Assembly: GCA_018241665.1 (NCBI GenBank)
Contig: JAFEDK010000025.1
Span: forward strand, 1 to 64,000
Reading direction: 5' to 3'
DNA length: 64,000 bases
Source: Pseudomonadota bacterium
Lineage (GTDB): Bacteria; Pseudomonadota; Gammaproteobacteria; Burkholderiales; Rhodocyclaceae
Shown here piece after piece: positions 1 through 64,000 of this stretch. The position numbers and the translations under genes were made by a program. Below the pieces are notes generated by a model, which made no database searches, was not told the DNA's origin, and saw only the letters and a list, made by a program, of their open reading frames with translations. Numbering within the stretch: position 1 is the first letter of the stretch; every line of letters starts with the position of its first letter.

Positions 1-843
<843 letters not shown>

Positions 844-897
844 GGAGGCTCCTTTGGGGGGAGGGCCGCCGGAAGAGGAAAAGGCGGCAGGAGCCAC

Positions 898-982
898 GTT
901 TCCCTACGCCGGCACGACCCGGATCAGGTTCGGAGGGTAAGTCTCAGCCGGGCGATCAAGCGCCGCGGCACCCCTAACGTTT
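898..982 (-). ncRNA. TPP riboswitch (THI element) controlling thiC
   Basis: Read on the minus strand, this stretch has the conserved THI-box blocks in order: GGGGTGC near 975, GCTGAGA near 945, ACCC then GAACCTGATC near 920-930, and GCGTAGGGA near 900. It ends about 55 bases before the thiC start, leaving room for an expression platform that hides the ribosome site. The remaining 200 bases up to 1183, between the riboswitch and the divergent carbonic anhydrase gene, should hold both promoters; I see no other element there. Confidence 0.95.
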
Positions 983-1183
983 GTGCCGGCAAAGTACTGG
1001 AAGCCACAGGTAAACGCAAGATTTGGCGGGATTTTCTGTCGATACCGGGAGGCTTGGGGACACTGGGCTGCAGGGGAGAAATCCGGCGGGAATGGCGCCA
1101 TGCCTAAAGGTTTTGGCCATCGCGGCCGAAATAGCTAGCAATCGGCCACCCACAGGCCACGCATATTTCCCGGAGACGCAACC

Positions 1184-2632
1184 ATGCGCCATCGCATGCG
1201 ACCCCTAGTTGTAGCCCTGCTGACGTGCGTCGGCATGACGTCCGCTCTGGCGGCCGACTGGCAGACTGTCGCGTCCGACAAGAAGCGGACCATTGAACTC
1301 GACCGCGCCAGCATCCTGCAGTCCGATCCCGGCACCAAGGTGGCCTGGGGGCGCATCGTGCTGTCGGAGGCTGAGGCTGCAGCAGCAGGCTACACGTCGG
1401 TGAAGGCGCTGAACCGCTACGACTGCCGCAACCAGACTTTCGCCACGGTCAAGCGCGTCTATCTCGACGCTGACGCGATGGTCATCAAGGATGAGAAGGT
1501 CAAGGTCGAGAAGGATATGCAGGTGACGCCGGGCAGCGTGGACGAGCGCTTGTGGCGCGACGTCTGCAAGCCTGCGGGCGGCGTGGCTGACATCTCGCAA
1601 CTCGCCAAGACGGCCTCGAAAGCCGCTCAGACGGCCCAGACCGGCAAGCCGGAGCTGCGCTCGGCGGATTACCGTCCGGCCAAGGGGGCCGACAAGCCGG
1701 TTACGACCCAGGTGGCCGAGGGCAAGGGCGAGCGCGGTGAGGAAATCACCCTGCCCATCAAGAAGAACCTCATCGACAAGCCCGCGCCGCCGCCCAAGGC
1801 CGAAATGGCGGAAAAGCCGGCCCGGGCCGAGGCCGCGCCGCCCGAGGTGCAACGGGTGCCCGTGTATATCCCGGCCCCGCGTCCCAGGCCGCGGATCGTG
1901 CGGGCCCCGGTGCAGTATGCCGAGTCGCCGCGTCCGGTGGCGCTGGCCCATCACGAGATCCACTGGAGCTACGAGGGAGACAACGGCCCGCCAAACTGGG
2001 GTTCCCTCAAGCCCGAATGGCAACTGTGCGGTAATGGCGAGCGGCAGTCGCCGATCGATATCCGCGAGGGCATCAAGGTCGATCTCGAGCCCATCCGCTT
2101 CGACTATCGGCTGTCCAATTTCCGCATCGTGGACAATGGCCATACCATCCAGGTGAATCTGGGGCAGGGCAACACGATGTCGGTGATGGGGCGTGTTTAC
2201 GATCTGGTCCAGTTCCATTTCCATCGCCCGTCGGAAGAACGGGTCAATGGGCGTGGCTTCGACATGGTGGTGCACCTGGTGCACAAGGATCTGGATGGCC
2301 GCTTGGCGGTTGTGGCCGTGCTGCTTGAGCGCGGCCAGGCTCATTCCTTGATCCAGACCCTGTGGAACAACCTGCCGCTGGAGAAGAACGTCGATTATTC
2401 ACCGGAGGGCGTCAGCATCGACCTGAACCAGTTCCTGCCGGAGAACCGCAGCTATTACACCTACATGGGCTCCCTGACCACGCCGCCGTGCAGCGAAGGC
2501 GTGCTGTGGATGGTGATGAAGCAGCCCCAGCCGGTAGCGGCCGAGCAGATCGCGATCTTCTCCCGCCTGTATCCGATGAACGCGCGACCGATCCAGTCGG
2601 TGCGCGGCCGTCTCATCAAGGAATCGCGCTGA
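1184..2632 (+). CDS. Periplasmic alpha-carbonic anhydrase with N-terminal surface-adhesin-E-like domain
   Basis: An exported protein of 482 residues. Residues 1-24 are a signal peptide (cut after 'SALAA'). Residues about 25-130 resemble the surface-adhesin-E/CNP1-type domain, with two cysteines (80 and 128). Residues 130-250 are a low-complexity Ala/Pro/Lys linker, and 260-480 are an alpha-class carbonic anhydrase. The three zinc histidines are visible as H345 and H347 in 'QFHFH' and H364 in 'VVHLVH'; the 'GSLTTPPC' active-site loop is intact, so it should hydrate CO2 in the periplasm. A GGAG ribosome site at 1171 supports the start at 1184. It is divergent from thiC and stands alone. Catalysis is well supported; the role of the front domain is unknown. 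Confidence 0.9.
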   Translation: MRHRMRPLVVALLTCVGMTSALAADWQTVASDKKRTIELDRASILQSDPGTKVAWGRIVLSEAEAAAAGYTSVKALNRYDCRNQTFATVKRVYLDADAMVIKDEKVKVEKDMQVTPGSVDERLWRDVCKPAGGVADISQLAKTASKAAQTAQTGKPELRSADYRPAKGADKPVTTQVAEGKGERGEEITLPIKKNLIDKPAPPPKAEMAEKPARAEAAPPEVQRVPVYIPAPRPRPRIVRAPVQYAESPRPVALAHHEIHWSYEGDNGPPNWGSLKPEWQLCGNGERQSPIDIREGIKVDLEPIRFDYRLSNFRIVDNGHTIQVNLGQGNTMSVMGRVYDLVQFHFHRPSEERVNGRGFDMVVHLVHKDLDGRLAVVAVLLERGQAHSLIQTLWNNLPLEKNVDYSPEGVSIDLNQFLPENRSYYTYMGSLTTPPCSEGVLWMVMKQPQPVAAEQIAIFSRLYPMNARPIQSVRGRLIKESR

Positions 2633-2662
2633 CCTGACAGCACAGACCGTGCTCATCAACTG

Positions 2663-2689
2663 ACAAAGCGGCCCGAGAGGCCGCTTTGT
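2663..2689 (+). terminator. Rho-independent terminator after the carbonic anhydrase gene
   Basis: A perfect 11-bp stem (ACAAAGCGGCC with GGCCGCTTTGT) and a 5-base loop start 30 bases after the stop codon. The T-rich run is short on both sides. It may also serve the converging ligase gene. Confidence 0.8.
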
Positions 2690-2754
2690 CTTGTGTGCCT
2701 TGCATGGACGCGCGGCCGGAACGACGTTCGCCCGGCGCGTCCGCAATTGGTGGA

Positions 2755-4032
2755 TCAGGAGGGCTGCATTGCAACGGATGGCGTGGAAGACTCGGCTTTC
2801 TTGCCGTGGGCCTTCAGCCAGAACCACGAGCTCACCACCACGACCATGATGTTGTAAGGCAGGTCGAAATAGGCCAGGCTCAGGAAGGCCCCGCCGACGC
2901 CATAGCCAATCAGAGAAACCTGGCACATCCCCGCCAGGTGGAATAACCAGAATAGTTCCTTGTCGTTTCTGGTCTCCTTCCGGATGCGCCCTGCCAGGCC
3001 ATAGGCGCCCAGCCATACGCCGAGGAAGAGGAGCAGGCCGACATAGCCATGCTCGCCCAGCACCGAGAAATAGATGCTGTGGGCAACGTGAATGTCCGTC
3101 GGGTTCGGTGCGTACATCGCAAACGTCTCCGGCGTATAGGCCTCGTAGCCGGCACCGGTCAGGCGGTGGTTGGCGATGTTGATGGCCAGTTGCCATGCGT
3201 TGATGCGCCCCATTGCCGAGCCGTCTGCCTCATAGTTGTTGATGGTCTGCATCCGGTTTTCCCAGCTCGAGGGCATGAAGCCGACGAGCATGGCGGCGAG
3301 AACCACCACGAACATGCCGGTGAGCAACTTGTGATCGGAGCGCAGCCACAGGGCGAACCCCATCGCGCAGATGGCCAGGAAGGCTCCGCGGGACTGGGTG
3401 CCCAGTGCCGCGATGGCGGAAAAGAGCATCATGACCAGCAGGCCGCGCTTGATCCACTTGTTCGGGAAGGCAAGGCGCAGGTAATTCATCAGCGGGATGG
3501 TGATGATCAGTGCGGCCCCAAGCTCATTGTTGCCTTCGATAAAGCCGCCGGGCGGCCCCCAGACGCGCTGTCCGCCACCGCTGGTAATGGTGAATAGCCC
3601 CCCTTTCAGCCCATAAAAGCCGATCGAGATTACGTTCATCCAGATGAACAGTTCAATGTGCTTGCGCTCCTTCAGCGCAGCCAGCGCCACGAAGGTCATG
3701 ATCTGGATCTTGAGGACCTTCGTCAGCTGAACGATGGATTCGGTGGGGTACAGGGAGGCTGCCGTGGTGATGCACATCCAGGTCACGAAAAGCATCAGGA
3801 AGACGACCGGGCGCGCCTTGGGCAACTCGAGCTTGTCCTTGGTGACGACGAGGGAGATCAGCGCGGCGGCGGCGGCGATGGCGGCAACGGGGGCGTCGTG
3901 GGTGAAGCCGTAGGCCAGCCGGTGAGGATTCATGATGCTTATCCACGTCCACAGGTTGACCGCGACGTAGGTATGCCGAACCGCGTATGGCAATACGGCG
4001 AACAGGATCAGAACCATTAACAGATCACGCAC
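2755..4032 (-). CDS. O-antigen-ligase-like membrane protein, exosortase A-associated type (Wzy/WaaL fold)
   Basis: A polytopic membrane protein of 425 residues with about ten hydrophobic segments and a large periplasmic loop around residues 250-320 ('NRMQTINNYEADGSAMGRINAWQ', 'TGAGYEAYTPETF', 'VAHSIYFSVLGEHG'). This matches the O-glycosylation ligase family that accompanies exosortase-A EPS systems; such enzymes join polysaccharide to a lipid or protein acceptor. The GTG start at 4032 has an AGAGGTG ribosome site. It lies 118 bases downstream of a flippase gene on the same strand, so flippase and ligase/polymerase probably serve one polysaccharide. The exosortase and the other EPS genes are not in this window. 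The acceptor cannot be told from sequence. Confidence 0.78.
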   Translation of the reverse strand: MRDLLMVLILFAVLPYAVRHTYVAVNLWTWISIMNPHRLAYGFTHDAPVAAIAAAAALISLVVTKDKLELPKARPVVFLMLFVTWMCITTAASLYPTESIVQLTKVLKIQIMTFVALAALKERKHIELFIWMNVISIGFYGLKGGLFTITSGGGQRVWGPPGGFIEGNNELGAALIITIPLMNYLRLAFPNKWIKRGLLVMMLFSAIAALGTQSRGAFLAICAMGFALWLRSDHKLLTGMFVVVLAAMLVGFMPSSWENRMQTINNYEADGSAMGRINAWQLAINIANHRLTGAGYEAYTPETFAMYAPNPTDIHVAHSIYFSVLGEHGYVGLLLFLGVWLGAYGLAGRIRKETRNDKELFWLFHLAGMCQVSLIGYGVGGAFLSLAYFDLPYNIMVVVVSSWFWLKAHGKKAESSTPSVAMQPS

Positions 4033-4150
4033 GGCACACCTCTTGGAATTGCGTATCGGATTGATTCGGCAAAGGAGCCTGCCGGAGACAACATCGGGTT
4101 TGCATCGTGTTCAAGCTGTTTGGGGTGCAAGGGCCAGGCTGGGGTTCGAT

Positions 4151-5599
4151 CTAGCCCGGTTTGAAGCGTGCGCGGAGTTTGGTCCATGCGTTGGTCAACT
4201 CCTCCCGGAGCGGGTGGCCGGTCAGGATGGCCGCGCCGATGAAGCCGATTGACGCGCCCGTGCCACCGAGTCCGACGGCAAGCAGGCTGTTTTCGGGAGC
4301 CAGTCCGAACTCCGCGACGACGATCAGGGGGCCGATGGCCGACGCCAGCGCAATCAGTGCACTGCGCCACAGCGCGTCGAAGAGCTGGCTCCAGGAGAAG
4401 CCGACCACGGCTTTGATCATGTGGATCCACACGACGGCGCTGATGGCTGCGGTAAGCGTCATCGACCAGGCCAGCAGGGTGACGCCGAGGGCCGCGCCGC
4501 CCACCGCCAGCACGATGGTGGTGACCGAGGTGATGCCCGTGACCATCAGCATGCGGCCGGCCTGCCCGGAGGCCGTCAGGGCGGCGGCGCCAAGGGTGAC
4601 GGGGGCGGCAAACATGTTGCCGATCGCCAGAATCCGCGCCAGGTCGACGGAGTCGTCCCATTGGGTGCCGTACAGGACGTGGGTGATCGGATGGGCGAGC
4701 AGGATCAGGACGAGGCAGAACGACCATCCCAGGGCGCAGATGTAGGCGTTGGCCTTCAGGAAGGCCTCGGCGAACTGGCCGTGTTCCCGACGCTGCCGGG
4801 CAAAGCCGGACATGGCGACGGTAATGATGGGGTCGGTGATCAGTCGGTTGAAGATGGCCACGAGGCCGCTGGCGCGGGAGTAGAAGCCAACGGCCGCCAT
4901 GTTCTGCATCTTGCCGAGCAGGAGCTCGGGGGCGTTGCTGCTCAGGGTGTTCAGCAGGGACGTGGAGGTCAGCTTGCCGCCGAAGGACAGCACGCGGCGG
5001 ATTTCGCTGGTCCCCGGAATCCACGGAAAGGACTTGGGGCGGAAGTAGATGGAGGTGAGCGCGCTCACCAGTGTCGTCGCGAACATGCCCAGGGCCAGGC
5101 TGATGGGGCCGTAGCCCTGCCAGGCCAGTGTGAGCGACACGACGGTGCCGGTCATGGTCCCGGAAAAGCGGATCAACGCGATCGAGTCGAAGCGCATTTC
5201 CCGGATCAGGTAGGCATAGGTCAGGGAGCCGAAGGGGTTGATGGCGTAATTGAGCGCGATGACGAACATGATGTCGCGCATCTTCGGTTCGCCGTAAAAG
5301 GCGGAGACGGGCACCGCGGCAAGCAGGATGACCAGCGCGAGGCCCAGGCCCAGGCCCAGCTGCACGGCCCATACCGCGCGGATGCGGGCCGTGGTCAGCT
5401 CCTTTTCCTGGACCAGATATTCGCCGGCGCCCAGATCGCGGACCGTGCTGAGAAAGGCCAGCAACACCATCGTTACCGAGAACACGCCCAGTTCGCCCGG
5501 TGTGAGGAGGCGCGCAATGATCATCGACGAAACCATGCCGATGGCGTGGCTGGCGTAGCGGTCGAGAAACGAGAAGGCGAGGGCTTTGCGTGTGGACAA
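4151..5599 (-). CDS. Oligosaccharide flippase, WzxC-like (MOP superfamily)
   Basis: This is a membrane protein of 482 residues with about 14 hydrophobic segments. Its opening 'RKALAFSFLDRYASHAIGMVSSMIIARLLTPGE' is typical of Wzx/WzxC lipid-linked oligosaccharide flippases, which move repeat units across the inner membrane. The start is the TTG at 5599; an in-frame stop lies 24 bases upstream and no ATG gives a full family N-terminus. No clear ribosome site is visible. It is followed by the ligase-like gene on the same strand. The substrate is not predictable. Confidence 0.85.
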   Translation of the reverse strand: MSTRKALAFSFLDRYASHAIGMVSSMIIARLLTPGELGVFSVTMVLLAFLSTVRDLGAGEYLVQEKELTTARIRAVWAVQLGLGLGLALVILLAAVPVSAFYGEPKMRDIMFVIALNYAINPFGSLTYAYLIREMRFDSIALIRFSGTMTGTVVSLTLAWQGYGPISLALGMFATTLVSALTSIYFRPKSFPWIPGTSEIRRVLSFGGKLTSTSLLNTLSSNAPELLLGKMQNMAAVGFYSRASGLVAIFNRLITDPIITVAMSGFARQRREHGQFAEAFLKANAYICALGWSFCLVLILLAHPITHVLYGTQWDDSVDLARILAIGNMFAAPVTLGAAALTASGQAGRMLMVTGITSVTTIVLAVGGAALGVTLLAWSMTLTAAISAVVWIHMIKAVVGFSWSQLFDALWRSALIALASAIGPLIVVAEFGLAPENSLLAVGLGGTGASIGFIGAAILTGHPLREELTNAWTKLRARFKPG

Positions 5600-5740
5600 G
5601 GGAGCGACAGGGGTAGGTGTTCAGCCGGGCACCAAGTTTAGCCGAGTCGGCGCTACGCTTTTGCGAAAAACTGCCGTTTGCGCGTCATTGCAGTCTGCAT
5701 AGCAGGCCGGCTGCGGAGCCCTGCACGGCGCAGCCTGGTG

Positions 5741-8335
<2,595 letters not shown>

Positions 8336-8618
8336 TGTGTGCTGCTTCCGGGTTGTGGCTGGGCGGGCGTCGGTTGCCGTATCTGCGTTGAAAACTGAAT
8401 GGAATATACATAAAGGATGGGGGCTTGCGCAGGAAGGAAGTCACTGTGGCATGGCGAAAGCACGGAATGCCCATAATGGGTATTGGCTGCAGTGTCGCAT
8501 CAAGCGGCTGCGCGCCCGACGGCCCGGGTCTTGAGGCGCGGGGTCGGTGATTCCGGGCTGGACGGTTGTGCGGGGTATCCGGCAAGGTGAGGCCATCGCA
8601 CGGAAGGAGGGGACTCGG

Positions 8619-9836
8619 ATGGATTCCAGCGGCAAGGCGGGTCGTGCGTTGGGGGCGGTGGCGGGACGGATTCCGCGTGGCATCTGGGCGCTGGGGCTGG
8701 TGTCGATGCTGATGGACATCTCGTCCGAGATGATCCATGCGCTGCTGCCGGTCTATCTGGTGTCGGTGATGGGAGCGTCGATGCTCGCGGTCGGTTTCAT
8801 CGAAGGTGTCGCCGAGGCAACGGCCGCCATCACCAAGGTGTTTTCGGGAGCGCTGTCCGACTGGCTCGGGCGGCGCAAGCTGTTGGCTGCGGTGGGCTAT
8901 GGCCTGGCGGCCTTCACCAAGCCGGTCTTTCCGCTGGCCGGGACGATTGGCTGGGTGGTGGCGGCACGCTTCGTGGATCGCATCGGCAAGGGCATCCGCG
9001 GTGCGCCGCGGGATGCGCTGATCGCCGACCTCGCGCCGCCGGAGCTGCGCGGTGCGGCCTTTGGGCTGCGTCAGTCCCTGGACACCGCCGGCGGCTTCAT
9101 CGGGCCGCTGCTGGCGATCGGCCTGATGGCGCTGACTGCCGACAACATTCCGCTGGTGTTCTGGTTTGCGGTGATCCCGGCCTTCGCATCCTTTGCCGTG
9201 ATCCTGCTGGCAGTGCACGACGCACCGCGCCCGGCGGGGCACGGTCCGCGGATGCCCCTGTCGCGGGCAGAGCTGGCGCGCCTGCCGGCCTTTTACTGGG
9301 GCGTCGTGGCGCTTTCCGCGGTGTTCACGCTGGCCCGCTTCAGCGAGGCCTTTCTCGTGCTGCGTGCGCAGGAGGTCGGTGTGGCGCTGGCCTATGTGCC
9401 AGCGGTGCTGGTGGTGATGAACGTGGTGTATTTCCTGTCCTGTTATCCGATAGGCGTGCTCGCCGACCGCTGCCATCGGGGCCCGCTGTTGTTGCTGGGG
9501 CTTGCCGTGCTGGTGCTGGCCGACCTGGCACTGGGCGTGGTCGATGGACTGCCCGGCTTCGCGCTGGGCTTGGCCTTGTGGGGGCTGCACATGGGCATGA
9601 CCCAGGGCCTGCTGGCGACGCTGGTGGCCGATGCGGCGCCGGCCGAGTTACGGGGCACGGCCTTCGGCGTCTTCAACCTGGTGAGCGGTGTCGCGCTGCT
9701 GGCTGCCAGCGTGATTGCCGGTGGCCTGTGGGATGCCTTTGGTTCCAGGGCAAGCTTCCTGGCCGGCGCCGCGTGGGCGGGGCTGGCGCTGCTGGGTGCC
9801 TTGCCCTTGCTGAGCCGCCGACGGCAAGCCGGCTGA
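8619..9836 (+). CDS. Major facilitator superfamily transporter
   Basis: A 405-residue inner-membrane transporter with about 12 hydrophobic helices. Loop 2-3 carries the MFS signature 'GALSDWLGRRKLL', and 'RFVDRIGKGIRGAPRDALIAD' follows helix 4, a pattern seen in a common uncharacterised proteobacterial MFS subgroup. The ATG at 8619 is chosen because AAGGAGG lies 8 bases upstream; an in-frame ATG at 8547 has no ribosome site and adds a non-hydrophobic tail. The 283 bases before it, up to the divergent kinase gene, show nothing I can name. The substrate is unknown. Confidence 0.85.
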   Translation: MDSSGKAGRALGAVAGRIPRGIWALGLVSMLMDISSEMIHALLPVYLVSVMGASMLAVGFIEGVAEATAAITKVFSGALSDWLGRRKLLAAVGYGLAAFTKPVFPLAGTIGWVVAARFVDRIGKGIRGAPRDALIADLAPPELRGAAFGLRQSLDTAGGFIGPLLAIGLMALTADNIPLVFWFAVIPAFASFAVILLAVHDAPRPAGHGPRMPLSRAELARLPAFYWGVVALSAVFTLARFSEAFLVLRAQEVGVALAYVPAVLVVMNVVYFLSCYPIGVLADRCHRGPLLLLGLAVLVLADLALGVVDGLPGFALGLALWGLHMGMTQGLLATLVADAAPAELRGTAFGVFNLVSGVALLAASVIAGGLWDAFGSRASFLAGAAWAGLALLGALPLLSRRRQAG

Positions 9837-9911
9837 CGTTCGTCGCGGCTTGTCCCGAGAGGGCGCCCGGCCTTGTGGATTTTTCCTTTACTTGGCGGGA
9901 TGCTTTGGCTA

Positions 9912-9937
9912 AATTACTGACCAGTCAGTCAGTAATT
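9912..9937. promoter_or_regulatory. Perfect palindrome, likely TetR operator
   Basis: AATTACTGAC and GTCAGTAATT form a perfect 10-bp inverted repeat with a 6-base spacer (CAGTCA). It ends 7 bases before the start of the TetR-family gene. Placement and symmetry are typical of an autoregulatory TetR operator; binding by the neighbouring regulator is inferred. Confidence 0.8.
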
Positions 9938-9944
9938 CAATGCC

Positions 9945-10607
9945 ATGAATACCGCCGAACCCGTCCGCCGCCAGCGCCGCAAGGAGGCGCGCCCATCCGA
10001 ACTCGCCGCCGCGGCGCTGTCGCTGTTCATCGAAAAGGGCTTCGCGGCGACGCGCCTGGATGAGGTGGCGGCCCGCGCCGGGGTGTCGAAGGGCACGCTA
10101 TACCTCTATTTCGACAGCAAGGAAGCGCTCTTCAAGGCGGTCATCGAAGAAGGGGTTGTACCGCTTTTCAATGAGATGGAAGCCAAGCTGGAGACCCTCA
10201 AGGACGACCCGGAGCGCTTGCTGCGGGAGATCCTGCTCGACTGGTGGCAGAAGGTCGGCCAGACCGATCTGGGCGGTATTTCCAAACTGATCATCGCCGA
10301 GGCGGGCAATTTCCCGGAGGTCGCCCGCTATCACCACGAGGCCGTCATCGTGCGCTGGATGGCGTTGCTCGGGCGGGCCATCGACATCGGCATCGAGCGT
10401 GGCGTGTTCCGCCCGCTGGATGTGCCGACCCTGCGCCAGCTGGTGTTCTTCCCGCTGCTGATGCTGTCCGTCTGGAAGAACTCGATGGCCGGCTGCGTGG
10501 CGGGCTGTACCGGGCCGGACCTGGTGTCCGACACCTATTTCGATACCTATTTCGACATGATCTTCCGCGGCCTGCTGGTCGCGCCCCGCGAGGAGTCCCC
10601 CCGATGA
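9945..10607 (+). CDS. TetR/AcrR-family transcriptional repressor of the adjacent RND pump
   Basis: The protein has 220 residues. The N-terminal helix-turn-helix is clear (residues about 15-65, 'ATRLDEVAARAGVSKGTLYLYFDSKEALF'); the rest is a divergent ligand-binding domain ending in a helix-rich region. It is the first gene of an operon with adaptor and permease; its TGA overlaps the adaptor ATG (ATGA), so translation is coupled. A perfect palindrome overlapping the probable promoter suggests that it represses itself and the pump. The inducer is unknown. Confidence 0.92.
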   Translation: MNTAEPVRRQRRKEARPSELAAAALSLFIEKGFAATRLDEVAARAGVSKGTLYLYFDSKEALFKAVIEEGVVPLFNEMEAKLETLKDDPERLLREILLDWWQKVGQTDLGGISKLIIAEAGNFPEVARYHHEAVIVRWMALLGRAIDIGIERGVFRPLDVPTLRQLVFFPLLMLSVWKNSMAGCVAGCTGPDLVSDTYFDTYFDMIFRGLLVAPREESPR

Positions 10608-11731
10608 TGCGTAGTCTGGCCCTGAGTGTCCTTGCTGCGGCGCTGCTGGCCGCCTGTTCGAAGCCGGTGCCGGTGGCCGAGGCTCCGCGCCCGGTGGTCG
10701 TCCACAAGCTGGCCCTGGCGCCGGTGGCCGCCGGTGCGCTGTATGCCGGCGAGGTGCGGGCGCGCTACGAGTCGGACCTGGCCTTCCGGATCACCGGCAA
10801 GATCGTCGAGCGCCGCGTGGATGTGGGGACGGCGGTGAAGCCCGGCCAGGTGCTGGCCAGGCTGGATCCGAGCGACGCCGGCCTCAATGCCGAAGCGGCC
10901 CGCGCCCAGCTGGCGGCGGCGCAGAACGAATACGCTTTTGCCAAGGCTGAGGTCGAGCGCTACCGGGATCTGGTTGGCAAGAATTTCGTCAGCCGCAGCG
11001 TGCTGGACGCCAAGGAGTCCACCTTCAAGTCGGCCGAGGCGCGCGTAGCCCAGGCCCGCGCCCAGGCGACCGTGGCTGGCAACCAGAGCGGCTATACGAC
11101 GCTGGTGGCCGACCAGGCCGGGGTGATCACCGCGGTCAGCGCGGAGGTCGGGCAGGTGGTCAAGGATTCCGCCGTCGTCATGAAGCTGGCCCGTGACGGC
11201 GAGCGCGAGGTGCTGATCGCCGTGCCGGAAAGCCGCCTGTCGGCGCTGCGCGCCGCGAAGGATGTGGAGATCCGCCTGTGGGCCCAGCCCGATGCGGCGC
11301 TGCGCGGCAAGGTGCGTGAGATTGCGCCGAGCGCCGATGCGGCAACCCGTACCTACGCGGTGCGGGTGAGTATCGTCGATCCGACCCCGGTGGTGCAGTT
11401 GGGAATGACCGCCAACGTGGTACTGCCCGATGCCCAGGCCGCGGCCGGGGCGCTGCTGGTGCCGGCAGCGGCGGTCTTCGAGCATGACGGACGCAGCGCG
11501 GTGTGGGTGATGCAGGCCGAAGGCGCGCTGGTCAAGCCGGTGCTGCGGCCGGTGACCGTGCGCCAGTACCGGGAGGACGGCGTGCTGATCGCCGACGGTG
11601 TGAAGCCCGGTGAGACCATCGCCGCCGCTGGCGTGCACAAGATCGTCGCCGGCCAGCTGCTGCAGCCGGTGGCGCCCAACCAGCCCACGCCTGCCCCGGT
11701 GAGCGTGAAGGCGGCGGGGAGCGGCGCGTGA
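10604..11731 (+). CDS. RND efflux periplasmic adaptor (membrane fusion lipoprotein)
   Basis: A 375-residue adaptor linking the inner-membrane RND permease to an outer-membrane channel. The N-terminus is a lipoprotein signal with lipobox 'LLAAC', so Cys20 should be lipidated. The body has the biotinyl-lipoyl half motifs, a coiled-coil hairpin (residues about 95-165, Ala/Glu/Lys-rich) and beta-barrel regions. The start ATG at 10604 overlaps the tetR stop, and an ATG one codon later is an alternative. The GTG of the permease overlaps this gene's stop. No outer-membrane factor is encoded here; a TolC homologue at 16 kb may serve. Confidence 0.93.
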   Translation: MMRSLALSVLAAALLAACSKPVPVAEAPRPVVVHKLALAPVAAGALYAGEVRARYESDLAFRITGKIVERRVDVGTAVKPGQVLARLDPSDAGLNAEAARAQLAAAQNEYAFAKAEVERYRDLVGKNFVSRSVLDAKESTFKSAEARVAQARAQATVAGNQSGYTTLVADQAGVITAVSAEVGQVVKDSAVVMKLARDGEREVLIAVPESRLSALRAAKDVEIRLWAQPDAALRGKVREIAPSADAATRTYAVRVSIVDPTPVVQLGMTANVVLPDAQAAAGALLVPAAAVFEHDGRSAVWVMQAEGALVKPVLRPVTVRQYREDGVLIADGVKPGETIAAAGVHKIVAGQLLQPVAPNQPTPAPVSVKAAGSGA

Positions 11732-14700
11732 AGCATTTCAACCTGTCGGAATGGGCGCTGCGCCATCAGCCCCTGGTCCGTTACCTGATCGTCGCGCTGG
11801 CGCTGGTCGGCATCCTCTCCTACCAGAAACTCGGCCAGTCGGAGGATCCCCCCTTCACCTTCAAGGTGATGGTGGTGCGCACTGAATGGCCGGGGGCGTC
11901 GGCCCGCGAAACTGAGGAGCAGCTGACCGACCGTATCGAGAAGAAGCTGCAGGAAGTCCCCAACGTGGACTACATGCGCAGCTATTCGCGGCCGGGCGAG
12001 TCGGTGGTGCTGTTCGTCGCCAAGGATTCGACGCCGTCCAAGGACGTGCCGGACATCTTCTACCAGGTGCGCAAGAAGATCGGCGACATCAAGGGCACGC
12101 TGCCGGCGGGCATCCGCGGGCCTTACTTCAACGATGAGTTCGGCGATGTGTTCGGCAACATCTACGCACTGACCGGCGATGGCTTCGACTACGCCCGCCT
12201 GAAGGCCGAGAGCGACAAGATCCGCGCCGAGCTGCTGCGGGTGCCCAACGTGGCCAAGGTGGACCTGATCGGCGAGCAGGAGCAGCGCATCTACGTGGAG
12301 CTGTCCAATACCAAGCTCGCCACCCTCGGGCTGGACGTGCAGACGGTGACCGACGCGCTGGCGCGCCAGAACGGGGTGGCGCCCGGCGGCTACTTCGAGA
12401 CCAGGGATGAGCGCATCTACCTGCGCCCGAGCGGCGCTTACGACACCGTCGAGGCGATCCGCGAGACGAGAATCCAGGCCGGAGGGCGGGAATTCCGCAT
12501 CGGCGACATCGCCACCGTCGCGCGGGGCTTCGTCGAGCCGCCCGCGCCGCGTTTCCGCTTCCGCGGCCAGGACGCGCTGGGCCTGGGCGTGTCGATGGCC
12601 AAGGGCGGCGACATCATTGCGCTGGGCGACGACCTGAAAACCACCGTGGCGCGCATCCAGTCCCAATTGCCGGTCGGCCTCGAGCTGAAGGAGGTGGCCA
12701 GCCAGCCGGAGGCGGTGCAGCGCTCGGTCAGCGAGTTCGTGCACTCGCTGGCCGAGGCAGTGATCATCGTGCTGGTGGTGTGCTTCTTCTCGCTGGGCCT
12801 GCGCACTGGCCTGGTGGTGGCGCTGTCGATCCCGCTGGTGCTCGGCGTGACCTTCTTCGGCATGCGCCTGTTCGACGTGGGCCTGCACAAGATCTCGCTG
12901 GGCGCGCTGATCCTCGCGCTGGGCCTGCTGGTGGACGACGCGATCATCGCTGTCGAGATGATGCTGGTGAAGATGGAGCAGGGCTGGGAGCGCTCCAAGG
13001 CCGCGGCCTTCGCCTATACCAGCACGGCCGGCCCGATGCTGTCCGGCACGCTGGTGACGGTGGCGGGCTTCCTGCCGATCGCCACCGCGCAGTCCTCCAC
13101 TGGCGAATACACCCGCTCGATCTTCCAGGTGAACGCGATCGCGCTGCTCGCTTCCTGGCTGGCCGCAGTGGTGGTGGTGCCTTACCTGGGCTATGTGCTG
13201 CTGCCCGACCCACGGGCGCCGAAGAACACCAGCTGGTTCGCGCGCCGCTTCCCGCGCCTCGAGCGTTTCAAGGATCGCATCGGTCTTGGTGACCCGCACG
13301 TGGAAGGGGATGAGGATGCGGTGTTCCGCACGCCCTTCTACAACCGTTTCCGCGCGTTGGTGGATTGGTGCGTGGCCAAGCGCTGGGTGGTGATCGCCAC
13401 GACGCTGGGGATCTTCATTACGGCGATCGTCGGTTTCGGCCTCGTGCAGCAGCAGTTCTTCCCCAACTCCACGCGGCTGGAGTTGCTCATCGACCTGCGC
13501 CTGCCGGAAGGGGCCAGCCTGCGTGCAACCCAGGCCGAGGCGGAGCGGTTGGAGCGTATCCTCGACAAGGAGGAGGGCATCCAGAACTACGTGGCCTACG
13601 TGGGCACCGGCAGCCCGCGCTTCTACCTGCCGCTGGACCAGCAATTACCGGCGGCCAATTTCGCCCAGTTCGTGATCCTGACCGACAGCATCCCGGCCCG
13701 GGAGGCACTGCGGGAGCGCATGATCGAACTCTTCAAGCGGGATTTTGCCAACCTGCGCGCCAACATCACGCGGCTGGAGAATGGCCCGCCGGTGGGCTTC
13801 CCGGTGCAGTTCCGCGTCAATGGTCCGGACATCGCGACGGTGCGGCACTACGCGGCCGAGGTCGCCGGGGTGATGCGCGGCAACGCCAGCCTGTCCGACG
13901 TGCAGCTCGACTGGGATGAGCAATCCAAGGTGCTGAAGGTCGAGGTGGATCAGCACAAGGCGCGCCTGCTGGGCTTGTCCACGCAGGATGTGGCCAACTT
14001 CCTGAACACCTCGCTGCGCGGCCTGGCTGCGACCAGTTACCGTGAGGGCATCGAGTCCATCGACGTGGTGCTGCGCGGCGATGCTTTCGAGCGCAACAAG
14101 CTGTCCCTTGTCGCCGAACTGGCGATCCCGACCCGCAGTGGCAAGTCCGTGCCGCTGGGCCAGGTGGCGACGGTCAGCTATGCCTTTGAACAGGGCCTGG
14201 TGTGGCGTCGCAACCGGGAGCCGAGCATTACCGTGCGTGGCCAGATCTACGACAGCCGCGTCCAGGCGCCGACCGTCACCGCCCAGGTGGAGCCGCTGCT
14301 CGAACCGATCAAGGCGCGGCTGCCGGCCGGCTACCGTATCGAGACCGGCGGCGCGGTGGAGGAGAGCGCCAAGGGGCAGAGCTCGGTCAATGCCGGCTTC
14401 CCGCTGTTCCTCGGGGTGGTGCTCACGGTGCTGATGGTGCAGCTCAACAGCTTTTCGCGGACGGCGATGGTGGTGCTGACCGCGCCGCTGGGGTTGATCG
14501 GCGTGGTGCTGTTCCTGCTGCTGTTCAACCAGCCCTTCGGTTTCGTCGCGATGCTTGGCACGATCGCCCTGTTCGGCATGATCATGCGCAATTCGGTGAT
14601 CCTGGTGGACCAGATCGAGCAGGACATGCACAAGGGCTTGCCGGCCTGGAACGCCATCGTCGAATCGGCGGTGCGCCGCCTGCGGCCCATCGCGCTGACC

Positions 14701-14907
14701 GCGGCGGCGGCGGTGCTGGCGATGATCCCGCTGACCCGCAGCGCCTTCTTCGGGCCAATGGCGGTGGCGATCATGGGCGGGCTGATCGTCGCCACGCTGC
14801 TTACCTTGCTGTTCGTGCCGGCGCTGTACGCCGCGTGGTACCGGGTGAAGCCGGCGCCGGCGGGCGGGAGTGCTACGGATGATCTGCGCAGTGCACAACT
14901 GAGCTAA
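11728..14907 (+). CDS. RND-family efflux permease (HAE1-like, AcrB type)
   Basis: The gene encodes 1059 residues, the usual length for a proton-driven tripartite efflux pump permease. There is one membrane helix at 20-40, two large periplasmic loops (about 45-340 and 570-870) and two six-helix membrane bundles. The proton-relay acidic pair is visible in 'LGLLVDDAIIAVEMM'. The start is the GTG at 11728, whose GTGA overlaps the adaptor stop; the stop is at 14907. Substrate class cannot be fixed; TetR-adaptor-permease operons of this layout usually export hydrophobic or aromatic compounds. Confidence 0.94.
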   Translation: MKHFNLSEWALRHQPLVRYLIVALALVGILSYQKLGQSEDPPFTFKVMVVRTEWPGASARETEEQLTDRIEKKLQEVPNVDYMRSYSRPGESVVLFVAKDSTPSKDVPDIFYQVRKKIGDIKGTLPAGIRGPYFNDEFGDVFGNIYALTGDGFDYARLKAESDKIRAELLRVPNVAKVDLIGEQEQRIYVELSNTKLATLGLDVQTVTDALARQNGVAPGGYFETRDERIYLRPSGAYDTVEAIRETRIQAGGREFRIGDIATVARGFVEPPAPRFRFRGQDALGLGVSMAKGGDIIALGDDLKTTVARIQSQLPVGLELKEVASQPEAVQRSVSEFVHSLAEAVIIVLVVCFFSLGLRTGLVVALSIPLVLGVTFFGMRLFDVGLHKISLGALILALGLLVDDAIIAVEMMLVKMEQGWERSKAAAFAYTSTAGPMLSGTLVTVAGFLPIATAQSSTGEYTRSIFQVNAIALLASWLAAVVVVPYLGYVLLPDPRAPKNTSWFARRFPRLERFKDRIGLGDPHVEGDEDAVFRTPFYNRFRALVDWCVAKRWVVIATTLGIFITAIVGFGLVQQQFFPNSTRLELLIDLRLPEGASLRATQAEAERLERILDKEEGIQNYVAYVGTGSPRFYLPLDQQLPAANFAQFVILTDSIPAREALRERMIELFKRDFANLRANITRLENGPPVGFPVQFRVNGPDIATVRHYAAEVAGVMRGNASLSDVQLDWDEQSKVLKVEVDQHKARLLGLSTQDVANFLNTSLRGLAATSYREGIESIDVVLRGDAFERNKLSLVAELAIPTRSGKSVPLGQVATVSYAFEQGLVWRRNREPSITVRGQIYDSRVQAPTVTAQVEPLLEPIKARLPAGYRIETGGAVEESAKGQSSVNAGFPLFLGVVLTVLMVQLNSFSRTAMVVLTAPLGLIGVVLFLLLFNQPFGFVAMLGTIALFGMIMRNSVILVDQIEQDMHKGLPAWNAIVESAVRRLRPIALTAAAAVLAMIPLTRSAFFGPMAVAIMGGLIVATLLTLLFVPALYAAWYRVKPAPAGGSATDDLRSAQLS

Positions 14908-14951
14908 AATTCGAAAGTTTTTTCGCAACCAATTCAGGCATGCAGATCATC

Positions 14952-14973
14952 AATATTAGCTTGTGCTAATATT
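14952..14973. promoter_or_regulatory. AT-rich palindrome (site A), putative repressor operator
   Basis: AATATTAGC and GCTAATATT form a perfect 9-bp inverted repeat around TTGT, 17 bases before the methyltransferase start. An almost identical site lies at 61052-61073; both continue with TTAT after the palindrome. The match over 25 bases (22 identical) between two AT-rich islands in GC-rich DNA argues for one shared regulator. Confidence 0.75.
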
Positions 14974-14990
14974 TATCCGGGAGTCACACA

Positions 14991-15644
14991 ATGAATTTCG
15001 AACAAGCACGATTCAACATGGTTGAGCAGCAGGTCCGCCCCTGGGAGGTTCTGGACTTCAGCGTCCTCGACCTGCTGATGAGCGTTCGCCGTGAAGAGTT
15101 CGTGCCGGAAGCTTACAAGTCTCTGGCCCTGTCGGAAGCCGAGATCCCCCTCGGCCACGGCGGCAGCATGCTGGTCCCGGTGATCGAAGGCAAGATCCTG
15201 CAGGCCATCCAGGTCAAGCGTTCCGACAAGGTGCTCGAAGTCGGTGCCGGTTCCGGCTACTTCGCCGCGCTGCTCGCCGCCAAGGCCGACTGGGTGCGCA
15301 CCGTCGACATCGAGCCGGCGCTGGTCAACATGGCCCACGACAACCTCAAGCGTTACGGCGTCGAGAACGTGATCGTCGAGGAAGGCGATGCGGTGCGCGG
15401 CTGGGCCAGCAGTGCGCCCTACGACCTGATCGTGGTGTCCGGTGGCGTGCCGCAGATCGCCGACTCCCTGCTGGAGCAGGTCAAGGTTGGCGGCCGCCTG
15501 TTCGCCTTCGTCGGCGAAGCACCGCTGATGACCGCGACCCTGGTGACCCGTGTGTCCGAAAGCCAGTTCCGCACCGAGTCGCTGTTTGAAAACCTGGTTC
15601 CGACGCTGCGCAACGCGCCGCAGAAGAGCCACTTCACCTTCTGA
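14991..15644 (+). CDS. Protein-L-isoaspartate O-methyltransferase family protein
   Basis: This SAM-dependent methyltransferase of the PCMT family has 217 residues. The SAM motif I 'VLEVGAGSGYFAALLA' lies around residues 80-95, with an acidic motif 'VRTVDIEP' after it and 'YDLIVVSGGVPQI' as post-motif. True Pcm enzymes repair isoaspartyl residues; this subgroup, encoded with a rhodanese and TolC, has no established substrate. The ribosome site is GGGAG, 7 bases before the ATG. The rhodanese gene starts 11 bases after its stop, so one operon of three genes is likely. An AT-rich palindrome overlaps the promoter region. Confidence 0.85.
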   Translation: MNFEQARFNMVEQQVRPWEVLDFSVLDLLMSVRREEFVPEAYKSLALSEAEIPLGHGGSMLVPVIEGKILQAIQVKRSDKVLEVGAGSGYFAALLAAKADWVRTVDIEPALVNMAHDNLKRYGVENVIVEEGDAVRGWASSAPYDLIVVSGGVPQIADSLLEQVKVGGRLFAFVGEAPLMTATLVTRVSESQFRTESLFENLVPTLRNAPQKSHFTF

Positions 15645-15655
15645 GTGCAGCCCTG

Positions 15656-15979
15656 ATGAATCACATCACCCCTCCGCAACTGGCCGAATGGCTGCAGGAC
15701 GAAAACCGTCCGTCGCCCTTCCTGCTCGACGTCCGGGAGCCTTCCGAATTCCAGTACTGTGCCATTCCGGGCTCGGTGCTGATGCCGATGGCCAGTGTGC
15801 CGGCGCGCATGCAGGAGCTGGAGCCGGATGCGGAGATCGTGGTGATCTGCCATCACGGCGGCCGCAGCATGCAGGTGGCGATGTTCCTGGAACGCCAGGG
15901 CTTCACCAACCTGATCAATCTGGCCGGGGGTGTGGCCCAGTGGGCGGCCCAGGTCGACCCGACCATGCCCCAGTACTGA
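15656..15979 (+). CDS. Single-domain rhodanese (sulfurtransferase)
   Basis: This is a 107-residue cytoplasmic rhodanese domain. The family signature 'LLDVREPSEF' is followed by the active-site loop 'CHHGGRS' with its persulfide-forming Cys (about residue 64). It resembles GlpE/PspE-size thiosulfate or persulfide transferases. It lies between the methyltransferase and tolC genes with short gaps (11 and 26 bases), consistent with one transcript. The sulfur acceptor is unknown. A rhodanese behind the palindrome at 14952 would fit a sulfur-sensing regulator, but that is inference. Confidence 0.92.
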   Translation: MNHITPPQLAEWLQDENRPSPFLLDVREPSEFQYCAIPGSVLMPMASVPARMQELEPDAEIVVICHHGGRSMQVAMFLERQGFTNLINLAGGVAQWAAQVDPTMPQY

Positions 15980-16005
15980 GCAGTCGAACAGGAACGGAGC
16001 GCGGG

Positions 16006-17322
16006 ATGAAGCGTCTGGTGGCAGCGGTGGTGGCGGGGCTGTTGGCGGCGGGTGCGTCGGCGGCAGATCTGGAACAGGTCTATCGGGACGCGCTGGCCTA
16101 CGATGCGCCGCTGGCCGCAGCCCGGGCCTCGCTCGCCGCCGGGCAGGAGAAGCTGCCACAGGGACGCGCCGGCCTGCTGCCGTCCATCGGCCTGTCCGGC
16201 AACACCACCTGGAACGACATGGACCCGCGCCGTCCGGCGGGCTCCTCGGTCGGCTTCAACAGCCACGGTTGGCAGGTACAGCTGACCCAGCCCCTGTTCC
16301 GCTGGCAGAACTGGGTGCAGTTCAAGCAGGGCGAAATCCAGGTGGCGCTGGCTGAGGTGCAGTACCGCCAGACCCGCCAGGATCTTGCCTTGCGCGCGTC
16401 CCAGGCCTATTTCGACGTGCTGGCCGCGCAGGACGTGCTGGCGGCGGCCAGTGCCCTGCACGAAGCCAACAGCCAGCAGCTCGAGCTCGCGAAGAAGAGC
16501 TTCGAAGTGGGCACCGTGACGATTACCGACGTGCACGAAGCCCAGTCCCGGGCTGACCTGTCGTCGGCCCAGATGATCGCCGCCGACAGCGACCTGGCCG
16601 TCAAGCGCCATGCCCTGTCGGTGCTGACCGGCAAGGACACCGATGGCCTCAAGGGCCTGCGCAAGGGCGTAACGCTGAGCCGGCCCGAGCCGGGCGACAT
16701 CCAGTCGTGGGTGACGGCCTCGGAAGGCAGCAACCTGTCCGTGCAGGCCGCCCAGCTGGGTGTGGAACTGGCCGGGCGTGAAGTGGAGCGCAACCGCGCC
16801 GGTCATCTGCCGACGGTAGACCTGGTGGCCAGCCGCGGCAATACCGTTTCGTCGACGGCAGCCTTCATGCCGACTGCGCCGGTCCGCTACGACATCGACT
16901 CGACGGTGATCGGCGTACAGGTGGCAGTGCCGCTGTTCCAGGGCGGGGCAACCAGCTCCCGGGTCCGCGAGACGCTGGCGTTGCGTGACAAGGCCGGTGC
17001 CGATCTCGACAATGCACGCCGCAATTCTGCTCAGGGCGCCCGTCAGGCTTATCTCGGCGTGACCAGCGGCCTGGCCCAGGTGAAGGCTTATGAGGCGGCG
17101 CTGGTGTCGTCCACGTCGGCCCTCGACGCCAACAAGCTCGGTTACGACGTCGGCGTGCGCATCAACATCGACGTGCTGAATGCCCAGAGCCAGCTTTACG
17201 ACACCCAGCAGCGGCTGGCCAAGGCCCGCTACGATACGCTGCTCGCCCAGCTGCGCCTGAAGGCGGCGGCGGGCACCCTCGGCGACGAGGACATCAAGGC
17301 GGTGAACGCCTTGCTGGACTGA
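16006..17322 (+). CDS. tolC: TolC-family outer-membrane channel protein
   Basis: A 438-residue protein with a signal peptide ('[19 protein letters not shown]', cut after 'ASA'). It has the two-fold repeated TolC helical architecture and the typical '[25 protein letters not shown]' segment near the C-terminus. It forms the outer-membrane duct for tripartite pumps or type I secretion. GGAACGGAG precedes the ATG at 16006 by a few bases. It is last in the methyltransferase-rhodanese-tolC operon. Two RND pumps in the window (11.7 and 62 kb) lack their own channel; the shared palindrome links this gene to the 62-kb pump. Confidence 0.92.
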
Positions 17323-17343
17323 ACCACCCGGTATCCGGGCGAG

Positions 17344-17367
17344 GAACGGCCGCAGCAGCGGCCGTTC
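17344..17367 (+). terminator. Stem-loop terminator after tolC
   Basis: GAACGGCCGC and GCGGCCGTTC form a perfect 10-bp stem with loop AGCA, 21 bases after the tolC stop. Only a short T run (GCATTT) follows, so termination may be partial. ubiD begins 29 bases further on. Confidence 0.65.
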
Positions 17368-17396
17368 GCATTTCAACCCTTCCAGTCATTCCTTCC

Positions 17397-18869
17397 ATGC
17401 GATACACAGACCTGCGGGATTTCATCAGCCAACTGGAACGCCTCGGCGAGCTCAAGCGGATCAAGGCGGAAGTCGATCCGCACCTGGAAATGACCGAGAT
17501 CTGCGACCGGGTGCTGCGCGCCGGCGGGCCGGCGATCCTCTTCGAGAATCCCAGGGGCCATCGCGTGCCGGTGCTGGCCAACCTGTTCGGCACGCCGCAG
17601 CGGGTGGCGCTGGGCATGGGCGTGAGCGGGGAGGACTGGCAGGGGGCGCTGCGTGAGGTTGGCAAGCTGCTGGCCTTCCTGAAGGAGCCGGAGCCGCCGA
17701 AGGGCCTGAAGGACGCGTGGGACAAGCTGCCGGTGTTCCGCCAGGTGCTCAACATGTCGCCGAAGACGGTGTCGTCGGCGCCCTGCCAGGAGGTGGTGAA
17801 GGAAGGCAAGGACGTGAACCTCGCCGATCTGCCGATCCAGCACTGCTGGCCGGGCGATGTGGCGCCGCTGATCACCTGGGGGCTGGTGGTGACCCGCGGC
17901 CCCAACAAGACCCGCCAGAACCTGGGCATCTATCGTCAGCAGGTGCTCGGATCCAACAAGGTGATCATGCGCTGGCTGGCCCACCGCGGCGGCGCGCTGG
18001 ATTTCCGCGACCACCAGCTGGCCAATCCGGGCCAGCCCTTCCCGGTGGCAGTGGTGCTGGGCTGCGACCCGGCGACCATCCTCGGTGCAGTGACGCCGGT
18101 GCCGGACAGCCTGTCCGAATACCAGTTTGCCGGCCTGCTGCGCGGCGCCAAGACCGAGCTGGTGAAGTGCCTGGGCTCCGACCTGCAGGTGCCGGCCTCT
18201 GCCGAGATCGTGCTGGAAGGCGTGATCCATCCCGGCGAGATGGCCCTCGAAGGGCCTTACGGCGACCACACTGGTTACTACAACGAGCAGGCCGAATTCC
18301 CGGTGTTCACCATCGAGCGCATCACCAGCCGGCGCGATCCGATCTACCACAGTACCTACACCGGCAAGCCGCCCGACGAGCCGGCGATGCTGGGCCTGGC
18401 CCTCAACGAGGTCTTCGTGCCACTGCTGCAAAAGCAGTTCACCGAGATCGTCGATTTCTACCTGCCGCCGGAGGGCTGTTCCTACCGGCTGGCGGTGGTC
18501 AGCATCAAGAAGCAGTATCCGGGGCACGCCAAGCGGGTGATGTTCGGTATCTGGAGCTTCCTGCGCCAGTTCATGTACACCAAGTTCATCATCGTGGTGG
18601 ACGACGACGTGAACATCCGGGACTGGAAGGAAGTGATCTGGGCGCTGACCACCCGCATGGACGCGACGCGGGACACCACGCTGGTGGACAACACGCCGAT
18701 CGACTACCTGGACTTCGCCAGCCCGGTCGCCGGGTTGGGCTCGAAGATGGGCCTCGATGCGACCAACAAATGGCCGGGCGAGACCCAGCGGGAATGGGGG
18801 ACGCCGATCGTCATGGACACGGCCGTCAAGGCGCGCGTCGATGCGATGTGGAGCGAGCTGGGGCTCTGA
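17397..18869 (+). CDS. ubiD: 4-hydroxy-3-polyprenylbenzoate decarboxylase UbiD
   Basis: UbiD is a 490-residue prenylated-FMN-dependent decarboxylase of ubiquinone synthesis, of normal length. Typical regions are '[22 protein letters not shown]' at the start, '[19 protein letters not shown]', '[11 protein letters not shown]' and '[24 protein letters not shown]' near the end; the catalytic E-x-x-R-type acidic region sits around '[10 protein letters not shown]'. The flavin prenyltransferase UbiX is not encoded nearby. Other UbiD-family members decarboxylate aromatic acids, but the close match to the biosynthetic type favours ubiquinone synthesis. Confidence 0.93.
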
Positions 18870-18918
18870 CGGCCGGGGATTCCGGGCTCTGTCCCGTGGT
18901 GGGCGTGGCGCTTGCCGT

Positions 18919-19404
18919 TCAGGCGGCCACGCCCGACATCGCATGGTGGCCGGTGTCGACCAGCAGGTCATTGGCGGTCAGCGCGAAATCCTTCCACGCG
19001 GCGGCCAGTTCCCGGCGCATTTCCAACTGGTAGTCCACGCTGGGCAAGTGTTCTTCGGCAAAGTTGGAGATCGCGCATGAGCTGCGGTTGAAGCGCAGCG
19101 CGTCGTCCAGCAGGGCTTCGCAGAAGCCCTGGAAGGGCTCGAGGATGCGCAGGGTGAGGGCCGACCAGCCGCGTTCCACACGAACGCCGCGGCTGTCGAA
19201 GGGCAGCTCGTAAAGCATTTCCAGCGCTTCACGGAAGAGAACGGCGGCCGTGTCGAGAATGGCCTGCTGGGTCAGGTGCTGGCGCCGCTGGGCCGACAGG
19301 TTGCGATGCAGGGTGATCCGGTAGCGCTCGAAGCTCTGCTTGCGCTGCTTGGCAACCCAAGCCGCAAAACGGGCGACGCACAGGTCGTTGGTTCCGATGC
19401 TCAT
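18919..19404 (-). CDS. Conserved protein of unknown function next to amine oxidase
   Basis: A 161-residue, mostly helical soluble protein that I do not recognise. There is no signal peptide or membrane helix. Visible features are a basic helix near the start ('WVAKQRKQSFERYR'), two acidic/hydrophobic helices and a single pair of Cys residues. It starts 6 bases after the stop of the upstream FAD amine oxidase gene on the same strand, so co-transcription is almost certain and a partner role is possible. It converges with ubiD across 49 bases. Codon use matches the neighbours, which supports a real gene. Confidence 0.7.
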   Translation of the reverse strand: MSIGTNDLCVARFAAWVAKQRKQSFERYRITLHRNLSAQRRQHLTQQAILDTAAVLFREALEMLYELPFDSRGVRVERGWSALTLRILEPFQGFCEALLDDALRFNRSSCAISNFAEEHLPSVDYQLEMRRELAAAWKDFALTANDLLVDTGHHAMSGVAA

Positions 19405-19410
19405 GGTGTT

Positions 19411-20508
19411 TCAGTTCATCAGGGCCCGGTCGAGGGCCAGTTCCTTGAGGATGCGGCCGGCTGCCTCGAGGGCGCCTTCCATGTAGCCGCCACCGTAGCT
19501 GGCCGTTTCCGAGCCGCCGAAGTAGAGCTTGTCGTTCCAGTGGGACAGGCGCAGGGCCCGGTTCCCGTACTCCGGATGACCGTCCGGCGGGGTCTGGTCG
19601 AGGAGGCTGCAGGTGTAGGCCTCCGACGCCCAGTCCTGGATGAACGGCGTGCTGCGCTCGGCGGCGGCGCCAAACAGTTGCACCAGTTGGCTGCGCACCA
19701 GCATCGGCAGGCCGCTGCGGAAGGATTCCCGCAGGGCCGGTGGCAGTGCGACGAAGCCGCCCAGGGCGGCGCGGCCGGCTGGCTCGTCGCTGGCATCGAA
19801 GACCTCGGCCAGCGCCGCCTGCGGGTGGGTGATGAAGGCGTTGCCGGTGTGGCCGGCGTCACGCCAGAAAGGGCGTTCGAAGCCGCAGACAGCCTTGGCG
19901 CTGCCGGCCATCCAGGTGGGCGTGTCGCGCAGGACCTGGCGTAGCGGTGCGGCGAGGGCCGGCGAGAAATCCACTCTTTCTTCGAGCAGGCGCGGCGGGA
20001 CGGCCAGCACCACGTGACGGGCACTCACGGTGACGGGTTCGTAACCGCGGAGAAAGTGCAGCTCCACGTGGTCGCCGCAGTTGCGGACGGCCATCAGCAC
20101 GTGGCCGAAATGCAGGCTGTGGCGGGGCAGCCGCCTGGCGAGGGCGGTGACCAGCGCGCCGAGGCCCCCGGACACGCGGCGGGCGCCACCGTGGACCGGG
20201 CCTGCGGACAGGGTGGTCGGGCCGGCGCCGGGATCCTTGAGATGCAGCAGGGTTTCACCATCGGTCTGGGCGAACTGCTTCAGACCGAGGTCGGCGATCA
20301 GCCGGGTGATGCGCGGCTGGGTGTCCGGCCAGAACCAGGTGGGACCCAGATCGGCGGGCAGCCCGGGGGTCGCCGTGTCGCTGGACAGGATGCGGCCGCC
20401 AAGACGCGTGCGGGCTTCGAACAGGGCGAAGTCTTCACCGCGCGAGGCAAGGCCATTGGCAACTGCCAGTCCGCATAAACCGCCGCCAACTATGACCGTA
20501 TCCAACAT
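19411..20508 (-). CDS. FAD-dependent flavin amine oxidase family protein
   Basis: This is a 365-residue oxidoreductase. The N-terminal dinucleotide-binding motif 'VIVGGGLCGLAVANGLASRG' is followed by the acidic 'FEARTRLGGRI' typical of amine oxidases and phytoene desaturases. The C-terminal FAD motif 'LYFGGSETASYGGGYMEGALEAAGR' is present. It is slightly short for monoamine oxidases but complete. The substrate is unknown. The 217 bases upstream (20509-20725) are strikingly AT-rich around 20590-20640 and probably contain its promoter, though no consensus is clear. It heads a two-gene unit with the unknown gene that follows. Confidence 0.85.
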   Translation of the reverse strand: MLDTVIVGGGLCGLAVANGLASRGEDFALFEARTRLGGRILSSDTATPGLPADLGPTWFWPDTQPRITRLIADLGLKQFAQTDGETLLHLKDPGAGPTTLSAGPVHGGARRVSGGLGALVTALARRLPRHSLHFGHVLMAVRNCGDHVELHFLRGYEPVTVSARHVVLAVPPRLLEERVDFSPALAAPLRQVLRDTPTWMAGSAKAVCGFERPFWRDAGHTGNAFITHPQAALAEVFDASDEPAGRAALGGFVALPPALRESFRSGLPMLVRSQLVQLFGAAAERSTPFIQDWASEAYTCSLLDQTPPDGHPEYGNRALRLSHWNDKLYFGGSETASYGGGYMEGALEAAGRILKELALDRALMN

Positions 20509-20725
20509 GCTGCAGCTCCGGATGATCGTTATGGCGGAATGATCAGCAAACTTCGTTCCATGTCTCCAGGAAAACTGTGATTCATTGTTAAGTTCATGAA
20601 TCTAAAAAAAATTGTTTTCAGTTGGAGTTTTCATTGAAACCTTGCTGGTGTGTCGGGTTCATGCCTTCGGGAGGTATTTCCGCACCGTTGTAGGTTGACG
20701 CGCTTTTCCGATTGGTGCGCGAATG

Positions 20726-21310
20726 TCATGCTGCCCCATACACCCGACGGAAGGTCAGGTTGAGGCGCGGGCTCATGACGTAAGGATCCCCGAGGACGGC
20801 GTGCTCCCATTCCTGCTGGAAAGGGGAATCCATGACCAACAAGGTGCCGGCGGGGAGGGCGACATGCTGGGCCTCGCCCTGGGGGCGGGGGCGCACCGAG
20901 AAGCGGCGGGTGGCGCCGAGGCTCAGGGAGGCAATGGCGGGGGCGGACCCCAGATCGGGCTCGTCGTCGGCGTGCCAGCCTACGGAATCCTGGCCGTCAC
21001 GGTAGAGATTGAGCAGGACCGCGTTGAAGTGCAGCCCCGAAATCTGCTGGATCTGTTCGCGCAGGGCCTGCAGCGTCGGTGTCCATGCATGGGAGTTGTG
21101 CAGGTTGTCCGCGTAGCGGTAGTCGATGCCGGGATCCGCATACCAGGCCTGCAGGCGGGGCAGTGCGAAGCGTCGCCCGGCGGCAAGGTAGTAGCCGTCG
21201 TTCCAGGGGGTTTCGGCGAGCAGGCAGTGGAACAGGCGATCTGCTTCGATCTCATCGAAGATCCGACCGATGCGTAGCAGCGGGAGGGACGGCGTCGAGC
21301 TGAACAGCAT
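20726..21310 (-). CDS. alkB: AlkB-like 2-oxoglutarate/Fe(II) dioxygenase
   Basis: AlkB homologues use 2-oxoglutarate, O2 and Fe(II) to remove methyl groups from alkylated DNA or RNA. The protein has 194 residues from the ATG at 21310. Iron ligands are visible as H and D in 'WHADDEPDLG' and a second His in 'EWEHAVL'; the 2OG-binding arginines are in 'SPRLNLTFRR'. The start is chosen because an upstream in-frame ATG would add 31 unrelated residues inside the neighbouring gene. It begins 4 bases after the stop of the Fe-S protein gene, so the two are probably co-transcribed. It is closer to short AlkB homologues (ALKBH2/3-like) than to E. coli AlkB. Confidence 0.9.
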   Translation of the reverse strand: MLFSSTPSLPLLRIGRIFDEIEADRLFHCLLAETPWNDGYYLAAGRRFALPRLQAWYADPGIDYRYADNLHNSHAWTPTLQALREQIQQISGLHFNAVLLNLYRDGQDSVGWHADDEPDLGSAPAIASLSLGATRRFSVRPRPQGEAQHVALPAGTLLVMDSPFQQEWEHAVLGDPYVMSPRLNLTFRRVYGAA

Positions 21311-21314
21311 GCGC

Positions 21315-22649
21315 TCAGGCCAGTGCGCGTTCGAGCAGGATGGCCACGTGCTGGGCCTGTCGCCCGGCCCCTTCGAGGATCTGGTGCCGACAGGAGAAGC
21401 CATTGGCGAGCACGGAGGCGTCGGGGGCCCTGCGCACTGCCGGAAGGAGATCCAGTTCGGCCATCTGCAGCGAGATGTCGCGATGTTCGGCGTCGAGGCC
21501 GAAGCTGCCGGCCATGCCGCAGCAACTGCTCTCGATGAACTCGAACTCGAAGTCGGGAATCAGGCGCAGTACCTTGCGCAGGGACTTCATCGCGCCGACG
21601 GCCTTCTGGTGGCAATGGCCGTGGACCAGGGTCTTGCCGCCGGGCAAGGGCTTCAGTTCGAGTTGCAGGTGCTTGCGGTCGTGTTCGCGGGCGATGAATT
21701 CCTCGAAAAGGTAGACCTGCTTGGCGAGCTTTTCCGCGTCGCTGCCGAGGCCCAGCTTGAGGTGGTCGTCGCGCAGCGACAGGATGCAGGAGGGCTCCAG
21801 CCCGACGATGGGGATGCCCGCCTCCAGGGCCGGGCGCAGCGCGGCGTGCATGCGGCTGGCTTCGGCACGCGCCGCCTCGACCTGGCCGAGGGATAGGTAG
21901 GTGCGGCCGCAGCACAGGGGCCTTGCGGGCTGGCTATCGTCGGTGCTGGGGGCCAGGCTGGTAACGCGGTAGCCGGCGGCCGTCAGGACGGTGTGGGCGG
22001 CCTGGGCGATTGCCGGGTCGAAGTGACGGGCGAAGGTGTCCACGAAAAGGATCACTTCCCGTCCGTCAGGATTGCTGGCGACAGGGGCGCGGTAGGCTTG
22101 CGGGCTGGGCTCGGGCAGCCGGCGCCGGGCCGAGATGCCCAGCCAGCGCTCACCGAGGCTGGCCAGCAGGGGCAAGCGATTACGCAGTCGCACCAGCTGG
22201 CGCAAGATCTGGCGGTGGTTCAGCAGCCTGGGTAGCGAGGCAAAGAGCCTGTCCCGGCGTGGTGTGCCGAGGGCCAGGTTGCGCTGGGCCTGGTATTCGA
22301 TCTTGATGGCTGCCATGTCCACCTGATTGGCGCATTCGCGCTTGCAGCCCTTGCAGCCAACGCATAGGTCCATCGCGGCGGCCAGCCGCTCGTCGCCGAA
22401 GGGGGCATCGCCCAGTTCGCCGTTGAGGGCGGCCTTCAGCAGCAGTACGCGTCCCCCCGGGGACTGGCCGGGCGCGTCGGTGGCACGGAAGCTGGGGCAC
22501 ATGACGCCCTTTGGCTTGCGTTGGCACAGGCGGTCGTTGATGCAGACCGCGACCGCCTTCGCAAAATCGCCGCCACTGGCCGGGATCCCAGCATAGGCGT
22601 CGCCCTGCCCGGCGGTTTCATAAGACGACCAATCCAGTTGATGTTTCAT
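21315..22649 (-). CDS. Fe-S/CCG-domain oxidoreductase subunit (GlpC/D-lactate-dehydrogenase C-terminal type)
   Basis: A 444-residue protein with two 4Fe-4S cysteine clusters near the N-terminus ('CINDRLCQRKPKGVMCPSF' and 'CVGCKGCKRECANQVD') and two CCG domains ('LCCGRTYLSL' and 'SSCCGMAGSFG'). This is the electron-transfer half normally fused behind an FAD-binding dehydrogenase domain in ~1000-residue FAD-linked oxidases. Here the FAD half is absent: a diguanylate cyclase gene lies upstream. The ATG at 22649 has GGAGAG just before it; GTG (22652) and TTG (22679) are in-frame alternatives. The ribosome site lies inside a perfect hairpin. Confidence 0.85.
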   Translation of the reverse strand: MKHQLDWSSYETAGQGDAYAGIPASGGDFAKAVAVCINDRLCQRKPKGVMCPSFRATDAPGQSPGGRVLLLKAALNGELGDAPFGDERLAAAMDLCVGCKGCKRECANQVDMAAIKIEYQAQRNLALGTPRRDRLFASLPRLLNHRQILRQLVRLRNRLPLLASLGERWLGISARRRLPEPSPQAYRAPVASNPDGREVILFVDTFARHFDPAIAQAAHTVLTAAGYRVTSLAPSTDDSQPARPLCCGRTYLSLGQVEAARAEASRMHAALRPALEAGIPIVGLEPSCILSLRDDHLKLGLGSDAEKLAKQVYLFEEFIAREHDRKHLQLELKPLPGGKTLVHGHCHQKAVGAMKSLRKVLRLIPDFEFEFIESSCCGMAGSFGLDAEHRDISLQMAELDLLPAVRRAPDASVLANGFSCRHQILEGAGRQAQHVAILLERALA

Positions 22650-22650
22650 C

Positions 22651-22673
22651 ACTCTCTCCGTAGCGGAGAGAGT
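22651..22673 (-). promoter_or_regulatory. Perfect hairpin covering the ribosome site of the Fe-S gene
   Basis: ACTCTCTCCG and CGGAGAGAGT pair perfectly over 10 bp around a 3-base loop. The arm nearer the gene contains the GGAGAGAG ribosome site, one base from the ATG. In the mRNA this would hide the ribosome site; as DNA it could be an operator. Confidence 0.6.
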
Positions 22674-22767
22674 AAGCAAACCGGGTGCCAGAGGGGTTTG
22701 TTATAAAGATCAGTACTTTGTGTGTGGAGCCTGTGTCGCGTCTACGACAATTGGGCAGGGGGCGGGT

Positions 22768-23931
22768 TCAGGCAACGTGCCAGCGGTTGCCACCGGCGCC
22801 CTTGGCCGTGTACATGGCCTGGTCGGCGAGGGCGAGCAGGTGGTTCAGGTCATAGCCATTGTCGGGGTAGCAGGCTACGCCGATGCTGATGCCTAGGCGG
22901 CAGCCGGGAAAGTCGCCGCCGGGCAGGGCCACCACGGTGGCGATGATGCGCTCGCAGAACAGCGCGATATCCTTGTCCCCGTGCAGGGCGGGGCACAGCA
23001 TCACGAACTCGTCGCCGCCAATCCGCGCAACGATGTCGGTGGCGCGTGCGGCGGTCTCGAAACTGTCGGCGAGGCTGATCAGGATCTGGTCGCCGGCCAG
23101 GTGGCCGAAGCTGTCGTTGATCGGCTTGAAGCCGTCCAGGTCGAGCATCAGCAGCGTGCCGGACTGGGCGTCGATGGCGGCACGGGACAGAATCCCTTCG
23201 GAGGCCTCGACGAAGGCCTTGCGGTTGGCGATGCCGGTCAATGGGTCGTGGCGCGCCATTTCCCGCCAGCGGCGGCTGTCTGCTTCCACGCTGCGGTATT
23301 TGCCGAGCATGCCGAAGATGATCAGCAGGAAATTGGCGAGGGCCAGCACGAACGCGCCGGTCTGGATGGCCCGCAGTTCGCGGGTGCGATGCACCGACTC
23401 CTGTTCGAGCTCCGAGGTGAGGGTGTTCATCAGGCCAAGGATCTCCCGGTTGTTACGCACCATGTAGTCCGCGGCAAAACCCAGTTCGCCGGCGTCGGGG
23501 AGGTGCGGCTGGGCGGCCGAGGTGGCGATATGTTCCAGCGGTGCGATCAGCTTGCGCGCCGTGGCGACTGCGCCTGCCCCGGCGCCGTGGACCTTGTCCA
23601 GTTCCAGCAGCCGGCCGTCGCCGCCCAGGGTGTCGCCGCCGTCGGCAAATGCACTCAGGGTGCGACGGAACAGGCCGAATGCCTCACTGAACTCCTTGCA
23701 GGCGGCATCGGCATTTCCGTTGCCGGTAGTGGCCAACAACAGGGCCTTGGTGGTCTGTTGCGATAGCATCCGCTGGCGGCCGGCCAGGTTGATGGCTACC
23801 GCGTCGCGGGCGACCTGGTCGGCAATCCACAGGTTGATCAGCAGTACGGTCAGATCGAGGGCCACGAACATCACGATGGCAGCCATCAGGCGGCGGGGCG
23901 ATCCAAGCAGGGCGCTTACCGGAATTGGCAT
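22768..23931 (-). CDS. Membrane-bound diguanylate cyclase with PilJ-type sensor
   Basis: This 387-residue enzyme makes c-di-GMP. It has two membrane helices (about 15-37 and 180-200) flanking a periplasmic four-helix sensor of the PilJ/NarX-like type ('NLAGRQRMLSQQTTKALLLA'). The C-terminal GGDEF domain (about 220-385) has an intact active site 'RIGGDEFVML' and the inhibitory I-site 'RATD' five residues before it, so product feedback is likely. The ATG at 23931 follows AAGGA at a workable distance; longer in-frame readings run into the pgk terminator region and are not credible. It stands alone. Confidence 0.9.
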   Translation of the reverse strand: MPIPVSALLGSPRRLMAAIVMFVALDLTVLLINLWIADQVARDAVAINLAGRQRMLSQQTTKALLLATTGNGNADAACKEFSEAFGLFRRTLSAFADGGDTLGGDGRLLELDKVHGAGAGAVATARKLIAPLEHIATSAAQPHLPDAGELGFAADYMVRNNREILGLMNTLTSELEQESVHRTRELRAIQTGAFVLALANFLLIIFGMLGKYRSVEADSRRWREMARHDPLTGIANRKAFVEASEGILSRAAIDAQSGTLLMLDLDGFKPINDSFGHLAGDQILISLADSFETAARATDIVARIGGDEFVMLCPALHGDKDIALFCERIIATVVALPGGDFPGCRLGISIGVACYPDNGYDLNHLLALADQAMYTAKGAGGNRWHVA

Positions 23932-24048
23932 GAATCCTGTCCTTCGTGCGTTCTGGACGGCCGGTGGGTTCTTGCGGGTACTGGGTGAATTATCGTCAAT
24001 GAATGCCCATTTTGAAGCGTGCCGTTCGGGTAATGCGACCGCGGGCGG

Positions 24049-24082
24049 CAAAAAATGAAAATGCGGCCCGGGAGGGCCGCAT
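24049..24082 (-). terminator. Rho-independent terminator of the tkt-gap-pgk cluster
   Basis: On the minus strand a perfect 9-bp stem (ATGCGGCCC with GGGCCGCAT, loop TCCC) is followed by TTTTCATTTTTT. It begins 25 bases after the pgk stop. Confidence 0.9.
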
Positions 24083-24106
24083 TCAGGCATGCCGGGGAAG
24101 ATGCGC

Positions 24107-25291
24107 TCAGTCGTTGTAGCGGGCTTCCAGTGCAGCGATGGCCGGCAGGGTCTTGCCTTCGAGGAACTCGAGGAAGGCGCCACCACCGGTGGAGATGTAG
24201 CCCACGTCGTCGGCGATGTGGAACTTGGCGATGGCCGCCAGGGTGTCGCCACCGCCAGCGATGGAGAAGGCTTCGGAGTGGGCGATGGCCGAGGCCATCA
24301 TCTTGGTGCCGCCGGCGAACTGGGGCAGTTCGAAGACGCCAACGGGGCCGTTCCAGACCACGGTGCCGGCATTGGCGATGATCTGCGACAGCTTGGCGGC
24401 GGCCTTCGGGCCGACGTCGAGGATGCGGTCGTGGGGACCGACTTCATCGACCGAGACCTTGTTGGCGCGGGCCATGGCGGACACTTCGTCGGCGACGACG
24501 ACGTCTTCGGGCAACGGCACTTCGGCGCCGCGGGCCTTCATGATGTCCATGATGGCCTGGGCTTCCTTGACCAGCTCGGGCTCGGCCAGGGATTCGCCGA
24601 TGCGCTTGCCGGAAGCCAGCAGGAAGGTGTTGGCGATGCCACCGCCGACGATCAGCTGGTCAACCTTGTCGGCCAGCGACTTCAGGATGGTCAGCTTGGA
24701 GGACACCTTGGAACCGCCGACGATGGCCACCAGCGGACGGGCCGGGGCGTGCAGGGCCTTGCCGAGGGCGTCGATCTCGGCGCCCATCAGGATGCCAGCG
24801 CAGGCGACCGGTGCGAACTTGGCGATGCCGTGGGTGGTGGCCTCGGCGCGGTGGGCGGTGCCGAAGGCGTCGTTCACGTAGACGTCGCACAGGGCAGCCA
24901 TCTTTTGCGCGAGCTCTTCGTTGTCCTTCTTCTCGCCCTTGTTGCAGCGGCAGTTCTCGAGCAGCACGACCTCGCCGGCGGCGACCTCGAAACCACCGTC
25001 CACCCAGTTCTGGATCAGGCGCACGGGCTTGCCGAGCAGTTGGCCGAGGCGCACGGCCACCGGCGCCAGGGTGTCATCGGCCTTCAGCTCACCCTCGGTC
25101 GGGCGACCCAGGTGGGAGGTGACCATCACTGCCGCGCCGCCGTCGAGGGCGTACTTGATGGACGGGATCGAGGCGCGGATGCGGGTGTCTTCGGTGATGT
25201 TGCCGGCGTCGTCCTGGGGGACGTTGAGGTCGGCGCGGATGAAGACCTTCTTGCCCTTGACGTCGAGGTCGGTGAGTTTCTTGACTTGCAT
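24107..25291 (-). CDS. pgk: Phosphoglycerate kinase
   Basis: This 394-residue enzyme interconverts 1,3-bisphosphoglycerate and 3-phosphoglycerate with ADP/ATP in glycolysis and the Calvin cycle. The length is normal. Family signatures are visible: '[12 protein letters not shown]' with the substrate-binding Arg/Asp/Asn near the N-terminus, '[11 protein letters not shown]', and the nucleotide-binding '[10 protein letters not shown]' plus 'GGGDTLAAI' near the end. It is the last gene of tkt-gap-pgk and is followed by a strong terminator. A smaller hairpin between gap and pgk may lower its expression relative to gap. Confidence 0.97.
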
Positions 25292-25319
25292 GATGATGTT
25301 CTACGTGTCGGCGGATATG

Positions 25320-25346
25320 AAAACGCCCCGCACGGGGCGGGGCGTC
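25320..25346 (-). terminator. Intercistronic terminator/attenuator between gap and pgk
   Basis: On the minus strand a 9-bp stem (ACGCCCCGC with GCGGGGCGT, 5-base loop) is followed by TTTTCAT. It lies 12 bases after the gap stop and 30 before the pgk start, so partial termination is expected. Confidence 0.7.
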
Positions 25347-25358
25347 GATACGGCGGAA

Positions 25359-26387
25359 TTACTTGGCGTTGACGAAGGCACGGGCCGCGTCGAGCATGCG
25401 GCAGGAGTAGCCCCACTCGTTGTCGTACCAGGCCAGCACCTTGACCAGCACGGAGCCGTCTTCGCCCTTGATGACGCGGGTCTGGGTGGCGTCGAAGGTG
25501 GAGGACACGGTGGTGTGGTTGAAGTCGGAGGACACCAGCGGCTCGGTGTTGACGGCCAGGATGCCCTTCAGCGGGCCGTTGGCCGCAGCGGTCATCAGCT
25601 CGTTGATCTCTTCCTTGGTGGTGGCGCGCTCGGCGGTGAAGGTCAGGTCCACCAGCGACACATTGATGGTCGGGACGCGCAGCGCGAAGCCGTCGACCTT
25701 GCCGACCAGCTGCGGCAGCACCAGGCCGACGGCCTTGGCTGCGCCGGTCTTGGTGGGGATGATGTTGGCGGCAGCGGCGCGGGCGCGGCGCAGGTCCTTG
25801 TGGCGGACGTCCACGGTCACCTGGTCGTTGGTGTAGGCGTGGATGGTGGTCATCAGGCCCTGCTTGATGCCGACGCTGTCGGACAGGATCTTGGCGACCG
25901 GGGCCAGGCAGTTGGTGGTGCAGGAGGCGTTGGAGACGACGGTCATGTCGCCCTTCAGGGCTTCTTCGTTCACACCCATGACGATGGTGGTGTCCACGTC
26001 GTCACCGCCGGGGGCGGAGATCAGCACACGCTTGGCGCCCTGCTCGAGCAGCGCGGCGGCCTTGGCCTTGGTGGTGTAGGCGCCGGTGCACTCCAGCAGC
26101 ACGTCCACGCCGTGGGCGCCCCAGTTCACGCCCTTCGGATCCTTGGTGGAGTAGAACGGGATCTTCTTGCCGTCGATGATGATGACGTTGTCGCCTTCGG
26201 TTTCCACGGAGGTGGCGAAGCGGCCATGGGTGGTGTCGTACTTCAGCAGGTGGGCATTGGTGGCCAGATCGCCGGAGGCGTTGATGGCGACCACGTCGAA
26301 CTCGTTTTGCAGACCCTGCTCGTAAATGGCGCGCAGCGTGCAGCGGCCGATACGACCGAAACCATTGATGGCAACTTTGATGCTCAT
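25359..26387 (-). CDS. gap: Type I glyceraldehyde-3-phosphate dehydrogenase
   Basis: This tetrameric NAD(P)-dependent glycolytic/Calvin-cycle enzyme has 342 residues, the normal length. The Rossmann motif 'INGFGRIGR' is at residues 8-16 and the catalytic cysteine is in '[12 protein letters not shown]'; the rest of the catalytic domain is intact. A GGGAGAAGAG ribosome site precedes the ATG at 26387. It lies between tkt (95 bases upstream) and pgk, an arrangement common in autotrophic and heterotrophic betaproteobacteria. Cofactor preference cannot be judged reliably. Confidence 0.97.
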
Positions 26388-26481
26388 CGACTCTTCTCCC
26401 TAGTGTAAATGCACGAAACCGAAAATCACTGACATGCGGTGCCTTGCGGCACCGCATGCATCGTTTGGGGCGCGCAGCCGG

Positions 26482-28512
26482 TCAGGCGAGGACCTTCCTG
26501 ACCGCGGCAACCACGGCGTCGGCGGTGACGCCGAAATACTTGAACAGCTCGCCGGCCGGGGCGGATTCGCCGAAGCGGTCCACGCCGATGACTTCACCCT
26601 CGAGGCCGACATACTTGCGCCAGCCGTCCGTGACGCCGGCTTCGACGGCGACCCGCGGCAGGCCCTTGGGCAGCACGGAAGCACGGTAGGCGGCATCCTG
26701 GCGGTCGAAGACGTTGGTGCTGGGCATGGAAACCACCCGCACGGCGATGCCTTCTTCGGCGAGCTGCTTCTGGGCAGCCAGTGCCAGCGCCACTTCCGAA
26801 CCGGTCGCTATGATAACGGCTTGCGCCTTGCCTGCCTGTGAACCAGTGCCTGAATCGGACAGCACGTAGCCGCCGCGGCGGATATTGGCGACCTGTTCGG
26901 CATCGCGCGGCTGGAAGGGCAGGTTCTGGCGGGAGAAGGCGAGGGAGCTCGGGCCCTCTGCGCGTTCGACCGACGCGGCCCAGGCCACCGCCGATTCGGT
27001 GGTGTCACAGGGGCGCCACACGTCCATATTGGGGATCAGGCGCAGGGAAGCCGTCTGCTCGACCGGCTGGTGGGTCGGGCCGTCTTCGCCGAGGCCGATG
27101 GAGTCGTGGGTGAACACGAAGATCTGGCGCACCTTCATCAGCGCCGCCATGCGCAGGGCGTTGCGGGCGTATTCGCTGAACATCAGGAAGGTGGCGGTGT
27201 AGGGCACCAGGCCACCGTGCAACGCGATGCCGTTGGCGATGGCGGCCATGCCGAACTCGCGCACGCCGTAGTACACGTAGTTGCCGCCGCTGGTCTTGCT
27301 GACGCCCTTGGCACCGGACCACAGGGTCAGGTTGGAGCCGGCCAGGTCGGCGGAGCCGCCGAGGAGTTCGGGCAGCTTGGGTGCGAAGGCTTCGATGCTG
27401 TTCTGGCTGGCCTTGCGGGTGGCGATGGTCTCGCCCTTCTCGGCAACCTTGGCCAGTACCGCGTCCACGTGGGCGTTCCAGTCGGCGGGCAGTTCGCCGG
27501 CCATGCGGCGGGTGAATTCGGCCGCGAGTTCGGGGAAGGCCGTGGCGTAGGCGGCGAAGCGGGTGTTCCACTCGCCTTCCAGTGCGGCACCCTTTTCCTT
27601 GGCGTCCCAGGCGGCGTAAACGTCGGACGGCACTTCGAAGGGCGGGTGGTTCCAGCCGATGTAGGCGCGGGCGGCCTCGATCTCGGCATTGCCCAGCGGG
27701 GCGCCGTGGACGTCGTGGCTGTCCTGCTTGTTGGGGGCGCCGGCGCCGATGATGGTCTTGCAGCAGATTAGGCTGGGGCGGCCGGTTTCGGCCTGGGCGG
27801 CCTTGAGGGCGGCCTCGATCTCGACCGGGTCATGGCCCTGCACGTCGCGCACCACGTGCCAGCCATAGGCTTCGAAGCGCTTCGGGGTGTCGTCGGTGAA
27901 CCAGCCTTCGACGTGGCCGTCGATGGAGATGTTGTTGTCGTCGTAGAAGGCGATCAGCTTGCCCAGGCCCCAGGTGCCGGCCAGCGAACAGGCTTCGTGG
28001 GAGATGCCTTCCATCAGACAGCCGTCGCCGAGGAAGACGTAGGTGTGGTGATCGACGATCTCGTGGCCGGGCCGGTTGAAGTCGGCGGCGAGGATCTTCT
28101 CGGCCAGCGCCATGCCGACCGCGTTGGTGATGCCCTGGCCCAGCGGTCCGGTGGTGGTTTCGACGCCGGGGGTGTAGCCGACTTCCGGGTGGCCCGGGGT
28201 GCGGCTGTGCAGCTGGCGGAAGTTCTTGAGGTCGTCGATGGACAGGTCGTAGCCGGTCAGGTGCAGCAGGGCGTAGATCAGCATCGAGCCGTGGCCGTTG
28301 GACTGCACGAAGCGGTCACGATCAGCCCACTTCGGGTTTGCCGGGTTGTGGCGCAGGTGGCGGCGCCACAGCACCTCGGCAATTTCGGCCATGCCCATCG
28401 GGGCGCCCGGGTGGCCGGAGTTGGCCTTCTGGACGGCGTCCATGGCCAGCGCGCGGATAGCGCCAGTCAGGGGGTTGAAGACGGGCAGCTTGACGTTACG
28501 CGTAGAAGACAT
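26482..28512 (-). CDS. tkt: Transketolase
   Basis: This thiamine-diphosphate enzyme of the pentose-phosphate and Calvin pathways transfers two-carbon ketol units. It has 676 residues, the normal length. '[13 protein letters not shown]' near the N-terminus and the ThDP motif beginning '[13 protein letters not shown]' and ending with '[10 protein letters not shown]' are intact, as is the '[19 protein letters not shown]' region. The ATG at 28512 is chosen over in-frame starts further upstream because it matches the family N-terminus and has GAAGG in front. The hairpin at 26433-26458 after its stop lacks a T run, so read-through into gap is likely. Confidence 0.96.
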
Positions 28513-28681
28513 CGAAGAACCTTCGGCCGGGGGAGCGGCGCGCAAAGACCGTAATTATCTTTGATTTCCGGGTACTTGGGTAGCCTTGCGGGGGGATAAG
28601 TACGATCGGGGGCAAGGGGCGCGACGTCGCGAAAACTACGGCATAATCAGGGCTCTACATTTGCTTACATTCGTCCGGTCG

Positions 28682-30064
28682 ATGTCCTTGCGCCTCCTTG
28701 CCGTGGCCGCCCTGTCGTGGGTGGCGCTGACCCTGAGCGGCTGTAGCTCGGTCAAGTACACCGTCGATGATGGCCGCAAGGTGAATGAGACCCTGCTCGC
28801 CAATCTGCGTCTGCTCGGCCACGGCGAACGTGCTCTGCGGCCGGCCATCGTGCGTTCGGCGGCATTGAAGGATCCGGATTGCAGCCATCAGTGGGAGCTG
28901 CCGTTCAGCGTCGCGACCAGCTATGAATGGGAGGAGGACGACCGCGTGGCCTGGGTGCGGGCGCTGCAGGTGGACGAGCGCCTCACCATTGTTGGTGCCG
29001 CACCGGACTCGGGCTTGCAGGTCGGCGACAAGCTGATCGAACTGAAGGGCTACAGCCGCCGGGATGCCAACAAGATGCTGGCCGAGTTGGCCGAACTGCG
29101 CGACAGCGGCAAGCCCTTTCCGGTCAAGACGGCCGCGGGCAAGACCGTCACGATCAAGCCCCTGCAGGTGTGCCGCGGCTATGCGCGCCTGGCGCCGCCG
29201 GTCACGCCGACCTACCAGGATTACCACTGGTTGATGAGCATCTATCCGCTCACGGTGTTCAGCCCCCAGATCAGCTCCGACGAAGCCCTGTGGATGGTGT
29301 TGTGGACCCAGGGCCTGTCCGAGGAGGGTGGGGCGCGGATGAAGACCTATCACTACACCAAGGAGATCGTGACGACGCTGTTCGAGATCGCCACGCTGGC
29401 CACCGGCCTCAATGCGGCCGCGCAGGCCGCCAAGGTGGCGGTGGACCAGGCGGCCCAGGCGGCTGCAGCGGCCGCGGCCAAGTCGGCGGGTGAAGCCATT
29501 GCGAAGCAGGCCTTGCAGGAGGCGGCCCGCAGCATCGCCGAGCAGGCCGGCAAGGAGTACGCGCAGAAAGTGGGCGAGGAGATCGCCAAGTCGGCGGGAC
29601 GCCAGCTGGGCAATGTATTGCGGGACAGCTTCATGGCGCGGGTTGGCATGTCGGTGTCCAGCCTGTCGTGGGTGGCGACGACGGCCTTCGACGATGCGGA
29701 CCGCTGGGCCTACGACCGCATCGGCAAGCTCGGCGGGGATCCGCTGGCCGGCGCGACGCTGCATCAGAAGCTCCTGGACGCCAACACGATCAGCAATCCT
29801 TTCGTCTTCGATGAAGATCGCCTCCAGCGTTATGCCGCCCTGGCCCGCCAGACCCAGCGGGAAGAAATGCTGGCGGCGGTGCTGAAAGGCGAGTCCCTGG
29901 ACGTGTTTGCGCTGAAGCTCGACGATCTGCAGAGCGCCTCGGAGGAGAGCGGCCAGACGGCCCTGCAAATGGCCAGTGACGATGCGCCGCTGGCGGCCGG
30001 AGCGGTGCATGGCGGGCTGATCGATGCGATGCTGAGAATGCCTTTGGAATCGGGTGGAGATTGA
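28682..30064 (+). CDS. PDZ-containing lipoprotein with long alanine-rich helix, unknown function
   Basis: A 460-residue protein that I cannot assign to a named family. Residues 1-21 are a lipoprotein signal with lipobox 'LSGC'. Residues about 85-150 look PDZ-like ('IVGAAPDSGLQVGDKLIELKG'). Residues about 235-320 form a very long Ala/Lys/Glu amphipathic helix, likely coiled coil or membrane-surface helix. The C-terminus is acidic and helical. The ATG at 28682 is chosen because it gives a full lipoprotein signal; an earlier in-frame ATG gives a charged tail. The MORN-protein gene starts 4 bases after its stop, so the pair is translationally close and may form one envelope assembly. Confidence 0.75.
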   Translation: MSLRLLAVAALSWVALTLSGCSSVKYTVDDGRKVNETLLANLRLLGHGERALRPAIVRSAALKDPDCSHQWELPFSVATSYEWEEDDRVAWVRALQVDERLTIVGAAPDSGLQVGDKLIELKGYSRRDANKMLAELAELRDSGKPFPVKTAAGKTVTIKPLQVCRGYARLAPPVTPTYQDYHWLMSIYPLTVFSPQISSDEALWMVLWTQGLSEEGGARMKTYHYTKEIVTTLFEIATLATGLNAAAQAAKVAVDQAAQAAAAAAAKSAGEAIAKQALQEAARSIAEQAGKEYAQKVGEEIAKSAGRQLGNVLRDSFMARVGMSVSSLSWVATTAFDDADRWAYDRIGKLGGDPLAGATLHQKLLDANTISNPFVFDEDRLQRYAALARQTQREEMLAAVLKGESLDVFALKLDDLQSASEESGQTALQMASDDAPLAAGAVHGGLIDAMLRMPLESGGD

Positions 30065-30068
30065 GTTG

Positions 30069-31838
30069 ATGAACGCGATGCATAGTCGAGGACTGCTGGT
30101 GTGCCTGTTTGCCATGGCCGGGAGCGTGGGGGCCCAGCAGACCATGCCGGAGGCTTCTGGTGGCATGCCCGAGGCGTCGGCTGGCGCGGCGGCGGTGGAT
30201 TGCCCGGTGCTGTTGCAGGAGGCCGAAGCGCGTTTCGAGCAGGGCCACCAGGCCGCGTCAGCCAAGCGCTGGAAGGAGGCGCAGCCGCTGCTGCGTAGCG
30301 CCAGTGGCGAATTCCTGAAGGTGGCGGCGGCCTGTCCGGCGGTGGCCGCGCAGGCTAACCGGCAAGGGGATCGGGCTGCCACAGAATTGAAGTTGGTCGA
30401 GGCTGCCATCAGCCACCAGGGCGAATGCCTGCCGCGTTTCGACAAGGCGTTGGACCTGGATCTCCGGGCCGCGGCGGCCAAGTCGGACAAAGGTGATCCG
30501 GCAGAAGTCGAGCGCCTGCTTGCCGAGGCCGAAAGCACCTGGCGGGAAGCGGTGGCGGTGTGCCAGTCGCCCCATCGGGAGAAGGCGGACAAGAGCCTGG
30601 CCGCCACGGTCAAGGTGCGTACCGCGAACGCAGAATTGCTGAGCTCGGGTCCGGCCTGCGATGCCGCCTGGAAGAACGCCACGGCCCTCATCGATTACGC
30701 CAAGGGGGCGTGGCGCGACAAGCGCTGGGACGATGCCGCGATGCTCTACGGCAAGGCAGTGATGGCCTGGGAAGGCGCGGCCGACAAGTGTTCCGGCACG
30801 CGGCAGCAGCAGGCCCAGCGCAAGGTGGAGCAGACCCAGATCGATGCGCACAACGCCGAGTTCTGCGGCCCCCTGTGGGACAGTGCGACGGACCTGAGCC
30901 AGCGCGTGAAGGGCGCCGGCAATGGTGTGTCGGCGACCGAAAAGGACCAGTTGTCGATGAAGGCCGAGGTGGCCTGGCGCGATGCGGCCGGCCAGTGCCA
31001 TGGCAATCCGCAGAACCTGGCGCGCAGTAACGCCGATGCGCTGGCCCGCGAGCGGGGCACGCCATTGCCGGCCAATGCGCAGGCCTTGTACGGGACTCGC
31101 CGACCGGCGCCGGTCGGCGAGCCGGTGGCGGTCAAGACTTCCGTGGCAGCGACCGCGACTGCGGTGACGCCGAGCGCGGCTGCGGCGCTTCCGGTTGCCA
31201 GGGAGGCGGTCAGGACGGCTGTCGAGACGACTGCGCTGGCGCCCGCCGTTGCGGCGCCTGTCGCCAAGGTGGCCGATGCACCGCAAGCTGGCGTCCGCAA
31301 GGAGGCGCCGGCCGAAACCACGCTGGTGGCCGGTGATACCACCTACAAGGGGCATTTCACGATGGATCCCAAGAGCGGCGTCGTGAGCGGCACGGGCACC
31401 GTCGAGTGGGCCAATGGCGAGCGCTTCAGCGGCACGCTGGTAGACGGTCGGCGTCAGGGCAAGGGGCGCTTCAACTGGGTCGGCGGCCAGTGGTACGACG
31501 GTGACTGGGCCGACGACCGGGCGGTCGGTTACGGCACCATTCAGTTCCCGGGCGGCAATCGTTATGAAGGGGCAGTGACGGACGGCGAACCCGCTGGCCG
31601 GGGTACGCTGATCTTTGCCTCGGGGGATCGTTACACCGGTGATTTTGTCCGCGGTCTCTTCCAGGGGCAGGGCAGCTATGCCTGGAAGAACGGCAACCGC
31701 TACGACGGTGCCTGGCACCTTGGCAAGAAGCATGGCCGCGGCCGCCTCACCTGGGCCTCCGGTGAGGCCTGGGAAGGGGAGTTCCGCGACGACCTGAAGA
31801 CCGAAGCCGGCCAGAGTATTGCTGCCGCCGCCCATTGA
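30069..31838 (+). CDS. Exported MORN-repeat protein with four cysteine-bounded helical repeats
   Basis: A 589-residue protein with a signal peptide (cut after 'GSVGA'). Residues 45-310 hold four helical repeats, each bounded by two cysteines: 45/89, 120/165, 197/241 and 266/310, always 44-45 residues apart. A low-complexity Ala/Val/Pro linker follows (about 335-425). Residues about 430-575 are six to seven MORN repeats ('GNRYEGAVTDGEPAGRGTLIFASG' type). MORN repeats usually bind membranes or proteins. The ATG at 30069 is chosen because GGAG lies 9 bases upstream; an in-frame ATG at 30054 overlaps the previous gene. No function is known; pairing with the upstream lipoprotein suggests an envelope role. 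Confidence 0.78.
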   Translation: MNAMHSRGLLVCLFAMAGSVGAQQTMPEASGGMPEASAGAAAVDCPVLLQEAEARFEQGHQAASAKRWKEAQPLLRSASGEFLKVAAACPAVAAQANRQGDRAATELKLVEAAISHQGECLPRFDKALDLDLRAAAAKSDKGDPAEVERLLAEAESTWREAVAVCQSPHREKADKSLAATVKVRTANAELLSSGPACDAAWKNATALIDYAKGAWRDKRWDDAAMLYGKAVMAWEGAADKCSGTRQQQAQRKVEQTQIDAHNAEFCGPLWDSATDLSQRVKGAGNGVSATEKDQLSMKAEVAWRDAAGQCHGNPQNLARSNADALARERGTPLPANAQALYGTRRPAPVGEPVAVKTSVAATATAVTPSAAAALPVAREAVRTAVETTALAPAVAAPVAKVADAPQAGVRKEAPAETTLVAGDTTYKGHFTMDPKSGVVSGTGTVEWANGERFSGTLVDGRRQGKGRFNWVGGQWYDGDWADDRAVGYGTIQFPGGNRYEGAVTDGEPAGRGTLIFASGDRYTGDFVRGLFQGQGSYAWKNGNRYDGAWHLGKKHGRGRLTWASGEAWEGEFRDDLKTEAGQSIAAAAH

Positions 31839-31940
31839 GGGCATCGGCCGAGCGTGCCTGCTGATCAGGTGCGTACGCGGCAGTTTTCTCCGGATCTTCT
31901 GCCGTGCTGGGCGCATGAACGCGCCCACCAAATCCATCCA

Positions 31941-31970
31941 TTCCGTAGGCGCGAACTCATTCGCCCACGG
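31941..31970. repeat. Degenerate copy of the REP-like palindrome
   Basis: GCGAACTCATTCGCCC resembles the GGGCGAAT-TC-ATTCGCCC palindrome seen at 58.6, 60.8-60.9 and 63.7 kb, with one decayed arm. It lies between the MORN gene and prk, which converge. Confidence 0.6.
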
Positions 31971-31981
31971 ACTCTTTCAAC

Positions 31982-32857
31982 TCACACCCACTGGCGGCGG
32001 CGTTCCATCAGCTTCCAGATCAGCGGCGTGAGGATCAGCTGCATCGCCAGGTCCAGCTTGCCGCCGGGCACTACGATGGTGTTGGCGCGGGACATGAAGC
32101 TGTCGTGGATCATGCGCAGCAGGTAGGGGAAGTCCACCCCGCGCGGATCGCGGAAGCGGATGATCACCATTGATTCATCGGCGGTCGGGATGTCGCGGGC
32201 GATGAAGGGATTGGAGGTGTCGACCATCGGCACCCGCTGGAAGTTGATGTGGGTGTGGGAGAACTGCGGCACGATGTAATGCACGTAGTCGTGCATGCGG
32301 CGCAGGATGGTTTCCTGCACGGCTTCGAGCGAGTAGCCGCGGGTCTTGGTGTCCCGGTGGATCTTTTGTATCCATTCCAGGTTGGTGATTGGAACGACGC
32401 CTATCAGCAGGTCGGCGTGTCGGCAGGTGTTGACCTTCTCGGTGATCACCGCGCCATGCAGGCCTTCATAGAACAGGCAGTCGGTGTCCGGCGGCAGTTC
32501 TTCCCAGGGCGTGAAGTCGCCCATCCTGAGGCCGCGACGGGCGGCCTCCTCGGCGCTGTGAAGATAGAAGCGTCGTTTGCCGCCGCCTGATTCGCCGTAG
32601 GTACGGAACAACTGTTCCAGATCCTCGAGCAGGTTGGCTTCCGGGCCGAAGTGGCTGATGCCGCGCCGGCCCTGGCTTTCCGCCTCGATGATGAGGTCGC
32701 GGATCTCCTCCCGCGTGTAGCGGTGGAAGCTGTCACCCTCGATGACCGCAGCATTGACCTTTTCCCGCCAGAAGATGCCTTCGAACGTGTGCTTCACCGT
32801 GGTGGTGCCGGCGCCTGACGAGCCGGTGACCACGATGATCGGGTGCTTCATGGACAT
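31982..32857 (-). CDS. prk: Phosphoribulokinase (proteobacterial type)
   Basis: This 291-residue enzyme phosphorylates ribulose 5-phosphate to the RuBisCO substrate, the committed step of the Calvin cycle. The P-loop 'GSSGAGTT' is at residues 12-19, followed by 'IEGDSFHRY' and 'HFGPEANLLEDL', both characteristic of bacterial class I PRK. The start ATG at 32857 gives the family N-terminus ('MSMKHPIIVVTGSSG'); a longer in-frame reading from 32917 adds unrelated residues. RuBisCO is not in the window, but tkt-gap-pgk lies 4 kb away. A role in autotrophy is likely yet unproven. Confidence 0.94.
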   Translation of the reverse strand: MSMKHPIIVVTGSSGAGTTTVKHTFEGIFWREKVNAAVIEGDSFHRYTREEIRDLIIEAESQGRRGISHFGPEANLLEDLEQLFRTYGESGGGKRRFYLHSAEEAARRGLRMGDFTPWEELPPDTDCLFYEGLHGAVITEKVNTCRHADLLIGVVPITNLEWIQKIHRDTKTRGYSLEAVQETILRRMHDYVHYIVPQFSHTHINFQRVPMVDTSNPFIARDIPTADESMVIIRFRDPRGVDFPYLLRMIHDSFMSRANTIVVPGGKLDLAMQLILTPLIWKLMERRRQWV

Positions 32858-32963
32858 GGGGTTGCTCTCGAAAGTGAATGGTTTTGGCACAGGGCACGGT
32901 GGCATGGCCTGTGCCAAAAGCGCTCAACTTCCAGCGTAAAGCCCGGTCCAGCGGTGTAACAGC

Positions 32964-32993
32964 AAAAAGCGGGCCGCCTTTGGGGGCGCCCGC
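32964..32993 (-). terminator. Terminator after the inositol-phosphatase-family gene
   Basis: On the minus strand GCGGGC pairs with GCCCGC, with further GC pairing inside, followed by TTTTT. It begins 8 bases after the stop codon at 33001. Confidence 0.7.
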
Positions 32994-33000
32994 AGGCGGT

Positions 33001-33810
33001 TCACGAGTGGGTGTTCAGCCAGATCCGCCACTGGTCGAACAGGGCCGGGCTGGCGGCGGCGATGACCGAGCGCTTGATGGCCGGGCCGGCGGTCAGCGGC
33101 GTGCCGCCGAGGGTGCTGTAGCAACCGCCGGCTTCTTCGAGGATCAGCCGGCCGGCGGCGTAGTCCCACAGCATCTGGCCGCCGTGGATATAGACGTCCA
33201 GGCGGCCGGCGGCCACGTAGCACCATTCGAGGGCGCTGGAGCCGAAGTTGCGCTGGGAGTAATACGGCGGGCGGACGGCCAGCTCGTCACCAAGGTGATG
33301 GCTGATGCGCTTGAAGTCCACGCCGGCCACCGCGTCCTTCAGGCGGGTGGTCGGGCTGCGCAGTGGCAGCGACACCTCGTTGAGCCAGGCGCCGGCGCCG
33401 CGGCCCGCATAGAAGGCTTCGTCGGTGACCGGGTTGTACACCACGCCGAGCTGAGTCTTGTGATTGACCAGGTAGGCCACCGCCACGCCGAAGAAGGGGA
33501 TGCCGTTGGCGAAGTTGGTGGTGCCATCGATCGGGTCGATGACCCACAGGCCGTCCATGCCGGCCTGCCATACGCGGCCTTGCTCCTCGGCGGTCATCTC
33601 CTCGCCGAGGACCGGGGCCGGGATGAGCTGGGGCAGACGCTCGACGAGGGCGGCCTGGGAGGCCAGGTCGGCCTCCGTGAGCACGCTGCCGTCGGCCTTG
33701 TGCTCGCGCACGGCACGCAGGTAACGGGGCAGGATGGTCTCGCGGGCCATCTGGCGCACCAGTTCGGCGAGGGAGCGGGCGAGTTCGAGGCGTTGGGCAC
33801 TGGTGGTCAT
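33001..33810 (-). CDS. Inositol monophosphatase family protein
   Basis: This Mg2+-dependent sugar-phosphate phosphatase of the IMPase/FBPase superfamily has 269 residues. Metal ligands are visible in order: 'LGEE', the signature 'DPIDGTTNF' and 'LWDYAAG' near the C-terminus. Members act on inositol phosphate, histidinol phosphate, PAP or related compounds, so the substrate is not fixed. It is not the housekeeping SuhB by sequence; its short 'YLRAVREHKADGSVLTEADLASQ' region is closer to divergent members. The ATG at 33810 matches the family start. It is divergent from rsmE and followed by its own terminator. Confidence 0.88.
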   Translation of the reverse strand: MTTSAQRLELARSLAELVRQMARETILPRYLRAVREHKADGSVLTEADLASQAALVERLPQLIPAPVLGEEMTAEEQGRVWQAGMDGLWVIDPIDGTTNFANGIPFFGVAVAYLVNHKTQLGVVYNPVTDEAFYAGRGAGAWLNEVSLPLRSPTTRLKDAVAGVDFKRISHHLGDELAVRPPYYSQRNFGSSALEWCYVAAGRLDVYIHGGQMLWDYAAGRLILEEAGGCYSTLGGTPLTAGPAIKRSVIAAASPALFDQWRIWLNTHS

Positions 33811-33940
33811 CGGGCGGCCCGTCGGACGGTGAAGGTGCGGCTGCCCCAGGATGAGGGCTGCGCAATGATCGGAAGCGTGGGGAGACGGATCGGCATTTTG
33901 TTTCAATCCCGTTTAAACACGCGGTTTTGCGGATAATAGC

Positions 33941-34684
33941 ATGATGAATCCGCGCTTCTTCTGCCCCGACGGGCTCGCTCCCGATAGCGACATGCCCCTG
34001 CCTGCCGACGTTGCCCATCACGCCGAGCGCGTGTTGCGGCTGGCGGTCGGCGATGAAATCGTGCTCTTCGACGGCCGCGGTGGCGAATGCGCCGCGACCC
34101 TGCAGGCCCTGGGCAAACAGCCGGTGGCCTGCCTCGGCCCACGTCTGGAGGTGGAGCGGGAGTCGCCGCTGGCGATCACGCTGGTGCAGGCGCTGGCAAG
34201 TGGCGACAAGATGGACTGGATCGTGCAGAAGGCGGTGGAGCTCGGCGCGGTGGCGGTGCAGCCAGTGGCGGCCGAGCGCTCGGTGCTGAAGCTGTCCGGC
34301 GAGCGGGCCGCCAAACGGGTGGCCCATTGGCAGCAGGTGGCGGTATCGGCCTGCGAGCAGTCCGGGCGCAACCGCGTGCCGGAGATCGCCGAGATCCTGC
34401 CCCTCAACAAGTATCTGGCGCAGGCGGTAGAAGGCACCCGGCTGATCCTGGCGCCGGGCGCCGCGGGTGCGCTGGTGCGCAAGTCCCGCCCTTCCGGGCC
34501 GCTGCATGTGTTGATCGGCCCGGAAGGCGGCTGGTCGCGGGGGGAGCTGACCCTGGCCGAGCGGGCCGGTTGCGAGCCGCTGGCGCTTGGCCCCCGGGTT
34601 TTCCGTACCGAAACCGCCGGCCTGGCGGCGCTGGCCGCCTTGCAGACCCTGTGGGGCGATTTCCCTGGAGAGGGCGATGTTTGA
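33941..34684 (+). CDS. rsmE: 16S rRNA (uracil-1498-N3)-methyltransferase
   Basis: RsmE methylates U1498 of 16S rRNA using SAM. It has 247 residues with a PUA-like N-terminal domain and a C-terminal SPOUT knot. 'HHAERVLRLAVGDEIVLFDGRG', 'KMDWIVQKAVELGA' and the knot motif 'IGPEGGWSRGELTLAE' with 'LGPRVFRTETAGLAAL' are family hallmarks. Two adjacent ATGs (33941 and 33944) are possible starts. Its end overlaps the start of the next gene by 8 bases, so the two are translationally coupled. Confidence 0.95.
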   Translation: MMNPRFFCPDGLAPDSDMPLPADVAHHAERVLRLAVGDEIVLFDGRGGECAATLQALGKQPVACLGPRLEVERESPLAITLVQALASGDKMDWIVQKAVELGAVAVQPVAAERSVLKLSGERAAKRVAHWQQVAVSACEQSGRNRVPEIAEILPLNKYLAQAVEGTRLILAPGAAGALVRKSRPSGPLHVLIGPEGGWSRGELTLAERAGCEPLALGPRVFRTETAGLAALAALQTLWGDFPGEGDV

Positions 34685-36164
34685 ATCCGCCGAGCTGGGC
34701 CACCGGCTGTCGAAGGCCGATTACGAGCTGGTCGAACCCCAGCTGCGCACCGACCTGCTGGACGTGCAGTTCGAATTGCTGGAAAGCAAGGGGTTTGCCG
34801 CGGTGATCCTGATCAACGGGATAGACGGGGCAGGGCGTGGCGAGACGGTGAATCTCCTCAATGAATGGATGGATCCGCGCCACATCGAGGTGCATGCCTT
34901 CGACAAGCCTACCGATGAGGAGCGGGAGCGCCCCTTCCTGTGGCGTTTCTGGCGGGCGTTGCCGCCACGGGGCAAGATTGGCGTGCTGTTCGGCAACTGG
35001 TATTCCGAGGCCATCGGAGACCGGGCCTTCGGACGCATCAAGAAGGCGCGCCTCGACCAGCAACTGGCCGAGTTCAACCGCTTCGAGGCGATGTTGGCGG
35101 CCGAGGGCGTGCTGTTGATCAAGTTCTGGTTCCATCTGTCCAAGCAGGCCCAGAAGAAACGCCTGAAGGCGCTGGAAGCCAATCCGGATACCCGCTGGCG
35201 GGTGCGCGACACCGATTGGCAGGTGTATGAGGAATACGAGCGCTATCGGGAGGTGGCGGAGCATGTGTTGCGCCAGACCAGTACCGGCATCGCGCCGTGG
35301 GTGATCGTGGACGGCTCGGATCCGCAATACCGCGCGGTGCAGGTCGGGCGAACCCTGCTGGAAGGCTTGCGCCGCCGTTGCGATCACGTCGCGCGCGGCT
35401 ATCGGACCCGCCAGACCGCGGCGCCGCTGGCTTCGTCGGTGGATGAGCGCAACCTGCTGAATGCGCTGGTGCTCAACCAGCCGCTGGACAAAAAGGACTA
35501 CGACAAGCAGCTCGAGCGGCTGCAGGGACGCCTGGCGCTGGCGGTGCGCAGCGAGGCCTTCGCGAACCGCAGCCTGGTGCTGGTGTTCGAAGGCATGGAT
35601 GCGGCAGGCAAGGGCGGGGCGATCCGGCGTGTCACCCAGGCCCTGGATACGCGCCAGTACCACATCACCCCGATTGCCGCGCCCAGCGAGGAGGAGCGCG
35701 TGCAGCCTTACCTGTGGCGCTTCTGGCGCCGCCTGCCCCGGCAGGGCCGGGTGGCGATCTTCGACCGTTCCTGGTATGGCCGGGTGCTGGTGGAGCGGGT
35801 CGAGGGGTTCTGCTCTGAGGCGGACTGGATGCGCGCCTACGCGGAGATCAACGATTTCGAGGACCAGCTCGTGTCGGCGGGGGCAATCGTCGTCAAGTTC
35901 TGGCTGTCGATCAGCGATGAGGAGCAGCTGCGGCGTTTCAAGGCACGCGAGGATCAGGCCTTCAAGCGCTACAAGCTGACTGAGGAAGACTGGCGCAATC
36001 GTGAGAAGTGGCCGCTCTACGAGCCCGCCGTATGCGACATGATTGATCGCACGAGCACGGAAAATGCGAACTGGACACTGGTCGAAGCAGACAATAAATA
36101 TTACGCTAGGGTAAAAGTGCTGCAGACCCTGGTGGATAAACTGGAGCTCGCACTGCAAAAATGA
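34677..36164 (+). CDS. pap: Polyphosphate:AMP phosphotransferase (PPK2 class II)
   Basis: This enzyme transfers phosphate from polyphosphate to AMP, making ADP. The 495 residues hold two tandem PPK2 domains. The second has the full catalytic set: Walker A 'GMDAAGKGG', lid 'QPYLWRFWRRLP' and Walker B 'FDRSWYGRVLVERV'. The first has 'GIDGAGRGE', but its Walker B reads 'FGNWYSEA', lacking the catalytic Asp, as is usual in two-domain members. The ATG at 34677 is chosen because it overlaps the rsmE stop and gives the family N-terminus. Polyphosphate-accumulating Rhodocyclales commonly carry this gene. Confidence 0.93.
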   Translation: MFESAELGHRLSKADYELVEPQLRTDLLDVQFELLESKGFAAVILINGIDGAGRGETVNLLNEWMDPRHIEVHAFDKPTDEERERPFLWRFWRALPPRGKIGVLFGNWYSEAIGDRAFGRIKKARLDQQLAEFNRFEAMLAAEGVLLIKFWFHLSKQAQKKRLKALEANPDTRWRVRDTDWQVYEEYERYREVAEHVLRQTSTGIAPWVIVDGSDPQYRAVQVGRTLLEGLRRRCDHVARGYRTRQTAAPLASSVDERNLLNALVLNQPLDKKDYDKQLERLQGRLALAVRSEAFANRSLVLVFEGMDAAGKGGAIRRVTQALDTRQYHITPIAAPSEEERVQPYLWRFWRRLPRQGRVAIFDRSWYGRVLVERVEGFCSEADWMRAYAEINDFEDQLVSAGAIVVKFWLSISDEEQLRRFKAREDQAFKRYKLTEEDWRNREKWPLYEPAVCDMIDRTSTENANWTLVEADNKYYARVKVLQTLVDKLELALQK

Positions 36165-36219
36165 AAGAAGTGCAAAATAGAATGCCGCATAGCTCAACCC
36201 CGATGGTCTGGAAGTGCCT

Positions 36220-37572
36220 GTGAATTCCCCTGCTACCGTTCCTGGCGCTGAACGTGCCGAGCAACTGGCCCAGCGCTTCGTCGCCTGGGTGCGCGCGGCT
36301 GCGCCATATATCCATGCCTTCCGTGGCAAGACGTTCGTGCTGGGCTTCGGCGGTGAGGTGGCGGGTGCCCACCTGGTCGAGAAGCTGGCTTATGACTGCA
36401 ATCTGCTGGCGGCGCTCGGCGTTCGCCTGGTGTTGGTGCACGGCGCGCGCCCGCAGATCGAGGCCGAGCTGCTCCGGCGCGGGCTGACGCCGCGCTACCA
36501 CAAGGGCTTGCGGGTTACCGACGCGGCGGCGCTGGAGTGCGTCAAGGCGGCGGTGGCGGTGACGCGCCTCGAAGTCGAGGCGCAGCTTTCCCAGGGCTTG
36601 CCGAACACCCCGATGGCCGGCAGCTACATGCGCGTGACCGGCGGCAATTTCCTCACCGCCAAACCGGTCGGCGTCGTCGACGGTGTCGATTACGGCTTCA
36701 CCGGCGCAGTGCGCAAGGTGATTGCCGAAGAAATCGCCGCCGACCTGGATCAGCAGAACGTGGTGCTGATGTCGTCCCTCGGTGTGTCGCCGGCTGGCGA
36801 GATCTTCAACATGAGCATGGAGGCGGTGGCCGAGGCGGTGGCCATTGCCCTTAAGGCCGAGAAGCTGATCTACCTGTGCGATGCGCCCGGCCTTCTCGAT
36901 GCGAAGGGCGGGCTCATCGAGGCCATCACAGCCGACGATGCGGAGGCCATGCTGAATGCCGGCGAAGGCTTGACCGAGGATCTCGACCTGTACCTGCCCT
37001 GCGCGATCCGCGCGGTGCGCAAGGGGGTCGGTCGGGCGCACCTGATCGACCGGGACAAGGATGGGGGCCTGCTGCTGGAGTTCTTCACGCCGCAGGGTGT
37101 GGGCACCGTGCTGACGCGCGACCCCTTGTTCCGCCTGCGCGAGGCGACCATCGAGGACGTGGGAGCGCTGGGGAGTGTGATCGCGCCGATGGAGGCCGAC
37201 GGCACGCTGGTGCGGCGCAGCCGCGAACGGCTGGAGCAGGAGATCGAGCGCTTCACCGTCGTCGAGTACGACGGCGTGCTGGTTGGCTGCGCGGCGCTGT
37301 ATCCCTTCATGGATGAGCGCGCGGCGGAAATGGCCTGCGTGGCGGTGGTGCCGGAACACCGGCGGGCCGGCCTGGGTGAGATGCTGTTGCGCCGCATCGA
37401 GGTCCGTTCCCGCGCCCTTGGCGTGGAGCGCCTGTTCGTGCTGACGACCCGTACCGCGGACTGGTTCCGGGAGCGGGGCTTCCGTGAAGTGCCACCGGCC
37501 GAGCTGCCACGACAGAAACTCGAAATGTACGACGTCAGCCGGCGCTCCAAGGTTTTCATGAAGGCTTTGTGA
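36220..37572 (+). CDS. argA: N-acetylglutamate synthase (amino-acid kinase plus GNAT domains)
   Basis: ArgA makes N-acetylglutamate, the first step of arginine synthesis. The 450-residue protein has an N-terminal amino-acid-kinase-fold domain ('HAFRGKTFVLGFGGEVAG', 'LVLVHGARPQIEAEL') that binds the feedback inhibitor arginine, and a C-terminal GNAT domain (from about 300; acetyl-CoA loop 'VVPEHRRAGLGEMLL'). The GTG at 36220 is preferred because GGAAG lies 6 bases before it; GTG at 36214 is in frame but abuts that site. No ATG is available. The next gene's GTG overlaps its stop. Confidence 0.94.
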   Translation: MNSPATVPGAERAEQLAQRFVAWVRAAAPYIHAFRGKTFVLGFGGEVAGAHLVEKLAYDCNLLAALGVRLVLVHGARPQIEAELLRRGLTPRYHKGLRVTDAAALECVKAAVAVTRLEVEAQLSQGLPNTPMAGSYMRVTGGNFLTAKPVGVVDGVDYGFTGAVRKVIAEEIAADLDQQNVVLMSSLGVSPAGEIFNMSMEAVAEAVAIALKAEKLIYLCDAPGLLDAKGGLIEAITADDAEAMLNAGEGLTEDLDLYLPCAIRAVRKGVGRAHLIDRDKDGGLLLEFFTPQGVGTVLTRDPLFRLREATIEDVGALGSVIAPMEADGTLVRRSRERLEQEIERFTVVEYDGVLVGCAALYPFMDERAAEMACVAVVPEHRRAGLGEMLLRRIEVRSRALGVERLFVLTTRTADWFRERGFREVPPAELPRQKLEMYDVSRRSKVFMKAL

Positions 37573-39263
37573 GGATGCGGTCGAGACCCCGGTTCAAGTG
37601 TCAAGTGTTGTCCGCCCGGGGTCATTGGCCGCGGTGGCGCTGGCTTGCGCTCGTACCGGGGCTGACATGCCTGCCCGTGCACGCGGCGCTGCCGCCGGGC
37701 ATGGAGTCGCCGGTGGTGACGCTGACGGCGGGATTGGCGACGATGGCCGGGCTGGCGGGGGCTTACCTGATCCTGCGGCGCCAGCGCCTGACCCGTCCCG
37801 AGGAGCATGACTTACCCGGTAGCCACGGGGGCGGTGACGCCCGGCAGGCCCCCGTCGGCGGGGAGGAGGACGGCTTGCCGGTGCCACGCCATGGCGGAAC
37901 GCGGTATTTCCTGGAGGCTGCGGCGGCCGATCGCGGCATAGAGGGTTGGATCAACGAGGATGGTGCCCTGTTCTGGATCAACGGGGCGATCGAGCGCGCT
38001 ACGGGCTACAGTGTCCATGAGGTCCTTGCCGGGGACTTCATCGATCTGCTCGTCTATGACCGGGATCGTCGCTACTGCCGTGAGCAGGTCGCGCTGGCCT
38101 TGCAGGGCGGGGCCGTCGCTGAGTTTGAATTGCGGCTGCTGACGAAGGCTGGGGCGACGCTGTGGGTCCTTGCCCGCTGGCAGCCGATTCATGATGAAAC
38201 CGGTCGACTGCTGGGCATGCGGGCGACGCTGAGCGATATCCAGGCGCGCAAGGAGGCCGAGTACAAGCTGCTCGAGTCGGTGGCCGCGCTGCGCCGGGCT
38301 CAGGCCCTGTCCGAGCATTACCTCCGCCGCAGCAACGAGGAGCGTTCGCGCCTGTCGGCGCTGCTGGACGTGGTGCGGGTTGGCATTCTGTTCATGGATG
38401 CGGATCGCCGGGTGGTGTACTGCAACCGGGCGCTTTACGACATTTGGGATTTGGGGGCGGCGGATAGCTTCGTTGGTGTGCGCGATGTGGTGCTGCAGCA
38501 GCACGTAATGGCGCGGATTGCCGACCCCGAGGCCTATCAGCGGCATCTCGCCGAGGTCTTGAGCCGCCGCGAGCCGAGCGAGCCTTTCGAGATTGTCTTC
38601 CACGATGGACGAATCGTGACCGATTTTTCTCGTGTGGTACCCGGCCCGGATGGTGCCCGCTCGATTGGCCGGATCTGGGTCTTCGAGGACGTGACCGAGC
38701 AGCGCAAGGTGGCGGGGCAGTTGATGCGCCTGGCCGAGCGTGATCCGCTGACCAACATCTTCAACCGCCGGCGTTTCCATGAAGAGCTGGAGCGCATGCT
38801 GGCGGATGGCTGCCGCCACGCGGAGGACGTCGGTCTGCTGTCCATCGATCTGGATGGCTTCAAGCCGGTCAATGACAATTTCGGTCATCAGGCGGGTGAC
38901 CGGGTGTTGATCGGCCTGGCCAATGCGGTGGTGGCGGTGGTGCGCCGCAATGAGATGTTCTTCCGGATGGGCGGTGACGAGTTTGCGATCCTGGTGCCCT
39001 CTGGTACGCCGACCGAACTTTCCGAGCTGGCGCGCCGGGTGTGTGCCTGCATCGCGGCCCTGCGCTTCGACTGCGGTACAGCAACGGTTGGCGTGACTGC
39101 CAGCATCGGCATTGCCATCAGTTCAGGCTGCGGACATGATGGAGAGTCCTTGATCGGGGCGGCCGATCGGGCGATGTATGCGGCCAAGTCCCGCGGCGGC
39201 AATGGCTGGGCGTTTGCGGAAAGTGATGAGGCGCGACTGGATCCCCCCGGCGTGGCGGGCTAG
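37569..39263 (+). CDS. Membrane-anchored PAS-PAS-GGDEF diguanylate cyclase
   Basis: This c-di-GMP synthase has 564 residues. There is a signal-anchor-like start, a membrane helix around residues 48-68, a PAS domain with PAC (about 115-235), a coiled linker, a second PAS (about 255-380) and a GGDEF domain (about 390-550). The active site 'RMGGDEFAIL' is intact. The I-site position reads 'RRNE' rather than R-x-x-D, so product inhibition may be weak. The GTG at 37569 overlaps the argA stop and has AAGG in front; the ATG at 37575 lacks a usable site. The ligand of the PAS domains is unknown. Confidence 0.88.
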   Translation: MRMRSRPRFKCQVLSARGHWPRWRWLALVPGLTCLPVHAALPPGMESPVVTLTAGLATMAGLAGAYLILRRQRLTRPEEHDLPGSHGGGDARQAPVGGEEDGLPVPRHGGTRYFLEAAAADRGIEGWINEDGALFWINGAIERATGYSVHEVLAGDFIDLLVYDRDRRYCREQVALALQGGAVAEFELRLLTKAGATLWVLARWQPIHDETGRLLGMRATLSDIQARKEAEYKLLESVAALRRAQALSEHYLRRSNEERSRLSALLDVVRVGILFMDADRRVVYCNRALYDIWDLGAADSFVGVRDVVLQQHVMARIADPEAYQRHLAEVLSRREPSEPFEIVFHDGRIVTDFSRVVPGPDGARSIGRIWVFEDVTEQRKVAGQLMRLAERDPLTNIFNRRRFHEELERMLADGCRHAEDVGLLSIDLDGFKPVNDNFGHQAGDRVLIGLANAVVAVVRRNEMFFRMGGDEFAILVPSGTPTELSELARRVCACIAALRFDCGTATVGVTASIGIAISSGCGHDGESLIGAADRAMYAAKSRGGNGWAFAESDEARLDPPGVAG

Positions 39264-39328
39264 AATCTTGCTACCCCATGGGCAGCAGCGGTGCTGCTCC
39301 GGAATCCCAATTCAAGAGGTGAAGAAAC

Positions 39329-39601
39329 ATGGCACGGATGGTCAACTGTGTGAAGCTCGGCCGTGAGGCCGAAGGTCTGGATCTGCCGCCGATTCCCGGC
39401 GAGCTCGGCAAGAAGGTCTTCGAGAATGTCTCCAAGGAAGGCTGGCAGCAGTGGGTCAAGCACCAGACCATGCTGATCAACGAGAACCGCCTGAACCTGA
39501 TGGATGCGCGTGCGCGCAAGTACCTGGCCGAGCAGATGGAGCGTTATTTCTTCGGTGGTGGTGCTGATCAGATCGGTGGCTACGTTCCGCCCAAGTCCTG
39601 A
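39329..39601 (+). CDS. yggX: Probable Fe(2+)-trafficking protein YggX
   Basis: YggX is a small cytoplasmic protein (90 residues) that protects Fe-S proteins against oxidative damage. The N-terminus '[18 protein letters not shown]' with its single conserved Cys, and '[19 protein letters not shown]', are diagnostic. GAGGTG precedes the ATG. It is encoded alone, converging with the flagellar cluster 6 bases downstream. Confidence 0.97.
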
Positions 39602-39607
39602 GGCGGT

Positions 39608-39934
39608 TCAGCCCTGTACTGTCTGTGCGGCCCCGGGAAACGGGGCCGCTGTCTTTTGGGCGCCCTGTTCCAGGCTGTACAGCCAGGCCAGCAGTTCGGC
39701 TACCGCCACGTAGAGTTCAGGCGGGATGCGGGCGTCCAGGTCCACCTGCATCAGCAGGGCGACCAATTCCGGGGATTCGTGTACATAAACCCCGGCCTCC
39801 TTGGCCCGGGCAATGATCTCCGCGGCAATCAGGCCCCGCCCCTTGGCCACGACCGTTGGTGCCGAGGCATTGGCGTTGTAAGCCAGCGCAACGGCTTCGG
39901 CACGGACCTCCGACGGTGCTTCGGGGCGGTTCAC
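39608..39934 (-). CDS. Stand-alone FlhB C-terminal-domain protein (FlhB-like)
   Basis: This 108-residue protein matches only the cytoplasmic C-terminal part of the flagellar export switch FlhB. 'AVALAYNANASAPTVVAKGRGLIAAEI' corresponds to the segment right after the FlhB autocleavage site; the N-P-T-H cleavage motif and the membrane domain are absent. Its ATG overlaps the fliK-like stop (ATGA), so it is coupled to the hook-length gene. Such FlhB-like proteins can stand in for the cleaved FlhB tail in substrate switching; the role here is inferred. Confidence 0.85.
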   Translation of the reverse strand: MNRPEAPSEVRAEAVALAYNANASAPTVVAKGRGLIAAEIIARAKEAGVYVHESPELVALLMQVDLDARIPPELYVAVAELLAWLYSLEQGAQKTAAPFPGAAQTVQG

Positions 39935-41091
39935 TGGGTGCTCCTGAGCTCGGCCACCAGCCCGGTGAGCGGCACATTGGCCGCGGCCAATGCGTCGGCA
40001 AGGCGGGGCTCGCCAGATTGCAGGGCCTCACGGGTCGCGTTGTCATCGGCGAGCAGGCGCACGGCGATGCCAGCCGGAGTCAGGTGCAGGCGGGCCTCGA
40101 TACCGCCGAGGCTCGGCAGCGTCAGGCGCAGGGTCGAGTTCCAGTAAGGTTCTGGCTCCTCTTCACCGTCATGGGCCCCCCGTTCGTCGGCGGACGGATC
40201 CTCGATCTCCCATTCCATCATCTGCCCTGGCCAGATCTGCCCCTGCCACACGGCTTGATGGGTGGCGAGGGTGTCCAGTTGCTGATGCACGATGGGCAGC
40301 AATTTCTCTGCGATTGGTGCGGCGTTGTCGGCTTTTCCACCAGCCAGGAGGGCGTTTGCCTGGCTGGAAGTGCTTTCGGAGGCGCTACCGATGCCGGCTT
40401 CCCGGCCAGGCGAGAGCGTGGCCTGCACCTCGGGCGGAAGCACGCCGGCCGGCGTGTTGCCGGGCTGGGGGGCGCTCGTGGGCAACTGGGGTGTGGCCGG
40501 CATGCTGCCTTGGGGCTCCCGGCGCAGGGCAGTGGTGTCCAGTTGGCCGGACAGCCAGCGGGCCTGGTGGGCTTCGTAGAACAAGCCGCTCTCGGTGACT
40601 GCGGTGCCCAACTGACCGGCCAACTGGCTTGCTGCGGCCTGAGTCTGCGGTGCTGCCGGCAGCAGGGGCTGACCGCCGTTGAGGCTGGCACTGGGGACTG
40701 AGGGTTGGCCGGTCAGCAGGAAGCTGATCAGCTTGCCGGTCTGGCTGAGGGCTGCCTGGCTCGGGACGGCGGCCGTCTCGCCACTGGGCTGGGCCAGGGT
40801 GGCCATCACGGCCTGAGGCGTGACCTTGCTGACGATCAGTTCGAGGGTGTCGCCTGCTTTAACCGACTGGGGGAGCGACAGGATCACTTCACGGCCGTCG
40901 ATGCGGGCGTGGTAGGTGTTGTCCTGGGCGATGGCCTGGAGCGTTGCGGTGATGCGTTGCCCCGGCGTGAAGTCGGGCAGGATCGAGGTGACGGCCCTGA
41001 CACGGGCTGTCGGGGCAACGGTGGGCTCGCCGGAAAAAAAACTCGCTTCGGTGAGCATCCGCAAACGGGAGGCGAGGTCGCCAGGAATCAT
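39931..41091 (-). CDS. fliK: FliK-like flagellar hook-length control protein
   Basis: This 386-residue protein has a Gln/Ala/Pro-rich variable middle and a conserved C-terminal domain ('TLRLTLPSLGGIEARLHLTPAGIAVRLLADD', 'LTGLVAELR') of the FliK/FlhB-interacting type. FliK measures hook length and switches export from hook to filament proteins. An N-terminal beta-rich segment (about 60-130) precedes the variable part. Its place after fliT and its coupling to an FlhB-like gene fit that role. A second FliK elsewhere in the genome is possible, because this locus is the filament-cap cluster rather than the hook cluster. Confidence 0.8.
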   Translation of the reverse strand: MIPGDLASRLRMLTEASFFSGEPTVAPTARVRAVTSILPDFTPGQRITATLQAIAQDNTYHARIDGREVILSLPQSVKAGDTLELIVSKVTPQAVMATLAQPSGETAAVPSQAALSQTGKLISFLLTGQPSVPSASLNGGQPLLPAAPQTQAAASQLAGQLGTAVTESGLFYEAHQARWLSGQLDTTALRREPQGSMPATPQLPTSAPQPGNTPAGVLPPEVQATLSPGREAGIGSASESTSSQANALLAGGKADNAAPIAEKLLPIVHQQLDTLATHQAVWQGQIWPGQMMEWEIEDPSADERGAHDGEEEPEPYWNSTLRLTLPSLGGIEARLHLTPAGIAVRLLADDNATREALQSGEPRLADALAAANVPLTGLVAELRSTQ

Positions 41092-41118
41092 GGTGAGACC
41101 ACCTGCCTGCCCGGGCGT

Positions 41119-41463
41119 TTAGCTCTGGTCGGGCTCGCCGTAGGCCTTGCGCACGTTCCGTTCGCGCGTGCCGCCAGAGAGCAGCTGGCGTACGTTGTCC
41201 ATCCAGGGCTCGGTATGGACGCGCACTTCCTTGTCATCGTCCAAGATGCGGCGAATGAGCGCCATCTTCTTTTGTCGCTCGTCTTCGGACATGCGTTTCT
41301 GGCGCGCCGGAAAGGCCAGTGCCTCTTCGACACCAAGACGGTCGCGCAGGGAGGCAACCTGCTTTTCGAGGCGGGAAAGGCGATCCCAGTCGTTGGCGCG
41401 GGCCGCATCGACCATCTCGGTCGAATAGGTGCTCATTTGTTCCAGCAGGGCAAGGGAGCTCAT
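41119..41463 (-). CDS. fliT: Flagellar protein FliT (FliD export chaperone)
   Basis: This is a small all-helical protein of 114 residues. 'YSTEMVDAARANDWDRLSRLEKQVASLRD' is typical of FliT, the cytoplasmic chaperone of the cap protein FliD. The C-terminal helix contains 'DNVRQLLSGGTR'. It lies 19 bases after fliS and 27 before fliK-like, in the usual fliD-fliS-fliT order. FliT sequences vary widely, so context carries weight. Confidence 0.88.
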   Translation of the reverse strand: MSSLALLEQMSTYSTEMVDAARANDWDRLSRLEKQVASLRDRLGVEEALAFPARQKRMSEDERQKKMALIRRILDDDKEVRVHTEPWMDNVRQLLSGGTRERNVRKAYGEPDQS

Positions 41464-41482
41464 GCAGATATCTCCGGCAGTC

Positions 41483-41896
41483 TTAACGGTTGGCCTGGTC
41501 GGGCGTGCCGATTTCTTCCCAGGCGCCTTTCAGTTCGGAAAGCAGTTTCGCGACTTCGTCGAGGGCCGGTTTGCTGTTGTGCAGGTTGGCGTAGATGAGT
41601 CGTTGCAGCATGTAGTCATACAGGGCGCCAAGGCGCTCGGCGAGATCTCCCCCCGCTTCGTAATCGAGACTGACCTTGAGGCCGTTGCCGATGATCTCGA
41701 TGGCGTGGGATATTGCCTTGCCCTTGGCGGGGACATTGTTGGACTCGAGCGCAGCCACTGCAGTACCGATCTGCAGCAGGGCGCCTTCGAAAAGCATCAG
41801 GATCAGCTTATGCGGATCGGCGGTGGAAACCCCGGTTTCGAAGCCGACTTCGCTGTAGGCGGCAGCGGCACGACGGGAGGCGAGGCCGAACGACAT
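41483..41896 (-). CDS. fliS: Flagellin export chaperone FliS
   Basis: A 137-residue helical-bundle chaperone that binds the flagellin C-terminus before export. 'AAAYSEVGFETGVSTADPHKLILMLFEGAL' and 'LYDYMLQRLIYANLHNSK' are family-defining. It sits 30 bases after fliD and before fliT on one transcript. Confidence 0.96.
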   Translation of the reverse strand: MSFGLASRRAAAAYSEVGFETGVSTADPHKLILMLFEGALLQIGTAVAALESNNVPAKGKAISHAIEIIGNGLKVSLDYEAGGDLAERLGALYDYMLQRLIYANLHNSKPALDEVAKLLSELKGAWEEIGTPDQANR

Positions 41897-41926
41897 TGTG
41901 TTCTCCGTTTGGATTGATCTTACGGC

Positions 41927-43330
41927 TTATTTGCTCAGCAGCGCGAGCTGTTGTGTGAGGTAGGTGCTCGTCGTGTTCATGCTTGCCATTGTTGTATCGA
42001 GGGCGGTGAACTGGGCCCGATAGGTCTGTTCAATCATGGTCAGCCGATTGTTGAGCGCGTCGATTTGCTTGCTGATGCTCTTGGTGCTGGCGGTCAGGCC
42101 ATCGGTGCGACTGGAGATGACCCCTCCGGTGCCCAGCAGGTCGGTAGTTGTTGTCTTCAGCGCGCTACCGTAGGCGCCAATTGCGGTTGCTACGGCGGAG
42201 AAGTCGGTACTGACGGCCTTGTCGAATTTCGTGCTGTCGACTGTTAGGCTGCCATCACTCTGGAAGGAGATGCCGAGGGAGCTCAGGGTCTTGTAGGCAT
42301 TGCCTGACAGGCTGGCGGGAGCGTTGGTCAGGGCTGAGCGAACTTGCGACTGGATGGTCCGCAGCGAGGTGTCTCCATTCAGGACGGCCGCGGTCTTGGT
42401 CGTCGCGTCGTAGGCCCCGAGGCTCTTGATCGACGAGTTCAGAGAGTTGTACGCCGTCACGAAGGTGTTCAGCTTGTCCTTCAGATCCGAGGTGTCACGG
42501 CTGACCGTCAGGGTTGTGGAGCCGGTCTTGCTGACCGTCAGGTCGATACCATCGAGTGCGTTCGAGATGGTATTGCCGCTGGTTGCAATCGAGACGCCCT
42601 GGATCTTGACGACGGCATCGGTTGCCGCCTGGGTTTGAGTAAAGGCGCTGCTTGCAGCAACGGGCGTGCCCGGATTGTTTTCATCGACGTAATTGGCCGG
42701 ATTGACAAACGTCGCCGTGCCGCCGAGGGTGATCTTGTTGGCGGTACCGCCGGTCGTGGCCGTTAGCAGCAGATTCTGCTTGCCGGTCGTGTCGGTGACG
42801 ATGGTCGCGCTGGCGCCCGCATTGGCGTTGTTGATCGCGTCACGAACGGCGGCAAGGGTGTTCTGGCTGCTGTCCAGGGTGATCGTGGACGTGGAGCCGG
42901 ATGCCAGGCTGATGGTCAGCGTGCGTGAGCTGTCCGCACCGAAGGTCAGCGCGCGGGCGCCGGCGCTGTAGGTCGTGTTCAGGGCCAGACGCTGATTGGT
43001 GGCCAGCGACGTGACGTCGATGGAGTAGGTGCCGGCAACGGCCGAATTGCTGGTTGTTGCCGATGCGATCGTGGAATCGGCAAAAGTCGCCTTGTAGGCG
43101 GAAAAAGATGCCGTTGCCGTCTGGCCGGTAGAGGGGGTGAGCGCCTTTGCGGCCGTCTGCAGGGACGACAGGGCGCTCTTCAGCGTACCGATGGCAGAGA
43201 TCTTTGATTGATAGCTGGTCTGCTGCTTCTGCAGTTGCGAGAGTGGTTGTCGCTCGATCGACATCAGGCCGGTGACCAGGGACTCGACATTGAGTCCGGA
43301 GCCGATGCCTGCAGATGAAATGGTTGCCAT
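41927..43330 (-). CDS. fliD: Flagellar filament cap protein FliD
   Basis: FliD (467 residues) caps the filament and folds incoming flagellin. The N-terminal 'GSGLNVESLVTGLMSIERQPLSQLQKQQTSYQSKISAIG' and the C-terminal heptad-rich 'RLTMIEQTYRAQFTALDTTMASMNTTSTYLTQQLA' are conserved. The middle is Ser/Thr/Ala-rich and variable. A sigma-54-type promoter about 90 bases upstream, and a terminator after flaG, indicate that fliD-fliS-fliT-fliK-like-flhB-like form their own transcript. Confidence 0.96.
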   Translation of the reverse strand: MATISSAGIGSGLNVESLVTGLMSIERQPLSQLQKQQTSYQSKISAIGTLKSALSSLQTAAKALTPSTGQTATASFSAYKATFADSTIASATTSNSAVAGTYSIDVTSLATNQRLALNTTYSAGARALTFGADSSRTLTISLASGSTSTITLDSSQNTLAAVRDAINNANAGASATIVTDTTGKQNLLLTATTGGTANKITLGGTATFVNPANYVDENNPGTPVAASSAFTQTQAATDAVVKIQGVSIATSGNTISNALDGIDLTVSKTGSTTLTVSRDTSDLKDKLNTFVTAYNSLNSSIKSLGAYDATTKTAAVLNGDTSLRTIQSQVRSALTNAPASLSGNAYKTLSSLGISFQSDGSLTVDSTKFDKAVSTDFSAVATAIGAYGSALKTTTTDLLGTGGVISSRTDGLTASTKSISKQIDALNNRLTMIEQTYRAQFTALDTTMASMNTTSTYLTQQLALLSK

Positions 43331-43420
43331 GATGCGCCCCCGTGAAGCTATGTTCCTGCTGTTTGCGATTACGGCCGATGCGCCAGAAACTTGAGCACGT
43401 CAGCGTGACTGCATTTGATC

Positions 43421-43437
43421 AGCATGGACCGTGCCAG
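43421..43437 (-). promoter_or_regulatory. Sigma-54 promoter of the fliD operon
   Basis: The minus strand reads CTGGCACG-GTCC-ATGCT, one mismatch from the TGGCACG-N4-TTGCW consensus, with correct GG/GC spacing. It lies 91 bases upstream of the fliD ATG, in the gap after the flaG terminator. Confidence 0.82.
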
Positions 43438-43455
43438 CCGGCAAGGGTTCCTTCC

Positions 43456-43483
43456 AGAAAAAAACCCACCTGCGGGGTGGGTT
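43456..43483 (-). terminator. Rho-independent terminator after flaG
   Basis: On the minus strand an 8-bp stem (AACCCACC with GGTGGGTT, loop of 5) is followed by a seven-base T run. It starts 26 bases after the flaG stop. Confidence 0.9.
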
Positions 43484-43508
43484 GGTGGTTCGCATGCCCG
43501 CACACGGG

Positions 43509-43901
43509 CTAGACTTTTTGCCTGACGAGCAGGCCCTGCAGTTTATCGAGGGCCTTGGCTATTGCCAGGACTTCTTCTGACGGAATCTGGCGGAGAACCT
43601 TCTTGGATTCCGTATCGACAACCTTTACCACGGTCGAACCTGTGTCCTCATCGATCGAGAACTGCAGGCTCTGTGCTGTCTGCTTGATGACGTCCTGGAT
43701 TTGCGTGACAGCCTGGGCCAACTGCTCAGACGTCAGTGGCGTGCTTCCGGCTTGTTCGACCTGGTTGGCGGCCTTCACTGCCTTGGGGTTGTCGCTAGGA
43801 GTTGCAGCATCGGCCTGACGGGTGCCGCCAACGCTGCTGGCCGGCCGTGCCGGCGGCGAATACTGCTGCGCTGCGCCGGGTCCGACGGGTTGAATGCTCA
43901 T
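43509..43901 (-). CDS. flaG: Flagellar protein FlaG
   Basis: This 130-residue protein has a low-complexity start (Pro/Ala/Gln) and the conserved C-terminal FlaG domain: 'LQFSIDEDTGSTVVKVVDTESKKVLRQIPSEEVLAIAKAL'. FlaG influences filament length. It lies between fliC and fliD as usual. A strong stem-loop separates it from fliC, so it is probably expressed at a lower level by read-through. Confidence 0.95.
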   Translation of the reverse strand: MSIQPVGPGAAQQYSPPARPASSVGGTRQADAATPSDNPKAVKAANQVEQAGSTPLTSEQLAQAVTQIQDVIKQTAQSLQFSIDEDTGSTVVKVVDTESKKVLRQIPSEEVLAIAKALDKLQGLLVRQKV

Positions 43902-43924
43902 GATGATCTCCTAATTGTGCAGAG

Positions 43925-43952
43925 GGCGCCGCGCCTGTCATGGCGCGGCGCC
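43925..43952 (-). terminator. Strong stem-loop after fliC (partial terminator or mRNA stabiliser)
   Basis: GGCGCCGCGCC and GGCGCGGCGCC form a perfect 11-bp stem with a 6-base loop, between the fliC stop and flaG. There is no T run behind it, so a role in stabilising abundant fliC mRNA, with some termination, is more likely than full termination. Confidence 0.65.
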
Positions 43953-43979
43953 TGCTGCGGCGAACAACTCTAAGTGCGT

Positions 43980-44828
43980 TTAGCGCAGGAGCGACAGCAC
44001 GTTATTGGGCATGCTGTTGGCCTGGGCCACCATTGCGGTGCCGGCTTGCTGCAGGATCTGGCCGCGGGTCATGTTGGCGGTCTCCTGGGCAAAGTCAGCA
44101 TCCATGATGCGGCCGCGGGACGACTTGGCGTTCTCGGACGCAACCTGCAGGGTTTGCACGACGGACGAAAAGCGGTTCTGTACGGCACCCCAGTTGGCAC
44201 GGGCGGTGTTCAGCGTGTCGATGGCTGCGTCGATCGACGCGATCGCGGATTGTGCCGCGCTGGTGCTGGCGGAAATGCCGGAGCCGGACAGGGCGCCCGC
44301 TGTGGTGGAGCCGAATGTGGCGCTGGACAGGCCAACCTGGGCGCTGGTCACGGAGATCGAGTCGGTGGAGGCAGTGCCTGCACCCACCTGGAAGGTGAAG
44401 GAAACGCCAGAACCTAGAACGCTTTGGCCGTTGAAGGTCGTGCCGCCCACGACACGGGCGATTTCCTGGTTAAGCTGCTGGAATTCGAGGTCCAGACTGG
44501 AGCGGTCGCCACTGGTGTAGGTGCCGTTGGCAGCCTGGACTGCCAGCTCGCGCATCCGCTGCAGGTTATCGGTAATGGCCTGCATCGCGCTTTCAGCGGT
44601 CTGCGCCATGGAGATGCCGTCGTTGGCGTTGCGGATTGCAACGTCAAAGCCCTTGGCTTGGGAGTTCATGCGGTCGGCAATGGCCAGACCGGCGGCGTCA
44701 TCTGCCGAGCTGTTGATGCGCAGGCCAGAGGACAGGCGTTGAACGGCCTTGGACAGGCCTGCCTGGGATGCGGACAGATTGCGTTGCGCATTCAGCGACA
44801 TCGCATTGGTGTTGATTGTGGCAGCCAT
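43980..44828 (-). CDS. fliC: Flagellin
   Basis: A 282-residue flagellin, short for the family because the surface-exposed middle is reduced. The conserved D0/D1 ends are intact: 'INTNAMSLNAQRNLSASQ', 'RLSSGLRINSSADDAAGLAIADR' and C-terminal 'ILQQAGTAMVAQANSMPNNVLSLLR'. The middle (about 155-205) is rich in Ser, Thr and Gly and so offers many possible O-glycosylation sites. AAGGAGAA precedes the ATG. Two sigma-28-type promoters lie upstream, and a nine-gene glycan operon ends just upstream on the same strand. It is the only flagellin gene in the window. Confidence 0.97.
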   Translation of the reverse strand: MAATINTNAMSLNAQRNLSASQAGLSKAVQRLSSGLRINSSADDAAGLAIADRMNSQAKGFDVAIRNANDGISMAQTAESAMQAITDNLQRMRELAVQAANGTYTSGDRSSLDLEFQQLNQEIARVVGGTTFNGQSVLGSGVSFTFQVGAGTASTDSISVTSAQVGLSSATFGSTTAGALSGSGISASTSAAQSAIASIDAAIDTLNTARANWGAVQNRFSSVVQTLQVASENAKSSRGRIMDADFAQETANMTRGQILQQAGTAMVAQANSMPNNVLSLLR

Positions 44829-44922
44829 TTTGGTTCTCCTTCATTCCGTTCAAGACATAAGCGTTCGGCCTAACTTTGGTTCGCCTTGCCCGGTGAGTGT
44901 AAGGCAACCGCTGTTGAGACCA

Positions 44923-44949
44923 TTAACGGGATGAGCCGCAAAGACTTTA
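44923..44949 (-). promoter_or_regulatory. Proximal sigma-28 promoter of fliC
   Basis: On the minus strand TAAAGTCT-N11-CCCGTTAA is close to the FliA consensus TAAAGTTT-N11-GCCGATAA (7/8 and 6/8). It would give a 5' leader of about 85 bases. Confidence 0.75.
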
Positions 44950-45016
44950 GAAAAATATGTTGACTTTTTTCAATTGTTTGTTTGGGTGATCTTGGCGGAT
45001 TGCCGCTTGGCTAGTG

Positions 45017-45043
45017 ATAGCGGCCGAAACACGCAAAGCTTTA
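45017..45043 (-). promoter_or_regulatory. Distal sigma-28 promoter upstream of fliC
   Basis: On the minus strand TAAAGCTT-N11-GCCGCTAT fits the FliA consensus (7/8 and 6/8) with exact spacing, 94 bases upstream of the proximal site. It lies after the end of the glycan operon, so it can only drive fliC. Confidence 0.7.
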
Positions 45044-45072
45044 GGGTGAAAATGCGACTTCCGCACATTTTC

Positions 45073-45101
45073 CCCAGCCATCGATATGCTCGATGGCTGG
45101 G
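45073..45101 (-). terminator. Stem-loop at the end of the glycan operon
   Basis: CCCAGCCATCGA and TCGATGGCTGGG form a perfect 12-bp stem with loop of 5, starting 13 bases after the last gene of the operon. It lacks a T run, so it may be a weak terminator or a 3'-end stabiliser. Confidence 0.6.
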
Positions 45102-45113
45102 CTTGGTTAGCCT

Positions 45114-48100
45114 TCAGGAACCGTAGGCCGCGAACCAGCTCGCGGTGTGGTTCTCCAGGACGAAGCCGTCCTTGACCCATTGCTGGAGGGTCAGGCCGGC
45201 CTGCTGCAGGGCTTCCGGTTCCGCGAGTTGTTCGCGGATGGTGCGGATCCACAGCTCGGGATCGTTGCGCAGGCGTGTCACGGGAGCGTTCTGGTACGGG
45301 AAGATATCCGTGCAGATCACCGGCCAGCCCATGATTCCGTATTCAAGTAGCCGCAGGTTGCTCTTGGCCTCGTTGAAGGGGTGGATTTCCAGCGGGGCGA
45401 TCGCCAGGTCCAGATCCATGTCGGCGAGGGCCTGGGGGTACTTGCGGTAGTCGAGCTCGTAGCCGCGGTCTTCATGGACGAAAGGTTTGAGCGCATCCGG
45501 GCACATGCCCATGAAGATCCAGTCCACCTCATTGGCCAGCGCTTCGACCACCGGATAAATGAGCTCCAAGTCGCCATGGTGTTGCTGGGCGCCGGCCCAG
45601 CCGACACGGGGCTTGCGACGAGGCTTCCTCGGTGGTGCCGCATCGCCCCACAGGGACCATTCCAGCGTGTTCGGCATGATCCGGATGTCCCCGATCATGT
45701 CGGCACATAGGTCAGCCAGCGGCGGCGTGCTGACAATGGCCCGGTCTACCATGGACAGGTTGCGGCGCAGACGCTGGCGGCCGTCCTTGTAGCCGTTCTT
45801 GTAGAGGGGGTGTTTCCTCGGCAGGTCGGTGACCAGGTCGTCGATCGTCAGGATGCGTCGCAGCTTGGGAAAGTGCTGCACATAGCCGGCCAGCGCATCG
45901 CTCTGCATGTCGTCGAGGGGCTGGTGCATGATCAGCACGTCGGGTGCGGCGCGGGCTATTTCGATGGGGGTCAGGATCCGCATGGAGAAGGCCTTCGGCG
46001 GCTCGCTGATCATGGTGTGTGCGAGGCCGGCCTGGCTGATGCTGCGCAAGGGCGCGCGCAGTCGGTATTCACCTGCTCCGCCCGGTACCGGCGTGGCAAG
46101 GATGCGCGGCCGGTCATGGAAGTTCGTGTCCCAGTCGATGGGCGTGATGTGGTCCGGCTTGTAGGGGATTGCCAGGCTGAGGTTGCGGTTGTAGGCCGCA
46201 TCGTTGGCGAGGCGTGACATCCACTCAGAGAACAGCGTGTCGGTGGCCTTTTGGGCGGCTTGCAGGTCGGCCAGCTTGCCTTCCGGCTTGCGTTGCCGTG
46301 CAGCGAGCGAAACACTGTTGTAGTGAACCAGCGTTGTATATGGCGTCCACACGATCTTGTGGCCTTGCTCGCCGGCGCGCAGGCAGAAATCGAGGGCACC
46401 ATGGAAGAGCGGGTAGGTCCGGCCGTCAATTCCATTCAGCTGCACGAATACGCTGCGGCGCACCAGAAGCGCCGAACCGCTTGCCGCGCTGAGGTTCTGG
46501 TCGCACAGCGCCCGTCCCATATAGCCGGGTTCATCGATGTCGGCATTGTTGTTCCAGGGACTGCCCGCCACGCCATACAGGCCGAGGATGGTGCCGGCGT
46601 CCTGTACCTTGGCCGTTTCGGGATAGGTCAGGCGGGGAGCCACGATGGCGACTTCCGGGCGCTGGGCGAAGGCCATCAGTCGATCAAGCCAGTCGTCCTG
46701 GACGATGTGGGTGTCGTTGTCGAGGAAGAACAGGTAGTCACCGGCAGCCGCTGAGGCGCCGGTATTCACGCTGGCAGCCCAGCTGAACTCGCCCGGGCAG
46801 GAAAGCACCCGCGCAGGATGACCCTGCGCATTCTCCTGCAGGGTGTTCAGATACTTGATGGTATCCGGATCGCTGCTGTCGTTATCGACGACGATGATTT
46901 CGTAGTTCGGATAGCTCGTCCGCTCCTCGATGCCTTCGATGAGGGGGCGCAGGTACTCTTCCCTGTCCCGTGTCGGAATGATGATGCTGACGAGCGGTAC
47001 GCCGGGCCACTGATACTGGACCCGCCGGGTACCGAACACGGCGCCATCAAGGATGTCGGCGGTCAGCGCGCGCCGGGCCAGGTGGTCCTGCAGGGCGCTT
47101 TTTTCGGCTTCGGGGGATAGGGAGCGTCGGGTCTGCCGGGACAGGTGGGCGAGGACTTGGCTGATATGGCCGACTGCGTGCTCCCCTTCCTGGTCGAGGA
47201 CGCGCAGGGACAGGTCGTAGTTCTCGGCCCCCCTATGCGTGCCATAGCGGCCGCTGGACAGGAAGCTTTCCTTGGCTACCAGTACCAGGCTGCCGAAGTA
47301 GGCTTGTGAGCGCAGCAGGTCGAGATTGACGTCGGGCTTGAACAGCGGGTCGGTGTAGCTGCCGTCTTCCTGCAGCGTGTCCTCGTCGCAGTAGATGAGC
47401 TTCCAGTCGGGACGGGCGTTGATGTAGTCGGCGATGACCTGCAGCGCATGGGGTTCGAGGACCAGTCCGGGTTCGATACGGGCGAGCCAGGTGCCGGGCG
47501 AGGCCGCGGCCATCTCGTCGACCACGTAGTCGATGTGGGCGGCGTCGCGCAGGGATAGCCACTGTACGTTGGGCGCATCGGCGAGGCCTTCCGGCGCCGG
47601 CAGGTCCGTGACGACGGTCAGCAGCCAGTTGGTGTAGAGCTGGGGCGGGAGGCTGTCCAGCGTGTCGGCCAGTAGCGATTCCTCGCCGGGGTACAGCGCC
47701 AGCAGCAGGTGGATGCCTGGTTGCTGGTTCCAGGTGAGCACCATCCGTTCGGCGAGGACTTGGGCATCGATTTCCTGGAGTGTCTGGCGCGAGCGCCAGA
47801 CGGCATAGTTGTGCCGGTCGGTCTCTTCAGCGCTCTTGTCGGTCTCGCCTGCAAGGTCGTTCTTGTCCGCGCTGCGAGCGGCGTTCTTCGCGCTCTGGCG
47901 GGCCTCTTCGAAGCGCGTGAGTAATTGGGAACGGGCTTGGCGGATGTCGAGGTCGCCGGTTGGGTGGAGCGCGTAAACGGCCTGATACAGTTCCGGCAGG
48001 CGGCCTTGTTCCCGCTCCAACATGTGGCTGCCGGCGGCATTGATGCGCGTACGCACCTCCACGGTGGTGTGGCGGATATGGAAGAAAGGAAGTGCGTCCG

Positions 48101-49571
48101 ACAGGCGCAGCAGGAATTCCCAGTCTTCGAGGGCGGGCAGGGATTCGTTGAAGCCGCCGATCCGGTCGATGATCGAACGCGGATGGCTGAAGGTGTTGAC
48201 GGGGATGAAGTTCTGTACCGCCAGGCGATCGGCCGAAAATTCTTCATGTGCCAGCGGATTTCCGCGGCCATGCTCGACACGTCGCCGGCCTTCGAGGCTT
48301 TCCTTGACGTAGTCGGCATCTACGTAGATGACGCTGTCCGGGTGTGACTCGATGGCGCTGGCGAGGGTTTCCAGATGCGCCGGCAGCATCAGGTCGTCAT
48401 CGTCGAGGTACACCACGTAGCGGCCGCGGGCCAGTTTCAGGCCGGTATTGCGGGCGGCGCTGAGGCCCTTGTTGATCCCATGCCGAATCAGGGAAACCGG
48501 TGTCGAGAACTGGTTCAGCAGGTGTTCGACGGGTTCGCCGCAGTCGTTGATCAGGATGACTTCGAAGTCCTGGAAGGTTTGCTCATCGATGCTGCGCAGC
48601 GTGTCGATGAGAAGGAGCGGGCGGTTGAAGGTCGTGACGATAATGCTGAACAGGGGTTCTGCTCCACCCGCATGGCCCGAGCGGGGAAACAGCAGGTGCC
48701 TGATGGCCTTGCCGCGTCCCGCGTACTTGGCCTGAACGTCCGGCGGATAGCTGGCGAGGCGCCGTTGGTAGTGCTCCCATACCGGTGTGGCGGCCTTCTG
48801 CAGGCGTCGGCGGGCCGCCGGGTCGGCGAGATTCAGCTCTAGGATGCTGACGTGTTCAGCCAGGGGTTTGTCGGAGCGGTAAAAGTCCTGGGACACCTGG
48901 CCGCCATGGATGCGGTAGCCGAGGGTGGCCTGCCGGAGGAAGATGAAATCGGGCGCGGTCCGGGCGATGCGGGTCCACAGTTCCCAGTCGCCGGCAGTCA
49001 TGTCGGGGGCGTGTACATGGCCATCGGGCCGGCGGACCAGATCGAGGACGCTGCGCCGTAACATCACGGCCGATGGTGTGATGTAGTTGTCGTGGATCAG
49101 CAGGTCGACCACCTCGTCCCGATGGCCGAAATAGGAATGGGGCGGGTGTCCCGGATGGTCGGCGTGGCGGATCAGATCGCCGTTTTCGTCGATCCAGTTG
49201 CATTGCGTGTACGCCAGCGACGATTCGGGGTGCAGTTCAAGGGCGGCGAAGAGGGAGGCCAGATGCCCGGGATACACGAGGTCATCGGAGCCGAGTACCA
49301 CGACATAACGCCCGCTGCCCGAATCGACGCAGCGGTTGTAGTTGCCCATCATGCCCAGGTTTTGCGCGTTGACCGAGAAGCTGAAGCGCGGGTCCGACGT
49401 GTAGCGCTCGAGGACGGCGACCGAGTCGTCGGACGAGCGGTCATCGAAAACGATCAACTCCAGCGCCACCCCGGTTTCGGCCAGCACCGATTCGATGGTG
49501 TGGGAAATGAAGCGCGCATTGTTGTAGGACATGATGGCGACCGTGATGTCGGGTCGCTGGCTGTGGGACAT
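45114..49571 (-). CDS. Giant multi-module glycosyltransferase (GT2 modules plus GT4-like C-terminus)
   Basis: A soluble protein of 1485 residues that looks like five glycosyltransferase units in one chain. GT2-type folds start near residue 8 ('ITVAIMSYNNARF', 'VVLGSDD'), 305 ('FSIIVTTFNRPLLL', 'YLDDDD') and 870 ('LVSIIIPTRDREEYL', 'FFLDNDTH'). A degenerate one is near 620 ('LLLALYPGEESLL', 'IYCDEDT'). A GT-B/GT4-like part runs from about 1170 to the end ('RVGWAGAQQHHGDLE', 'LRLLEYGIMGWPVICTD'). It could build most of an oligosaccharide alone. It is the last gene of the glycan operon, 20 bases after its neighbour, and lies immediately upstream of flagellin. Similar long enzymes glycosylate flagellin in other proteobacteria; that target is inferred. 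Confidence 0.88.
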   Translation of the reverse strand: MSHSQRPDITVAIMSYNNARFISHTIESVLAETGVALELIVFDDRSSDDSVAVLERYTSDPRFSFSVNAQNLGMMGNYNRCVDSGSGRYVVVLGSDDLVYPGHLASLFAALELHPESSLAYTQCNWIDENGDLIRHADHPGHPPHSYFGHRDEVVDLLIHDNYITPSAVMLRRSVLDLVRRPDGHVHAPDMTAGDWELWTRIARTAPDFIFLRQATLGYRIHGGQVSQDFYRSDKPLAEHVSILELNLADPAARRRLQKAATPVWEHYQRRLASYPPDVQAKYAGRGKAIRHLLFPRSGHAGGAEPLFSIIVTTFNRPLLLIDTLRSIDEQTFQDFEVILINDCGEPVEHLLNQFSTPVSLIRHGINKGLSAARNTGLKLARGRYVVYLDDDDLMLPAHLETLASAIESHPDSVIYVDADYVKESLEGRRRVEHGRGNPLAHEEFSADRLAVQNFIPVNTFSHPRSIIDRIGGFNESLPALEDWEFLLRLSDALPFFHIRHTTVEVRTRINAAGSHMLEREQGRLPELYQAVYALHPTGDLDIRQARSQLLTRFEEARQSAKNAARSADKNDLAGETDKSAEETDRHNYAVWRSRQTLQEIDAQVLAERMVLTWNQQPGIHLLLALYPGEESLLADTLDSLPPQLYTNWLLTVVTDLPAPEGLADAPNVQWLSLRDAAHIDYVVDEMAAASPGTWLARIEPGLVLEPHALQVIADYINARPDWKLIYCDEDTLQEDGSYTDPLFKPDVNLDLLRSQAYFGSLVLVAKESFLSSGRYGTHRGAENYDLSLRVLDQEGEHAVGHISQVLAHLSRQTRRSLSPEAEKSALQDHLARRALTADILDGAVFGTRRVQYQWPGVPLVSIIIPTRDREEYLRPLIEGIEERTSYPNYEIIVVDNDSSDPDTIKYLNTLQENAQGHPARVLSCPGEFSWAASVNTGASAAAGDYLFFLDNDTHIVQDDWLDRLMAFAQRPEVAIVAPRLTYPETAKVQDAGTILGLYGVAGSPWNNNADIDEPGYMGRALCDQNLSAASGSALLVRRSVFVQLNGIDGRTYPLFHGALDFCLRAGEQGHKIVWTPYTTLVHYNSVSLAARQRKPEGKLADLQAAQKATDTLFSEWMSRLANDAAYNRNLSLAIPYKPDHITPIDWDTNFHDRPRILATPVPGGAGEYRLRAPLRSISQAGLAHTMISEPPKAFSMRILTPIEIARAAPDVLIMHQPLDDMQSDALAGYVQHFPKLRRILTIDDLVTDLPRKHPLYKNGYKDGRQRLRRNLSMVDRAIVSTPPLADLCADMIGDIRIMPNTLEWSLWGDAAPPRKPRRKPRVGWAGAQQHHGDLELIYPVVEALANEVDWIFMGMCPDALKPFVHEDRGYELDYRKYPQALADMDLDLAIAPLEIHPFNEAKSNLRLLEYGIMGWPVICTDIFPYQNAPVTRLRNDPELWIRTIREQLAEPEALQQAGLTLQQWVKDGFVLENHTASWFAAYGS

Positions 49572-49591
49572 GGTGTGTACCTGCGCAAAAA

Positions 49592-50662
49592 TTAACGCTG
49601 ATGTTTGGCGGCTGACCGCGCTTCTAGGAGGGGGAGGGCGTGTTCGACGAAGCTGGTTTCGCTGGTGCCGACATTGAACAGCAGGTAATCCCTGAACCCG
49701 GCGATCTGGTCCTGCAAGAAGCCGGAGTGGCGGTGGGCCGCCTGGATTGCCGGGGCCAGCGCACCCAGATCCCTGACGACGAGGCCGATGTTCTCGCGGC
49801 GCTCGAACTGGATGCCCCTCTTGCCTTCCTCGGAGGCCGGGTCGGGGGCGAAGAACAAGGCCGGCCGGCCGAAAGTGAAGGCGTAGGTGAAGCCGGTGCC
49901 CGAGATGTCGGTGAGCATCAGGTGGCTCTGCGCGTAGGTCTCGAAGTAGTTGCCCGAACGGTCCAGGGCGAACAGGGGATGGCCGTCGAACTGACTGACG
50001 ATGCCTTCCACTTCTTCGCGGTCCTGGTCACGCCAGGATTCCATGTGGGGACGGAAGACGACCTTGACGCCGGCGTCGGTCAGGCTGCCGATGATCTTGC
50101 GCCCGTATTGGCCGACCACCGAAAAACGGCTGTTGATGTAGTAGCCGTGGGTCGGCGCGAAGACGACGGTAAGGGGGCTTTCCGGCGGCACGAGGCCGGA
50201 GGCCTGCAATTGCCGGCGCTGGCCGTCCAGCTTGGGATAGCCGACCCGCAGTAGCAGTTTGTCGGCGAGGTTCCGCCGCCGCACCAGGGCCTCGAATTCC
50301 TCGATGTGGTGGCGTCCGGCGCAGACGATGGCGTCGTAGTGGTCGAACATGCCTTCGTCGTAGACGCCTTCGAGGCTGGTCAGGGACACCAGAAAGTGCA
50401 CGCGCAGCGCGCCGCGGGGGAAATGGGCCGACTGGGCGACGAGGGGGGTGAGGTACAGGGATGCGCTTTCCTGGCTCACCGCCTCCAGCGGCACGTCGAA
50501 GCGATAGTCGATGCCTTCGGCCCGCGGGCCGGGCATGGAGGTGGCCGGGAAGGCATTCAGCCAGCGCACGTGCCAGCCGCGGGCGGCCAGCATGGCGGGA
50601 ATCTCGCCAAGATTGAAAACATGCGAGACGTGGTAGCAGTAGCAGACGACGGAGCGACTCAT
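49592..50662 (-). CDS. CDP-glycerol glycerophosphotransferase-like protein
   Basis: A 356-residue GT-B-fold protein resembling the CDP-glycerol:polyglycerolphosphate transferase family (TagB/TagF-like), with 'VFAPTHGYYINSRF', 'KVVFRPHMES', 'SHLMLTDISGTGFTYAFTFGRPALFF' and no membrane helix. Family members use a CDP-linked donor and transfer the phosphate-bearing group. The operon encodes enzymes for a CDP-linked phosphoramidate, so this gene is a reasonable candidate for its transferase, but it could equally be an ordinary glycan-phosphate transferase. Its ATG overlaps the stop of the sugar-isomerase/acetyltransferase gene (ATGA). Confidence 0.8.
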   Translation of the reverse strand: MSRSVVCYCYHVSHVFNLGEIPAMLAARGWHVRWLNAFPATSMPGPRAEGIDYRFDVPLEAVSQESASLYLTPLVAQSAHFPRGALRVHFLVSLTSLEGVYDEGMFDHYDAIVCAGRHHIEEFEALVRRRNLADKLLLRVGYPKLDGQRRQLQASGLVPPESPLTVVFAPTHGYYINSRFSVVGQYGRKIIGSLTDAGVKVVFRPHMESWRDQDREEVEGIVSQFDGHPLFALDRSGNYFETYAQSHLMLTDISGTGFTYAFTFGRPALFFAPDPASEEGKRGIQFERRENIGLVVRDLGALAPAIQAAHRHSGFLQDQIAGFRDYLLFNVGTSETSFVEHALPLLEARSAAKHQR

Positions 50663-51597
50663 GCTGCGCCTCCCACGACGGTCACCTGTTCAAGGAACTC
50701 GTCGTAATTGCGGATGTAGTCGGTGGCGTCATATTCGTGGGAGGCGAACACCAGCAGGACGGCATCGGCTGAATAGGCGTACTGGCTGGCCCAGGTCATC
50801 GGGGGTAGGTACAGTCCCTTGTCGCTGCTGTTGAGCAGGAATTCCTGGCGGTCCCGGCCATCGTCCGCGACGACCCGCACGCTGCCCTTGGTGCAGATCA
50901 GGAACTGCTCGCAGGCCTTGTGGGCGTGCTCGCCGCGCACGTCGCGGCTGGGAACGTCGAAGACCATGAAGTAGCGGCGTGGCAGGAATGGGATGTCGGT
51001 GGCGAAGTTGCCGACCGTCAGACTGCCCCGCATGTCCTGGTGGCGCGGGAATTCCTTCAGGAAGACGCCACGGACCCGTGACTGGGCATGCTCGGGCGTG
51101 CTGTCTGCGCGGGCGGTGACGCCTTCCGCGGTGGTGGTCGTGTAGCCGACGATGCGCGCCGGGTTGCCGACCACGATGGCGTAGGGCGGGACCGAATGGG
51201 TGACGACCGATCCGGCTCCGACCATTGCGTACTGACCGATGGTCAGCCCCGGCAGGATCGTGGCATTGGCGCCGATGGACGCATTGTGCTCGACGACCGT
51301 CTGCGAGAAGCGCTCGGGCTGGTGCTTACTGCGCGGGAAGGGATCGTTGGTGAAGGTGGCGTTGGGGCCGATGAAGACATCGTTGCCGACGCGCAGGCCG
51401 TCCCACAGTTGCACGCCGCACTTGACCGTCACGCGGTCGCCGAGCACGACGTCGTTCTCAATGAACACGCTGTCGCAGATGTTGCAGTCGGCACCGATGC
51501 TGGCGCCGGGCAGGACGTGCGCAAACGCCCAGATCCGCGTTCCAGCCCCGATCCGGTGGCTTTCGCAGATGCCTTGCGGATGAATGAAATGGCTCAC
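50659..51597 (-). CDS. WxcM-like fusion: hexapeptide N-acyltransferase plus dTDP-6-deoxyhexose 3,4-ketoisomerase
   Basis: A bifunctional protein of 312 residues. The N-terminal half (1-165) is a left-handed beta-helix acetyltransferase with repeats such as 'IGADCNICDSVFIENDVVLGD' and the loop 'NATFTNDPFPRS'. The C-terminal half (about 180-312) is a cupin of the FdtA/QdtA type ('DVRGEHAHKACEQFLICTKGSVRVV', 'LYLPPMTWASQY'). Together these would isomerise dTDP-4-keto-6-deoxyglucose and later N-acetylate the 3-amino sugar. The GTG at 51597 overlaps the aminotransferase stop (GTGA). Whether the product is Fuc3NAc or Qui3NAc cannot be decided here. rmlA/rmlB are not in the window. Confidence 0.9.
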   Translation of the reverse strand: MSHFIHPQGICESHRIGAGTRIWAFAHVLPGASIGADCNICDSVFIENDVVLGDRVTVKCGVQLWDGLRVGNDVFIGPNATFTNDPFPRSKHQPERFSQTVVEHNASIGANATILPGLTIGQYAMVGAGSVVTHSVPPYAIVVGNPARIVGYTTTTAEGVTARADSTPEHAQSRVRGVFLKEFPRHQDMRGSLTVGNFATDIPFLPRRYFMVFDVPSRDVRGEHAHKACEQFLICTKGSVRVVADDGRDRQEFLLNSSDKGLYLPPMTWASQYAYSADAVLLVFASHEYDATDYIRNYDEFLEQVTVVGGAA

Positions 51598-52706
51598 GTT
51601 GTCGATTCCTTCTGGGCGGCGATCCGGCAGGCCTGGATCACGGTGGCGACCTCGTCGTCGCTCATTTCGGGGAAGCAGGGCAGGCTCAGGATCTCTCGCG
51701 CGGCGGCCTCGGTGACGGGCAATGCCGGACGGGCCTCGCCGGCGTAAGCAGGCTGCAGGTGATCTGGAATCGGATAGTGAACGTCGCTGCCGATCTGATG
51801 CGCTTGCAGTACGCTCCGCACCATCTCTCGTTGCAGGGGGCGCACCACGCACAGGTGGGCCACGTCATCTTCGGCAGGGGCCGGCGGAAGCTGCCAGCCG
51901 ATATCCTGGAGGCCCTCCCGGTAGCGGGAAACGATGTCCCGGCGGCGCTGGTTCCAGGCGTCCAGATGGGGAAGCTTGACGCGCAGCACGGCAGCCTGGA
52001 TCTCGTCCAGGCGGCTGTTGCGCCCGCCGGCTTCGCGGCATTCGTATTTCTGCGCGGCCCAACCGTACTGGCGTAGTTGGCGGACGCGGGCCAGTCGCTC
52101 GGTATCCTGCCCGGTCACCAGGCCACCGTCACCGAGGGCGCCGAGATTCTTGGTCGGGTAGAAGCTGAAGGCGGCCAGATCGCCCCAGGTGCCGGCGGCG
52201 CGTCCATGCCGGCGGGCGCCGTGGGCCTGGGCACAGTCCTCGATGACCGGGATGCCGTGCTGGTGGGCGAGGGGGACGATTTGCTCCACGTCGGCCATCC
52301 GGCCGTACAGGTGGGTCACCACGATGGCGGCGGTCGTCGGCGTGATGGCCGCGGCGAGCAGGCTCGGGTCCATCAGCAGCGAGTCGGCCTGAACATCCAC
52401 ATAGACGGGCCTTGCGCCGGCCGCGCGGATTGCGGTGCTGGCATACATGCCGGCGTTGGCCACGGTGATGACTTCCCGGCCCGGTCCGGCGCCGGCGGCG
52501 CGCAAGGCCAGTTCGAGCGCGTCGGTGCCGTTGCCGACGCCGACAGCGTCCGGCGCGCCGAGATAGGCCGCAAACTCCTGTTCGAAAGCCTTGTTCTCCG
52601 GGCCGAGGACGTAATAGCCGCGTTCGAGGACCCGCCCGATAGCTGCCCGCAGTTCGGCGTCGAGGGGGGCGTTGTGGCGCTTCAGGTCGTTAATTGGCAA
52701 TGTCAT
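51594..52706 (-). CDS. DegT/DnrJ/EryC1-type sugar aminotransferase (FdtB/QdtB-like)
   Basis: This 370-residue PLP enzyme aminates a nucleotide-linked keto sugar. The PLP lysine is in 'FSFYPTKNLGALGDGG'; 'GNGTDALELALRA', 'VIEDCAQAHGA' and 'QYGWAAQKYE' are typical of 3-aminotransferases acting on dTDP-3-keto-6-deoxyhexoses. Pairing with the isomerase/acetyltransferase fusion next door fits that substrate. The start overlaps the preceding gene by 17 bases, indicating translational coupling to the phosphoramidate genes. Confidence 0.92.
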   Translation of the reverse strand: MTLPINDLKRHNAPLDAELRAAIGRVLERGYYVLGPENKAFEQEFAAYLGAPDAVGVGNGTDALELALRAAGAGPGREVITVANAGMYASTAIRAAGARPVYVDVQADSLLMDPSLLAAAITPTTAAIVVTHLYGRMADVEQIVPLAHQHGIPVIEDCAQAHGARRHGRAAGTWGDLAAFSFYPTKNLGALGDGGLVTGQDTERLARVRQLRQYGWAAQKYECREAGGRNSRLDEIQAAVLRVKLPHLDAWNQRRRDIVSRYREGLQDIGWQLPPAPAEDDVAHLCVVRPLQREMVRSVLQAHQIGSDVHYPIPDHLQPAYAGEARPALPVTEAAAREILSLPCFPEMSDDEVATVIQACRIAAQKESTT

Positions 52707-53424
52707 GGAGGTCGATGTCTGAGTAGGCGTCGAGATCGCTGGCCGAATCGACTTCGCCCCACGGACCGCTGACTGGGACGGTACCGATGCGCCAGCCCCG
52801 TTCCAGCCCCCGGCGGAGCAGGGAGGTCATGTCGAGGCGGTCGGCGGCCGGGCCGATCTCGGCCAGGTAGGCCGCGATGTTCTGCCAGCTTGCCGGGGTC
52901 AGCTTGAGAAGCCCCATATATTGCCCCTCGATGGTGTCCAGCCGGTCGCTCTTTTGCCCGATATCGGCCAGCGTGCCGTCGGGCTTGAGGCTGAAGCTCT
53001 CGGCGTCCTGCAGCGGATCGGCGAAACGCTTTTGCCAGAGAGCTAGCCACTGGGGGTCGAAGGAGATGCACAGGGCTGCCGGGCAGGCGGCGAGCCGACG
53101 CACCGTTTGTGCCGAGTAGAAGATGTCGCTGTAGCTGACGATGCAGTCTCCGCTGGCCAGCCATTCGGCGGCGGCGGCCAGGGTGCGGACCATGTTGGTC
53201 TCTTGCCAGCGGGGGTTTTCGAAGTAGTGGACCGATTCGGTGAACTTATCGCCCTTGTAACCGCGAACAATCGCGATCTCGTCGATGCCGGCGGCCCGCA
53301 GGGCGCTGAGCTGCCAGTCCAGCAGGCGGCGACCGTGCAGGCGGGTGAAGCACTTGGGCTGTTCCGATGTCATCTCGCCCATGCGGCTGCCACGTCCGGC
53401 AGCAAGGATTACGGCTCGGGTCAT
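52690..53424 (-). CDS. Nucleotidyltransferase, probable CTP:phosphoglutamine cytidylyltransferase (Cj1416-like)
   Basis: A 244-residue sugar-nucleotidyltransferase-fold protein with the signature 'ILAAGRGSRMG' at the N-terminus, 'QPKCFTRLHGRRLLDWQL', and catalytic acidic residues in 'CIVSYSDIFY' and 'GEVDSASDL'. By fold alone it could be a LicC-like cholinephosphate enzyme. Its company (glutamine kinase, CDP-amidate hydrolase, CDP-amidate kinase, methyltransferase homologues) points to Campylobacter Cj1416, which makes CDP-L-glutamine from CTP and phosphoglutamine. The function is inferred from context. It lies 51 bases after the amidotransferase-like gene. Confidence 0.82.
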   Translation of the reverse strand: MTRAVILAAGRGSRMGEMTSEQPKCFTRLHGRRLLDWQLSALRAAGIDEIAIVRGYKGDKFTESVHYFENPRWQETNMVRTLAAAAEWLASGDCIVSYSDIFYSAQTVRRLAACPAALCISFDPQWLALWQKRFADPLQDAESFSLKPDGTLADIGQKSDRLDTIEGQYMGLLKLTPASWQNIAAYLAEIGPAADRLDMTSLLRRGLERGWRIGTVPVSGPWGEVDSASDLDAYSDIDLHDIAN

Positions 53425-53475
53425 AGGGATCTCAGGTCTGTGTGTGCTCAGCCGGCTCGCGGCCGCGCAAAGCTT

Positions 53476-54102
53476 TTAACATATGCCGCTCGGGGCCGGC
53501 AATGACGGGCCGCGGGCCAGCAGGGCGGTGAGCCGCCGGATGTCTTCAGCGCAGAATTCGGGCTCCCGTTCGGGGTGCCACATCCAGGCTTCCCACGGCA
53601 GGGTTCGGTGGCGGATGGCTTCGATCACGCCGTCCTCGGTGCGGGCCAGCACCTCGAAACCAGCTGGGCATCCAGCCAGCGCGAACTGATGGAAGCTGTT
53701 GACCTCGTTCGTGATGAGGCCACTGATCCGATGTCGGCTACCCACGTGCCCGTCCACCGGTTTGAGTGCGGTACCGGCCTGCCAGCCCATCATCTGCATG
53801 CCGCGACAGATGCCGAGGGCCGGCAGGCCGAGGCCTTGCGCGTGTTCGAGAAGCAGGCTCTCGGTGCGATCTCGGGCGGGCTGCTGGCCGATGTCGTTAC
53901 CGCCGGACAGCACTATGGCCTCGGGGGCTATGGCGGCCAGCCAGGCCGGCAGCGTGCCGCTGGTGACCAGCGTGTTCGGTACAGGGATGGCCAGCCCGCC
54001 TGCGGCAGCGACGAACTCGGCGAGGCGCTGGTCGAGGGCGTCGCGGACTTCGCCCCGCTCCGGCCAGGCATCCACCCGCTGGCTGACCGCGATCCGTTTC
54101 AA
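53476..54102 (-). CDS. Class I glutamine-amidotransferase-fold hydrolase, probable gamma-glutamyl-CDP-amidate hydrolase (Cj1417-like)
   Basis: A 208-residue gamma-glutamyl hydrolase of the PuuD/GATase1 type. The nucleophile elbow is 'LGICRGMQMMGWQ' (Cys99), with His176 and Glu178 in 'WMWHPERE' completing the triad. In Campylobacter the homologue Cj1417 removes glutamate from gamma-glutamyl-CDP-amidate, leaving CDP-amidate with its P-N bond. Its ATG overlaps the stop of the glutamine-kinase-like gene (ATGA). Alternative roles, such as gamma-glutamyl-GABA hydrolysis, are less likely in this operon. Confidence 0.85.
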   Translation of the reverse strand: MKRIAVSQRVDAWPERGEVRDALDQRLAEFVAAAGGLAIPVPNTLVTSGTLPAWLAAIAPEAIVLSGGNDIGQQPARDRTESLLLEHAQGLGLPALGICRGMQMMGWQAGTALKPVDGHVGSRHRISGLITNEVNSFHQFALAGCPAGFEVLARTEDGVIEAIRHRTLPWEAWMWHPEREPEFCAEDIRRLTALLARGPSLPAPSGIC

Positions 54103-56417
54103 TCCAGCACCTCCACCCGGCGGCCGCCGCAGTCGAGATGCAGGTGGCGGGCGCCGGACCAGCGCCGGTACAGCACTTCGCCGGCACCGATGACGGCCGG
54201 CAGTCCCAGTTCGCCGGCGCGGATCGCCATGTGTGAATTGGCGCCGCCCCAGGCGGTGATCAGGCCGGCGATCGGGTAGGCGAACAGCCAGTCGAAGCCG
54301 GGGTCGGCGTTGGGAATGCAGACGATAGCGCCGGCCAGCTTCTCCCGCGCGTCACAGCTGGTGACCGGGGCGGTGATGCGTTTCTGGGTGATGAAATTGG
54401 GTTCGGTCTCCGGCCACTCGAAGCCCCATACGTCGTCCGGCTGGGCAATCAGCGGCGGCAGTGAGATCCGCTGGGTCTCGGCATACTGGGCCTTGCCGCG
54501 CTCGATGCTGCGCAGCAGGGCCTCCCGCGGTGAGGCTGCGGCGACGTGGAGCTCCTTGAAGACCGTGATGTCGGCGTAGGCCAGCTCGTCCCGCTCGAAA
54601 CCCCATTGGGCGCCAAGCTCAGCGATGAGGGCGAGGGTGTCGGATAGGTTGCGGGTGAAATGGAACTTGGCCAGCTCACGCAGCTCGATGCCTGCCTGCA
54701 TGAAGTCGAACAGGCCCACTGGGTCGGGCTGCAGCCCGTGCTCGGTGAGCAGCTTCACGATGTCCCGCATCTGAGGCAGGGTCAGCGAGAAGGGATGGGC
54801 GTGTTCTGGCAGGTCCGGCTTCTGACTCCAGTCGAAATACAGTTCGGGCGCCTCGTCGTAGCGCGGCGACAGGATGTCGTAGGTGCCGGGGCGCAGGTGC
54901 CCGTAGCGGGACAGGAAGGTGGAGCGGTCCAGCGTGGCGCGGTCGCGGGCGAGCTGCCCGCTCACCGTCGATACGCTGCCGACGAAGGCATCGTAGTCAG
55001 CCTGGGAGAACACACCCACGGCGACCAGGGACTTGAGCAGCTGGATCGCGACGAAGCCGGCCCGGGCCAGCCCGGCGAAGGGCAGGGTGCCATAGCGCTT
55101 GGCATCCTCGAGCAGCCAGTAGATGCGCTCCAGTGGATCGGCGTTGGAGGCGAACAGGGTGTCCCGCCGCGTTTTCAGGGTGTCGAGCTTGGCGGCATCG
55201 TCCCGCCACAGGCCGGCCTTGGGGTGCACGATGCGGTTGGTCAGCTTGCGCAGGCTCTGCGCGATGGTTTCCCGTTCGTGGGCGGAGAAACCCGCTGCAG
55301 CCAGGCGTTCGAGGCGATCCGGCAGGTCCAGCGTGTAGCAGGAGAAGACGATCTCGAACTCCACCTTGTCGTGCAGGGTGGGTTCGGCCAGCAGGCGGTC
55401 GATGTAATGATCCACCAGCCGCCCGGCCAGGCCTTCGTCCAGGTCGGCGGGAATGAAAGAGTTGAACGACAGGCGGACGTCGATATACGGCAGGCCGAAG
55501 AAATGCGGCATCAGCGGGAAGCTGCGCAGGTTGCGGTAGCCGTAGTTGTGGCGCTGGTAGGCCCAGATCGAGTCGGTCACCAGCTCACGGTACAGGGACA
55601 GGGCCAGCGGCTTGGGGCGGATGCCGACGATTTCGGCCGGGTTCCAGTCGGGCATGACGCCATAGACCGTGCGGCGTCCCATCAGGAAGGGATGGGGGCG
55701 CATGCCCCGCGTCACCTTGTCGTGGATCAGCTGGAGGCGGCCAGTCTGGACCGGGGCAGCCTCGGGGGGCTGAGGCAGCACCAGGCGGCGAGCCTGCAGC
55801 AGCCACAGGATGTCTCCCCCGGCACCGGCAGTCACCGCGAACTCGACGTCGAGGGGCGCCTCGCCGAGCAGCGAAGACAGCTCGCCGAGCAATGCGATCA
55901 CGCCCTCCAGGGACGGTGGGGTCGCCGTCCGCGGTGCCTGCGCAGCCTGCTGCCAGATCCGGCCGCCCAGGCCGCCGGTGACCGCCGCGGTGTCGCCACC
56001 TTCCGACCAGTTCACGATCCGGTAAGGCGCGCAGGTGTTCGGGTCGTGGGAGAAGGCGACGCCGGAGCGCACGACCTTCTGCAGCATCGGCTGGATCAGG
56101 ACTTCGTCGCTCGGCAGGGCTTCGCCGTAGGACTGGAACACCTTTTCGACGGCGGCCTCGAGTCCGTCCGCCTGCACGTCCGGCACCGACAGGAAGGCGC
56201 CGGCGTAGGACGCTTCGGCGCTGTCCTCACGCCCGCAACTGGAGCGGACGATCCACGGGCCGCTGCCGATGGCGTCGCCGAGGCCGGCGAGGCAGGCTCC
56301 TCGCCCGGCCTGCCAGTCGGCTTGCGTGAAGCTCACCAGCGGCGGGATCCGTGCCGTCCGGAGGCGGCCCTGCAACTGCCTGAGGGTGCCGGCCTTGGTG
56401 CCGAGTGTGATGGACAT
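54099..56417 (-). CDS. PEP-synthase-like enzyme, probable L-glutamine kinase (Cj1418-like)
   Basis: A 772-residue protein with an N-terminal ATP-grasp/PEP-synthase-type nucleotide-binding domain ('IVRSSCGREDSAEASYAGAF', 'LLQARRL'), a long unique middle (about 270-690) and a C-terminal swivelling phosphohistidine domain ('AWGGANSHMAIRAGELG', His729). No PEP/pyruvate-binding barrel is recognisable, so it is not a true PEP synthase. This is the architecture of Campylobacter Cj1418, which phosphorylates the amide nitrogen of glutamine and creates the P-N bond of MeOPN. The ATG at 56417 is chosen because it gives a conserved start just after the methyltransferase stop. Confidence 0.87.
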   Translation of the reverse strand: MSITLGTKAGTLRQLQGRLRTARIPPLVSFTQADWQAGRGACLAGLGDAIGSGPWIVRSSCGREDSAEASYAGAFLSVPDVQADGLEAAVEKVFQSYGEALPSDEVLIQPMLQKVVRSGVAFSHDPNTCAPYRIVNWSEGGDTAAVTGGLGGRIWQQAAQAPRTATPPSLEGVIALLGELSSLLGEAPLDVEFAVTAGAGGDILWLLQARRLVLPQPPEAAPVQTGRLQLIHDKVTRGMRPHPFLMGRRTVYGVMPDWNPAEIVGIRPKPLALSLYRELVTDSIWAYQRHNYGYRNLRSFPLMPHFFGLPYIDVRLSFNSFIPADLDEGLAGRLVDHYIDRLLAEPTLHDKVEFEIVFSCYTLDLPDRLERLAAAGFSAHERETIAQSLRKLTNRIVHPKAGLWRDDAAKLDTLKTRRDTLFASNADPLERIYWLLEDAKRYGTLPFAGLARAGFVAIQLLKSLVAVGVFSQADYDAFVGSVSTVSGQLARDRATLDRSTFLSRYGHLRPGTYDILSPRYDEAPELYFDWSQKPDLPEHAHPFSLTLPQMRDIVKLLTEHGLQPDPVGLFDFMQAGIELRELAKFHFTRNLSDTLALIAELGAQWGFERDELAYADITVFKELHVAAASPREALLRSIERGKAQYAETQRISLPPLIAQPDDVWGFEWPETEPNFITQKRITAPVTSCDAREKLAGAIVCIPNADPGFDWLFAYPIAGLITAWGGANSHMAIRAGELGLPAVIGAGEVLYRRWSGARHLHLDCGGRRVEVLD

Positions 56418-56425
56418 TGCGCCTG

Positions 56426-57178
56426 TCAGCCCTTCAGTTGGGCAACCCAGATGTTGGTGGAGTAGGGAATCTGGATGGTAGCCACCCCGAGGCTCTTCAG
56501 GTATTGGTCGATCGCCTCGACGACTTCGGCAAAGCGGTCCCCGGCCTGGCGTTCCAGCGTGGCGTGGGAGCGCCAGGCTTCGGTGCATTCGGCGATGCTC
56601 TGCTCATGAATCACCCGTGAGTCCAGATGGACCACCGGGCCGAACAGGCCGCTGCTGTCGATGACCGCCGTCTGGTCCTCGCGCCGCGTGCCGTAGCCGT
56701 AGCCGGCCACGTGGCGCTTGATGATGGCTTCGATCTCGGCCTGGATCGGATCGTCGAGATGGCGGTGGTTCCACATGCATGCAAACCAGCCCTGCGGCTT
56801 GAGGATCCGTGCGGTTTCCAGCAGGGCGAGCGGGCGGTTGCAGACGTTGAAGGAGCTGCCGAAAGTGACCATCTCGAAGGCCTTGTCAGCCTGGCCTGTG
56901 TGCTCACCTGTACCTTCGTGCCAGCGCACGTTGCCGAGAGCCTGGGTGCGGGTCACGCCGTTGGCGCGCATTGCGTCGTTGGGTTCGACTGCCACCACGT
57001 TCAGGCCCCGGGCCGCCAGCATCAGAGTCAGGTGCGCCACGCCGGCACCCACGTCGCAGACCGGGTCACCCTTCTGCAGACCGGCGATGGAGAGCATCGC
57101 GTCGATGGCCGCATCGGCATAGTCCGGTCGCTTCAGGTAGGCGTCGGCGAGCGTGGTGTAGTCCCATTCGGTTTTCAT
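56426..57178 (-). CDS. SAM-dependent methyltransferase, probable phosphoramidate O-methyltransferase (Cj1420-like)
   Basis: A class I methyltransferase of 250 residues. SAM motif I is 'VCDVGAGVAHLTLML' (about 40-54), followed by the acidic 'VAVEPNDAM', and the N-terminus 'WDYTTLADAYLKRPDYADAAID' is distinctive. The last third has 'NHRHLDDPIQAEIE' and 'YSTNIWVAQLKG'. Located between the CDP-amidate kinase and glutamine-kinase homologues, it is the best candidate to add the O-methyl group, as predicted for Cj1419/Cj1420 in Campylobacter. The ATG overlaps the stop of the kinase gene (ATGA). Substrate assignment is inference. Confidence 0.82.
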   Translation of the reverse strand: MKTEWDYTTLADAYLKRPDYADAAIDAMLSIAGLQKGDPVCDVGAGVAHLTLMLAARGLNVVAVEPNDAMRANGVTRTQALGNVRWHEGTGEHTGQADKAFEMVTFGSSFNVCNRPLALLETARILKPQGWFACMWNHRHLDDPIQAEIEAIIKRHVAGYGYGTRREDQTAVIDSSGLFGPVVHLDSRVIHEQSIAECTEAWRSHATLERQAGDRFAEVVEAIDQYLKSLGVATIQIPYSTNIWVAQLKG

Positions 57179-57714
57179 TCTTGTCCTTCCCTTTCCAGTG
57201 TTTCCAGTAGTCGGGACGCCAGTGTTTCCACGTCGACGCCCGGTGTGAATTCGGCCATCCAGTCCGCAGCCGCAGGTTCGTCGACGGGCAGGTCGAGCCC
57301 GGCCACGTCGGAGAGCTCGCCCGCGTCGAAACGGCGGTAGATGCCTTTTGGATCACGCCTCCGCAATTCCTCCAACGGCACCTTCAGATAGGCTTCGAAA
57401 TAGCCTGGCAGGTGGTCGCGATTCCAGACATGCACTTCTCGGAACAGGGAGATGGTGGCGATCACCACGGTCAGCCCCTGCTGGGCAAGCACCCGGCACA
57501 AATGGGCATACTGCATGGCCAGCGCCAGGCGGCCGTCGCGGCCATGGTTCCGGCTGTTCTGGGCTGCCGCGCCGAAGACTTCGCGCAGTTCGTCCCCGTC
57601 CAGCATGACGACGGCCTGGCTGCGGGCGCGCAGGCGCGCGACCACTGCATGGGCGAGGGTCGACTTCCCCGCGCCCGACAGGCCGGTTATCCAGATGACT
57701 CTTCCGTTCCCCAC
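57175..57714 (-). CDS. APS-kinase-like enzyme, probable cytidine-diphosphoramidate kinase (Cj1415-like)
   Basis: A 179-residue P-loop kinase of the adenylylsulfate-kinase family. The P-loop 'GLSGAGKS' is at residues 11-18; 'VVMLDGDELREVFG', 'NHGRDGRLALAMQY' and 'IATISLFREVHVWNR' follow. No sulfate-assimilation genes are nearby. Position in this operon argues for the Campylobacter Cj1415 role: phosphorylating the 3'-hydroxyl of CDP-amidate. The GTG at 57714 is used, with GAGG 8 bases upstream; no ATG fits. It is the first gene of the glycan operon; the 89 bases before it contain no promoter I can recognise. Confidence 0.85.
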   Translation of the reverse strand: MGNGRVIWITGLSGAGKSTLAHAVVARLRARSQAVVMLDGDELREVFGAAAQNSRNHGRDGRLALAMQYAHLCRVLAQQGLTVVIATISLFREVHVWNRDHLPGYFEAYLKVPLEELRRRDPKGIYRRFDAGELSDVAGLDLPVDEPAAADWMAEFTPGVDVETLASRLLETLEREGQE

Positions 57715-57803
57715 TCGATGGACCTCAATCGGGATGTTTCAGGTGCCGCGGTGCATAACGCCAGGAAGGGCTGCGCGGACGTGCGAGGTTATCAGGGAAG
57801 GCA

Positions 57804-58460
57804 TCAATCAACCCGCAATTTCTCGAGCAGTTGGCTGGGCTGCATGGCAGCCTTCCAGTGGGCCGGTAGCACCTCGGCCGCGATGCTTCCGTAACCCCAC
57901 GTCGCCGCGATGAACGGCAGTCCGTTGGCATCCGCCGATTCCCCGTCCTCGCTACGGTCGCCGATGTAGATGGCGCTGTCCTTCGGCAATTCGTGGTCGG
58001 CCAGCAGGCGGGCGATCATCGCGGCCTTGTCGGGTAGGCGCGGCTCGAACAGGTCCAGTGCGTAGATGTGGTCGAAATAGTCCAGCCAGCCCAGGTGGGC
58101 GAGGATCAGGCGGGTGGGGTGGATGCGCTTGTTGGTGGCGATGGACAGGGACAGGCCGGCGTCCTTCAGGGCCTTGAGCATGGCGCCGACGCCGGCATAG
58201 GCGGCGGTCTGCTTGTAGCCTTCGCTGTCGTAACTGGCCTTGAAGCCGTCGGCGAGGCGGGCGATCAGCGCCGTGTCGGTGCTGCCGCTGAGCTGTTGCA
58301 GGGTTTCCAGCAGGGGTGGGCCGATGATGCTCTCGTCGATGGCAACCACCGGGCTCAGGCCGGCGTGGGCGAAGGCGTCGCGGAAGCTGGCCAGGATGGC
58401 CGGGGCGGAGTCGATGAGGGTGCCGTCGAGGTCGAACAGGATGTGCGTGTAGCGGGGCAT
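57804..58460 (-). CDS. HAD-superfamily phosphatase (phosphoglycolate-phosphatase-like)
   Basis: A 218-residue HAD hydrolase with nucleophile motif 'LFDLDGTLIDS' at the N-terminus, motif II 'SIATNKRIHPTR', Lys in 'LPDKAAMIARLL' and motif III 'AIYIGDRSEDGESADANG'. The cap is of C1 type. Substrates of such enzymes include phosphoglycolate and sugar phosphates. It is 89 bases upstream of the phosphoramidate operon on the same strand and could be co-transcribed, for example to dephosphorylate an intermediate; that is speculative. The ATG at 58460 gives the family N-terminus. Confidence 0.88.
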   Translation of the reverse strand: MPRYTHILFDLDGTLIDSAPAILASFRDAFAHAGLSPVVAIDESIIGPPLLETLQQLSGSTDTALIARLADGFKASYDSEGYKQTAAYAGVGAMLKALKDAGLSLSIATNKRIHPTRLILAHLGWLDYFDHIYALDLFEPRLPDKAAMIARLLADHELPKDSAIYIGDRSEDGESADANGLPFIAATWGYGSIAAEVLPAHWKAAMQPSQLLEKLRVD

Positions 58461-58549
58461 GGGTCGGCGTGCCGGAATGCATGGATGACAGGAGGCGCCC
58501 ATTATGGCGGTGTTCCCGCCCGGCGTTGAGTGCTGCAGCACATCGTGGG

Positions 58550-58624
58550 CTCTTCTGTGGGGGCGAATTCATTCGCCCAAAGTCGGTGGAACAGCATCCG
58601 CGGGCGAATGAATTCGCCCCTACA
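58550..58624. repeat. Inverted pair of REP-like palindromes
   Basis: Copy 1 (58557-58578) contains GGGCGAAT-TC-ATTCGCCC, an 8-bp stem with a 2-base loop preceded by GTGGG. Copy 2 (58602-58620) is the reverse complement. They lie between the divergent HAD and tcdA genes. Confidence 0.85.
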
Positions 58625-58716
58625 TCTTATTGGCTCCCTATCGCTCCTCTCGCAATTTGCCCCGCCATGGACATCCGGGTCGATAATTGCGCCCTTTGCT
58701 TGTGGATGGTTTGCCG

Positions 58717-59505
58717 ATGGATGCTTCCGACTTCTCCGCCCCCGACGATTCCCGCCGCTTCGGCGGCCTGGCCCGCCTGTATGGCGAGGCCGGACGCACC
58801 CGCTTGGCGGAGGCGCGGGTCTGCGTGGTGGGCATCGGCGGTGTCGGCTCGTGGGCGGCCGAAGGCCTGGCGCGTAGCGGTATCGGCCGGCTGACGCTGA
58901 TCGACCTGGACCACGTGGCCGAATCCAACATCAACCGCCAGATCCACGCCACGGACGCGACCCTCGGCCAGGCCAAGGTGGAGGCCATGCGTGAGCGCAT
59001 CGCCGGCTACAACCCGGCCTGCCGGGTGGATGTGGTGGATGACTTCGTGACCGCTGACAACACCGCCGAGCTGCTGGGTGCGGGTTTCGACTACGTGGTG
59101 GATGCCATCGACGCGGTGCGCGTGAAGGTGGCGATGATCGCCTTTTGCCGGCGTGCCGGTGTGCCGGTGATCACCTGTGGCGCCGCCGGCGGGCAGATCG
59201 ATCCGACCCAGATCCGCGTGGACGATCTGTCGCGGACCATCCAGGACCCGCTGCTGGCCAAGGTGCGCGGGCAGTTGCGCAAGGGCCACGGCTTTGCCCG
59301 TGACCCGAAGAAGAAGTTCGGGGTGGAGGCGGTGTTCTCCACCGAGCCGCTGCGCTACCCGTCGTCCGACGTGGCCTGCGAGGTGTCGGTGGGCGGCCCG
59401 GCCGGCCTCAACTGCGCCGGCTTCGGCTCGGTGGTGACGGTGACTGCCAGCGTCGGTTTGTTTGCCGCCGCGCGGGTCCTCAACGGGCTGGCTGCGGCCC
59501 GATGA
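58717..59505 (+). CDS. tcdA: tRNA threonylcarbamoyladenosine dehydratase TcdA (CsdL)
   Basis: An E1-like enzyme of 262 residues that cyclises t6A37 of tRNA in an ATP-dependent reaction. 'RFGGLARLYGEAGRTRLAEARVCVVGIGGVGSWAAEGLARSG' with its nucleotide-binding GxGGxG, 'DHVAESNINRQIHA', and the C-terminal 'SVGGPAGLNCAGFGSVVTVTASVGL' are diagnostic. The ATG at 58717 follows GGATGG by 7 bases; an in-frame TTG at 58687 is less likely. The 3' end overlaps the converging M23 peptidase gene by 26 bases. Confidence 0.95.
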   Translation: MDASDFSAPDDSRRFGGLARLYGEAGRTRLAEARVCVVGIGGVGSWAAEGLARSGIGRLTLIDLDHVAESNINRQIHATDATLGQAKVEAMRERIAGYNPACRVDVVDDFVTADNTAELLGAGFDYVVDAIDAVRVKVAMIAFCRRAGVPVITCGAAGGQIDPTQIRVDDLSRTIQDPLLAKVRGQLRKGHGFARDPKKKFGVEAVFSTEPLRYPSSDVACEVSVGGPAGLNCAGFGSVVTVTASVGLFAAARVLNGLAAAR

Positions 59506-60328
59506 ACAGGGCTGGGTCGACCGCCGCGCCGTTGAGATAGACGCTCCAGTGCAGGTGTGGGCCAGTAGCGCGGCCGCTGCTGCCGGACTGGCCGAGCACC
59601 TCGCCGCGGCGTACCGCCTGGCCGAGCTGGACGCTGGCCCTGTCCAGGTGGCAGACCATGCTGACGAAGCCCTGGCCGTGGTCCACGAAAACCGTTCTGC
59701 CGTTGAAGTAGAAGTCGTCCACCAGCGTCACCATGCCGTCGGCGGGGGCACGCACGGGGGTTCCGCTGGGCACCGCCACGTCCAGCCCGGTGTGCGGGGC
59801 GCGCGGCTCGTCGTTGAAGATGCGGCGCAGGCCGAAGCGGCTGGACAGGCGGCCCGTGGCCGGCAGCGCGAGGTCCGTGCGCGGCACCGCCACGTCGCGG
59901 AACTGGCTGCGCACGGAGATCTGGCGGTCCCGCTCGGCGTTGATGCGGTCCAGGTCCGCCTCGTCCGGATTGACCATCTTGGGGTTCTTGATCGTCAGGC
60001 GCTGCACCGGGTAGGCCTTGGCGGCCACGTGGAAGGGCAGGCTGCGGCGGGCGCCGTCCGGGCCGAGTTCCAGGAACTGATCGCCGACCGGCGTGTCGAG
60101 GGGCAGGCCGACCAGTGCGTACCATCCTTCCTTCCGCTGCTGCAGGAGCACCGGGTGGCCGGCATAGCGGACTTCTGGGCGGGGCGCGCCGGCCTCGGCG
60201 ACAAGGATCGACGCGACACCGCCCGGCACCGATTCGGGGCGCAGTTCGGCGTGGGCTGGAAGGAGGCTGTTGCAGGCCAGCAGGACGAGGGCGGCAGCGG
60301 CGCGCCGGATGCGGGGCAGGATCGACAT
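59480..60328 (-). CDS. Periplasmic M23-family peptidase (LytM-like)
   Basis: An exported 282-residue protein with a signal peptide (cut after 'PAHA'), an N-terminal beta domain and a C-terminal M23 domain. The zinc ligands are all present: 'HTGLDVAVP' (His and Asp), and 'PHLHWSVY' with the last His pair. It should therefore cut peptidoglycan cross-links, unlike degenerate LytM activators. The ATG at 60328 gives the signal peptide; a longer GTG-initiated form is unlikely. It is transcribed alone, converging on tcdA. Confidence 0.93.
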   Translation of the reverse strand: MSILPRIRRAAAALVLLACNSLLPAHAELRPESVPGGVASILVAEAGAPRPEVRYAGHPVLLQQRKEGWYALVGLPLDTPVGDQFLELGPDGARRSLPFHVAAKAYPVQRLTIKNPKMVNPDEADLDRINAERDRQISVRSQFRDVAVPRTDLALPATGRLSSRFGLRRIFNDEPRAPHTGLDVAVPSGTPVRAPADGMVTLVDDFYFNGRTVFVDHGQGFVSMVCHLDRASVQLGQAVRRGEVLGQSGSSGRATGPHLHWSVYLNGAAVDPALFIGPQPAR

Positions 60329-60439
60329 GGCAGGGCTGGGGCGCAGTGGGGTGGGGATTTGACCATGTTCCACCTGCCGTGTGGATTAACATCGAGTATG
60401 GTCACATCAGTTTTTGACGCAGATTGGCAGGAGTAGAGG

Positions 60440-60805
60440 ATGACGCAGGACGCAATCGTATTGTTTGCCCATGGGGCGCGGGATCCGGAATGGGCGAAGC
60501 CGGCCCGGCGTGTAGCGGCCGAGGTGCAAGGCCTGCGGCCGGACGCACAAGTGACGGTGGCCTTCCTCGAGCTGATGGAGCCGACCCTGGCCGACGCGGT
60601 GGAAGCCGCTGTTGCGGCGGGCGCGCGCAACTTGCGCATCGTGCCGCTGTTCCTGGCCCAGGGCGGCCACCTCAAGCGCGATGTGCCGGCCCTGGTCGAG
60701 GCCGCCCGCGCCCGTCATCCGGGCTGTCGTATCGAACTGGTGGCGGCGGTGGGCGAGGACGACGGCGTCGTGCGGGCAATGGCGGCGTATTCGGCTGGAG
60801 CCTGA
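60440..60805 (+). CDS. cbiX: Sirohydrochlorin chelatase CbiX (short form)
   Basis: A single-domain CbiX of 121 residues, which inserts Co2+ (cobalamin route) or Fe2+ (siroheme route) into sirohydrochlorin. The conserved His sits in 'LFAHGARDPEW', and 'RIVPLFLAQGGHLKRDVP' holds the second metal-binding His. Length and sequence fit the small homodimeric CbiX-S form. No other cobalamin genes are adjacent. It is followed by a repeat-rich intergenic region. Confidence 0.9.
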   Translation: MTQDAIVLFAHGARDPEWAKPARRVAAEVQGLRPDAQVTVAFLELMEPTLADAVEAAVAAGARNLRIVPLFLAQGGHLKRDVPALVEAARARHPGCRIELVAAVGEDDGVVRAMAAYSAGA

Positions 60806-60832
60806 CGCTGGCGACGGAAGCGCTTTCCGCCC

Positions 60833-60956
60833 GTGGGGGCGAATTCATTCGCCCTTGATCGGCGGAACGGAAGTCCGGCCCTTCAACCCGTGGGGGCGAA
60901 TTCATTCGCCCTCTGTGCGTGGATTGACCACTGCGGGCGAATGAATTCGCCCCCAC
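60833..60956. repeat. Cluster of three REP-like palindromes
   Basis: Two direct copies (60833-60854 and 60890-60911) and one inverted copy (60935-60956) of the GGGCGAAT-TC-ATTCGCCC element, each flanked by GTGGG on the outer side, fill the gap after cbiX. Confidence 0.9.
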
Positions 60957-61013
60957 AGCAGCCAGCCCCCACAGCAGCCAGCCCCCACAGCAGCCAGCCC
61001 CCACAGCAGCCAG
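60950..61013. repeat. Four exact tandem copies of a 16-bp unit
   Basis: The unit CCCCCACAGCAGCCAG is repeated four times without change, starting from the outer edge of the third REP-like copy. It has no spacers, so it is a minisatellite, probably grown by slippage from the REP flank (CCCCCAC). Confidence 0.95.
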
Positions 61014-61051
61014 CCATGGTTGTGGAATCCAGAGAGGACTTGACGGTTTTA

Positions 61052-61073
61052 AATATTAGATTATTCTAATATT
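61052..61073. promoter_or_regulatory. AT-rich palindrome (site B) overlapping the RND operon promoter
   Basis: AATATTAGA and TCTAATATT pair perfectly around TTAT, ending one base before the ATG of the adaptor gene. A TTGACG -35 box at 61040-61045 with TATTCT 16 bases later inside the palindrome would be blocked by a bound repressor. It is nearly identical to the site at 14952-14973. Confidence 0.78.
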
Positions 61074-61074
61074 T

Positions 61075-62127
61075 ATGTCGCGATACTTCTCTCCTCTGTG
61101 CGCCGGCCTGCTGGCCGGACTGGTGTTCGTCCATGGGCCGCTGCTGGCGGCCGATGGGGCGGATGCCGTTCCTACCGTTCAGGTTCGTGCGCTGGCCCGC
61201 GCCGGAACCTATGTCAGTGAGGCCGTCATCGAGGCGGTCCGCCAGGCCACTGTTGCGTCCCAGGTGCAGGGCCGCGTGCTGGAGGCCAAGGTGGATGCTG
61301 GCGCACGGGTGCGCCAGGGCGAGGTGTTGATGCGCATCGACACCCGCGAGGCCGACCAGGCGGTGGCCGCTGCGGCGGCCAACGTGGCGGCGGCCCAGGC
61401 AAGGCTCGGTGATGCCCGCCTGAGCCTGGAGCGGAACCGCAGCCTGAAGGCGCGCAACTTCGTCAGCGCCGCGGCCGTCGACCAGGCCCAGGCCGCCTAC
61501 GACGCGGCGCTGGCCCAGCAGAAGGCGGCCGAGGCCGGACGGGCGCAGGCGGCTGCTTCCCGGGGCTTCGCCACCGTCACCTCGCCGCTCAACGGTGTCG
61601 TCGCCCAGCGCCTTACCGAGGCCGGCGAAATGGCCCAGCCGGGGCGCCCGCTGCTGATCGTCTATGAGCCGGGCAGCCTGCGTGCGGTGGCCGATGTGCC
61701 CCAGGCCCGGCTGGCTGAACTGGCCAAAGCCGGCATGAAGGCGCGGGTCGAGTTTCCCGAGTCCGGGCGCTGGCTGGACGCAGCGTCTGTCGTCGTGCTG
61801 CCGGCGGCCGACCCGCGCACCCATACCGCTCGCGTGCGGGTGAATCTGCCGGCCGAGGTGGCTGGCGTGGTGCCGGGCATGGCGGCGCGCGTGCATTTCG
61901 CGGTTGGCGAGGCGCCGCGCATCGCGGTGCCGGCCGCGGCGGTGCTGCGTCGCGGCGAGCTGACCGGCATCTACGTGGCGGACGGCAAGGGTGGCTTCAG
62001 TCTGCGCCAGCTGCGCCTCGGCAACGCGCTGGACGACGGCAGCGTCGAGGTGCTGGCCGGCCTTGCCGGCGGCGAGAGCGTGGCCCTCGACCCGGTGCGC
62101 GCCGGCCTGGCCCGGAAGGCGCGTTGA
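61075..62127 (+). CDS. RND efflux periplasmic adaptor (membrane fusion protein)
   Basis: A 350-residue adaptor with an N-terminal signal sequence ('LCAGLLAGLVFVHGPLLAA') and no lipobox. The lipoyl half motif 'VQGRVLEAKVDAGARVRQGEVLMRID' is followed by an Ala-rich coiled-coil hairpin (about 95-165) and beta-barrel domains. The ATG at 61075 has no ribosome site; an in-frame stop lies at 61057-61059 inside the palindrome, so no upstream start exists. The predicted transcription start is at or next to the ATG, suggesting a leaderless mRNA. The permease gene follows after 3 bases. Confidence 0.92.
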   Translation: MSRYFSPLCAGLLAGLVFVHGPLLAADGADAVPTVQVRALARAGTYVSEAVIEAVRQATVASQVQGRVLEAKVDAGARVRQGEVLMRIDTREADQAVAAAAANVAAAQARLGDARLSLERNRSLKARNFVSAAAVDQAQAAYDAALAQQKAAEAGRAQAAASRGFATVTSPLNGVVAQRLTEAGEMAQPGRPLLIVYEPGSLRAVADVPQARLAELAKAGMKARVEFPESGRWLDAASVVVLPAADPRTHTARVRVNLPAEVAGVVPGMAARVHFAVGEAPRIAVPAAAVLRRGELTGIYVADGKGGFSLRQLRLGNALDDGSVEVLAGLAGGESVALDPVRAGLARKAR

Positions 62128-62130
62128 GCC

Positions 62131-64000
62131 ATGGGTATCGCCGGACGTCTCGCGGCGCTGTTCCAGCGCAACGCCCTCACACCCCTGCTGGCCCTGGTGC
62201 TGATGCTGCTCGGCGTGTTCGCCGCGCTGATCACGCCGAAGGAGGAAGAACCCCAGATCGACGTGACGATGGCCGACGTGATGGTGGCCTTTCCCGGCGC
62301 TTCGGCGAAGGACGTTGAAGCCCTCGTCGCGCGGCCGGCGGAGCAGGTGTTGTCGCGCATTGCCGGCATGGATCACGTCTTCTCGGTGTCGCGCCCGGGC
62401 ATGGCGGTGATCACCGTGCAGTTCAAAGTCGGCGTGAAGAACCAGGACGCCATCGTGCGCCTGTACGACACCATCCACAGCCACCGGGACTGGATCTCCC
62501 CCGAGCTCGGCGTGGCCGAGCCGCTCATCAAGCCGAAGGGCATCGACGACGTGCCCATCGTCGCCCTTACGCTGTGGACGCGGGACGAGGCCCGTTCGGC
62601 CTTCGACCTGCAGCAGATCGGTCGTGCGGTCGAGGTGGAGCTCAAGCGCGTCAAAGGAACCCGCGACGTCGGCACCATCGGCGGCCCTGGTCACGTGTTG
62701 CGCGTGCTGCTCGACGTGGGGCGGATGAACGCCTTCGGCATCACGCCGCAGGACCTGAAGGGCGCGCTGCTGCTGGCCAACGCGTCCCAGCCGAGCGGTG
62801 TGCTGACCCGTGCCAACCAGGAAGTGCTGGTGCAGACCGGCACCTACGTGGAGAGCGCAGCCGACGTGCGGGGCCTGGTGGTTGGCGTGTCCGGCGGCAA
62901 GCCGGTGCATGTGGCCGACGTGGCGACGGTGCTCGATGGGCCGGACCAGCCGTCGCGCTACGTATGGCACGGCCTCGGCAAGGGGGCGCCGGATGCCGGC
63001 GCGGCGGCCGGCGAGCGCTTCCCGGCGGTGACCCTGTCCATTTCCAAGAAGCCCGGTGAGAACGCCGCCGACGTGGCCGACGGCGTGATCCGCCGCATCG
63101 AGGCCCTGAAGGGCAGCATCGTGCCGGACGGTGTCGAGGTGACGATCACCCGCAACTACGGCGCGACGGCCACCGAGAAGGCCGACAAGCTGATCGGCAA
63201 GCTGGTCTTCGCGACTTCGGCGGTGGTGCTGCTGGTGTTCTTTGCGCTCGGCAAGCGCGAGGCGGTGATCGTCGGTGCGGCGGTCACCCTGACTCTGGCG
63301 GCGACGCTGTTCGCGTCCTGGGCCTGGGGCTTCACGCTGAACCGGGTCAGCCTGTTTGCGCTGATCTTCTCGATCGGCATCCTGGTGGACGACGCCATCG
63401 TGGTCGTCGAGAACATCCACCGCTGGCATGCCCTGGAGCCGGGCAAGCCCCTGTGGCAGCTGATCCCGAAGGCGGTGGACGAGGTCGGCGGGCCGACCAT
63501 CCTGGCCACCTTCACGGTCATCGCGGCGCTGTTGCCGATGGCCTTCGTCAGCGGCCTGATGGGCCCCTACATGAGCCCGATCCCGATCAACGCGTCGATG
63601 GGCATGTTCATCTCGCTGGCGGTGGCCTTCGTGGTAACCCCGTGGCTGGCCGGCAAGCTGATGAAGGGCGGCCACGCGGCCTCTTCTGTGGGGGCGATTT
63701 CAATCGCCCAAACCCCGCAAGATCACGGCCCCGACCGCCTCACCCGCCGCCTCGAAGCCCTGTTCCGCCGCCTGATGACACCGCTGCTCGATCCGGTCCG
63801 TGGCGGCCGCGCGCGCACCAGGCTGTGGTTCGGCGTGGTGCTGGCGATCGCCCTGTCGGTGTCGCTGGCCGTGGTGCAGTTGGTGGTGCTGAAGATGCTG
63901 CCCTTCGACAACAAGAGCGAGTTCCAGGTGGTCCTCGACATGCCGGTCGGTACGCCGGTCGAGGCCACTGCCGAGGTGTTGCGTGAAATCGGTGCCGAGC
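62131..64000 (+). CDS. RND-family efflux permease (5' part, runs off the window)
   Basis: The first 623 codons of a second RND permease, open to the window edge. There is a membrane helix at about 17-40, then a first periplasmic loop, membrane bundle one with the proton-relay 'SIGILVDDAIVVVENIHRWH', and the start of the second half. Between the halves (residues about 518-530) lies a short 'SSVGAISIAQTP' stretch encoded by a REP-like repeat (63681-63712), kept in frame. Together with the adaptor and probably the TolC at 16 kb it would form one pump. It belongs to a different RND branch from the 11.7-kb permease. Confidence 0.93.
   Translation, partial: MGIAGRLAALFQRNALTPLLALVLMLLGVFAALITPKEEEPQIDVTMADVMVAFPGASAKDVEALVARPAEQVLSRIAGMDHVFSVSRPGMAVITVQFKVGVKNQDAIVRLYDTIHSHRDWISPELGVAEPLIKPKGIDDVPIVALTLWTRDEARSAFDLQQIGRAVEVELKRVKGTRDVGTIGGPGHVLRVLLDVGRMNAFGITPQDLKGALLLANASQPSGVLTRANQEVLVQTGTYVESAADVRGLVVGVSGGKPVHVADVATVLDGPDQPSRYVWHGLGKGAPDAGAAAGERFPAVTLSISKKPGENAADVADGVIRRIEALKGSIVPDGVEVTITRNYGATATEKADKLIGKLVFATSAVVLLVFFALGKREAVIVGAAVTLTLAATLFASWAWGFTLNRVSLFALIFSIGILVDDAIVVVENIHRWHALEPGKPLWQLIPKAVDEVGGPTILATFTVIAALLPMAFVSGLMGPYMSPIPINASMGMFISLAVAFVVTPWLAGKLMKGGHAASSVGAISIAQTPQDHGPDRLTRRLEALFRRLMTPLLDPVRGGRARTRLWFGVVLAIALSVSLAVVQLVVLKMLPFDNKSEFQVVLDMPVGTPVEATAEVLREIGAE
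63681..63712. repeat. REP-like palindrome inside the RND permease coding sequence
   Basis: This 32-base stretch matches 58550-58581 at 30 positions. The two differences are complementary, so the stem changes from GGGCGAAT/ATTCGCCC to GGGCGATT/AATCGCCC and remains perfect. It is read through in frame. Confidence 0.85.

Follow-up and report, generated by a model that had tools for sequence, protein, structure and literature searches.

Does a Zoogloea genome encode a pathway of the kind that decorates the capsule of Campylobacter jejuni with phosphoramidate, a very rare phosphorus-nitrogen modification, and which surface structure would carry the tag? Known phosphoramidates sit on polysaccharides, that is, on the C. 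jejuni capsule and on the lipopolysaccharide (LPS) of Xanthomonas and Shewanella, according to the available passages of one paper (PMC3907429). The corresponding passages of a 2022 review describe the capsule tag as a phage receptor and call the glutamine kinase C. jejuni-specific (PMC9561416), and how enzymes attach methyl phosphoramidate to the HS:19 capsule is not yet understood in detail, as a 2026 paper states in the part available (PMC13276843). In the window considered here (the whole stretch of DNA analysed, 64,000 nucleotides), an earlier note had recognised a Campylobacter-type phosphoramidate cassette of five genes. All five open reading frames are present, each on the minus strand, and their Pfam domains (APS_kinase, methyltransferase, PPDK_N, Peptidase_C26/GATase and MobA-like) agree with the gene types described:

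57175..57714, minus strand: APS-kinase-like kinase of the PRK05541 type (179 aa, GTG start), predicted 3'-OH kinase of cytidine diphosphoramidate
56426..57178, minus strand: SAM methyltransferase (250 aa; Methyltransf_11, 49.8 bits), predicted to O-methylate the phosphoramidate
54099..56417, minus strand: PEP-synthase-like protein without a PEP barrel (772 aa; NF004508; His729 in the mobile domain), predicted L-glutamine kinase
53476..54102, minus strand: class I amidotransferase-fold hydrolase (208 aa, TTG start; best model NF045546), predicted gamma-glutamyl-CDP-amidate hydrolase
52690..53424, minus strand: nucleotidyltransferase (244 aa; NTP_transf_3, 72.5 bits), predicted CTP:phosphoglutamine cytidylyltransferase

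These genes are the start of a nine-gene operon that runs from 57714 down to 45114, with four genes past the original five, and neighbouring genes overlap or lie at most 51 bp apart. The ATGA overlap proposed at 57175 is there; the one proposed at 54099 reads TTGA, because the hydrolase start codon is TTG. The operon is confirmed as a real gene set, which is not due to chance because the largest of the five proteins scores 981.4 bits to NF004508 and the same group recurs in distant phyla. This 772-residue protein, which starts at an internal ATG of a longer open reading frame, has NF004508 (cut-off 501) as its best NCBIfam model; the model itself is named hypothetical protein, and we take Cj1418 to be a member of this NF004508/PRK05849 family. 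PPDK_N and PEP-utilizers are its only Pfam domains; a PEP barrel is not among its matches at E <= 0.001. In view of the missing barrel and the large lead of NF004508, a PEP synthase was rejected. His729 of the PEP-utilizing mobile domain is kept in 16 of 16 aligned sequences, and is presumably phosphorylated as in the family. The APS-kinase-like protein matches NF004041, a model named adenylyl-sulfate kinase to which Cj1415 presumably belongs, at 211.9 bits (cut-off 127), as do all 28 aligned sequences at E <= 0.001. A role as the CysC of sulfate assimilation was rejected, since a separate canonical APS kinase in the genome scores higher (190.7 vs 96.7 bits); the cassette protein also lacks the Ser-Pro found in that enzyme.

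The best NCBIfam model of the hydrolase is that of gamma-glutamyl-CDP-amidate hydrolase, NF045546, at 86 bits against an equivalog cut-off of 250, and the protein is therefore not filed as a strict equivalog. The best models of both the kinase and the hydrolase thus fall in the families expected for a Campylobacter-type cassette, above the cut-off for the former and below it for the latter. The earlier note had named unrelated families as a refutation; the curated models did not give that outcome, and its interpretation is supported. The Cys99-His176-Glu178 triad named in the earlier note is present, and is found without exception in the 48 sequences aligned (this hydrolase and 47 relatives hand-picked among 92 hydrolase open reading frames). 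NF045546 matches all 48 at E <= 0.001 (best 6.1e-40), and so do GMP-synthase-type models (best 2.1e-18). When 61 genomes of the family were scanned with NF045546, weak matches appeared in 59 of them and in 14 of 14 control genomes; the four cassette genomes took the top four scores, 74 to 93 bits, and the best non-cassette score was 54 bits. For the nucleotidyltransferase, the best solved relative by sequence is the CTP:phosphocholine cytidylyltransferase LicC (1jyk, E 2.3e-07), with a match confined to residues 3-63 (61 residues), and the matches listed (25 of 29) include no NCBIfam model for a phosphoglutamine cytidylyltransferase. Taking the enzyme chemistry from passages of secondary papers and from general background, the predicted L-glutamine kinase would start the pathway, the 52690-53424 protein would couple phosphoglutamine to CTP, removal of glutamate by the hydrolase would yield cytidine diphosphoramidate, and the APS-kinase-like protein would add a 3'-phosphate to give 3'-phospho-CDP-NH2.

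Relatives of the kinase were confirmed in 510 genome stretches, whose records are titled Pseudomonadota, Bacteroidota, Verrucomicrobiota, cyanobacteria, Acidobacteriota, Planctomycetota and Firmicutes; many are metagenome-assembled, and single cases may therefore be contamination. Among 95 loci selected by the kinase, the hydrolase is nearby in 92, the cytidylyltransferase in 91 and the APS-kinase-like gene in 90. When 11 other genomes were sampled evenly, the corresponding counts near the kinase were 10, 10 and 5, which makes the four-gene set more variable there than among the best matches. Relatives also occur on 14 plasmid records, where the protein has an unspecific name (PEP-utilizing enzyme, for example) or none, and no Campylobacter locus is among those that the searches returned. 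Judged by sequence, the pathway is spread across many phyla and not unique to this genome. Natural fusions tie the cassette enzymes together as well: kinase and APS-kinase-like domains share one open reading frame in five loci, and kinase and hydrolase do so in locus L124. This locus was also the sole match in a phage collection and, judged by eye, is a contig of a Firmicutes chromosome. A viral origin was rejected, as no relative was confirmed among viral contigs, and so was presence in E. coli, because the kinase gene has no blastn match there.

The remaining four genes of the operon point to a sugar and to its transfer:

51594..52706, minus strand: DegT-family aminotransferase for a 3-amino-3,6-dideoxyhexose (PF01041, 349.6 bits; solved relatives include 2oga and QdtB 3frk)
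50659..51597, minus strand: fused sugar N-acetyltransferase and dTDP-sugar 3,4-ketoisomerase, WxcM-like (FdtA, 176.7 bits, and Hexapep)
49592..50662, minus strand: CDP-glycerol glycerophosphotransferase-like protein (PF04464), candidate phosphoramidate transferase
45114..49571, minus strand: 1485-aa protein with three GT2 domains (PF00535 in three stretches, 259.5 bits), candidate flagellin glycosyltransferase

The fused enzyme matches WxcM-like 4mzu over nearly its full length (E 4.3e-114), and the aminotransferase is QdtB/DesV-like. Together, the two enzymes would make a dTDP-3-acetamido-3,6-dideoxyhexose, as either the Fuc3NAc or the Qui3NAc epimer. By family and position, the CDP-glycerol-transferase-like protein is a candidate for the phosphoramidate transferase. 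It has no solved relative by sequence, and profile relatives of it occur in 37 of the 95 loci. Within 6 kb, 36 loci have a TagF-like gene only, 21 a sulfotransferase-fold gene only, one has both and 37 have neither; this exclusion does not reach significance when independent pairs from the kinase tree are compared, and the sulfotransferase-fold count depends on the settings (22 loci, or 27 in a laxer run). On a Vibrio plasmid, the cassette is followed by a gene annotated as CDP-glycerol glycerophosphotransferase family, which gives only 22 bits with the profile of the window protein.

Beyond the operon lie late flagellar genes:

44923..44949, minus strand: sigma-28-like fliC promoter (TAAAGTCT, 11 bases, CCCGTTAA), read by eye
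43980..44828, minus strand: fliC flagellin (282 aa), beginning 285 bp past the end of the operon
41927..43330, minus strand: fliD filament cap (FliD_C 156.6 bits, FliD_N 92.8 bits)

The best flagellin model for fliC is NF009444, at 316.7 bits under a cut-off of 332. The promoter is a by-eye reading without statistics against what we take to be the sigma-28 consensus; an exact GCCGATA was not found near fliC, and a search for sigma-54-type sites there gave none. Sugar-nucleotide and glycosyltransferase genes thus adjoin fliC and fliD, the arrangement by which a flagellin island is recognised (next to fliC/fliD or flgL). Of 84 genomes, at least 24 have flagellin no more than 30 kb from the kinase, where a rough calculation predicts about 1.5; the even phylum sample gives 4 of 11. 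In six Pseudomonas loci and one gammaproteobacterium (L082) the cassette directly follows flgK and flgL; in one of the Pseudomonas loci (L087) flgF to flgL, as named by model, lie upstream. The Zoogloea cassette sits in a flagellar gene cluster, and the tag is therefore probably on the flagellum. As many of the examined cassettes are near flagellin genes, flagellin is also the likelier acceptor in the window. The reading that we consider probable is that the nine genes form the operon of a flagellin glycosylation island, in which a phosphoramidate donor pathway feeds the flagellin glycan. In the cytoplasm, the three-domain GT2 protein would assemble a short flagellin glycan, to whose sugar the CDP-glycerol-transferase-like protein would transfer the (methyl) phosphoramidate. 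In the titles and abstract openings covered, mostly on Campylobacter, no prior report of a phosphoramidate on flagellin was found. The flagellin glycosylation island papers checked lack the word phosphoramidate or have it in the reference list only; the P. syringae island makes a modified viosamine, and the available passages on it do not mention phosphoramidate (PMC3927599).

The same cassette could instead serve a surface polysaccharide (LPS, capsule or zoogloeal gel), with the proximity of fliC being incidental, as would fit the polysaccharide-bound phosphoramidates introduced above. Several relatives are indeed far from flagellin, by about 1 Mb or more in genomes G138 and G200 and about 220 kb in G283, and Castellaniella has the nine-gene module without any flagellin match at 1e-15. 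By the tests used, 60 of the 84 genomes have no flagellin within 30 kb, and 20 of these, including Castellaniella, have no flagellin match at all; the acceptor is therefore not necessarily flagellin everywhere. For the window, a polysaccharide acceptor is nevertheless unlikely. None of the nine genes has a Pfam match to a flippase, exporter or polymerase family, as expected if glycosylation is cytoplasmic, and the operon lies directly ahead of fliC-fliD. Furthermore, with unknowns counted as unlinked, linkage to flagellin must have changed 11 times or more along the kinase tree.

Two other doubts concern the product itself, and one is whether a look-alike enzyme set makes something else, for instance another nucleotide-activated N-phosphoryl amino acid. 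The sub-threshold hydrolase leaves room for this, as do relatives without obvious glycan genes, such as one on an A. vitis plasmid that also encodes a CDP-alcohol transferase and LysE exporters; in the parts of the literature covered, no assay of such enzymes from outside Campylobacter was found. We consider it improbable, since an enzyme of matching type is at hand for each step, the alignments show no variation in the triad or in the mobile-domain histidine, and a non-hydrolysed product would not need the hydrolase gene that almost every locus keeps. The other doubt is about the methyl group. From the presence of the methyltransferase gene we infer that the phosphoramidate is probably O-methylated, although the cassette product could be unmethylated and the enzyme could act on the sugar. 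Unmethylated phosphoramidate is known from Xanthomonas and Shewanella LPS and from C. jejuni, in the available passages of two papers (PMC9561416, PMC3907429), and knockout data for Cj1419/Cj1420 were lacking in a modelling study, by its available passages (PMC3546167). The methyltransferase profile matches in 71 of the 95 loci and fails in 24, some of which have another methyltransferase (for example L039); the methyltransferases group into two subclusters (47 and 25 loci). An unmethylated product is still rather doubtful, because in the window and in many loci the gene sits between those of the APS-kinase-like protein and the kinase, and in Eubacterium the methyltransferase is kept more identical to that of the window (61%) than the kinase (48%). 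The methyltransferase and a formyltransferase-like gene also tend to occur in different loci (68 loci with the first only, 18 with the second only, three with both and six with neither), which is suggestive only, with 5.1 opposite and 0.2 same independent pairs on the kinase tree and a median p of 0.0625. The formyltransferase-like gene is present both with and without sugar genes.

Beyond the island reading, it is possible, and is proposed here tentatively, that the making of P-N bonds from glutamine is a module of general use, exchanged horizontally, that serves flagellin and other surface glycans across many phyla. Two alternative transferase types could serve it, a TagF-like one reading the CDP part and a sulfotransferase-fold one reading the PAPS-like 3'-phosphate, and a formyltransferase-like pair may replace the methyltransferase in some lineages. 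If the island reading is right, phosphoramidate-bearing flagellin glycans exist that were previously missed and would be candidate phage receptors, and non-pathogenic model organisms become available for phosphoramidate study. In addition, the TagF-like and sulfotransferase-fold neighbours are concrete candidates for phosphoramidate transfer.

The C. jejuni O-methyl phosphoramidate pathway (Cj1415-Cj1418; Cj1419/Cj1420; transferases Cj1421/Cj1422) has the same four enzyme types and a SAM methyltransferase as the window, where they form one operon, a comparison made through curated family models, with Cj1418 and Cj1415 taken to be members of those of the kinase and the APS-kinase-like protein. 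In contrast to that pathway, the locus in the window is flagellar and not capsular, its hydrolase has diverged, its sugar pathway is different and its candidate transferase is CDP-glycerol-transferase-like. The earlier note had already named the different sugar pathway; its expectation of a new setting gives way to 510 stretches and many examined cassettes near flagellin, so that the context is shared by other genomes and is not that of a capsule. As in the Pseudomonas flagellin glycosylation island (flgL to fliC), sugar-nucleotide and glycosyltransferase genes stand in a late flagellar cluster. Similarly, WxcM/FdtD-type synthesis of dTDP-3-acetamido-3,6-dideoxyhexose uses a fused N-acetyltransferase/ketoisomerase and a QdtB/DesV-like aminotransferase, both of which have counterparts here. 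TagF-like CDP-glycerol glycerophosphotransferases (PF04464) use CDP-linked donors, and the window protein exceeds the Pfam gathering score of that family (41.7 vs 22.1 bits), although it matches part of the domain only (residues 107-325).

The five genes proposed to form a Campylobacter-type phosphoramidate cassette are all found as open reading frames on the minus strand, their domain types agree with the domain search, and they belong to an operon of nine genes, longer than the five recognized in the earlier note, with the following order:

57175-57714, minus strand, APS-kinase-like protein
56426-57178, minus strand, methyltransferase
54099-56417, minus strand, Gln-kinase-like protein (772 aa)
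53476-54102, minus strand, hydrolase
52690-53424, minus strand, nucleotidyltransferase (predicted cytidylyltransferase)
51594-52706, aminotransferase
50659-51597, WxcM-like fusion
49592-50662, glycerophosphotransferase-like (TagF-like) protein (356 aa)
45114-49571, GT2 protein (1485 aa, three GT2 domains)

The intergenic gaps in this order are -4, 8, -4, 51, -17, -4, -4 and 20 bp, and the overlap at 54099, previously given as ATGA, actually reads TTGA. The last gene lies 285 bp from fliC, the spacer contains a sigma-28-like box ahead of fliC (found by eye), and fliD and a FliK-type gene are located past fliC. In the closest named genome among the matches listed, Zoogloea sp. LCSB751, all nine genes are present in the same order. 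A long Gln-kinase-like match occurs in 5 of 23 genomes of the genus, namely the window's own, LCSB751 (93% identity) and three at 38-39%, one of which is cut by a contig end. Identity to LCSB751 (L028, which is the L044 stretch) drops to 74% in the hydrolase, against 88-94% in the other eight genes of the operon.

The five-gene reading, a Campylobacter-type phosphoramidate donor cassette as predicted from sequence, is well supported. The Gln-kinase-like protein matches NF004508 with 981.4 bits (cut-off 501) and retains His729 in 16/16 aligned proteins, while the APS-kinase-like protein matches NF004041 with 211.9 bits (cut-off 127). The genome also encodes a canonical APS kinase elsewhere, and the Ser-Pro of that protein is absent from all 28 aligned cassette APS-kinase-like proteins (of 90). 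The hydrolase counts against the cassette reading, as its top NCBIfam model, NF045546 (gamma-glutamyl-CDP-amidate hydrolase), gives 86 bits and misses the equivalog cut-off of 250. This cut-off is passed by none of 61 family or 14 control genomes, and some match is obtained in 59/61 and 14/14 of them, respectively; the top four scores among the family genomes (74-93 bits) come from the four cassette genomes, and the best score outside these is 54 bits. Among 48 hydrolases hand-picked for alignment from 92 ORFs, the triad described as intact is invariant (48/48), and NF045546 matches all at E <= 0.001 (6.1e-40 for the best); the same 48 are also matched by GMP-synthase-type models, whose best match is weaker.

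Scanning genome contigs with the Gln-kinase-like alignment yielded at least 587 pattern stretches, at least 510 of them confirmed by tblastn (E <= 1e-3). The best 80 of these, the window and 14 loci from genus and family searches make up 95 loci (duplicates L028 and L033 removed), on which neighbour profiles seeded with window or neighbour genes were iterated. Across the 95 loci, these profiles recover the hydrolase (92 loci), cytidylyltransferase (91), APS-kinase-like gene (90), methyltransferase (71) and TagF-like gene (37). The counts are not independent, since the loci were selected for resemblance to the Gln-kinase-like protein and related strains are among them. Of 396 evenly sampled Pseudomonadota genomes, 12 exceed the Gln-kinase-like cut-off, the window's among them, and the 11 other loci encode the hydrolase (10/11), the cytidylyltransferase (10/11) and the APS-kinase-like protein (5/11). 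The cut-off is exceeded in 13/249 genomes of the family sample, the window's own counted, and by the centre genome alone among 199 from the phylum of the Eubacterium locus L120.

The methyltransferases form two clusters, the window's with 47 loci and another with 25. A formyltransferase-like gene (f20) was detected in 21/95 loci and its partner (f21), a ~190-aa protein without a Pfam match, in 17/95; the two co-occur in 17 loci (including L034, L038, L042, L080-L082, L088 and L099), mostly replacing the methyltransferase, and the pair is present in three Zoogloea genomes (L034, L042, L043). Gln-kinase-like and APS-kinase-like domains share one ORF in L110, L111, L115, L122 and L123, and in L124:652-3687 (MT837632.1) a single 1011-aa protein combines the Gln-kinase-like enzyme with a class I amidotransferase hydrolase; this record is labelled Bacteriophage sp., but on inspection by eye the contig looks like Firmicutes chromosome, not phage. 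On the Agrobacterium vitis plasmid pRvVAT039a (L127:9908-14997), Gln-kinase-like, hydrolase and cytidylyltransferase genes lie beside genes for LysE exporters and a CDP-alcohol phosphatidyltransferase, and the stretch retrieved gave no APS-kinase-like match; the product may be a secreted small-molecule phosphoramidate. In some cassettes an inositol-monophosphatase-family gene adjoins the hydrolase and nucleotidyltransferase (L046:5596-6384, relatives in 13 loci). This protein may take the 3'-phosphate off the nucleotide once it is spent, much as CysQ does with PAP.

The WxcM-like protein has a nearly full-length match to 4mzu and the aminotransferase matches the QdtB type, thus dTDP-3-acetamido-3,6-dideoxyhexose is the likely sugar product. 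With LCSB751 excluded, the front genes are nearest to those of, for example, Dechloromonas L045 (APS-kinase-like 76%, methyltransferase 83%, Gln-kinase-like 80%) and Rhodocyclales L078 (79, 81 and 78%), whereas Chitinibacter L084 matches the nucleotidyltransferase (72%), aminotransferase (67%), WxcM-like (74%) and TagF-like (67%) proteins, with the Gln-kinase-like protein at just 59%; Andreprevotia L097 is similar to L084. These different closest loci suggest that donor and glycan modules are exchanged independently of each other.

The extended operon points to flagellin as the target of decoration. For 83 of the 94 loci besides the window's, the genome was searched for flagellin positions (the other 11 lie on contigs <= 11.5 kb). 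Counting the window's genome, at least 24 of 84 have flagellin no more than 30 kb from the Gln-kinase-like gene on one contig, a lower bound because 27 genomes were checked in the locus flanks only (~10 kb at most) and many assemblies are fragmented. Any flagellin match is present in 64/84. A rough estimate, based on a count of flagellin clusters by eye, gives 1.5 expected linked genomes, taking genomes as unrelated in a set biased to window-like loci. Linked genomes, with distances of 1.5 to 28.5 kb, include Zoogloea, other family members, Chitinibacter, Andreprevotia, Pseudomonas, Marinobacter and Aeromonas piscicola, as well as two Eubacterium and one Acetatifactor. Linkage requires at least 11 changes on the Gln-kinase-like tree (91 rows; L043, L059, L085 and L106 left out), with unknowns scored as unlinked. 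In the even sample 4/11 are linked, one sharing coordinates with L087, a Pseudomonas locus where flgF, flgG, flgH, flgJ, flgK and flgL precede the cassette (by model); with the same profiles, FlgK and FlgG are recognized next to the cassette in seven loci, of which six are titled Pseudomonas and one belongs to a gammaproteobacterium. Against this, the majority of genomes show no flagellin linkage in the tests applied, G138, G200 and G283 being clear cases, and Castellaniella has the module with no match in a flagellin search of its genome.

TagF-like enzymes use CDP-linked donors, and therefore the 356-aa protein, which exceeds the PF04464 cut-off, is the best candidate in the operon for the phosphoramidate transferase. 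Its group includes a Pseudomonas member without any Pfam match directly upstream of the APS-kinase-like gene, and on a Vibrio plasmid an annotated CDP-glycerol glycerophosphotransferase family gene directly follows the cassette, although it reaches only 22 bits against the group profile. Alternatively, sulfotransferase-fold proteins, encoded beside the cassette in 22/95 loci (27 in a laxer run; for example L056:7411-8610), may serve as transferases, because the 3'-phosphate of the donor resembles that of PAPS.

Each step of the C. jejuni pathway has a matching enzyme type encoded in the window, with the C. jejuni enzymes assigned to individual CDP steps from general background. In C. jejuni, according to a review, glutamine is N-phosphorylated and a 3'-phospho-cytidine diphosphoramidate intermediate is formed (PMC6429109). 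Further sources state that cj1415-cj1418 are required for the modification and that cj1421/cj1422 encode the transferases (PMC3907429), and L-glutamine kinase, phosphoglutamine cytidylyltransferase, gamma-glutamyl-CDP-amidate hydrolase and methyltransferase are named together for this modification (PMC10071015). The type of chemistry is already known, and the novelty lies in where it occurs, in the sugar it is paired with and in the candidate transferase.
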